Below are positions 1-33,563 of a stretch of 33,563 nt of DNA, in pieces. The stretch is from a virus. Position numbers and translations under genes: made by a program. Under the pieces are notes generated by a model. It did no database searches. It worked only from the letters and a program-made list of their open reading frames with translations, and was not told the origin of the DNA. Each line of letters begins with the position of its first letter. Within the stretch, counting starts at the first letter, position 1. The DNA is taken from positions 1-33,563 of IMG/VR virus record IMGVR_UViG_3300031977_001325; one strand, written 5' to 3'.

Positions 1-1
1 C

Positions 2-1393
2 GTTACATACATTCGTATCGGCGACGAAGAGACGGATATGTACCGCTACGTCGGCTCTACAACAGCCACGGCGGGGAACACTATTACCCTGAACACAAAT
101 GGGTTTGTTTATGAATACGCTAACAAGGGGTGGTACTGGCAATTTAACTACCAGCAAATGTGTATGGCTGTAGACAATAATAACAACTTGTGGACATGGG
201 GGCGAAACCACCTCGGCGAGCATGGAACAGGCAACACAACTGATGTTTACGTCCCTCAGAACGCATCTTCAAAGGCCGCAAACTCTTTGAACGGCAAGAA
301 TGTAATTAAATGTGTTCTCGCTCAAGGGGGTACGTCTGTTAGCACATACAACGGCGCATGGGCGCTTTGCGATGATGGAACCATACACTACTGCGGATAT
401 GGTAATTATGGCTCCAGAGGCGATGGCAACACAACAACCACTCTTAACTTTGTGCAAGCCAGCCCACAACTTGGCAAGTTTCAAACGGCTTCCCTAGACC
501 AGTTTGTAGACCTTTGGGCGGGAAACCAAAACTCTCCGTTTGCTATTGCCCAAGGTAAAGATGGAACCATTTACCATTGCGGGTACTCTGGTAATTACAC
601 AAGCGGACAGAACCCTGTAAGCAACAGTAACAATACTAACTATACAAAGGTTGCCATCAATGTGCCTGCCGCAGAAATACTGTTTGTGACAGCAACAGGT
701 GGTTACGTTAGAGACATCGACGGCAATTTATGGACATGGGGTCAAGACTCTCACTCCACCCACTCTGGCGCTTTAGGACAAGGCACTCACGGAAACTTGC
801 CGCCTACTATTGTTATGAACAACACTCAAGCAAACGGCGACACAACAATATGCGAGTGTGTGGCGGCAACTTTTATAGATCAGTATAACACCGCAATCAT
901 TAGAGATGCGGCGGGTGTAGTTTACAGTTCAGGATACAACGGTTACGGACAACTGCTTGATGGCGGCGTAACGGCAAGAAAGAACTTTGTCAGCATCCCG
1001 TCATCCAGTCCTACAGTTGTATGGCCTGGTGAATACGAGCCGACAGGCTACCCTAACTTCCCATCCAATGTAAAAAGAATGGCTGTTTCTGGAAGTGGTA
1101 GCTATCTTAATTTCTGTGTGTTGACAGACGATGGGGAAGTCCTTTGCTGGGGCTATAACGGACATGGTCAAATCGGCGTCGGAGACACTACCTCTCACTC
1201 TAATTCTGGCAAATACAACTGTCTCGGTATTGCAAAAGAGGTAATAGACATAGCACTGTATGGCCATTCCAACCAAATTTCTGGGATCGCCTTAACCGAA
1301 GACGGTAACGCCTACACATGGGGATACAGCGCTGAATACTCACTAGGTAACGAAAATTACCATCGTTACGCACCAACGATGTTGCAGTTCTAA
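2..1393 (+). CDS. RCC1-repeat beta-propeller tail fibre/receptor-binding protein (5' partial)
   Basis: The frame is open to the left window edge (12 codons before the ATG at 38, no stop), so the true start is probably upstream. At least seven RCC1-type blades are visible, each with an acidic-Gly turn followed by an aromatic-Gly strand: NNLWTWGRN, GTIHYCGYGNYG, GTIYHCGYSGNY, GNLWTWGQD, GVVYSSGYNGYGQL, GEVLCWGYNGHGQIG and GNAYTWGYSAEYSLG. Spacing is about 55-70 residues, the number expected for a closed seven-bladed propeller. RCC1 repeats occur in phage tail appendages, so a fibre tip or host-recognition role is likely but inferred. The stop codon overlaps the next start (TAATG at 1391-1395), indicating translational coupling. 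A non-structural propeller cannot be excluded. Confidence 0.75.
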   Translation, partial: VTYIRIGDEETDMYRYVGSTTATAGNTITLNTNGFVYEYANKGWYWQFNYQQMCMAVDNNNNLWTWGRNHLGEHGTGNTTDVYVPQNASSKAANSLNGKNVIKCVLAQGGTSVSTYNGAWALCDDGTIHYCGYGNYGSRGDGNTTTTLNFVQASPQLGKFQTASLDQFVDLWAGNQNSPFAIAQGKDGTIYHCGYSGNYTSGQNPVSNSNNTNYTKVAINVPAAEILFVTATGGYVRDIDGNLWTWGQDSHSTHSGALGQGTHGNLPPTIVMNNTQANGDTTICECVAATFIDQYNTAIIRDAAGVVYSSGYNGYGQLLDGGVTARKNFVSIPSSSPTVVWPGEYEPTGYPNFPSNVKRMAVSGSGSYLNFCVLTDDGEVLCWGYNGHGQIGVGDTTSHSNSGKYNCLGIAKEVIDIALYGHSNQISGIALTEDGNAYTWGYSAEYSLGNENYHRYAPTMLQF

Positions 1394-1644
1394 TGTCACA
1401 GGTAACGATGACAAAACTTGAGCTAGAGCAACTCGTCGAGCGTTCCGCTCGTCGTGGCGCTAAAGAAGCTCTGGCTAGTATCGGGCTTCACGACGAAGAC
1501 GCTGGCAAGGATATACACGACTTGCGTCAGCTTATTGATGGGTGGCGCGACGTAAAGAAGTCCGTCGTCAACACTTTCGTCAAGTGGCTCGTGCTTGTAA
1601 TTCTCGGCGTACTATCAGTAGGGGCTTGGACTAAATTTGACTAA
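1393..1644 (+). CDS. small C-terminally anchored membrane protein (DUF6127-like)
   Basis: An 83-aa protein. The N-terminal half is a charged amphipathic helix (LEQLVERSARRGAKEAL), followed by HDLRQLIDGWRDVKKS and one hydrophobic segment at about residues 63-79 (WLVLVILGVLSVGAW). From memory this resembles short phage proteins grouped as DUF6127, which have the same helix, 'DLRxLLxxWRxxKxS' and C-terminal membrane segment layout; the assignment is not verified. Its start is coupled to the upstream fibre gene by a 1-base overlap, and its end overlaps the next start by 8 bases. The function is unknown. A single C-terminal membrane segment would fit a membrane anchor or accessory lysis protein, but nothing proves this. 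Confidence 0.7.
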   Translation: MSQVTMTKLELEQLVERSARRGAKEALASIGLHDEDAGKDIHDLRQLIDGWRDVKKSVVNTFVKWLVLVILGVLSVGAWTKFD

Positions 1645-1906
1645 GAAAGAAGAAGCAAGGGTTCTTGAAGAACTCATGTCTTCCAACGGATGGGGTATCC
1701 TCCAGCGGAAGATGCAAGACGAAATTCTCACAGCGGCATATCAGCTTGCCGAAAACAAACAGTTATCCGTTGATGAGATAAACTTCCGTCGTGGTGCTAT
1801 GTGGGCGGCACGACGGATGATCGAACTGCCAACTAATATGAAGATGCTTATTGATAACGAGTTGCTGATGGAGGCGGCAACGGAGGCAGAAATTAAAAAG
1901 CAATAG
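1637..1906 (+). CDS. small conserved-type phage protein, unknown function
   Basis: An 89-aa, mostly helical soluble protein with a TTG start. The purine-rich AGTAGGGG at 1617-1624 is a plausible ribosome binding site. It lies inside the end of the upstream gene, which it overlaps by 8 bases. A central stretch (INFRRGAMWAARRMIELP) is the most distinctive part. No catalytic motif, signal peptide or membrane segment is visible. Its position just before the scaffold gene suggests a head-morphogenesis or packaging accessory role, but that rests on context only. Confidence 0.65.
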   Translation: MTKKEEARVLEELMSSNGWGILQRKMQDEILTAAYQLAENKQLSVDEINFRRGAMWAARRMIELPTNMKMLIDNELLMEAATEAEIKKQ

Positions 1907-1908
1907 AG

Positions 1909-1945
1909 CGCTACGGCCCTCACAGATAAGCTCGCTACGGCTGGC
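1909..1945 (+). promoter_or_regulatory. leader repeat element upstream of the scaffold gene
   Basis: The 50-base gap before the scaffold gene contains CGCTACGGCCCTCACA (1909-1924), then AAGCT, then a second CGCTACGGC at 1933-1941. A near-identical CGCTACGGCCTCACA with AAGCT lies in the leader of the major capsid gene (3113-3133). Its occurrence only before these two head genes suggests a shared RNA or regulatory element. The function is unknown. Confidence 0.4.
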
Positions 1946-1956
1946 AGGAGAACAAA

Positions 1957-3051
1957 ATGGCTACCCATGAACAAGATAAAGCCCTAATCGACCAGATGGC
2001 TGGTCAAAAACTTGGTGACGCAAACGCACAGGCTGGGGCGCAACAAGCACCACAGCAAGCACCACAGCAAGAAGCGGCCCCGCCACCAGAACCAAAGGAC
2101 GCACCGCCAACAGATCAAGAGAAGGCGGCGGCTACACTTTCACCCACTACAGAAGGCGACAACTCTCTGGAGCAGAGCGTCAAGATGTTTGAGGTGGACT
2201 TTGGAGGAGAAAAGCGCAACCTAACTGAAGCGCAAATCCGTGAAACCTTTAACCGCTACCGTGACTTAAATTACCGCCACGCTAACGAGATCAAGCCTAT
2301 TGAGCCTGCTATGAAGTTCGTGCAGGACATCATGGCTCGCGCAAAGCAAAGCGGCAAAGAGATAAACGGTAATGACATGGCTCAGTTCTTACAGGCCGCT
2401 ACACAGGCGTTTGTAAGCAACCCAACTATGGGCGGCCAAAAAGACCCAACACCTGATAGCCAAGGGCAACGTGTAACTAACCAGCGCAATCTACAGTCTG
2501 AGATTGAAGATCAAATCAAGCGTTGGGAAGAAGAGAACGCAGTAACTTTGCCACCTATGTACCGTGATGGCTTTGCTCGTCTGGAGGCTATGGGCCAAGA
2601 GAACGCACAGTTACGGCAAATGATGAACCAGTTTCTGGCTTCTGCACAAGGCATCAACCAAGATGCGGCGCAAGCGGCAGTATCGGCAGAGCAGGCTCAA
2701 CAACAGGCCTACCGCACACAAGCGGCTAACAACTTAAATGCGGCACAACAGCAGTATGGATTGCCTGACGCAGACGAAGATGACTTCTTTAACTTTGCGT
2801 TTGAGCGAGGCTTTACAATCGAAGACTTTATTGACCGTGACCTAACCGAAAAAGTCATGGGTGACTTCGCCGCAGTAAAGAACACTCCTGAAATGGAAAG
2901 ACTACGTAGCATGGCGCAACGTCGTCAGGCATATACAGGAGCAACTTCATCTGCACCAGGCTCGGCAGGAGAGCCGCCAAAGCCAAATGCCGACCAAGAT
3001 TTTATGAACACAGTGGCGGAAGCCGCAATGCGAAAACGAAATATGTTATAA
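1957..3051 (+). CDS. putative capsid scaffolding/assembly protein
   Basis: A 364-aa hydrophilic protein directly before the major capsid gene, the classic scaffold position. Residues about 20-65 are Ala/Gln/Pro-rich and disordered (QQAPQQAPQQEAAPPPEPK). A charged segment follows (MFEVDFGGEKRNLTEAQIRE), then long helical, Gln-rich coiled-coil stretches at about 180-270 and a basic C-terminus (MRKRNML). No enzymatic motif is visible. A strong AGGAG at 1946-1950 sits 6 bases before the ATG. A terminator follows at once, so scaffold and capsid messages may be separable. Composition, size and context all fit a scaffold, but there is no specific family signature. A fused head-maturation protease looks unlikely because no catalytic triad stands out. 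Confidence 0.7.
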   Translation: MATHEQDKALIDQMAGQKLGDANAQAGAQQAPQQAPQQEAAPPPEPKDAPPTDQEKAAATLSPTTEGDNSLEQSVKMFEVDFGGEKRNLTEAQIRETFNRYRDLNYRHANEIKPIEPAMKFVQDIMARAKQSGKEINGNDMAQFLQAATQAFVSNPTMGGQKDPTPDSQGQRVTNQRNLQSEIEDQIKRWEEENAVTLPPMYRDGFARLEAMGQENAQLRQMMNQFLASAQGINQDAAQAAVSAEQAQQQAYRTQAANNLNAAQQQYGLPDADEDDFFNFAFERGFTIEDFIDRDLTEKVMGDFAAVKNTPEMERLRSMAQRRQAYTGATSSAPGSAGEPPKPNADQDFMNTVAEAAMRKRNML

Positions 3052-3058
3052 AAACGAT

Positions 3059-3089
3059 AAAAGGGGGACGACAACCGTTCCCCTTTTTT
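3059..3089 (+). terminator. intrinsic terminator after the scaffold gene
   Basis: Stem AAAAGGGG (3059-3066) pairs with CCCCTTTT (3080-3087). It is extended inward by ACG/CGT after one G-T wobble, has a 5-base loop (3071-3075) and ends in a T run to 3089. Confidence 0.88.
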
Positions 3090-3100
3090 ATTTAATGAGA

Positions 3101-3167
3101 TTGTACAGCCGACGCTACGGCCTCACACAAGCTGTGCAAAGGGTAAAAGAAAACCATCGTGCTGTAC
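3101..3167 (+). promoter_or_regulatory. structured leader of the major capsid gene (two alternative hairpins)
   Basis: TTGTACAGC (3101-3109) can pair with GCTGTGCAA (3131-3139), giving 9 pairs including one wobble, with the CGCTACGGCCTCACA element in the loop. Alternatively, GTACAGC (3103-3109) can pair with GCTGTAC (3161-3167), giving 7 perfect pairs. The two pairings exclude each other. The rest of the gap (3168-3220) shows only weak sigma70-like matches. Confidence 0.4.
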
Positions 3168-3221
3168 GCAGAGAGTTTGTAGTAGCCCAATCGACATCTT
3201 ATGTAACCATCTAGCAAGTCT

Positions 3222-3227
3222 AAGGAG
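3222..3227 (+). promoter_or_regulatory. strong ribosome binding site of the major capsid gene
   Basis: AAGGAG lies 6 bases before the ATG at 3234. It is a near-consensus Shine-Dalgarno, as expected for the most highly expressed virion protein, and it fixes the start codon. Confidence 0.75.
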
Positions 3228-3233
3228 ATAGAT

Positions 3234-4412
3234 ATGACTGCTATTACTGGATTGCGTGGGACTGGTCAGTTTACTACCGACTTCCGTCCTACTAATTATC
3301 GGGAGCTTTTTACGCTTCTGGAACCTAACGGTACTGCGCCACTTCAGGCTCTGCTTTCAATGGCAGGCTCAGAAAGCACAGATGACCCTAAGTATAACCA
3401 CTTCCGCGATGAACTGCCTGATCGCACCCTGACTGTTGACGGTGCTATTGCATCCTCTTCAACAGCTTCTGTCGTAGTCGATGCCGACGACGATGAGAGC
3501 TTCGTTGTTGCTGGTGTGATCCTCCAGAACCAGTCAACTGGTGAAATCATGCATGCAACCGCTGATGCCAACACTTCAACACACACACTGACTGTTACTC
3601 GTAACATCGGTGGTACTACCCACAACATTGCTGATGGCGACGTACTGGTGATTGCTGGCTTTGCGGATCAGGAAGGTGGCACTAGCCCAACAGCTATTAG
3701 CTTCGACCCAACTCTTGATTTCAACTATACGCAAATCTTCAAGACTGCCGTACAGGTTACAGGCACATTGCAGAACACCTACTTGCGTACAGGTGATAAA
3801 GAGCAAGAAGCTCTTACTAAGGCTCTCAAGTTGCACATGGGCGACATTGAGCGGGCTATGTTCTTCGGCGTTCGCAACGAAGCTAACGGCTCGACTGCTT
3901 CACCAACTCGCTACACTGGCGGTCTGCAAAGCATGATCACCAACGTAACTGATGGTGCATCATTCGGCGCATCAGCAAACGTGATTACTGAAAAAGAGTT
4001 TGACCGTCTGTTGATCGAAGACATCTTCGCTTATGGTTCATCTGAAAAAGTTGCTTTCTGCGGCGCTCGCGTAATTTCCAACTTGATGGAGATCGGCAAG
4101 AACCGTTGGCAACCAACTCAGATCGACAACGCTTACGGCGTTTCACTGACCCGCTACACCACATACGCTGGTGATCTGCTGGTGTACATGCACCCAATGT
4201 TCCGTCAAACAGGCATGACTGAAGAAATGTTCGTTTTGGATATGGCTGAACTTAAGTATCGCTACATGCAAGGTCGTGATACCCAGCTTGTCCGCGATAT
4301 TCAGACACCTGATTTCGACGGCGTGAAGCACATGTACATGTCAGAGTGCGGCCTAGAAATGACCCAAGCTAAAGTACACCACCGCATTAAAGGCTGGACT
4401 GCTGTTAGCTAA
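3234..4412 (+). CDS. major capsid protein (SU10-type, DUF5309 family)
   Basis: The 392-aa protein looks like the SU10 major head protein family (HK97 fold). It has an N-terminal arm (residues 1-55), then a beta-rich inserted segment at about 70-145 (TLTVDGAIAS, VAGVILQNQSTGEIM, DGDVLVIAGFADQEG). The core follows, with YTQIFKTAVQVTGTLQ, KALKLHMGDIERAMFFG, TRYTGGLQSMI and the C-terminal DFDGVKHMYMSECGLEM. The motif order and length match that family well. Position after the scaffold gene, a strong RBS, a long 5' leader and a perfect terminator behind it all agree with a highly expressed structural gene. The protein would assemble into the procapsid on the scaffold. Confidence 0.88.
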   Translation: MTAITGLRGTGQFTTDFRPTNYRELFTLLEPNGTAPLQALLSMAGSESTDDPKYNHFRDELPDRTLTVDGAIASSSTASVVVDADDDESFVVAGVILQNQSTGEIMHATADANTSTHTLTVTRNIGGTTHNIADGDVLVIAGFADQEGGTSPTAISFDPTLDFNYTQIFKTAVQVTGTLQNTYLRTGDKEQEALTKALKLHMGDIERAMFFGVRNEANGSTASPTRYTGGLQSMITNVTDGASFGASANVITEKEFDRLLIEDIFAYGSSEKVAFCGARVISNLMEIGKNRWQPTQIDNAYGVSLTRYTTYAGDLLVYMHPMFRQTGMTEEMFVLDMAELKYRYMQGRDTQLVRDIQTPDFDGVKHMYMSECGLEMTQAKVHHRIKGWTAVS

Positions 4413-4414
4413 GT

Positions 4415-4428
4415 CATAGGGACGACTG
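4415..4428 (+). repeat. 14-base intergenic repeat, copy 1 (CATAGGGACGACTG)
   Basis: It starts 3 bases after the stop of the capsid gene. An identical 14-mer begins at 16936, overlapping the stop of the 748-aa gene. The ATAGGGA core resembles the initiation region of T7-type promoters, but the upstream bases of the two copies do not match. Confidence 0.5.
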
Positions 4429-4451
4429 TAATGTCCTAAAACACATACACT

Positions 4452-4476
4452 AAGGGCGGGGCAACCCGCCCTTTTT
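4452..4476 (+). terminator. intrinsic terminator after the major capsid gene
   Basis: A perfect 9-bp stem AAGGGCGGG (4452-4460) / CCCGCCCTT (4465-4473) has a GCAA loop and continues into a run of five T residues (4472-4476). This is a textbook rho-independent terminator. Confidence 0.93.
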
Positions 4477-4494
4477 GTATTTGGAGCTAACACA

Positions 4495-4788
4495 ATGGCA
4501 ATAATTAAACCTGTAGATAAGGTTGCGGCAGTCAAAGCCGTCAAAAAAACTCAAGCAAGTAAGGCAAAAGCCGCGCCCAAGAATGAACAGCGCAAAGAAA
4601 ACCAGATTTATGTTTCTTCGGACGAAGAGATCGTGAAGCTGGAAGTTGTGCTTAGAGGCGAACGGTATCGCTCTTATTGGGATGAAGAACGTGAGTATCT
4701 GTTTTTCTCCATTAAGCCAGCACACATAGAGGCATTTGAAATGCACACATGGTTCGTGTCTGGAAGATTTGAAAAATACGAGGGGTAG
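4495..4788 (+). CDS. small basic virion-region protein, unknown function
   Basis: A 97-aa protein. Residues 1-37 are Lys/Ala-rich and probably disordered (VAAVKAVKKTQASKAKAAPK). Residues 38-97 look like a small beta domain (EEIVKLEVVLRGERYRSYWD, then YLFFSIKPAHIEAFE). GGAG at 4483-4486 lies 8 bases before the ATG. It sits between the capsid and adaptor genes, after the capsid terminator, so it may be a head-decoration or head-completion protein. No family is recognised and the role is a guess from position. Confidence 0.7.
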   Translation: MAIIKPVDKVAAVKAVKKTQASKAKAAPKNEQRKENQIYVSSDEEIVKLEVVLRGERYRSYWDEEREYLFFSIKPAHIEAFEMHTWFVSGRFEKYEG

Positions 4789-4791
4789 ATA

Positions 4792-5433
4792 ATGGCCATC
4801 GAAGTCCCACGCACTTATGACACAATAGCTGGAGATAGACCAGCCAATACTGACGTAAAGCATTACGATCCAGGCACTGGCAGATCAGATATGCCAGGCG
4901 CAAGAGACTTGCGTGGAACCATTGATGCCAACACAAAAAATGATATTGAAGGGCAGTGGCAACAACACTGGGACGGCAAAGAAGGCCGCAACCGTTACTC
5001 AGTCAACAACCCGCATCTATCTGAGCCGTATTCAAACCTAGAAGCACTGATCTTCCAAGCGCTACGTCGTTATGGTGACATGCATCCAGGTACAGTTGAT
5101 GGCGAAGTTATGATGATGTTTGTCGAGTTTGCTAACCTTATTATCGAAGACTTACGTGGTCATGCGTATTGGGATAACCCTGAGATAGACTACTATACCC
5201 ATCCATCACAACAGCGCGAGATACCAGACAGCATTATAGTTGCTGGTCTCTTGTATCATTATTCTGTTCAACAGCAGTCTAACAAGATCGAAGCCTACGG
5301 GCCTATGTACTTTAAGATGATGAACCGCATCCTGTTCCAGCGTAAGTTTGGCTCTGGAAAAATTGAGGTGTCCCCTATGGACAGGTCTCAGGCTCCGAGT
5401 GGGACGCAGGGATACGACGCTAGGAGACGTTAA
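4792..5433 (+). CDS. putative head-tail adaptor protein
   Basis: A 213-aa protein. The N-terminal 60 residues look extended (PRTYDTIAGDRPANTDVKHY), and the middle is helical (LEALIFQALRRYGDMHPGTVDGE..MMMFVEFANLIIEDLRG). The C-terminal half is another helical stretch with IPDSIIVAGLLYHYSVQQ and MMNRILFQRKFGSGKIEV. The size, the helical bundle and the position between capsid and nozzle genes match the adaptor (gatekeeper) ring of podoviruses, equivalent in role to T7 gp11 or P22 gp4. There is no clear sequence signature. It would sit under the portal and connect it to the nozzle. AGGGG at 4781-4785 supports the start; the stop overlaps the nozzle start by one base. Confidence 0.68.
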   Translation: MAIEVPRTYDTIAGDRPANTDVKHYDPGTGRSDMPGARDLRGTIDANTKNDIEGQWQQHWDGKEGRNRYSVNNPHLSEPYSNLEALIFQALRRYGDMHPGTVDGEVMMMFVEFANLIIEDLRGHAYWDNPEIDYYTHPSQQREIPDSIIVAGLLYHYSVQQQSNKIEAYGPMYFKMMNRILFQRKFGSGKIEVSPMDRSQAPSGTQGYDARRR

Positions 5434-7346
5434 TGTCTACTACTTACGCTCCTTCTGGGGTAAAAACCAAAGTATATCCGTATGAGGATTTTCAAGGTAT
5501 TGACGCTTCACGCGACAAAGGTGCTTTGGATACTGGGCAGAAGCAACATCTACTAGACATATCTAACGGGTACGCAGACTGGCGAGGCTCAATCGTCCGT
5601 GATCCAGGTGCAACACAACGAACACCTGGCGATGCTGTCATAACGCACGTTACATTCTTCGGTAGAGACCTAGCTGTATGGGCGCAGAAAGACGGCGGCG
5701 GCACAACTCTTAAATCTGAACGTGCCATAGACAACCCACAAAGAACAATAGAAATATCATGGGATGCTACCGCACAAGCATTTGTTGATGACACTAGCGG
5801 CACAGCTAGGCCAACAAACTCGCTTAGATACTACGATTTAGTATTTGAAAATGTGCCGAGCTACCCAGACCTTACTGGTCTTGCTTGGGGAGAAGATGCC
5901 ACAGGTACACCTGTGTACGTAGTGCGTATAGGCATATCCAACACAGCAGTCCTAACGGCAACAGATGACGGGGCAACTCCACCAAATATAGAAGTCTCCG
6001 TAGACGAAGTGTTTAATAGAGTAACTGTTTCTTCAAGCAGTACAGTTGCTGGAGACCTGACATATCTTGACGACTTTTTTACAGCGCAGACAGAAGACTT
6101 TTACCTTTACGCAAACAGGGTTGATGTAAAGCCACAATCAAATGGACATGAAGCGTTTGAGATATACCCACAAACATCGGTAGTAACCTCAACCATCTTC
6201 AACAACAAAGTGGTATTCGCCTCACGCGACTACCCTATGTACACATACGATGGCTTCAAGTTTGAGCAAATCGAGGCAGATAGTGACCCGCGACCAGCTT
6301 ACATAATCGCCGTTCAACGTCGTCTAGCGACTGCTGGACAGCCAGGACGACGTACACTTATAGACTTTAGCCGTGTGGATAAAGAAGACATCTTTACCTT
6401 AGACGAAGACCCAGCCGCAGTACAAGTTACACAAGCCTCAGACATCGACGTAGCTAACGTGATTGGCACAGCCGATGAAATACGTGGGCTAGGCGTGTTC
6501 GAGAACAGCCGACTTGCCGTGTTTACTTTTGACCAAACACTTGTATATCAACTGCACCCTGACTACACGCTTTGGCAGATTGACGATAAAGCAAACATCA
6601 AAGTGGGTACTATCTCACACAACACCATTTGTCAGGCTGGCGCTGACCTTTTGTTCTGCTCAAGAGACGGTATTCATTCTCTACGTCGTTCTGAGACAAA
6701 CGGTGTGACCATCTTTACTATCCCAATGTCTAACAAGATCGACTTGCTATACAGAGAATACGTCAAAAGCGTAGAAGACACTGAGCAAATCTCTGCCTAC
6801 TTTGACCAAGACGAAGGGCAATACCATGTGTTCTTTCCTATATCAGACCTAATATCAAAGAGGCTTACACTCACCCTAAACCCAATGGCTGGCGGTGAAA
6901 GTAAGTGGTCTTCTGGAGACTTCCTGAATATCAGATGTGGCAAAACTCTTGGTGGAGTAACGCTTCTAGGAACGCCAGGCGGGGTCTGGGAGCAGAATAA
7001 GGTAGAGGATATTGTTACATATAGCCCAGAAATGGTGGTCACTACCCCCATTCTATGGCAGGGCGCTATCAACGACATGAAGGAAAGTTACAGTTTCATC
7101 CTGCAAGCAACTGGTAAAGGTGAGCTACAGGTGGAAGCCTTCGATGAGCGTGGAAGATATATGTCATCCATGCAGTTCCTCATCGAAGATGACGGGGTGG
7201 ACGACAAATTCCCCGATGTCCCGTTAAGTAGACAGTATGAAAGGAAGTTCGAGCATCGTTATCGTGGGGTGCAGTTCCGCTTTACTACAAGAGGTAAGGG
7301 GCTTCTAAAAATAATTGGCTTTGCCGTTACAGTGAGGACAGGATAA
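5433..7346 (+). CDS. putative tail nozzle protein (T7 gp12 / P22 gp10-like role)
   Basis: A 637-aa beta-rich protein. The N-terminus has the pattern of podovirus nozzle proteins, 'FxGID..rdkgaLdtGqkqhLLdisNgyadwrGsivrdPGA' at about residues 19-60, in which a tail protein sheds viral coordinates onto a propeller. The middle (about 340-460) has repeated strand pairs such as LAVFTFDQTLVYQL, LLFCSRDGIHSLRR and YHVFFPISDL. The C-terminus ends in a beta domain (YRGVQFRFTTRGKGLLKIIGFAVTV). The length is between P22 gp10 (about 470) and T7 gp12 (about 790). A near-ideal AGGAG at 5422-5426 plus the TAATG overlap fix the start. It would form the distal tube through which DNA leaves. Confidence 0.7.
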   Translation: MSTTYAPSGVKTKVYPYEDFQGIDASRDKGALDTGQKQHLLDISNGYADWRGSIVRDPGATQRTPGDAVITHVTFFGRDLAVWAQKDGGGTTLKSERAIDNPQRTIEISWDATAQAFVDDTSGTARPTNSLRYYDLVFENVPSYPDLTGLAWGEDATGTPVYVVRIGISNTAVLTATDDGATPPNIEVSVDEVFNRVTVSSSSTVAGDLTYLDDFFTAQTEDFYLYANRVDVKPQSNGHEAFEIYPQTSVVTSTIFNNKVVFASRDYPMYTYDGFKFEQIEADSDPRPAYIIAVQRRLATAGQPGRRTLIDFSRVDKEDIFTLDEDPAAVQVTQASDIDVANVIGTADEIRGLGVFENSRLAVFTFDQTLVYQLHPDYTLWQIDDKANIKVGTISHNTICQAGADLLFCSRDGIHSLRRSETNGVTIFTIPMSNKIDLLYREYVKSVEDTEQISAYFDQDEGQYHVFFPISDLISKRLTLTLNPMAGGESKWSSGDFLNIRCGKTLGGVTLLGTPGGVWEQNKVEDIVTYSPEMVVTTPILWQGAINDMKESYSFILQATGKGELQVEAFDERGRYMSSMQFLIEDDGVDDKFPDVPLSRQYERKFEHRYRGVQFRFTTRGKGLLKIIGFAVTVRTG

Positions 7347-9188
7347 ATGGCACGACTTAGACAACAGCACCCGCAAAACTACGTGAATAGCGGGAACATA
7401 CATACAGATTTTGAGAACTTGATACGTTATATCAACTCAGCAGAGCTTGGTAACAAGACTATTAGCGAGTTGTTTGGCATCTTGTTTAACGAAGAGGGCG
7501 TATTTAGAGGCCCAATCCAGATGCGACTGGATTCACAGGTGGGTATTCAGTACCGAGTTGGGCAGTACAACGGCGACGAAGAAGGCTGGGCGACCATCGC
7601 TGACATCGGTGACTTGCGCGGCCCTGCTGGTGCATCAGTCGGCAACGTCGAAGGCCCGTTCTTCTTCAACCGTCAGGACATTGAGATCGGCGCACCTATC
7701 GCATCTGTGACTGTAACCGCTCCTGGCTCCGCCTATACAGCCGCGCCAACAGTTACATTCAGCGCACCTAACGATCCTGCTGGTACACAAGCCACAGGTA
7801 CGGCCACATTAGGCGGCACATCAGGCGACGAAGTTGTATCTGTAACAATCACCAACGCTGGCTCTGGGTATTCCTCTGCCCCAACAGTCACATTTACTGG
7901 TGGTAACGGTGCAGGCGCTACAGCTACAGCCACTCTAGGCTCTCCTGTTTCTGTTGTTGATTACTCGTTTGATCCAGGAACAGCAGACATCGTAGTTTAC
8001 TTAAACGGTATTCTGCTACACGACCTGACCTCTGCTGGTACTGCGGCACAGTATACATTTAATACCACCAACAACACCGTCACTGTCCAGAATGTGACCC
8101 CAGCCCTAGCCAATGGCGACAAGGTTACTATCTATTCTGTGCGCTCACAGGCGGTTACAAACTTCCGCCGTGATGACCAAGAGATTAGTGGTACAACCAC
8201 CTTGATTTCGTTCGTGCATACAGCAGACGAGAAAATCCTTGTATGGCGCAACGGTGTCTTGCAGGAAGAAGGCGGCAACGCTGACTACTTAGCATCACCT
8301 ACAGCGAACACCATTACATTCCTTGACCCAAGTAACCCGCTTGTGCCAGGTGACAAAGTTACAGTTCTTACAGTTGAGAACCAGTCACTAAAAACTGTTG
8401 CTGGTCTTATGTTTGAGGATGAGTATACAGATAGCAACGGGTTTATCTTATATAACAAGCTGTCGATTGAGAACGATGACATTCCGCAATCAAAGGTATC
8501 AAACCTTGCAACATCTTTGGCGGGTAAGGCAAACATCACTAACTCACTCACATCACCTACATCGCCAGTAACTGGTGACTTGTGGCTGGATATTTCACAG
8601 GTTCCAGCAGTCCTTAAGTTCTACGACGGTGTGCAGTGGCTATCGACATCACCAGAAAGCTCGCTACCAACATTCGTCCAGTCCAACGCTGGTCAGTATG
8701 TTCGCGTAAACGGCACAGGTACATCACTTGAGTATGGTGACATTGACTTCTCCTCACTCGTTCCGAAGACATACATGGGTGCGGCAAACGGTGTGGCCAC
8801 TCTTGATACGGCTGGTAAGTTACCTGTCGGTCAGCTACCTGAGACGTTCTCTACCGTAACTATACCGTTCTTCAGTGTATGGGAAGATAGTGCGGCATCA
8901 GTGACCAACAAGACCTACTTCATTACCAGACTGTGGAAGCAAACAATCCGTATCGACGGCATCAGCTTCAAGCTGGCTGGCGGCTCTTGTACAATACAGC
9001 TTGCGGTTGATGGATCGGTTGTAGGTAGTACGTACAGCGTATCATCGACAGCGCAGTCTATATCGCTGGCTACCATCATTGAGATCGACGCAACAACAGC
9101 GGGGCGTAGACTTGAGCTTGTTGTGACAAGCGCAACTTCTGCAACCTCATTGGAGCTTGGTATAGCGGCGGCGACAGTAAACGTATAA
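7347..9188 (+). CDS. beta-repeat tail fibre protein
   Basis: A 613-aa protein whose ATG directly follows the nozzle stop. The N-terminal 100 residues are an attachment region ending in a short collagen-like GDLRGPAGAS. Residues about 118-205 hold two copies of a beta repeat (SVTVTAPGSAYTAAPTVTFS and SVTITNAGSGYSSAPTVTFT). Two larger repeats follow with DIVVYLNGILLHD / EKILVWRNGVLQEE and NGDKVTIYSVRSQ / PGDKVTVLTVENQ. A linker with GVATLDTAGKLPVGQLP, common in phage fibres, leads to a C-terminal beta-sandwich of about 130 residues (FKLAGGSCTIQLAVDGSVVG). This is the layout of a trimeric fibre with a receptor-binding tip. Ser, Thr, Ala and Gly are abundant, as usual for fibres. Confidence 0.78.
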   Translation: MARLRQQHPQNYVNSGNIHTDFENLIRYINSAELGNKTISELFGILFNEEGVFRGPIQMRLDSQVGIQYRVGQYNGDEEGWATIADIGDLRGPAGASVGNVEGPFFFNRQDIEIGAPIASVTVTAPGSAYTAAPTVTFSAPNDPAGTQATGTATLGGTSGDEVVSVTITNAGSGYSSAPTVTFTGGNGAGATATATLGSPVSVVDYSFDPGTADIVVYLNGILLHDLTSAGTAAQYTFNTTNNTVTVQNVTPALANGDKVTIYSVRSQAVTNFRRDDQEISGTTTLISFVHTADEKILVWRNGVLQEEGGNADYLASPTANTITFLDPSNPLVPGDKVTVLTVENQSLKTVAGLMFEDEYTDSNGFILYNKLSIENDDIPQSKVSNLATSLAGKANITNSLTSPTSPVTGDLWLDISQVPAVLKFYDGVQWLSTSPESSLPTFVQSNAGQYVRVNGTGTSLEYGDIDFSSLVPKTYMGAANGVATLDTAGKLPVGQLPETFSTVTIPFFSVWEDSAASVTNKTYFITRLWKQTIRIDGISFKLAGGSCTIQLAVDGSVVGSTYSVSSTAQSISLATIIEIDATTAGRRLELVVTSATSATSLELGIAAATVNV

Positions 9189-9198
9189 GGGGTTAGAT

Positions 9199-10491
9199 AT
9201 GCCATTTCAAAATTGTCCAGATTGTCCAACTCCTGCCGCTTGCGCTTCTGCTGGTAAATGCTTGAACCCCAAGCACGACCACGAAATTGATGCGACAAGA
9301 AAAAATACCACCATGAGCGGCCAGCCTCGTGATGAGGAGAACTACGGCCTACGTGAGTTCTTGGATGATTACGGCCCGATGTCCATCATTACCCGTATGC
9401 TACAAGGACACGACGACGAGATACCAGCAATGCCACCTGGCCTTGGTGGTCTCGGATTTGATGCGTTAAGCACTGACCCAGATGCGCCGTCTATGAAAGA
9501 CTACCAAGAGTACGAGCAGAAGCATTTTGATGAGATACGCAAGCGTCGTAGCAACATAAGCGAAGACATTATGAACTCTGGTAAAGACGGCTTTGGCAAA
9601 ATGATGGATGCCGACGAGCTAAGAAACCATTACTCCTCTATGCAGGGCGGCGACGATACTCTTACATACGCTCAGTCTGGTGAAATGGTAATACCACGAA
9701 GAGTTCAAGCCAACTTCCCAGAGCTTGCTATGGCCGTACAACTTGCCACAGCTAAGTCAGGCCTAAACCCAGATCAGTACGTAGTCGGTAGCGAAGAAGG
9801 TAGCTACAACAAGAACACTGGCGTACAGCAGTTCGCAGACCCTTGGTATGTAACCCTGTACGAAGATGCAAAAGACTGGGCGTCAGACAGTTGGACTAAC
9901 ATAAAAGATGACGTAGTGTCTGGTGCAAAGGACTGGGCAGAAGACCCGTTAGGTAGTGACCTAACTCAGTCAGCGCTAGCTGGCGTAAGCTCTTACGGTG
10001 CGGCTAAACTTGCTGGCGCTGACAACGACCAAGCACTGCAAGCCGCCATTGGCGGAGCGGCTGGATACGGTCTAGCGGGCATGGGTGAAGAAGCCGATAT
10101 ATCCACCACACAAAAAATACTGTCTGGTGCTATGGGTGCATACGGTGCGTACAACGCCTACCAACCGCCACCACCAGAGCCGACATATACACCGTCTGCT
10201 CCACTACCAAGCAACTATGGCCAAATACTTAACAGCGTTCCTGTGGGGTATGGTGCTGACAACGAGCAGGCAAACCTATCAATGACACTGCCTTCAGCTA
10301 CTCCCCCAGCCTATACTGGAGTGACAAAGCCAGAAGGGGTTTCTTACTTAGAAGAGGTCGATGATAGGGATGGCGGTACAAGCTATGTAGATAAAGGCCC
10401 ACAATATAGCCCAACATTTGGCAGAAGCATATCTGCTCAAAGTAGGCGGGGCGACCTTGGAGGGTTTGGTAACAAGGTATTGTACATGTGA
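9199..10491 (+). CDS. virion-associated protein with N-terminal Cys cluster
   Basis: A 430-aa protein. Residues 6-21 form a Cys cluster (C6, C9, C15, C21 in NCPDCPTPAACASAGKC), a pattern also seen in tiny stand-alone phage proteins. A conserved-looking central block follows (YAQSGEMVIPRRVQ and AMAVQLATAKSGLNPDQY, about residues 153-190), then an Ala/Gly-rich helical segment at about 250-310, a Pro-rich linker (QPPPPEPTYTPSAP) and a tail ending GGFGNKVLYM. AAGGGG at 9187-9192 supports the start; ATG 9313 (Met39) is the alternative, which would remove the Cys cluster. Its place after the fibre and before the internal proteins suggests a structural or ejected virion protein. No function is proved. 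Confidence 0.7.
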   Translation: MPFQNCPDCPTPAACASAGKCLNPKHDHEIDATRKNTTMSGQPRDEENYGLREFLDDYGPMSIITRMLQGHDDEIPAMPPGLGGLGFDALSTDPDAPSMKDYQEYEQKHFDEIRKRRSNISEDIMNSGKDGFGKMMDADELRNHYSSMQGGDDTLTYAQSGEMVIPRRVQANFPELAMAVQLATAKSGLNPDQYVVGSEEGSYNKNTGVQQFADPWYVTLYEDAKDWASDSWTNIKDDVVSGAKDWAEDPLGSDLTQSALAGVSSYGAAKLAGADNDQALQAAIGGAAGYGLAGMGEEADISTTQKILSGAMGAYGAYNAYQPPPPEPTYTPSAPLPSNYGQILNSVPVGYGADNEQANLSMTLPSATPPAYTGVTKPEGVSYLEEVDDRDGGTSYVDKGPQYSPTFGRSISAQSRRGDLGGFGNKVLYM

Positions 10492-10940
10492 TTAGGTTTA
10501 TGGAAGAAGCAGATGTGGGGCATTGTGTTAATTTGGGCGAGCGGTTCCACCAGACATCAAACTGGGGCTGGATACCGTTCTCAAAAGAAAAAACCGAAGA
10601 GTATATCTTGTGGTCGATTAGAGAACCAAACAGGTTGGCTCTTGTCGCAGAAGATGTGTCAAAAGAGTTATATGGTTTCTTCTTTGCTCGCGCTTCTAGG
10701 ATTTTTTTCTCCGAAAACCACAACAGTTCTGCGGAAGAATTTATGTGGGTGTCGCCTGAAAAACGCGGAGGTGTAACGGCGATCAGGTTTATGAAGGCTT
10801 GGGAAGCATGGTGCAAAGATATGAATGTATGTCAAATGCACTTTGATCCCAACTCCCACGGACAAGGGGAAAGGTGGGACAGCTTCATGTCCAGACTTGG
10901 GTACACCCAAGAGGGTAGATGTTATAGGAAGGTCATTTAG
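10488..10940 (+). CDS. GNAT-family N-acetyltransferase
   Basis: The 150-aa protein has the standard GNAT layout. An opening strand and helix (IRFMEEADVGHCVNLGERF) are followed by beta strands up to GFFFARASRIFF, then motif A at residues 85-101 (FMWVSPEKRGGVTAIRF, with the R-G-G-x-x-A acetyl-CoA pyrophosphate loop). Motif B-like MSRLGYTQEGRCYRKVI closes the protein. Such enzymes transfer acetyl from acetyl-CoA to an amine; the substrate is not evident. The GTG start at 10488 overlaps the upstream TGA (GTGA) and is preferred over ATG 10500 because it restores the first GNAT strand. It lies inside the virion-protein block, so it may modify a virion protein or act early on host proteins. Confidence 0.8.
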   Translation: MIRFMEEADVGHCVNLGERFHQTSNWGWIPFSKEKTEEYILWSIREPNRLALVAEDVSKELYGFFFARASRIFFSENHNSSAEEFMWVSPEKRGGVTAIRFMKAWEAWCKDMNVCQMHFDPNSHGQGERWDSFMSRLGYTQEGRCYRKVI

Positions 10941-12863
10941 ATGTTTGGAAGTTCTATGAGAGTTATGGGGCCACCCCCACGCCGTACCGTGATCAAGGGA
11001 CAACCCCACATGCTGTCTTACATCACACCTGATGAAGCCGATATCTTGAAGGCTTTGGGCGGTTCAGGCGAAGCTGGCCCTATGGGTATTCCTTCTTATC
11101 CGCCTGATGGTTACGATGGTGGTGGCGGAACCAATGACAGTTCAGGCAGTAGCAGTTCAGGTAAAAGCGATAATAATGACCGCGATCCTGGCAGAAGCGG
11201 CCCTGGAGATATGGGCGCTCAGAACAACGCCAGCAATACTGACAACGCATCCAACAACCAGCAAACAGGACAGGGCAGTTCTGACCCTGATGCGAACGAC
11301 CCGCGTGCCAGTGATTGGGATAACTGGGCGCAAACAGTGGGGCAGAACTACGCCGACCCTGTAACTGGAAATGTCACAACTCCAACAGCCGACGGTAAGG
11401 GTACTGTAACCACTCTTGGTTACAACCAAATCGTATCAAACTTAAGGAATGACCCCAACGACGAAGCAGGAAAACTGGCCCAAAACATACAGAACATGAT
11501 CGAAGATGGCCGCATTGACCCTTATAGCTCAGATAGCACAAACATACAGAACGCCATTATCGGTAGCGGAATGGTTGATGGGCTATCCAGAGATCAAAGA
11601 ATACAAGCTCTTGAAGACTTAGGTCGGCGTGTGGCTATGGGTGAACAGCTAAACGCAAACGGCAAACCATCGTATGACCTATCTTTTTTGGGCGGCGGAA
11701 ACATCAATGGCTGGGCAAACAATAACCCAGACATAACTAATGAAGAGATGGCGCAGGCCTTTGCTGATGGCTTCAACAGCCAAACAGGTACAGAAGGAAT
11801 TAACACTCCTTGGGGTAGCAAACTAGGAAAAGGTCTTGGTGGGACGAGGCTAGATGTTCTAGCTAACGGTGACATTACCATTCAAAGTGGCGGTTCAAAG
11901 GTTGGAGAGAACGTACTCAACCTTGCAAAATCGTTTTACGCAGGAGTGCCAGGGTCGTTTATTGACGTGAACTTTGGGACTACTAATTATGATGGCTGGA
12001 ATAAATTTGGCAAAAACGTCAATGCACCTCAAGGAAACAACTTTAATGTATCTCTTGACCCTTTGGGTGGGCTAATGAGCCAAGTCGTTAGCCCATATGT
12101 AGGTAAAAATATATCTTCAAAAGTCGGCAAGGAAGTGTATGACCGAACCGAAAACTTAGCTTTGGGCATGTCTGCGGCGGCGGCGGCAAATGCCTATGCA
12201 AACTCTCAAATTAAAGAAGGCCTAAAGCAAGCTGGAATTAGCAACACGGCAAATATCGCCAGTATTGACCTGACTGGTGGCCAAGCAGGGGCTAATCCAA
12301 ATGTAAGCACAGGCAAGGGTTCGGCAGTAAAGGGTTCTGCAACTGACACAATACAATCAGACCTTTCTGCGGACGACACTTTAAGCAACCCTGCAACTGA
12401 CGGTGGCAGTACAGCGGCGTCAAACTTTGCCGTAGGCGGCGATGCGCCATTCAGTAAGGGTTCGGACTACACAAAAGCGGGCATAACCTATGGCGGCTAC
12501 GAAGACGACTTAGGGCCAGATGGAAATGCAGTCGATGCTACTGCGCCTAACGCAAACGGAATGGGGTTTGGTGGGTCAGTCACAACCACAAATACAAATA
12601 ACGATGATGGCGGACAAAACGACAACAAGTGGCTACAACTTCAGGGTCAGATCAAAGACATCATTGACCAAGGTCAAAACACAGGGGCTAACTACCTCTC
12701 ACCAATATCTTACTTGTCTCCAGCTAGTGGTAGAGGGTTCGGCAACTACCTGACACGGGGGAAGAATAGAGACTACGGTTCTGCTACATTTAGGGAAGCA
12801 AGTAAAAATGAAATTGACCGAGGCAAGCGCCGAGGCGGTTTCGGTCAAATCATGTTTGCATAA
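10941..12863 (+). CDS. Gly/Asn-rich virion-type protein
   Basis: A 640-aa protein that starts directly after the acetyltransferase stop, with AGGAAGG at 10926-10932. The N-terminus has YITPDEADILKALGGSGEAG and then PMGIPSYPP, followed by a low-complexity Gly/Ser/Asn/Asp stretch (about residues 55-125). A helical middle follows (IVSNLRNDPNDEAGKLAQNI, and LSRDQRIQALEDLGRRVAMG), with an Ala run at about 413-417. The protein ends in a basic GFG-type tail (RGFGNYLTRGKNRDYG ... RRGGFGQIMFA). No catalytic motif is visible. Composition and context suggest an internal or ejected virion protein. It is similar in style, and at the C-terminus in sequence, to its neighbours. Confidence 0.68.
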   Translation: MFGSSMRVMGPPPRRTVIKGQPHMLSYITPDEADILKALGGSGEAGPMGIPSYPPDGYDGGGGTNDSSGSSSSGKSDNNDRDPGRSGPGDMGAQNNASNTDNASNNQQTGQGSSDPDANDPRASDWDNWAQTVGQNYADPVTGNVTTPTADGKGTVTTLGYNQIVSNLRNDPNDEAGKLAQNIQNMIEDGRIDPYSSDSTNIQNAIIGSGMVDGLSRDQRIQALEDLGRRVAMGEQLNANGKPSYDLSFLGGGNINGWANNNPDITNEEMAQAFADGFNSQTGTEGINTPWGSKLGKGLGGTRLDVLANGDITIQSGGSKVGENVLNLAKSFYAGVPGSFIDVNFGTTNYDGWNKFGKNVNAPQGNNFNVSLDPLGGLMSQVVSPYVGKNISSKVGKEVYDRTENLALGMSAAAAANAYANSQIKEGLKQAGISNTANIASIDLTGGQAGANPNVSTGKGSAVKGSATDTIQSDLSADDTLSNPATDGGSTAASNFAVGGDAPFSKGSDYTKAGITYGGYEDDLGPDGNAVDATAPNANGMGFGGSVTTTNTNNDDGGQNDNKWLQLQGQIKDIIDQGQNTGANYLSPISYLSPASGRGFGNYLTRGKNRDYGSATFREASKNEIDRGKRRGGFGQIMFA

Positions 12864-12868
12864 AGGAG
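12862..12868 (+). promoter_or_regulatory. ribosome binding site AAAGGAG for the polyglycine protein
   Basis: AAAGGAG overlaps the stop of the upstream gene and lies 7 bases before ATG 12876. It is one of the strongest Shine-Dalgarno sites in the virion-protein block. Confidence 0.65.
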
Positions 12869-12875
12869 ATAGGGC

Positions 12876-13748
12876 ATGGGCGGTTCATCAGACGGGCCAG
12901 GTAACAGCGAAAGCACAGATCAGGCAAGAGCATCTACTCTTTCTGCTAGTGACTACAGCACAAAGAACTGGAACGGCGGTGGCGTACAGTTAAACGCTTC
13001 TGGCCGTGCCAAGATGGGATACTCAGAATACGGTTCTGACGGCGGAGGCGGCGGCGGCGGAGGCGGCGGCGGCGGTAGCTACAACCCCAGCGGCATGAAT
13101 GTGCAGACGAACAATCCTGGCAACAAGCCTAACTTTGGCTACATCACAAACTTCTTAAGTGAGAGCCAGTCAACTGAGTTCCGAGAAGGTGAAAGAAGAG
13201 ACCAAGACAGGACTAAAGGCGAAGGAGCCTTTGGTGACAAGGCTTTTATCTCGCAGTTCGGTAAGCCAGAGTTTGGCGACACAACAACTCTATCTGGTGC
13301 TTCGCCATTTGGTGAGGACAAACGCGGAAGGTTCTTGAAAGGCGAGGGTAAAGGTTACGCCAGCGAGTTCGCTAGTGACGCATCCGTGCCTCAACAGCAA
13401 GGTTCAGCTACACCAGGTGGTGAGATAGGCGAAGGGGCGCAAGGCTTCGGCGCTAGAGCTTTGGGTGGGTCAGACCAAGTAGTCGAAAACTTGCCGCCGC
13501 CAGGTGCTGAACAAACTGAAACACCTGTGGCACAGGCACAGTCAGATTTACAACTTGACCCTAACATTCCACCATTAGGGCCAGGACAGTCCATCATTCC
13601 AGATGTGAACTACGTACTGCCTACGACTGGGCAAGGCCAAATTATTGCCTTTTCTCCTAATGATCCTCAAGCGATGTACACCGCTCGTGGCCCACTGTCT
13701 CGTAACCTGACGACAGCGAGAACAGGCTTTGGAATGAAGTATACGTAG
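12876..13748 (+). CDS. polyglycine-containing virion-type protein
   Basis: A 290-aa, strongly hydrophilic and probably mostly disordered protein. Residues 56-67 are twelve consecutive glycines. A central segment (YITNFLSESQSTEFREGERR and GAFGDKAFISQFGKPEFGD) is followed by a Pro/Gln-rich part (LDPNIPPLGPGQSIIPDV) and a C-terminus ending RNLTTARTGFGMKYT. The start has a strong RBS. No domain is recognised. The position among the internal virion genes and the GFG tail suggest a virion component. Confidence 0.65.
   Translation: MGGSSDGPGNSESTDQARASTLSASDYSTKNWNGGGVQLNASGRAKMGYSEYGSDGGGGGGGGGGGGSYNPSGMNVQTNNPGNKPNFGYITNFLSESQSTEFREGERRDQDRTKGEGAFGDKAFISQFGKPEFGDTTTLSGASPFGEDKRGRFLKGEGKGYASEFASDASVPQQQGSATPGGEIGEGAQGFGARALGGSDQVVENLPPPGAEQTETPVAQAQSDLQLDPNIPPLGPGQSIIPDVNYVLPTTGQGQIIAFSPNDPQAMYTARGPLSRNLTTARTGFGMKYT
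13041..13076 (+). repeat. in-frame GGC/GGA triplet repeat (12 Gly codons)
   Basis: Twelve consecutive glycine codons (GGC, with GGA at two positions and a final GGT). An uninterrupted triplet tract of 36 bases can slip in frame during replication. Confidence 0.85.
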
Positions 13749-13758
13749 GAGACTACTA

Positions 13759-14685
13759 ATGGCTATAGGTGAATGGCTTGGTCAAGCATATAACTCGCTA
13801 GTAGGTGTTGACGCCAACGGCAACCCAAAGAAGAGTGGGCTGTGGGCGCAAACACTTGGGGCTGGTTACGACTATTATCAAGCAGAAGAACAAGCTAAAA
13901 GAGACCGTCAAGCATACGAAGCACAGCTTGCGGCTCAACAGGCTATTGCTCAACAGCAGGCTCAGTATGCCGCCGCACGAGCGGCTGAAGAAACCGCTCT
14001 TCGTGGTGGCATTGTGAACCGTTCACAAATGCTTGAAGCCGCAATCAACCAAGCTCGCCAAGCTATGGGGCCACTGCCGACAGCCACTCAAGGTGACATT
14101 AACACTAACTACCAACAGATACGGGACATGTACAGGGACGACCTAAACGAGACAATCGACAGGGTTAGTTCGCAGGGTTACGCAGACGCTATTGCCAAGG
14201 GCATGGATAGGTCTGACAGATTTAGAGACACACAACGCGACTTATCCAGAGAATACGCTGGTCAGCTTCGCAAGATTGATCAGGAGGCTTACAATGCCGC
14301 TATTAACAGAGTTGGAGCTAACCAGAAAACGCTTATGGAGGGCCGCGAAAACGTATATTCAGACTTGGGTGCGGGCTATCAGAGTGGGATTGATAACCTT
14401 AAGAGTGTCATGCCTACGAAAGCGGATACAGCTTACAGTTCTGCTCAGACAGCCGCTCAAGACCTTAGAAAAGAGCGTGGAGAAACTGCTGTCGATAGCG
14501 CGGCAGGGGCTTCATCTGCTCAATCAACTATTGCTAACAAGTATTTCCCTAACCTTGACTACATGCTCGGCGGTAAAAGCCCGTATGTTGACCCTAATGC
14601 GGCGAAACTAGCTAAGTTGCAAGAAGAGAACAGGGACTTGCAAAACAGGATAGATCGCCTTGGACTAAGCAACGGCGGGAAGTAG
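13759..14685 (+). CDS. coiled-coil internal virion-type protein
   Basis: A 308-aa protein, almost entirely helical. Residues about 40-85 form a long Ala/Gln/Glu coiled coil (RQAYEAQLAAQQAIAQQQAQ). Further helices lie at about 120-200 (DDLNETIDRVSSQGYADAIA and REYAGQLRKIDQEAYNAAIN), and a last coiled coil at 285-300 (LAKLQEENRDLQNRIDRLGL) ends the protein. AGGAG at 13747-13751 precedes the ATG by 7 bases. A small, Ala/Gln-rich helical protein just before two very large internal proteins resembles in role the small ejection proteins of podoviruses (T7 gp14, P22 gp7). This is by architecture and context only. Confidence 0.65.
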   Translation: MAIGEWLGQAYNSLVGVDANGNPKKSGLWAQTLGAGYDYYQAEEQAKRDRQAYEAQLAAQQAIAQQQAQYAAARAAEETALRGGIVNRSQMLEAAINQARQAMGPLPTATQGDINTNYQQIRDMYRDDLNETIDRVSSQGYADAIAKGMDRSDRFRDTQRDLSREYAGQLRKIDQEAYNAAINRVGANQKTLMEGRENVYSDLGAGYQSGIDNLKSVMPTKADTAYSSAQTAAQDLRKERGETAVDSAAGASSAQSTIANKYFPNLDYMLGGKSPYVDPNAAKLAKLQEENRDLQNRIDRLGLSNGGK

Positions 14686-14693
14686 GCAGATAA

Positions 14694-16940
14694 ATGGCAA
14701 AGTTTTTTCAAACTGCACAAAAGGCGTACAACGATACAGAAGACCGTATCTATCAGAAGCGCAAACAAAATCGAGAAGACTTTTTAGCCTACCGCAAGAT
14801 GAAAGCGGAGATGGGCGAAGACGTAACTGCTGATGAGCTACAGCAAATGCGGAGAAGCATTGCTGGTAGCGATGCCTTTTTCTTAAACCAGCTACCGCCA
14901 GGCCAAATGATGAGCCAGCTTGCTGACAGAACAAACGACAGAGCTAGGGCTACGCGGCGCAAAGAAGATGCTGACGAAGTTGCTCGTCTCGAAAAAGAAA
15001 ACGGCCTGTTCGACAACTTCGTAGGATACAACCTAGACGCTGGCGACATCACAGACCAACAAGTTCTAAACAAGATGGAGCAGGACTTTATCAAGGGTTT
15101 CCCAGATAATCCAGAACTTGGCCGTCGTTTGTGGGATGCAAACAGTCAGCGTCTGTCAGATGTATTTAACACAAAGCAGAATGAAGCTGTAACCAATTAT
15201 GCGGACACACAACTGAAGAATGTCACCTCAGTCGCAGATGCTGAGAGCATAATGGATCAACAGAACGTGGCTCAATGGAAAAAAAACGCAGTCAGGAAAG
15301 TAATCGAAAGACGCCAAAACGACAGAGACAGCGCGGCTATAGCCGCCGCTGACAAAGGTGTTGTGAACTACGATGGCGCTAAGTTACGGTTCTTGGATGA
15401 CGAAGCATTGGGCAATATAGCAACTGAGATTATTGCAGGGGCGCAAGTACAGTTAGACCCAACTAGCCAAGATTATAAAACATTACACGCTCGCATAAAG
15501 GCTTCGCTTGTTTTAAGACAGCAACAAGCTGATTCGTCTCAAGCCGATACAGACAAAAGAGCCTTTGATCAGGCCATGAACTCCGCCGACAATCCATTTG
15601 TCCGCACTGTTCTAGCACAGGGATTTGACGACCAAGACTTGCTTGACGCATACAACTTGCAGGCGAAACAATACAATCAGCCGCTGGCGCAAACTGTTGA
15701 AGACCCGAACTTCAAGTTCTGGAAAGAAGTTGCAGAACGCACAGAGGGAATTGAGTACCAAGAGCGTTACAAAGACGCAGATACTAAAGCAGAAGCCGTA
15801 GCCTCTGCCGCTCTTGAAAAGGCTAAAGCCTCAATCAACGCTATTGCAAATAGCCCTCTATTACCAGAGGGAAGTGCTGGACGTTACGCTATAGACTACT
15901 TAGTGCAAACTGGATACGTGTTCATGGGAGAGCCAAGTCAGGTTCTGCAAATGATGACAGAACAGTTTGGAGAGGATGGACTGGCAAACGCCGACCAAGC
16001 AGTGGGCGACCAGATTGTCGGCTTCCTAAAAGCACAAGGAGCCGCTGTACAGGAATCTGTATTCAAGCAAAGCATCAAGTCTGAGAACCACTCGCTCGTC
16101 ATTCCGCCTGGCACAAACATAGACACCTACGTCCTAGAAGAGATTGCAGATTACAAAGGTGACATGATACCGAGCCTAATTGCTGGGATGCTTGGTGACT
16201 TAAAGCTAGGTGCTTCTGACGCAGAGGTAGAAGCCGCACACCAGCAGTTGAGAGACTACCTTAAACTACATATAGAAAAAGATATACAGGTGGCAGTGAA
16301 CTCTCGCGGAGCGTTTAGAGGTGCTGACATAGGAACTCCTCTTGAGCAGATGAAAAACGACGTTCTCGACGCACTTGAACTAGAGCTACTCAAGCCAGAG
16401 AACAGGCGGCCAAGGCCTCAAACACTACCAAGTGGTTTGTTTGTTTTCTCAGGTGGAAACAAGTACGTGGCGCAAAACGGTGCAGGCCAGTACACAGACA
16501 TCGAAGGAAACCCAGTTATCGTCGGCAGAACTTACGAGTTCACCCCAGACAAACAGCTACGTCTGGTCGGTTCTGGCCCGTCAAGCACTCAACAGTTGCC
16601 TCAAGTATACGCTTCAGGACAGCGCTCCACGTTTGGCTACAGAGTTCCCACCCCCGCGATGGCAACCTTGGGAGACCAAATTGCCGCAGTCACGGATAGA
16701 ACCAGCACTATCGCAGGCTTCACTCCTAACCCAGCTTACGGCTATAGGGCTGGTGGGCCGTTTGACACAAGAGCCGATTGGGTTGCAAGTATTGTCAAGC
16801 AAATGGCGCAGGCATACAGAGAGCAGGGCGAGGATATAACTGACAGAGAACTGTACCAAGCCCTTGGCTCACCACTTAGCGGCTCACGGAGACATGGATT
16901 AAACGGCTCGTTCTTTGATGATGATAAGAGAACTCCATAG
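14694..16940 (+). CDS. large helical internal virion-type protein
   Basis: A 748-aa protein, predicted mostly helical and hydrophilic. The N-terminus is basic (KRKQNREDFLAYRKMKAEMG), with GSDAFFLNQLPPGQMMSQLA at about 56-75. The middle is a long helical array containing NLDAGDITDQQVLNKMEQDF and KDADTKAEAVASAALEKAK. The last 200 residues include a compact beta stretch (GLFVFSGGNKYVAQNGAGQY) and a Gly/Pro-containing tail. No transglycosylase (ES..GxxQ) or protease motif is visible. Position immediately before the giant protein parallels T7 gp15 before gp16, so a partner in the ejected internal complex is likely. The stop overlaps the second copy of the 14-base repeat. Confidence 0.66.
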   Translation: MAKFFQTAQKAYNDTEDRIYQKRKQNREDFLAYRKMKAEMGEDVTADELQQMRRSIAGSDAFFLNQLPPGQMMSQLADRTNDRARATRRKEDADEVARLEKENGLFDNFVGYNLDAGDITDQQVLNKMEQDFIKGFPDNPELGRRLWDANSQRLSDVFNTKQNEAVTNYADTQLKNVTSVADAESIMDQQNVAQWKKNAVRKVIERRQNDRDSAAIAAADKGVVNYDGAKLRFLDDEALGNIATEIIAGAQVQLDPTSQDYKTLHARIKASLVLRQQQADSSQADTDKRAFDQAMNSADNPFVRTVLAQGFDDQDLLDAYNLQAKQYNQPLAQTVEDPNFKFWKEVAERTEGIEYQERYKDADTKAEAVASAALEKAKASINAIANSPLLPEGSAGRYAIDYLVQTGYVFMGEPSQVLQMMTEQFGEDGLANADQAVGDQIVGFLKAQGAAVQESVFKQSIKSENHSLVIPPGTNIDTYVLEEIADYKGDMIPSLIAGMLGDLKLGASDAEVEAAHQQLRDYLKLHIEKDIQVAVNSRGAFRGADIGTPLEQMKNDVLDALELELLKPENRRPRPQTLPSGLFVFSGGNKYVAQNGAGQYTDIEGNPVIVGRTYEFTPDKQLRLVGSGPSSTQQLPQVYASGQRSTFGYRVPTPAMATLGDQIAAVTDRTSTIAGFTPNPAYGYRAGGPFDTRADWVASIVKQMAQAYREQGEDITDRELYQALGSPLSGSRRHGLNGSFFDDDKRTP

Positions 16941-16949
16941 GGACGACTG
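16936..16949 (+). repeat. 14-base intergenic repeat, copy 2 (CATAGGGACGACTG)
   Basis: It is identical to 4415-4428. Its TAG is the stop codon of the upstream gene. It lies just before the hairpin leading to the giant gene. The shorter core GGGACGAC also occurs in the terminator after the scaffold gene (3065-3072). Confidence 0.5.
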
Positions 16950-16961
16950 ACCTTAAACTAC

Positions 16962-17010
16962 GCGATACTCTAGTTGTACAAATTCAACACTGAGAAAACT
17001 GGAGTATCGC
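16962..17010 (+). promoter_or_regulatory. hairpin burying the ribosome binding site of the giant gene
   Basis: GCGATACTCTAGTT (16962-16975) pairs with AACTGGAGTATCGC (16997-17010): 14 pairs with one T-G wobble and a 21-base loop. The only Shine-Dalgarno for the giant gene, GGAG at 17001-17004, lies inside the 3' arm and is fully paired. The GTG start is 2 bases after the stem. Confidence 0.72.
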
Positions 17011-17011
17011 A

Positions 17012-20000
17012 GTGCCGTATAAACATGAAGGATTAGCTAACCCTTTTGGCCAAGTGTCACCCGCTGACAACAACGAGGGTTACAACTCACAAGACTACTC
17101 TTCTAATCTAAACGAAGATACCGCCAAAAATTTGCTAGGAGACAACAGGTTTCTAAAAGACCTGTATGACTACTATGGCCAAAGAGATGGCAAGTCTTTC
17201 AACAACGCAGACGAAGCCGTTGAGTACATGCTTAATGACAGGCGCTGGCGTAACAATAACACGATCTCAATAGGTCGAGACGTATACGACGCATACAACC
17301 AGACAGATGGTCAGACACGCAGACTGGCCCGCATCCAACAAGTATATGACGCATTGCCGTTCGGCGTAGATGGTGCAATGGAAGCCATCGCCGAAACTGG
17401 CGCGGCTATGCTTGCTGACCCAATCAACTTAATTGGCTTTGGTGCTGGTGGGCAAGCCGCACGACTAGCCGCTGGCACAGCGGCCAAAGGCCTTTCCAAG
17501 CGAGAGATAACAAAACAAGCTATGGGCAAAGCCATTGCATCTGGTGCAAAAGGCGAAGCCGTAGCTTCTGGTATTGCAGAAGGCATCGCAGACATCGGTA
17601 TCCAAAACCGTAACGTAGCTGTTGGCCTGCAAGACGAAGTTTCACTACTTAGAGGTGCGGGAGCCGCCGCCTTTGGTGCAGTGACTGGTGGCGCTATGGG
17701 CGCTGGCATGGGTGCTTTAGGTGCTGTTGCGCCTAAGATACCTGGCGCAGACAAGATACCTTTACTTGGTCGCGCATTTGATGACACTACAGACGGTGCA
17801 AACCAGTTGTCAGCGGAAGGTTTGGCCCAGATCAGCGCTCGTACTGGGCAAAACATGGATAGAAACTCTATCCGTCGTGGTTTGGCAGACAGGGCTGTAA
17901 GTCAATCTGGCCGTCAAATAGATGAGGGTCTCGTTGCAAGGCCTTCTGCTCGTGGGGACATGTTACCAGAAGGCGACGATGGCGACGAAGTAGATACAAA
18001 TGTTGCTCTGGAAACTAATCTTAAGCGCACCAAAGAAGAACTGGAAACACGCTTAAAAGACATCCAAAACATGGTTGACGACGGAGACACTGTTGGCGCA
18101 GACAACGCTCGCCGCACAGTCGTCGCTCCGCTACAGCAAAAGATTACACGTATTAAAAACATTATGGCATGGCCTCAGAACAGAGCCGCCGCACAAGCAA
18201 AAATAGATGCCGAACGCAGACGCATGGCAGAGGCTGGTGAAAACCAAAGTGCTGAACTAGACCGCCTTAACAAGTCCTACGAAGAACAAGAGACTGATTA
18301 TATACAGTTTGTTAATCAGGTTAAATCTGAAAAAGCCAGAGGTCAAAGCCAACTTACGGAAAGACTTGACACGTTCTTAGACGGACAGTCAGGAGAGCTT
18401 CTGGAAGATGCTGTGGAAATCGAGGGCGGCACTGTATCTCCTGGTATGCCGCAAGCACAGCGCATGACGCCTCTGAACCCACCAGAGGGGGATACTCCAA
18501 CTCCACAAGAGTTGCGTCCACAACCCCCAGAGGAACCAGAGACTGGCGACGTAGCGCAAGAGACTGTAGAACAGGTAGCACAAGAAGCCGAGCAAGCCCC
18601 AGAGGTAAGCCCAGACGAACGCATGACGCAAATCAATGCCCGTCTTGATGGCCGCAAGAAAGGTAGTATTGCGTATGAGCGTAAACGCCTTGAGCGTGAA
18701 ATGGCTAACATGCCTGAGACAAATGAAGACGGCACTCCCAACCCAGAACGTCTTACCCTTCAGAACCGCCTTAACGAGATAGACAAAGAAGGCGTGGCTC
18801 TAAAAGAAGAGCAACAGTCACTCAACAATGCTCGTGCAGAAGAGCAACAACAGGCGGCTGACCAGCTTGCAAATGGCAACCCAGAGCAAGTTACTCAAGC
18901 ACAGGTTTTAGAACAGCGTGTAAATGAACAGCCAGAAGTAGCGCCAACTGAGCCACCAGAGCCAGTTGTATCTGTGGACACACAGCTAAACGAGTTTATC
19001 GATACAGAGTTTGTTCCTTCTGTAAGAAACATTAAGAAAGAGTTTGCCGCTCTGGGTATGCGTAAAGAACAGTCAGACGCAATCGTCGGCGCTATGCCAA
19101 AAGGCAACAGCAAGGAAAACATTGAAGCACGTAGGGCTATATTTAGAGATACAGTCAACGTAGTCCGTGGCCAGAACGCATGGCAACAAATACTAAACAG
19201 GTCTTCTGGCAACGGAACCACTGATGAATTGTTCGACGAGAACATAGCCAAAGCACTGATAGAGGCTACAGTAGGAGAGGGTTTGCACCCACATGCTGAC
19301 AGTGCTTTCCGTGAGTGGCGAGCTAGGTCTGTAGCCCGTTACGCTATGGACTTGGACAACGAGTTCATGGGTCTTGCCACAATACAAGACTTGCTAGACG
19401 TAACTCGCACCCGTCACGGCGAGGGTGAGTTCTACGACATGGTAGCCGAGTTCTGGGCTAACGCACAGAAAGGTATCCTACCATCACCAGACGATGGTAT
19501 GCCGCAGTTTGTACGTCAACAGATCGCTACACTTCCGAAAGAGATGCAAGTCGAATGGAACGCCTTTAGACAGGCGGCTGTCCGCAATCTTATGAAGACT
19601 GGCAAGCTGTCAGAAGCTAACGCCAAAAGACTAATCGCCACTCAGATTGATGCTATGCTTGACCGCTTCTTGCAGATGCAGGCGTATCAAGCGACAGACC
19701 TCAAAGGAAATGTGTACAGTGTGAAGCATCTTGCCACACGTACAATGAAGGCCGTTGATGTCAACGAGCAGGCTATAAAAGACGGACACGGAGAACACAT
19801 TGGCCGTGTCCAACAAAATCTACGCAACGTAACGACAGGCAATGGTCGGGCTGGCTCTGGAAGAGACATTAGCTCACGCATGGTTGGCCGTGTGCAAAGC
19901 ATCCTTGCTGGTACACACGAAGGAGGGTTTGGCGGCAGAACATTTACTCAAATCCGCACAACTCGTGACGGCAAGAACTTTATATACAACGCATCTGAAA

Positions 20001-23000
20001 GTGCTAGACGCCTAAACGAAGAGGCGATGCTAAACGCCAACAAGTCTAAAGCAAGAGCCTTTGATGAGACATTGCGCGAGCGTAGCATAGAAGCCGCTGA
20101 ACGTGCTAAAGACGAAGGCAGGCAGAATGTTCTTGATCCTAGAGACTTGGAGGACATACAGAAAGAACTGCGTAACGCAGAGGGCGCTGTTAAAAGAGCG
20201 CAGAAGCATTACGACGACGTAATCAACGAAGGTGCTACAAGCGACGACCCGCAATACCTGAACGACTTGGACGAAGGTAGGGATGTACCAAATCAGGGCG
20301 AGCCAGAAGCAAAGACAAAGCTGGAAAATGCACAGGCACGTCTTGCTCAAGCAATACAAAACGTAAGAACAGTAGCAACCTTCCCAGATGATGCAGACCT
20401 CGACGTAGTTAAGGCCGCACTCAAAGACGTGTACGAGCCTTTGGTTTATACGGATAGAGCTACAGTTGTATCCAACAAAATTGAAGCTGACAGAATGTCT
20501 GCTGTGCGTCGCTACTACGAAGTAGAGGCAAGAGCAAAAGCTGTAAACAAAGACATAGCTATAGCCGAGCGTCAAGGCAACGCATCAAAAGCTGTAGAGC
20601 TAAAGAAAGAACGTGCGAAGCTAAACAAGCGTAAGAAAGAAATGCTTGACCGCATGACCACTTCCGACAAGAAGCGGATAAAGGCAGATGATACACAGGC
20701 CGCTGTCAGAACACTGGCTAACTTGCATAGAGAGCTTCGTCGTGCAAGGTCTCAGGATGCTGAGACATCATCTGATGTTCCAGAGAGCGAACTTGTTAGA
20801 GAAGTGGAAGACGTATTTAACGTCAACCTCAGTGAAGACGATATGGCGGCGGCTGAATACTACGCTAACCAAGAAGAGCTTGCGGCTCTTAGCTATCAGG
20901 AAATGCAGGGCGAGCTTGCACACTTGCAAGACAACAAAGCTGATCTTGCGCCAGAAGAAGTTACCGCTGTAGCTAAAGAGATTGTCACTACAGCGCAAGA
21001 GAAGGTGCAATCTACAAAGCCTCAGACCCGTCCTAAAGGTGAGCCAGAGCCGCACATAGTCCAGATCGGAAGCCGTGCTTACAACATGGCAAAGGACGTT
21101 CAGTACCAGAAGGTATCTGGAGGCACTACTAAGTTCTTTGTAAATCAAAGAGAGCTTGGCTCTGTACGTGAGTTCGTGGACGAGGATGGTAAAAAAGCCT
21201 ACCAAATCATTCGTCGCAACGGCGACACTGTTACATCTGACATGGCCTTTACTCGTAGTGAGTTGTACAAGAAGCTGGCCAAGTCGGTGAAGAAAGAACT
21301 TGATGAAGTTCTTTCTTCAAATAACGTAGTCGAAGAAAGATCAGTAGCAACTGTTCCGACAGAAATACCAGACTACCACAACACACAGCGCTACGCTGGC
21401 GTAGAAGACGCCCCACTTACTGTGACTTCATACGACCCTATCACTGGTGCGTCTGAGCAAATACCAGTGCGTACAGGTTTGACACAAGATTTGATGCCTG
21501 AAGGCAAGATCATAGCGCTACAGATTACAGACCCCAAACACCCAGACTTCGGGAAGAACAAGGGCGTCCGTGTACTTAACCTGACAAGCAGAAAAGGGAC
21601 GCCACCTCAGACTAATTTGAAACAGATCGTGGGCAACCTGAAGCCCGACCAGTTCGTAGTCGGTTCTACAAACGACGTAGATGCTAAAGGAAACCCAATC
21701 AAGTCAGGAACAGTCGCCGCAGTAAAGACGTTCCGCCCACTAGACCCAGACGCTGAGTTTGTAACCATGAGTGGCGAGCGTTTGACTGGCCGCCAAGCTG
21801 GTGAGACAGAAAGCCTGTTACCACCAGAAGTTGTGGGTCTGGAAAGCTCTCCTCGCGCTAGAGAGAACAGAGCTATCAATGTCAAAGAGCTTGATAACAT
21901 TGAGCTAAATGAACAAAACACTCCTCCTCTGTTGAAGCAGTTAGGTCTTCCAGAGAATGTACGCACAGTGGGTGACTTACAGCGTTTTGTCACAGACATG
22001 GAAGACGTAGAGTGGAGCAAGTTTAACAGCATCGAAGAGTTCGATCAGTTCGCTGGTGCGTTAGAAGCTGGATATGATGCTATTGCAAAGTTCGCCCCTA
22101 ATGGCGTTAAGCTACCTAACCAGTCCCGTGTACAGTCTTACAAGCAACTTAACGAAATGCTTTCTGGCAAGGACAGTAAAGAGATTGCAGAGATACTAAC
22201 GGTATTCAACATGATCTCTGGCTCCAACAATAGGCAGGGTGCTTTGGTTGAGGGTGCTATGCCAGTGTTTGATAAGGCGGACAGATATGCCTTCAAACAA
22301 CCTGGCCGCCACATGGCAGACGATGCCCAGACAAATACTATACTTATTGGACAGTCTAATAAGCAGACTGATGCGATGAACTTCGCACATGAAATGGGGC
22401 ATTGGGCTTACATGAACATGCTAACTCCTGCCGAACGCATGGAGTTTTGGCAGATAGCAAGAGGCTACGTAGGCGCTGACGGTGCAAACATAGACGCCCT
22501 GAAGAAAAAACTGCCAGGACTTAGCACTTCCGAAATACGTAGTCCGTCTGAGTTTTTTGCAAATCAGTTCGCTATATACGTAGCCAACCGCAGGCAAGCG
22601 GCACAAGGTAATTTACTGTCCAGACTGTTTAAGGATGTGGGCAGAAAAGCTGAAGGCTTGGTTCGTAGGCTTTTGGGTATGGATAACCCATTAGACGAAC
22701 AGCTTGTTGAAATGTTTGACCGTATCATGCCTGATCCAAAGATTGCTACAGATAGCGTAACTGCTGGTCGCCCGTTAAAGAACCAGTTTGAGACTATAGC
22801 CGCAAAAGGTGGAGGGAGTTCTGCGGCGAGAATGGCGGCTAAACAGTTGCATGATCTGCGAGAGGTTCAGATAGAGCTTGAAGAAGCACTACGGGCTGGC
22901 GGCGCTGTTGGCCATGATGCTCGCATACTTGCCGACGTACTAGAGAAGGCCGCAAAGAGAGTATACGGGAAGTTTGGTGGCCGTCCTGGCGAGAAGACAC

Positions 23001-26000
23001 ACGCTAGTCGCACAGACGCAGACGGCAACGTAGTCTCTGGTGGCCTGCGGGTGACGATGCTCGACAGCTACAGAAACGGCAAGCCGCTTTACGATGCAAA
23101 CAAAACTGACATTACCCTTCCAAACGGCAAGACAGTAAAACCCTTTAAGTACATGTCTAGCCGCATCGCTCGTGGTCGTATGCTTGCTCAATCTTACCGC
23201 ATCATGCGCTTCCTTAACGACGAGAAGTTTACTAATGCGCTTAGTAGGCTTGACCAAGCAGAGCTTGTGGAAGATGAGTTGAGTGCAGAGTTGGCAAGGC
23301 TAATTGCCACTCAAGAAGACGGCGGACTTATGTCCATTCCAGAAGAGGTTGTCGCCAACATGAGCGATAACAGCGGTTCTTTAGCAAGTTCGTTTGAAAC
23401 AGAGGCCGCTATTCTACGCTCAATCTCAGAGAAAACAGATGCAGATGGCAAGCTGTCAGCGCTTATGGTTCAGCAAGCCAACGATATGATTGTTGCTTTG
23501 GACAACGGCATAGATGAGTTTGTACGCATATACAACACAAACTTCAGAACTACAGACGGACTAGCGCCTCAAATAGATAAGGCTGGTCGTGTGTATAAAG
23601 GCGGCAATCTAGTCGCACAGAAATACGTGAAGCGTGTAGAGAAGAAGTCTAAAGACCTTGCTGTCAAAGTGGCTCAATCAATAAACAACGCAGAGACAGA
23701 GGTGTTTGGTAACGCATCTGTGGAAGACGTAAACCCAGTAACATCTAGGTCTCCTAAAGAGATGACCAACCAAGAGATACTAAAACGTCTTGGCACAGAC
23801 AGGTCTGATACGGCTCAAAACAGGGAGCTTAAACAAGAGCTTTGGTCTAGGGCAAAGGCATTGCCTGACGACCACGCCGTCGAAGCTACGCCAGAAATCG
23901 CCGCTTTCTACAGAGATGTAAACATTGAAGACAACGGCGCTGATGCACTGGTCAGATTTGAGAAAGCACTAGACGAAGGCAACTACGACCTTGCGGAAGC
24001 GGCCATAAACTTCGTCGCCTTCTTGAAACGCAACCCAGTAGAGGTGAAGTCAAGCGTCGTCAACCGTGCCATCGACATTGAAACTGCACAACGCAGTACA
24101 CCCGACACGCAGAACGGCATACCTGGCGATGCTCCTGCCGCAGTCAAAGAGGTTCTTACAAAGCTAACTCACAGAGACAAGAAGGTAGAGTATGTGTCTC
24201 GTACAATCATGTACCGTATGCTGAACCTTATGGGCAGAACGGCTACAGACTTGGTTGAGAACAAAACAACCTTTATGTCTGTAGAGGACTTGTACAGAAT
24301 GTCAGGCAACCCAATGCCGCAAGGAACTCAAGCGGCATTTGCAGAGCCTGCAATCCTTAGTGGTCAAGCGTTTAACGATACCCGCAAACAACTAAGACAG
24401 TTCGCCATAGGCATCACTGGTGGGTCATCTGATCCGACTGATGTAATGCACGAGATAGGACACATGCTTAGTCGTGTAACCCTCGACGACGTTGACAGAG
24501 ACCACATGCTTCAGGGTTACACGGAGGCTATTGAGAAGGGTGATCGTAACGCACTAAGAATACAAGAAGCATATTCAAACTTAGCTTTAGATGAACCATA
24601 CACAGAGCGTCAGATAGCGGAAGAGTGGTTCGTAGATGGCTTTGGCGAATGGATGACAGAGCGAGTAGCTAAAGGAAACCTGTTTGATGTGCGTCAAGGA
24701 GACGGCACGTTTGCAGACCTGACTGTCAAGGGATACTTAAGACAGATTGCTGACAGGCTGTATGAGAGCGTTGCATACGTTCTAAACGGTATGATTGGTA
24801 GAAAGTCTGTTCGCCAGATGTACCGCCAGATGCTTTATCATGGCGATATGTTTGCTCGTAAGCGTTCTGAGAACCCAATTAAATCAGCCGTAAACACTCA
24901 CGAGTATCCTGCTGTAAGCCCTGCGCTTGCAAAGCCATACGTGCGTCAAGTAATTGACAGCATGAGCAGAGAAAAGCAGTTACTACTTAGGGAGTTCTTG
25001 GGTGCTGGGCCAGACGAAGACTTAATGGACTTTGTTTCTTACCATGGCACACCTGTACTAGATCAGTTTGATAGGTCTCGGAACCCCGACGTATACCTGA
25101 TACCTAGTGAAGACGGATACCACGGGCCAGGTGTATACACATCAAGTAACCACAACTTCGCGGCTGGTTACGCTGACAGAACTCCTGCTGAAGCATATCG
25201 CAGACTGGCAGGAGACCTTGAGGGTGAGAAGCTAGAGCAAGCAGAAGGCATCATTAAGCAGATAGAAGAGGCTAACGAATGGCTTGAACATTCTCAGTGG
25301 ATGGCAACTGTTGATGCACCGCAAGACAAGGTTTTGGATCGCGTTGCTCACCTGACCGCAAAACTGGAGACTGCTAAAGAAGCCTTTGCCAGACTTACTG
25401 GAAACAAAAAGATGGCAGGCGTACTGCCTATGTTTGTTCGTCGCAAGAACCATTTTGATGTCAGAACTAACAAGACCTTTAGCTACAGCACAGGCGAGCC
25501 TTCAGACGTACAGCCGTTGCTTGTTTCTGCACAAAAGCGTGGCTACATAACCGAACATCAGCATCAGTACATATCAGACTACATACGTGAGGGTGGTGTA
25601 GACGGCGGTTATTTCTACGACCTTATGACAAACGCTATGGCTAAGTACAGAGATGCGTATGGTCAAGCCCACAATCCTAAAAGCCATGCACATGCCGACC
25701 ATGTATATGGTCGCAAGAGAATGGCGCAGTTCTTAAAGGACGAAGGGTACGAAGGTATCATTGGCGAGGCTGGGAATGACCCTAACATGCCAGAAATAAT
25801 CACCTTCGACCCGAACCACATTAAGCATGTAGACGCAGACTTCTACGACAGCGACAGACGTGGAATGTACTACAGCGTTCTTGGTGAGCCAGGCACAGTT
25901 GCACCAGCAGGAAATGCATTAGAAGGCATGATGCTTTCGGGGAAACCAATCAACCTAGACGACATGGTTGGTATAAGCCGTCAGCTACAGGAGGCTGGCG

Positions 26001-28621
26001 TACCAGACTTGGTAGCACCGATACGGCGTATGGTTCGTAAGGAACGACCAACTGCTGAAGACGTAGATGCTGTTAAAAAGAACTCTTCGATCTTCCACTT
26101 CTTTGCAGAGAATAGTGCAAGACTGAGAGACTACGGAGCAACTTGGCTAGGCGACTATATAAAACCACAGAATGGTACAGGCATATATGAACGCCACGAC
26201 GTAGACTTAGCTGACAAGGTTATGCCTATATTCAACTCGCTCAAGCTACTGCCTGACAACAAGGGTTGGACAAAGCGTTGGGCAAGAAAGTCTTTGGCGT
26301 TCTTACCTAATAAGGTGACGTCAGGTGCTGACCTACAATCACAGCCGCAGTCTCACTCTCGCATACTCGGTGCAATCAGACGTGGGGAAGACGATGTGAG
26401 GAAGCTGAACCCACAGGAACAGCGCATTGCTCGCCAGATTATCGCGGCGTTTGAAGCTGAGAGAGAGCGTATGGTATCGATGAACATGCCAGTAGGCGAT
26501 GCTCGTCGTGGGCCAGGCGACTACTATGTGCCGCAACAGTGGGACATAGAGATCATAAGGCAAAATCCGTCAAAGGCTAAACAGGCATTTGCACAATTCT
26601 TCTTTGAGGAAAGCCGCAGGCCAGACTTTGAAGAGGCAACCTTGACCCCAGATCAGGCGCATAGAAAGTCAGAAGATTTTATCAACGGCCTTCTGGACAC
26701 CGATGGAGAAATCTACGGGGACGACGTACTACGTCGTGCCGTCGGCGACCCATTCTATAATCGTGTCATTAACCTCCAGCCAGAGCAGTACGACTTTATG
26801 GATAGCTTCCTAGTCAACGATCTGGAAGGACTGCTATCAAGATACTTTGACAGCACGACACGTAAGATAGCACTAACAGAAAAGTTTGGGGTAGGTGGAC
26901 ACGGCTTCTCTTCATACATGACGACTGCAAGCCAAGGTGTGGATGGTGCTGTTAAGACGTTGATGTCAAACAAGAAAGTTGTTTACAGATACAGACAGTA
27001 CCAAGAAGAAGCACCTATAGAGCAGATGCTTGTACCAGCTTTGAAGATTGGTGAAGACAAGACTAAGCAGTTGATGGAAACATCTTTGCGTATGCTGAAA
27101 TCAAAGGAAGCTACCGTTGACGAAGTTAAACGGATGATCCTGTCACACTATGATCCACAAGATCAGGCAGACCCCAATCTGCAAATACGTGTAGACAGCA
27201 TTGTAAACGCTCTAAAGGATTTCCCAACAAGGCCGCCACAAGACCAAGCTAGGATGTTGGCTGAAGACATGATCGACATTCTGAACAAGCGACCTCTTAG
27301 AAAGTTCTCAGAGAACCAAACCGCTTATAAGGTCTCAAGAAACGTCAAGGCGTTTAACTCTATATCACTGCTTGGCTTTACAACCCTAACTTCTTTGGGT
27401 GATAAGGTTCTGCCGCTGATACGTTCTGGAAACATGAAAGCCTTTCTGAAGGCGCAGAAAAAATACTACAGCGATCCATCCTATCGTGCCGCCGCCAAGA
27501 ACATTGGCGTTGGCATTGAGAACCTAATGCATGACCGCATGGTTCAGATGGCTGGTGAAGGTTCCCAGAAGCTACAAAACAGCTTCTTTAACTTCACACT
27601 ACTAACTCCTTGGACAAACATGAACAGGGAGATAGCAGGCGTAGTGGGCTTTGAGGCCTTCAAGTCTGAGATAGCTAGAGCCAGAAGGCTTGCAACAACA
27701 GGCAGAAAGGATAGCAGAGCTTACGCAACAGCAGTTCGTTTCCTGACAAGGTATGGCCTAACTGGTGAAGGAGCGGAGATGGACTTCTTGAACATCAATG
27801 CACCAGAGCTTACAGACATACGTGAGACAGACATGCAGTCTAACAAGGCTCTTAGGTATGCTCTTCTCAGGTTTACCAACGAAGCAATCTTTACGCCTAA
27901 CCCTAATGACATACCGACATGGGCGCAGACCCCGTGGGGTTCTATGTTCTTCCAGCTAAAGAGCTTCCAGTTAATGATGGCTCGTATGGGTAAGTACGTT
28001 CTCAGTGAGGCGTACAACGGAAACCCAATGCCAGCATTTTACTTAGCTACTGCTGGTGTTGGATTCGGCTGGATGAGTGCGGCGGCCAAAGACCACGTTC
28101 AATCTCGTGGTGGAGAAGACAATGAGCAGGCCGCATTAAGAGAGCGTCGCATAACTGATACCTCTTTCGACTGGATGGCCAAGGGCTTGGGAGTAAAAGA
28201 GGACAGCATGACTGACGAAGTTCTTGGGAACTACTTTGAAGGCTTGTTGGCTATAGGCGGTCTTGGGTTGTTTGCGGAGCTTCTGTACAACACGGCAGAG
28301 CAGGCAGACAACGCGGCATACGGCAAGGTTCGTATGGCTGGTGCAGTGTTCGGCCCATCGGTTGGCGTTGCTGAAGACTTCTACGACGTAGCCATAGCTG
28401 GGCCAGGCGGGTTCTTTGAAGACAAAGCGGCTCGTCGTCGTGAAGCTGTACGGTCAGTGATGGGCAGAGTGCCTATAGTCGGTGGCGTCAGAGGCTTCAA
28501 GGAAGGAGTGGTTGACGCTGTAGCTGGCGAGGCTGGGTCTGGAGGTAAGAGGAAACAGGCGAGCAAGTTTGGTAAGAGTTCTGGATTTGGAAGTAGCGGC
28601 TTCGGGAAGGATGGCTTCTAA
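17012..28621 (+). CDS. giant polyvalent internal virion protein (two zincins, ART-like domain)
   Basis: A 3869-aa protein with a GTG start; the first in-frame stop upstream is at 16991 and GGAG lies 7 bases before. The N-terminus has FLKDLYDYYGQRDGKSF, WRNNNTISIGRD and LADPINLIGFGAGGQAARLA (to about residue 153), and a Gly/Ala hydrophobic stretch at 215-241. Coiled-coil and Pro/Glu-rich linkers follow at about 325-650. The first zincin is HEMGH (H1793, E1794, H1797) with E1847 in SPSEFFANQF as likely third ligand. The second is HEIGH (H2480, E2481, H2484) with E2537 or E2538. An ADP-ribosyltransferase-like domain follows (YHGT at 2677, GVYTSS at 2707, PEIITFDPNHIK at 2927). The helical C-terminal 850 residues contain FNSISLLGFTTLTSLGDKVL and WGSMFFQLKSFQLMMARM, seen in very large podovirus virion proteins. 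Polyvalent proteins are known to be delivered into the host with phage DNA; injection here is inferred. No RNA polymerase motif was seen. Confidence 0.85.
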   Translation: MPYKHEGLANPFGQVSPADNNEGYNSQDYSSNLNEDTAKNLLGDNRFLKDLYDYYGQRDGKSFNNADEAVEYMLNDRRWRNNNTISIGRDVYDAYNQTDGQTRRLARIQQVYDALPFGVDGAMEAIAETGAAMLADPINLIGFGAGGQAARLAAGTAAKGLSKREITKQAMGKAIASGAKGEAVASGIAEGIADIGIQNRNVAVGLQDEVSLLRGAGAAAFGAVTGGAMGAGMGALGAVAPKIPGADKIPLLGRAFDDTTDGANQLSAEGLAQISARTGQNMDRNSIRRGLADRAVSQSGRQIDEGLVARPSARGDMLPEGDDGDEVDTNVALETNLKRTKEELETRLKDIQNMVDDGDTVGADNARRTVVAPLQQKITRIKNIMAWPQNRAAAQAKIDAERRRMAEAGENQSAELDRLNKSYEEQETDYIQFVNQVKSEKARGQSQLTERLDTFLDGQSGELLEDAVEIEGGTVSPGMPQAQRMTPLNPPEGDTPTPQELRPQPPEEPETGDVAQETVEQVAQEAEQAPEVSPDERMTQINARLDGRKKGSIAYERKRLEREMANMPETNEDGTPNPERLTLQNRLNEIDKEGVALKEEQQSLNNARAEEQQQAADQLANGNPEQVTQAQVLEQRVNEQPEVAPTEPPEPVVSVDTQLNEFIDTEFVPSVRNIKKEFAALGMRKEQSDAIVGAMPKGNSKENIEARRAIFRDTVNVVRGQNAWQQILNRSSGNGTTDELFDENIAKALIEATVGEGLHPHADSAFREWRARSVARYAMDLDNEFMGLATIQDLLDVTRTRHGEGEFYDMVAEFWANAQKGILPSPDDGMPQFVRQQIATLPKEMQVEWNAFRQAAVRNLMKTGKLSEANAKRLIATQIDAMLDRFLQMQAYQATDLKGNVYSVKHLATRTMKAVDVNEQAIKDGHGEHIGRVQQNLRNVTTGNGRAGSGRDISSRMVGRVQSILAGTHEGGFGGRTFTQIRTTRDGKNFIYNASESARRLNEEAMLNANKSKARAFDETLRERSIEAAERAKDEGRQNVLDPRDLEDIQKELRNAEGAVKRAQKHYDDVINEGATSDDPQYLNDLDEGRDVPNQGEPEAKTKLENAQARLAQAIQNVRTVATFPDDADLDVVKAALKDVYEPLVYTDRATVVSNKIEADRMSAVRRYYEVEARAKAVNKDIAIAERQGNASKAVELKKERAKLNKRKKEMLDRMTTSDKKRIKADDTQAAVRTLANLHRELRRARSQDAETSSDVPESELVREVEDVFNVNLSEDDMAAAEYYANQEELAALSYQEMQGELAHLQDNKADLAPEEVTAVAKEIVTTAQEKVQSTKPQTRPKGEPEPHIVQIGSRAYNMAKDVQYQKVSGGTTKFFVNQRELGSVREFVDEDGKKAYQIIRRNGDTVTSDMAFTRSELYKKLAKSVKKELDEVLSSNNVVEERSVATVPTEIPDYHNTQRYAGVEDAPLTVTSYDPITGASEQIPVRTGLTQDLMPEGKIIALQITDPKHPDFGKNKGVRVLNLTSRKGTPPQTNLKQIVGNLKPDQFVVGSTNDVDAKGNPIKSGTVAAVKTFRPLDPDAEFVTMSGERLTGRQAGETESLLPPEVVGLESSPRARENRAINVKELDNIELNEQNTPPLLKQLGLPENVRTVGDLQRFVTDMEDVEWSKFNSIEEFDQFAGALEAGYDAIAKFAPNGVKLPNQSRVQSYKQLNEMLSGKDSKEIAEILTVFNMISGSNNRQGALVEGAMPVFDKADRYAFKQPGRHMADDAQTNTILIGQSNKQTDAMNFAHEMGHWAYMNMLTPAERMEFWQIARGYVGADGANIDALKKKLPGLSTSEIRSPSEFFANQFAIYVANRRQAAQGNLLSRLFKDVGRKAEGLVRRLLGMDNPLDEQLVEMFDRIMPDPKIATDSVTAGRPLKNQFETIAAKGGGSSAARMAAKQLHDLREVQIELEEALRAGGAVGHDARILADVLEKAAKRVYGKFGGRPGEKTHASRTDADGNVVSGGLRVTMLDSYRNGKPLYDANKTDITLPNGKTVKPFKYMSSRIARGRMLAQSYRIMRFLNDEKFTNALSRLDQAELVEDELSAELARLIATQEDGGLMSIPEEVVANMSDNSGSLASSFETEAAILRSISEKTDADGKLSALMVQQANDMIVALDNGIDEFVRIYNTNFRTTDGLAPQIDKAGRVYKGGNLVAQKYVKRVEKKSKDLAVKVAQSINNAETEVFGNASVEDVNPVTSRSPKEMTNQEILKRLGTDRSDTAQNRELKQELWSRAKALPDDHAVEATPEIAAFYRDVNIEDNGADALVRFEKALDEGNYDLAEAAINFVAFLKRNPVEVKSSVVNRAIDIETAQRSTPDTQNGIPGDAPAAVKEVLTKLTHRDKKVEYVSRTIMYRMLNLMGRTATDLVENKTTFMSVEDLYRMSGNPMPQGTQAAFAEPAILSGQAFNDTRKQLRQFAIGITGGSSDPTDVMHEIGHMLSRVTLDDVDRDHMLQGYTEAIEKGDRNALRIQEAYSNLALDEPYTERQIAEEWFVDGFGEWMTERVAKGNLFDVRQGDGTFADLTVKGYLRQIADRLYESVAYVLNGMIGRKSVRQMYRQMLYHGDMFARKRSENPIKSAVNTHEYPAVSPALAKPYVRQVIDSMSREKQLLLREFLGAGPDEDLMDFVSYHGTPVLDQFDRSRNPDVYLIPSEDGYHGPGVYTSSNHNFAAGYADRTPAEAYRRLAGDLEGEKLEQAEGIIKQIEEANEWLEHSQWMATVDAPQDKVLDRVAHLTAKLETAKEAFARLTGNKKMAGVLPMFVRRKNHFDVRTNKTFSYSTGEPSDVQPLLVSAQKRGYITEHQHQYISDYIREGGVDGGYFYDLMTNAMAKYRDAYGQAHNPKSHAHADHVYGRKRMAQFLKDEGYEGIIGEAGNDPNMPEIITFDPNHIKHVDADFYDSDRRGMYYSVLGEPGTVAPAGNALEGMMLSGKPINLDDMVGISRQLQEAGVPDLVAPIRRMVRKERPTAEDVDAVKKNSSIFHFFAENSARLRDYGATWLGDYIKPQNGTGIYERHDVDLADKVMPIFNSLKLLPDNKGWTKRWARKSLAFLPNKVTSGADLQSQPQSHSRILGAIRRGEDDVRKLNPQEQRIARQIIAAFEAERERMVSMNMPVGDARRGPGDYYVPQQWDIEIIRQNPSKAKQAFAQFFFEESRRPDFEEATLTPDQAHRKSEDFINGLLDTDGEIYGDDVLRRAVGDPFYNRVINLQPEQYDFMDSFLVNDLEGLLSRYFDSTTRKIALTEKFGVGGHGFSSYMTTASQGVDGAVKTLMSNKKVVYRYRQYQEEAPIEQMLVPALKIGEDKTKQLMETSLRMLKSKEATVDEVKRMILSHYDPQDQADPNLQIRVDSIVNALKDFPTRPPQDQARMLAEDMIDILNKRPLRKFSENQTAYKVSRNVKAFNSISLLGFTTLTSLGDKVLPLIRSGNMKAFLKAQKKYYSDPSYRAAAKNIGVGIENLMHDRMVQMAGEGSQKLQNSFFNFTLLTPWTNMNREIAGVVGFEAFKSEIARARRLATTGRKDSRAYATAVRFLTRYGLTGEGAEMDFLNINAPELTDIRETDMQSNKALRYALLRFTNEAIFTPNPNDIPTWAQTPWGSMFFQLKSFQLMMARMGKYVLSEAYNGNPMPAFYLATAGVGFGWMSAAAKDHVQSRGGEDNEQAALRERRITDTSFDWMAKGLGVKEDSMTDEVLGNYFEGLLAIGGLGLFAELLYNTAEQADNAAYGKVRMAGAVFGPSVGVAEDFYDVAIAGPGGFFEDKAARRREAVRSVMGRVPIVGGVRGFKEGVVDAVAGEAGSGGKRKQASKFGKSSGFGSSGFGKDGF

Positions 28622-28833
28622 TGTTCAAGGCCGTTCTTCTTATATGTCTAATGGGCAAGCCTGAAGGGATGGAGAACTGTATAGAACTGCATGACCAGTG
28701 GGGGCCATACGAAACAAAAGAGTTATGCGTTAAACGCATATACCAGATGGGGCCGTTTGTTCACCAGTACATGCCTGGTTTTGTTCCTAGGTCGTACAAG
28801 TGCATAAAACTTATGGACGGTAGGCTCACATGA
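28621..28833 (+). CDS. small Cys-containing protein, possible secreted/lysis accessory
   Basis: A 70-aa protein starting in TAATG at the stop of the giant gene, with AAGGA at 28607-28611. Residues 1-12 are basic then hydrophobic (MFKAVLLICLMG), like a short signal or anchor segment. The rest is hydrophilic with Cys9, Cys20, Cys36 and Cys61, the last three possibly forming disulfides outside the cytoplasm. It is coupled to the next gene by ATGA. It is not recognised by family. As the first gene of the lysis block, an envelope role is plausible but unproved. Confidence 0.62.
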   Translation: MFKAVLLICLMGKPEGMENCIELHDQWGPYETKELCVKRIYQMGPFVHQYMPGFVPRSYKCIKLMDGRLT

Positions 28834-29057
28834 CGGATGTGATACTTAGCATACGTAGGTTTCTTGCCTTGAATATACTACCTCGCCTTATGATGCTGAC
28901 CAGCACCGCCATGTCATGGCGCTGTGCTGAATGGTTTATGGCTTTGCCAGAGCCGACAGCCAGTCAGAGTGCTTTCGTTTCTGTTGTGATGGGCGTTATG
29001 ACAGGTGTTTTTGGTATATGGATGGGACATGAAGGAAAAGGGGCCAATACAAAATAA
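28830..29057 (+). CDS. small two-segment membrane protein, possible holin/antiholin
   Basis: A 75-aa protein with two hydrophobic segments, at about residues 11-28 (FLALNILPRLMMLTSTAM) and 48-65 (AFVSVVMGVMTGVFGIWM), joined by CAEWFMALPEPTASQSAF. The loop-plus-second-helix pattern (EWFM.LP.PT..QSAFVS...G..TG.FG.WMG) is one I associate with small holin-like proteins of marine phages; this is from memory. It overlaps the previous gene by 4 bases and lies two genes before the 3TM holin and endolysin. A second holin-type protein could set lysis timing. Confidence 0.65.
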   Translation: MTDVILSIRRFLALNILPRLMMLTSTAMSWRCAEWFMALPEPTASQSAFVSVVMGVMTGVFGIWMGHEGKGANTK

Positions 29058-29229
29058 GCTGGATAACAACCAGTGTCCAAGATGTTACTGCAATCTGCCA
29101 GCGGTAGAGGTGCATGGACATATACAATGCCAAGTTTGCCACCTCTACATATCAGAGTGTTGCAACGGAGAAACAGGAGGAGAAACAGGAGAGACAGATG
29201 TTATCTGCACTAATCGGGCCAGTAAGTAG
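29029..29229 (+). CDS. small zinc-ribbon protein
   Basis: A 66-aa protein with CPRCYC (Cys pair 1) and CQVC (Cys pair 2) separated by LPAVEVHGHIQ, then LYISECCNGE. This is a classic two-knuckle zinc-ribbon spacing, and the PAVEVHGH between the pairs is typical of small phage zinc-ribbon proteins. ATG 29029 is preferred; GTG 29005 would add eight residues and extend the overlap. It overlaps the membrane-protein gene by 29 bases and the holin gene by 32 bases, each in another frame. The zinc ribbon may bind nucleic acid or protein; the target is unknown. Confidence 0.68.
   Translation: MKEKGPIQNKLDNNQCPRCYCNLPAVEVHGHIQCQVCHLYISECCNGETGGETGETDVICTNRASK
29187..29191 (+). promoter_or_regulatory. 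ribosome binding site that decides the holin start
   Basis: AGGAG lies 6 bases before ATG 29198. It favours this start over the upstream in-frame ATG 29114, which lacks an RBS and would add 28 residues of implausible, shadow-frame sequence. Confidence 0.7.
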
Positions 29230-29617
29230 TCTACTGGATAAGTTCATACCAGACGCTGACACCAAGCAGAAGTTGGCGCACGACATAGCGACGATGGCAC
29301 AAAAACATGCCCACGAAGCGGCGATGGCACAAGTCGAAGCGAACGTGGCACAAGCAAAGCACTCATCCATGTTCGTCGCTGGGGCTAGGCCAGCCATCAT
29401 GTGGATATGTGCGCTCGGACTACTAACAAATTTCTTTCTACTTCCTTTGGCTGAGTGGGGTACGGCTGTATTCGCGCCTGAAATTCCGATGCCAAAATTT
29501 GATCAACTACAATCAGGAGAGCTTATGACCCTAACTCTTTCATTACTGGGTCTCGGCGGTATGAGAAGCTGGGAAAAATCTAAAGGCGTAGCCAGGAAGA
29601 ACATGAAGGATGAGTGA
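29198..29617 (+). CDS. 3TM-type holin (GTA_holin_3TM family)
   Basis: The 139-aa protein matches the holin family known from gene transfer agents and many alphaproteobacterial phages. A charged N-terminal helix (DTKQKLAHDIATMAQKHAHE, residues 21-40) leads into VEANVAQAKHSSMFVAGARPAIMW. Hydrophobic segments lie at about 64-85 and 108-122, followed by the characteristic LGLGGMRSWEKSKGV. It would sit in the inner membrane and form lesions that release the endolysin. Start chosen from the RBS at 29187. The last 8 bases overlap the endolysin gene, so the two are probably translationally coupled. Confidence 0.88.
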   Translation: MLSALIGPVSSLLDKFIPDADTKQKLAHDIATMAQKHAHEAAMAQVEANVAQAKHSSMFVAGARPAIMWICALGLLTNFFLLPLAEWGTAVFAPEIPMPKFDQLQSGELMTLTLSLLGLGGMRSWEKSKGVARKNMKDE

Positions 29618-30071
29618 CTTCAAGCTATCTGAACGTAGTCTCAGCAAGTTAGAGGGTGTAGACGAGCGCCTGAAGCTGGTTGTGCTTACAGCAATCAAGC
29701 ACACCGACGTAGACTTCGGAGTAATCTGCGGACTACGAACAGAAGAAGAGCAGGCCGAGCTTTTCAAAAAGGGTGCGTCTCAGACCATGAAGTCTAAGCA
29801 CTTAGAGGGCAAAGCTGTAGACCTCATGGCATACATCGGCTCTCGTGGTTCATGGGAACTTAACCTCTACGACAACATCGCTGACGCAATGAAGAAGGCG
29901 GCAAAGAAAGTTAAGGTTTCGATCCGTTGGGGGGCGGCTTGGCACATACACAATATCGCTGAGTTCGATGGGACGATGGAGTGGGCCGCTTCAAGTTATA
30001 TTGATGTACGTAGAGCAGAGGGAAAGCGTCCATTCATTGACGCTCCTCACTTTGAGATATGGGGTGACTGA
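29610..30071 (+). CDS. endolysin, M15-family L-alanyl-D-glutamate peptidase
   Basis: The 153-aa protein has the M15C signature. SKHLEGKAVDLM supplies zinc ligands H64 and D71 (SxHxxGxAxD), and the C-terminal PFIDAPHFE gives D144 and the third ligand H147. The helical N-terminus with GVICGLRTEEEQAELFKKGA is typical of T5-type endolysins. It cuts the L-Ala-D-Glu bond in peptidoglycan cross-links. There is no signal peptide, so release depends on the holin encoded just upstream, whose gene it overlaps by 8 bases. Length and motif spacing are normal for the family. Confidence 0.93.
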   Translation: MSDFKLSERSLSKLEGVDERLKLVVLTAIKHTDVDFGVICGLRTEEEQAELFKKGASQTMKSKHLEGKAVDLMAYIGSRGSWELNLYDNIADAMKKAAKKVKVSIRWGAAWHIHNIAEFDGTMEWAASSYIDVRRAEGKRPFIDAPHFEIWGD

Positions 30072-30220
30072 TGCACGGCAAAGTAGTTCTGGGTATTCGC
30101 TCAGTTGGTAACATTAAAAAAGCTGAACGTCCTACACGTTATGCAAAAGGGGGCAAGCAGGGGAACATGATGGTAAAGCCATGTCCATGCTTGACTAAGA
30201 ATGGCGGCAAAAAAAAGTAA
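30071..30220 (+). CDS. 49-aa basic Cys-pair protein, unknown function
   Basis: The start overlaps the endolysin stop (TGATG at 30069-30073). The protein is rich in Lys and Gly, has CPC near the C-terminus (KPCPCLTKNGGKKK) and has no membrane segment. It overlaps the next small gene by 20 bases. Not recognised. Tight coupling and the similar character of the next three genes support that it is real, but at this length chance cannot be excluded. Confidence 0.5.
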   Translation: MHGKVVLGIRSVGNIKKAERPTRYAKGGKQGNMMVKPCPCLTKNGGKKK

Positions 30221-30356
30221 GAAGAAGGATGCTTGCTACAGCAAGGTAAAGGCTCGCTACAAGGTTTGGCCTAGTGCGTATGCATCAGGAGCCTTGGTCA
30301 AGTGCCGAAAAGTTGGTGCAAAAAATTGGGGCAATAAAAGCAGGAAGAAGAAGTAA
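30201..30356 (+). CDS. 51-aa basic protein of a conserved marine-phage type (DUF5872-like)
   Basis: The N-terminus is a Lys-rich stretch (AAKKSKKKD) followed by ACYSKVKARYKVWPSAYASG and ALVKCRKVGAKNWGN, ending in SRKKK. The KVKARYKVWPSAYASGALVKCRKVGA core is one I recognise from small proteins of marine phages and other viruses (DUF5872-like; memory, not verified). Two Cys at 12 and 35 and net charge far above neutral suggest nucleic-acid binding. It overlaps the previous gene by 20 bases and the next by 1. Confidence 0.75.
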   Translation: MAAKKSKKKDACYSKVKARYKVWPSAYASGALVKCRKVGAKNWGNKSRKKK

Positions 30357-30523
30357 TGGACAGCAACTGCAAGCAAGAAATATATCGGGATGCGGCGAAG
30401 TCTTTTGCCAAGCCCAAAGAACGCTTAAGCAAGAACAGGTCAATGCACATTGCTAAGTATGTAAGCAGGGCTAATCAACGGAAGGTGTGTCAGCCTGTGA
30501 GCAAGAAAAAGAAGCTAGGGTAG
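30356..30523 (+). CDS. 55-aa basic protein, unknown function
   Basis: The TAATG overlap with the previous gene and AGGAAG at 30342-30347 (8 bases upstream) support the start. The sequence runs MDSNCKQEIYRDAAKSFAKP, a basic helix (KERLSKNRSMHIAKYVSRAN) and QRKVCQPVSKKKKLG. It has two Cys (5 and 45) and high Lys/Arg content, like its neighbours. Not recognised by family. Confidence 0.6.
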   Translation: MDSNCKQEIYRDAAKSFAKPKERLSKNRSMHIAKYVSRANQRKVCQPVSKKKKLG

Positions 30524-30532
30524 GAAGATGGT

Positions 30533-30982
30533 ATGGAGCCAGTTACTGCCGCTGTTGCGGCTTTCAGCGCACTAAAGGCAGGCGTTTCTGCTGGCAAAGA
30601 GATCACCTCTTTGGCAAAAGAGATCGGCTCGCTCTGGAACTCCATAGATGAAATAAACAACGCACACAACAAGAAGAAGTCTAGTGTGTTTCGTAGTGTG
30701 GAGGAGGAAGCTCTCGACACCTTCATGGCCAAAAAGAAGGCCGAAGACATGGAGAACCAACTTAGAGAGATCATCATCTACAGCAGAGGTGTGGGCGCTT
30801 GGCAAGAACTTATAAGGCTACGTGCTAACATACGGAAGAAGAGACAAGAGGAGGCCGCTAGAATACGCAAGAAACGACGAGAGATGATTGAGATAATCTT
30901 AATGTCAGGCGCAATAATTATAGGTATATCAGCGCTTCTCGTGTTTGCTTTGTTCTTGGTAAACAGACATGTCCAACAGTAG
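30533..30982 (+). CDS. coiled-coil protein with C-terminal membrane segment
   Basis: A 149-aa protein. Residues 5-32 are a small hydrophobic/Ala helix (VTAAVAAFSALKAGVSAGKE), followed by SLWNSIDEINNAHNKKKS and a charged helical region (EALDTFMAKKKAEDMENQLR). The IIIYSRGVGAWQELIRLR block is followed by a very basic stretch (about 100-117) and a C-terminal membrane helix at about 119-143. I recall similar proteins, of unknown function, in marine podoviruses. Its position after the endolysin resembles a spanin gene, but the topology (membrane segment at the C-terminus) does not match a classic inner-membrane spanin. The last 14 bases overlap the next gene. Confidence 0.7.
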   Translation: MEPVTAAVAAFSALKAGVSAGKEITSLAKEIGSLWNSIDEINNAHNKKKSSVFRSVEEEALDTFMAKKKAEDMENQLREIIIYSRGVGAWQELIRLRANIRKKRQEEAARIRKKRREMIEIILMSGAIIIGISALLVFALFLVNRHVQQ

Positions 30983-31187
30983 CGATAGTTTAAGAAAGTG
31001 GTTCAGCCGCAACAATGGTAAGGGCTGGATAGACTGCAAGACTGGCAAAGCATGTGGTCGTCAAAAGGGTGAGAAGCGTAAAGGATACCCAGCTTGCCGC
31101 CCTACTAAAGCTCAATGCAATTCATCGGCTAGAAAGAAGACAGGCCCATCTAGGATAAGTTGGAAGAAAGCCACCAAGCGTCGATAG
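30969..31187 (+). CDS. small basic Cys-rich protein (DUF5872-like)
   Basis: The 72-aa protein contains KWFSRNNGKGWIDCKTGKACGRQKG and RKGYPACRPTKAQC (here named by parts), a small four-Cys, Lys/Arg-rich domain seen in marine phage and algal-virus proteins that I recognise as DUF5872-like. The C-terminus is a basic tail (ISWKKATKRR). It starts inside the end of the upstream gene and is the last plus-strand gene. Its final 38 bases overlap the converging dNMP kinase gene. Nucleic-acid binding is plausible from charge; the function is unknown. Confidence 0.78.
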   Translation: MSNSSDSLRKWFSRNNGKGWIDCKTGKACGRQKGEKRKGYPACRPTKAQCNSSARKKTGPSRISWKKATKRR

Positions 31188-31701
31188 CTCTAGTCAGCTT
31201 TTGTGCATCCCAATCTTCGTTGTTCAGAACTAAGTCGCCGTCGATTGACTTGAGATCTATGGTATTCTCAGATGAGTGGCCCCCTTCTTTCCCGTCGTTG
31301 CGAAGCAATACGATCACCTGGCCGCTCAATTCCTTCACCGCTTTTAACTCGTTCGGAAACCTCAAGTCGTCTACTACTACGTTGTTGTTGATATTGAGGT
31401 TTTCTTCCACTATTTTTTTCCACCTCTTCAGCCATAAGTTCTCGCTGATAAGGGAGCGTCCCCACTCCGTTCCAAGACTTTGCATCGCCCATCGCGGTGT
31501 CTCTCCATCAAGAATATCGCAAGGCTCGTCCTTTAGCTCGCCTTCTATGTGTCGCTCATCAAGCCCCAAGCTACGCATCATATCTTTAATTGGCTTGGCA
31601 AACTTCACCTTTGCAAAGCCGTACTTTGCACAAAGCATATCTGCGGCCAAAGTCTTTCCAGACCCCAGCCTGCCAGCAAATCCTATAAGTTTAGGTCTCA
31701 T
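31150..31701 (-). CDS. deoxynucleoside monophosphate kinase
   Basis: The 183-aa protein has a Walker A P-loop at residues 10-17 (GRLGSGKT), then FAKVKFAKPIKDMMRSLGL (a family marker after the first helix), TPRWAMQSLGTEWGRSLI and NNNVVVDDLRFPNE, the Walker-B-like strand of phage dNMP kinases (T4 gp1 group). It phosphorylates dNMPs to dNDPs for phage DNA synthesis. It is the last gene of the minus-strand module and overlaps the upstream gene by 11 bases. Its 3' end converges on the plus-strand virion/lysis block without a visible terminator. Confidence 0.88.
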   Translation of the reverse strand: MRPKLIGFAGRLGSGKTLAADMLCAKYGFAKVKFAKPIKDMMRSLGLDERHIEGELKDEPCDILDGETPRWAMQSLGTEWGRSLISENLWLKRWKKIVEENLNINNNVVVDDLRFPNELKAVKELSGQVIVLLRNDGKEGGHSSENTIDLKSIDGDLVLNNEDWDAQKLTRAIDAWWLSSNLS

Positions 31702-31897
31702 TGGTCATCCCTAACCTCACCTGTAGTAGTTCCGTTTGTAAGTGACGTAGCTTGTCTATAGCTTTTCGTCGCTCGACTATCAGAGGTACGTCGTCTCCAG
31801 CTTCCGTTCCGTAATAACCAAGCTCAAACTCGATGTCCTTTATCCTGTCCCTGACCATAGTGATGCTATGCTCAAGGTTAATTTTCTTTTTGCTCAT
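31691..31897 (-). CDS. small coiled-coil protein, unknown function
   Basis: A 68-aa protein, helical throughout, with two probable coiled-coil segments (EHSITMVRDRIKDIEFELGY and ERRKAIDKLRHLQTELLQVR) around a short acidic turn. It overlaps the genes on both sides, as expected inside a dense operon. No family recognised. Co-transcription with nuclease, methyltransferase and kinase genes suggests a DNA-metabolism accessory role. Confidence 0.6.
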   Translation of the reverse strand: MSKKKINLEHSITMVRDRIKDIEFELGYYGTEAGDDVPLIVERRKAIDKLRHLQTELLQVRLGMTNET

Positions 31898-32099
31898 TGA
31901 TGTGCCTCGCTTGCCTTATCAGTTCATCAAGTGATCTGTTGAGTTCTTCCTCTCTTTTCTTCCGTGCCTGACCCTGTTGCATAAACAGTACATCACTCGC
32001 CTCGGCACAGAGTTTCTTAAACTTCTGCGTAATCCACATATCGCCACAGCTAACTATCTCTGGCGGTATTGGGCCTTGCCATCCACTACGCTTTGGCAT
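31878..32099 (-). CDS. small helical protein, unknown function
   Basis: A 73-aa protein. The first 20 residues contain Trp/Pro/Gly (SGWQGPIPPEIVSCGDMWIT), followed by a charged helix to the C-terminus (RKKREEELNRSLDELIRQAR). It overlaps the nuclease gene by 14 bases and the next gene by 20. No catalytic motif or membrane segment. Not recognised; real on the grounds of operon packing and codon continuity. Confidence 0.58.
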   Translation of the reverse strand: MPKRSGWQGPIPPEIVSCGDMWITQKFKKLCAEASDVLFMQQGQARKKREEELNRSLDELIRQARHINEQKEN

Positions 32100-32877
32100 G
32101 TGGTTCGTACCTCACCCAATCCAAGCACTTTTCTGTACACCCCTTACTGCACGTCCACTCTGCGCTAGTAGTTGAGGCATGGCAGTTGCCACACGTCCGC
32201 ATGTTTTTTTCTGGTTCAGCACCATGCCAACATGCGTCTCGCTTGAAGCAACCACGACATCGCCAGTCGGCTTCATCAATAGAAATTTTTTGGCCAAGTC
32301 CATTGATAATGTCCTCAACCTTTTGCTTCAGTGCGTTGTAAAAAAATATATCGAAGTCCACCCATTCGTGGTGGTAGTCGGATGTGTTCTTGTTGTAGCT
32401 AACTAGGACTGCTCTATCCATGCCAGCCAGCCCCATCAGGTATTGCATCTGGGCGAAGTACATAGGGTGGCTATACTTGACGCCCTTCTTTGAGAACTCC
32501 TTGAACTTGTTATCGTTCATAGACTTGATCTCAACTATCGCCATACCATCATCTGTTTCGACGATGCCATCCGCGTTACCCATACTGTTCCCGTGGTAGT
32601 CCGTGTACCGCCACTGCTTACCACTCATTGGGTCTTTGTCCATGACATGGACACCAGCCTTTGCCATATCACCCAAGACAACGTATTCAATACGATGACC
32701 ATCTCTAAAGATGCGCTTTAACTTGGGGTCTGGGGGTGTATCGGGGTAGCCCCTATGGCTGAAAGACAGCATGGCTGTACAGTCATGGCCAACAGAACTA
32801 GCGCCGATATATGATCTAGCCTTCTCGCGTTTATCTTTAGCGAAGTAGTCATCAATCAGTTTGGATATGTCTATCAT
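32086..32877 (-). CDS. PD-(D/E)XK exonuclease with AddB/Cas4-type Fe-S cysteines
   Basis: A 263-aa protein. The nuclease core is visible as GNADGIVE (D103), AIVEIKSMN (E116, K118) and AQMQYLMGL (Q143), the DEK...Q arrangement of RecB/Cas4/lambda-type exonucleases. C33 (VGHDC) plus CRGCFKRDAC (C207, C210, C216) reproduces the C...CxxCx5C pattern of the 4Fe-4S 'iron staple' in AddB and Cas4. A further cluster of five Cys follows (C229, C232, C243, C247, C251), probably a zinc site. Likely role: end resection for phage recombination or replication. It shares a 4-base overlap with the methyltransferase stop and is in the same operon as SSB. It is not a CRISPR Cas4: no other cas gene is near. Confidence 0.82.
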   Translation of the reverse strand: MIDISKLIDDYFAKDKREKARSYIGASSVGHDCTAMLSFSHRGYPDTPPDPKLKRIFRDGHRIEYVVLGDMAKAGVHVMDKDPMSGKQWRYTDYHGNSMGNADGIVETDDGMAIVEIKSMNDNKFKEFSKKGVKYSHPMYFAQMQYLMGLAGMDRAVLVSYNKNTSDYHHEWVDFDIFFYNALKQKVEDIINGLGQKISIDEADWRCRGCFKRDACWHGAEPEKNMRTCGNCHASTTSAEWTCSKGCTEKCLDWVRYEPHAKA

Positions 32878-33479
32878 GTCTTTTCCAGTACAAGAAAGTA
32901 AGCGTGAAACATACGTGCGTGTTTTTGAACACGCTTCGCCGCACCGATCTGTTGGGGAACATTCATTCTGTGTTTTGCTGTGAGAATGAACATGTCTCTT
33001 AACCTAAATTTATTTTCACACCAGTTCACAACATTGATATGAGTGGGGTGCATCTTGTGATTATGTATGATGTCTTGGCACTTGAACACAAAGACACCTT
33101 TGGGTTGTAAAATTCTGTGAACTTCTGTGATTGTTTTTTTGTAGTGTTCTTCCAGTTCGTCGTACCGCCAATAACCGCCATACCTTTTGGACATCACCAT
33201 GTCCCCATTCCCACTACGTCCATTGCGGACATAGGTCAGAAAGGGTGGATCAAACACAACTGAAGACAGGGAACAGTCCATCAATGGCAGTCTTGTACTG
33301 CAAGCCTGCATGACATCACTTGACTGAGGGTCTATGTCGTACCTAAGAGATGGCTTAGATACGTGCTTGTAAAAACTTCCGTTGCCGTAACTTATGTCGG
33401 CATCAAAAGACGACCTGTTCGTTAGCGTCAGGATGTTCCTTAAGATTTCGTTTTGATCATCTGATACTGACTTAATCAT
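32874..33479 (-). CDS. DNA methyltransferase (N6-adenine or N4-cytosine type)
   Basis: The 201-aa protein has a SAM-binding-type N-terminal strand and loop (DADISYGNGSFYK, residues 26-38, a variant of FxGxG) and a catalytic DPPF at 77-80 (VVFDPPFLTYVRNGRSG). VHRILQPKGVFVFKCQD follows, a helix and strand typical of amino-methyltransferases. Motif order is SAM motif first, catalytic motif second. Both N6-adenine and N4-cytosine targets fit DPPF. At 201 aa it is short and seems to lack a large target-recognition domain. No restriction endonuclease partner is visible, so it is probably an orphan enzyme that protects phage DNA. The gene lies between SSB and the nuclease. Confidence 0.82.
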   Translation of the reverse strand: MIKSVSDDQNEILRNILTLTNRSSFDADISYGNGSFYKHVSKPSLRYDIDPQSSDVMQACSTRLPLMDCSLSSVVFDPPFLTYVRNGRSGNGDMVMSKRYGGYWRYDELEEHYKKTITEVHRILQPKGVFVFKCQDIIHNHKMHPTHINVVNWCENKFRLRDMFILTAKHRMNVPQQIGAAKRVQKHARMFHAYFLVLEKT

Positions 33480-33486
33480 CGTAAAG

Positions 33487-33510
33487 AAGAGGGGGCTTTC
33501 GCCCCCTCTT
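33487..33510 (-). terminator. hairpin between SSB and methyltransferase genes (terminator or attenuator)
   Basis: A perfect 10-bp stem, AAGAGGGGGC / GCCCCCTCTT, has a GAAA loop on the minus strand and is followed by CTTTAC. The pyrimidine tail (CTCTTCTTT) is short on T. It lies in the 44-base gap, so readthrough would be needed to express the module from one upstream promoter. Confidence 0.6.
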
Positions 33511-33523
33511 TCCCCACCAACAA

Positions 33524-33563
33524 CTAGAAAGGAACGTCGTCGTCGAGGCCGCTCTTCGCGGCT
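33524..33563 (-). CDS. ssb: C-terminal tail of a single-stranded DNA-binding protein (partial)
   Basis: Only the last 12 codons are in the window: AAKSGLDDDVPF followed by TAG. The acidic DDDVPF end is the hallmark tip of bacterial-type SSB proteins (DDDIPF), which recruits partner enzymes. The rest of the gene lies to the right of the window. Its place at the head of the methyltransferase/nuclease/kinase operon fits a replication module. Twelve codons cannot exclude another protein with an SSB-like tail. Confidence 0.72.
   Translation of the reverse strand, partial: AAKSGLDDDVPF

Follow-up and report, generated by a model that had tools for sequence, protein, structure and literature searches.

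A short conserved C-terminal tail shared by three putative ejection proteins in a short-tailed phage of the CRP-810 type

Introduction

Why should three neighbouring proteins of one phage, which resemble each other little elsewhere, end in the same kind of short peptide? The question is raised by a stretch of 33,563 bases, hereafter called the window, a complete IMG/VR record that covers part of the genome of a short-tailed phage, a relative of Roseobacter phage CRP-810. Little is understood of how short-tailed phages bring ejection proteins into their heads, since the rapid evolution of these proteins defeats comparison. A short conserved peptide on three putative ejection proteins in a globally distributed marine phage family offers a direct, testable handle on this process; the tail is found across a large group of marine bacteriophages not yet in culture.

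Results

Gene order and putative ejection proteins

The capsid protein of the window is 62% identical to that of CRP-810, and the genes downstream of the capsid and tail-tube genes follow in the order fibre, A, GNAT, C, D, E, F, giant. Gene A (9199..10491, plus strand), the first gene 3′ of the tail fibre, is an open reading frame of 430 residues. It is followed by a GNAT acetyltransferase gene (10488..10940, plus strand; phrog_1249, E 1.5e-19), by gene C (10941..12863, plus strand), an open reading frame for a fast-evolving protein of 640 residues, and by gene D (12876..13748, plus strand), an open reading frame for a Gly-rich, largely disordered protein of 290 residues. The next two genes, E and F, encode 308 and 748 residues, respectively, and the open reading frame of the giant protein (17012..28621) has 3869 codons for amino acids. 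In the sequence ATGTGA at 10486-10491, the GNAT gene begins with a GTG that overlaps the stop codon of A, and the last Met codon of A may be fixed in part by the start of this next gene. The GNAT-like gene of the ejection cluster occurs twice in tandem in L052, L054, L058, L072 and L225. A protein with RCC1-like WTWGxN..G repeats is encoded 5′ of the capsid gene (38-1393), and two adjoining genes of the relative G001 (15049-19014) resemble it.

Comparison of A, C and D of the window with PHROG and Pfam yielded no match, and a profile search of the PDB using A and C yielded no significant one. Both in the window and in its relatives, the three genes sit in the structural cluster beside the tail-tube, fibre and giant genes, with the tail-bearing genes within 10 kb of the capsid gene, and MxGG proteins at equivalent positions in Vibrio, Caulobacter and Microcystis phages match phrog_4287, a DNA ejection protein. 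From this gene order and from the relatives annotated as DNA ejection proteins, we infer that A, C and D are present in the virion, and we regard them as putative internal (ejection) proteins of a CRP-810-type short-tailed phage. The best conserved part of A (residues about 148-214, 9640-9840) is a GGDDTLxYxxxGE(M/I)VIP...NPxQYxVGSxxGxYN...F domain, which resembles a DDxxPAxLSxGE(F/Y)V motif of phage tape-measure and virion proteins.

The tail in A, C and D

The C-termini of the three window proteins read ...RRGDLGGFGNKVLYM in A, ...DRGKRRGGFGQIMFA in C and ...TTARTGFGMKYT in D, and all of them have the form R-x(0-6)-GFG-x-hydrophobic-COOH. In A, the tail RRGDLGGFGNKVLYM occupies 10444..10488 on the plus strand, with the GFG codons at 10462-10470, and forms the end of a longer C-terminal module (RDGGTSYVDKGPQYSPTFGRSISAQSRRGDLGGFGNKVLYM, 10366..10488, plus strand). 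The conserved columns of this module in a 27-member alignment are RDxG..Y ... F(S/G)R.(L/I) ... RR ... GFG, and it shows likeness to the end of C in other genomes. The tail of C, RRGGFGQIMFA (12828..12860, plus strand; GFG codons 12837-12845), likewise belongs to a module (RDYGSATFREASKNEIDRGKRRGGFGQIMFA, 12768..12860, plus strand) that gives a profile match to the tails of A. In the alignment of C, which has 23 members and a mean column identity of 20%, the tail ranks 12th in conservation of 624 windows. The tail of D, RTGFGMKYT (13719..13745, plus strand; GFG codons 13725-13733), ends a module (GPLSRNLTTARTGFGMKYT, 13689..13745, plus strand) defined in a 23-member alignment, and every one of the 23 homologues has Arg282 and Gly284. 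Inside D, at residues 190-196 (13443-13463), lies a second motif of the GFG type, QGFGxRAL; its Phe and second Gly are invariant in 23/23 homologues and its conservation is at least that of the tail.

A low-confidence AF2 model of A has helices at residues 254-271, 276-292 and 303-320, and residues 403-430 are predicted to be disordered; the hydrophobic helices of A are Gly-rich. The model of D, also of low confidence (mean pLDDT 49), is mostly disordered. The predicted disorder of the end of A and of most of D is what a flexible linear motif would show, but is no proof of one.

Conservation of the tail

We counted the tail in non-redundant relatives with a capsid protein at least about 70% identical to that of the window, near-duplicates being dropped, and used a strict pattern, R-x(0-6)-G[FWY]G within the last 22 residues. 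It was observed in A of 22/26 genomes, C of 8/23 and D of 20/22, and most of the tails of C that fall outside it retain RR-x-G-hydrophobic. By comparison, it was absent from all of the roughly 290 further proteins encoded at these loci (E 0/19, F 0/5, GNAT 0/24, fibre 0/26, upstream proteins 0/219). The numbers expected by chance were 0.00 for A, 0.27 for C and 0.08 for D when estimated from internal windows of the same proteins, and 0.11, 0.09 and 0.16, respectively, when estimated from composition. Usually 4-8 residues separate the end of the GxG from the C-terminus, an Arg or Lys stands no more than six residues before it in 56/57 cases, and the shared sequence lies within about 20 residues of the C-terminus. 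The outcome named in the preliminary description as refuting, tails absent or freely varying in homologues, did not come about for A and D and did so only in part for C.

In close relatives, the Gly codons GGG, GGC, GGT and GGA and the Phe codons TTT and TTC are all used while the GFG peptide is fixed, and this synonymous variation indicates that selection acts on the peptide and not on the RNA. Genes C and D, moreover, have a GGAG sequence of their own at or just after their stop codons. The tail is real, conserved at the protein level and limited to A, C and D among the genes of the cluster; that it is a common, selected feature of these three proteins is well supported. The three proteins end as the preliminary description had it, and do so far above chance expectation, though they are not strictly consecutive, the GNAT gene lying between A and C.

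Only uncultured viral contigs yielded homologues of A, C and D. Capsid-based scans covered two further sets of 80 loci, and on the window's side of the family nearly all relatives keep the tail on the genes at the positions of A, C and D. Examples are RRRIGFGDRIII, RRKGFGGKVFIV, RRGRGFGDMILV and RRTGWGQNVVYA for A, RRRGFGDKLTGIVV, RRSGIGNGILFG and RRTGLNDKRIGVVIG for C, and ARSGFGRRYS, RRTGFGNGIIIA and KRTGFGRSLFANT for D. Relatives found later, via homologues of A and other search patterns, agree, with RRKGFG, RRRGYG and RRKGLGFG in A and SRTGFG and PRTGFG in D. Among the cultured phages searched, we found no match at the DNA level, no protein match for A, D or a homologue of A, and only insignificant matches to the tail consensus; prophages with D were not found in species genomes. 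Relatives by capsid protein (L208-L212) occur in metagenome bins assigned to Phycisphaerae, Gammaproteobacteria, Brevundimonas, Neomarinimicrobiota and Flavobacteriales; because binning error is possible, these hosts are uncertain.

Kinship of the three tails

To compare the families, we built one profile per family from the last 40 residues of its members. Each family's profile recognized the tails of the other two with an AUC of 0.90-0.97 against 279 other C-termini and of 0.82-0.95 against 560 internal segments of A, C and D themselves. Alignment of the tails with hhalign gave E 6e-5 for A-C, 3e-4 for C-D and 4e-4 for A-D, versus a probability below 1% for every control; by these profile comparisons the three tails are of one type. 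The A and C proteins of L060 align at residues 263-324 and 517-583, respectively (E 3e-6), over a stretch that spans P-x-G-[VI]-x-Y, an R-[DN]-x-G-like segment and RR-x-GFG; A and C thus share a C-terminal module of up to about 60 residues in some genomes. D has GP-[IL]-SRxL where A has FSRxL, and an M(C/G)GG N-terminus is common to C and D and recurs in the position-equivalent proteins of Vibrio, Caulobacter and Microcystis phages. These similarities make it likely that the C-terminal parts of A and C have one ancestor, and possible that D shares it. The view that the proteins are otherwise unlike each other consequently needs amending: their remainders are unalignable, whereas A and C share the module and C and D the N-terminus.

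Decay of the tail and the CRP-810 side

Within the family, the pattern has limits. In the sub-clade of L016 and L036, three or four residues follow the tail of A, which ends in IDDQ or IDDEK, and the FG has been lost from C (RRSGILFG). Single tails also decay independently, that of D in L069 and L072 and that of A in L094-L101. On the capsid tree, the tail is present on all of the window's side and in L204 and L205, two rows basal to the CRP-810 side, and it is missing from the 19 rows of the CRP-810 side. There, RR-GFG is mostly lost and a related [A/G]FSxN-hydrophobic tail is kept, which shows a weak profile likeness to the upstream half of the tail of A (E 0.006). The distant contig L209, from a gammaproteobacterial bin, ends in AFSQALNPRFAGGFGTTIRL, which combines both halves. 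With moderate support, we read the [A/G]FSxN ends and L209 as traces of an ancestral module that was trimmed on the CRP-810 side.

A different type of end was seen in the gp38-like second ejection-type proteins of L129, L132, L167 and L001 and in gp34 of CRP-810, the counterpart of the giant protein, which are Trp/Phe-rich at their C-termini. Such ends on the CRP-810 side, for example WFDSKFGTNF and NSWSKSFDSKWK, are possibly another shared tail.

The giant protein

The giant protein ends in KSSGFGSSGFGKDGF (28574..28618, plus strand), and on the strength of its similar look it had been listed with A, C and D. Its GFG end recurs in close relatives only, the giants of wider relatives mostly ending in other aromatic-rich strings, and comparison with the tail profiles of A, C and D gave no scoring match (E 3.6 or worse). 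Since it neither scores nor persists in wider relatives, it is not the same tail; we rejected the giant protein as a fourth bearer and judge its end to be a different, lineage-restricted feature. The C-terminal part of the giant protein matches virion structural PHROGs, and in CRP-810 the homologue of this part is a separate gene, gp34. A weak match of the giant protein to ART-PolyVal (E 0.009) fell below the cut-off.

Discussion

With its G-aromatic-G core, basic residues before and hydrophobic residues after it, a set distance from the end, and its presence on three dissimilar neighbours, the tail has the look expected of a peptide that docks into a common groove. Our best inference is a role in docking or packaging, and we tentatively prefer, while rating it a little short of probable, the reading that the tail recruits A, C and D to a shared partner before ejection. 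The module would consist of [F/I/L]-S/G-R-x-[L/I], one or two Arg, the G-aromatic-G and 4-8 residues with a hydrophobic end, and one partner would receive all three tails in grooves of the same kind, the portal or head lining, a scaffold, the internal core or the giant protein being candidates for it. This partner would bring the different proteins into the nascent particle and position them together for ejection, the tail acting as a C-terminal counterpart of a capsid targeting sequence. Binding, the single partner and the purpose of recruitment are here deduced from the pattern and its distribution. Speaking against shared docking are the strict pattern in only 8/23 genomes for C, the independent decay of single tails, the altered ends of A and C in the sub-clade of L016 and L036, and the fact that the CRP-810 side lives without RR-GFG; moreover, tails inherited with one ancestral C-terminal domain would be similar even without a shared partner. 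Possible, if rather doubtful, is a family-wide C-terminal recruitment code in short-tailed phages, in which the procapsid or internal core has a single receptor site that reads R-x-GFG-hydrophobic and loads any protein that bears it. If true, this would be, to our knowledge, the first such C-terminal loading signal known for an ejection set.

The tails might instead act after ejection, holding A, C and D together or to a tunnel or membrane complex in the cell envelope, with packaging being independent of them. The precedent is gp16 of T7, whose five basic C-terminal residues are needed for infectivity (PMC8954989), and the Gly-rich hydrophobic helices of A would suit membrane insertion, and the tail itself is basic and hydrophobic; the strict G-aromatic-G is, however, more specific than a need for charge, and we consider this assembly role somewhat unlikely. 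It is less probable still that A and C, and perhaps D, descend from one ancestor, with the tails left over from the duplication of a C-terminal domain and maintained because each protein separately needs them to fold or to be stable. Such an origin would account for the stretch of up to about 60 residues shared by A and C, with its E value in L060, and for the M(C/G)GG N-termini of C and D, but the remainder of the three proteins cannot be aligned, the part that was kept is a flexible extreme end, predicted to be disordered in A, rather than a globular core, and D tails are a better match than C tails to A in only some genomes.

Membrane targeting had also been put forward in the preliminary description, and a peptide that mimics an outer-membrane C-terminal signal or forms an amphipathic anchor could have basic and then hydrophobic residues at its C-terminus, as observed here. 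The invariant parts, however, are the Arg and the two glycines around the aromatic residue; the last residue, by inspection, is M, A, T, L, I, V, G, D, Q or K; in one sub-clade, A ends in IDDQ or IDDEK; and neither the aromatic end nor the alternating pattern of an outer-membrane beta-signal is seen. These features do not support the suggestion, and we regard it as very unlikely. Hardly credible is a by-product of chance, of composition or of the ribosome-binding site of the next gene. The proteins are indeed Gly-rich, and the last codons of A lie where the ribosome-binding site of the GNAT gene should be, because the stop codon of A overlaps its GTG start. Yet 0.1-0.3 occurrences are expected as against the 22, 8 and 20 observed, and the equally placed E, F and GNAT lack the tail. 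Chance and composition were ruled out by the composition and internal-window controls, and a ribosome-binding-site constraint on the codons by the synonymous variation and the separate GGAG at the stops of C and D.

The preferred reading, a tail that docks A, C and D before ejection, can be set beside several known systems. CRP-810 belongs to the same family as the window and has the same general order of structural genes, but its sub-branch is without tail-bearing A- and D-like genes, and the first ejection-type protein there ends in [A/G]FSxN-hydrophobic. The term "C-terminal" occurs nowhere in the main text of the paper on the CRP-810 family (PMC11288001), and our search of the open-access literature found no conserved C-terminal motif of phage virion proteins. 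T7 gp16 resembles the putative ejection proteins of the window in its basic C-terminal end; in T7, however, such an end is described for gp16 only and not across the ejection set.

The capsid targeting sequence of phage T4 is N-terminal and is cleaved by the prohead protease. It is a short sequence on highly diverse internal proteins, which it brings into the head (PMC3012670). The tail of A, C and D is likewise a short sequence on otherwise different proteins of one phage; it differs in being C-terminal and of another sequence, and encapsidation by means of it is a proposal. The cargo-loading peptide of encapsulins comprises about 10 residues at the extreme C-terminus of different cargos encoded beside the gene of an HK97-fold shell (PMC7355545). 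Here, too, a short C-terminal sequence is found on several genes near a shell gene, although the shell is a phage head, to whose inner face the tail might bind, and the two peptides are compared by description. Should a reporter fused to the tail be packaged, the tail could serve to load phage particles much as the T4 and encapsulin tags do for theirs. By analogy with these two systems, our best reading of the tail is a docking module that would work like the T4 capsid targeting sequence or the encapsulin peptide while being a member of neither.
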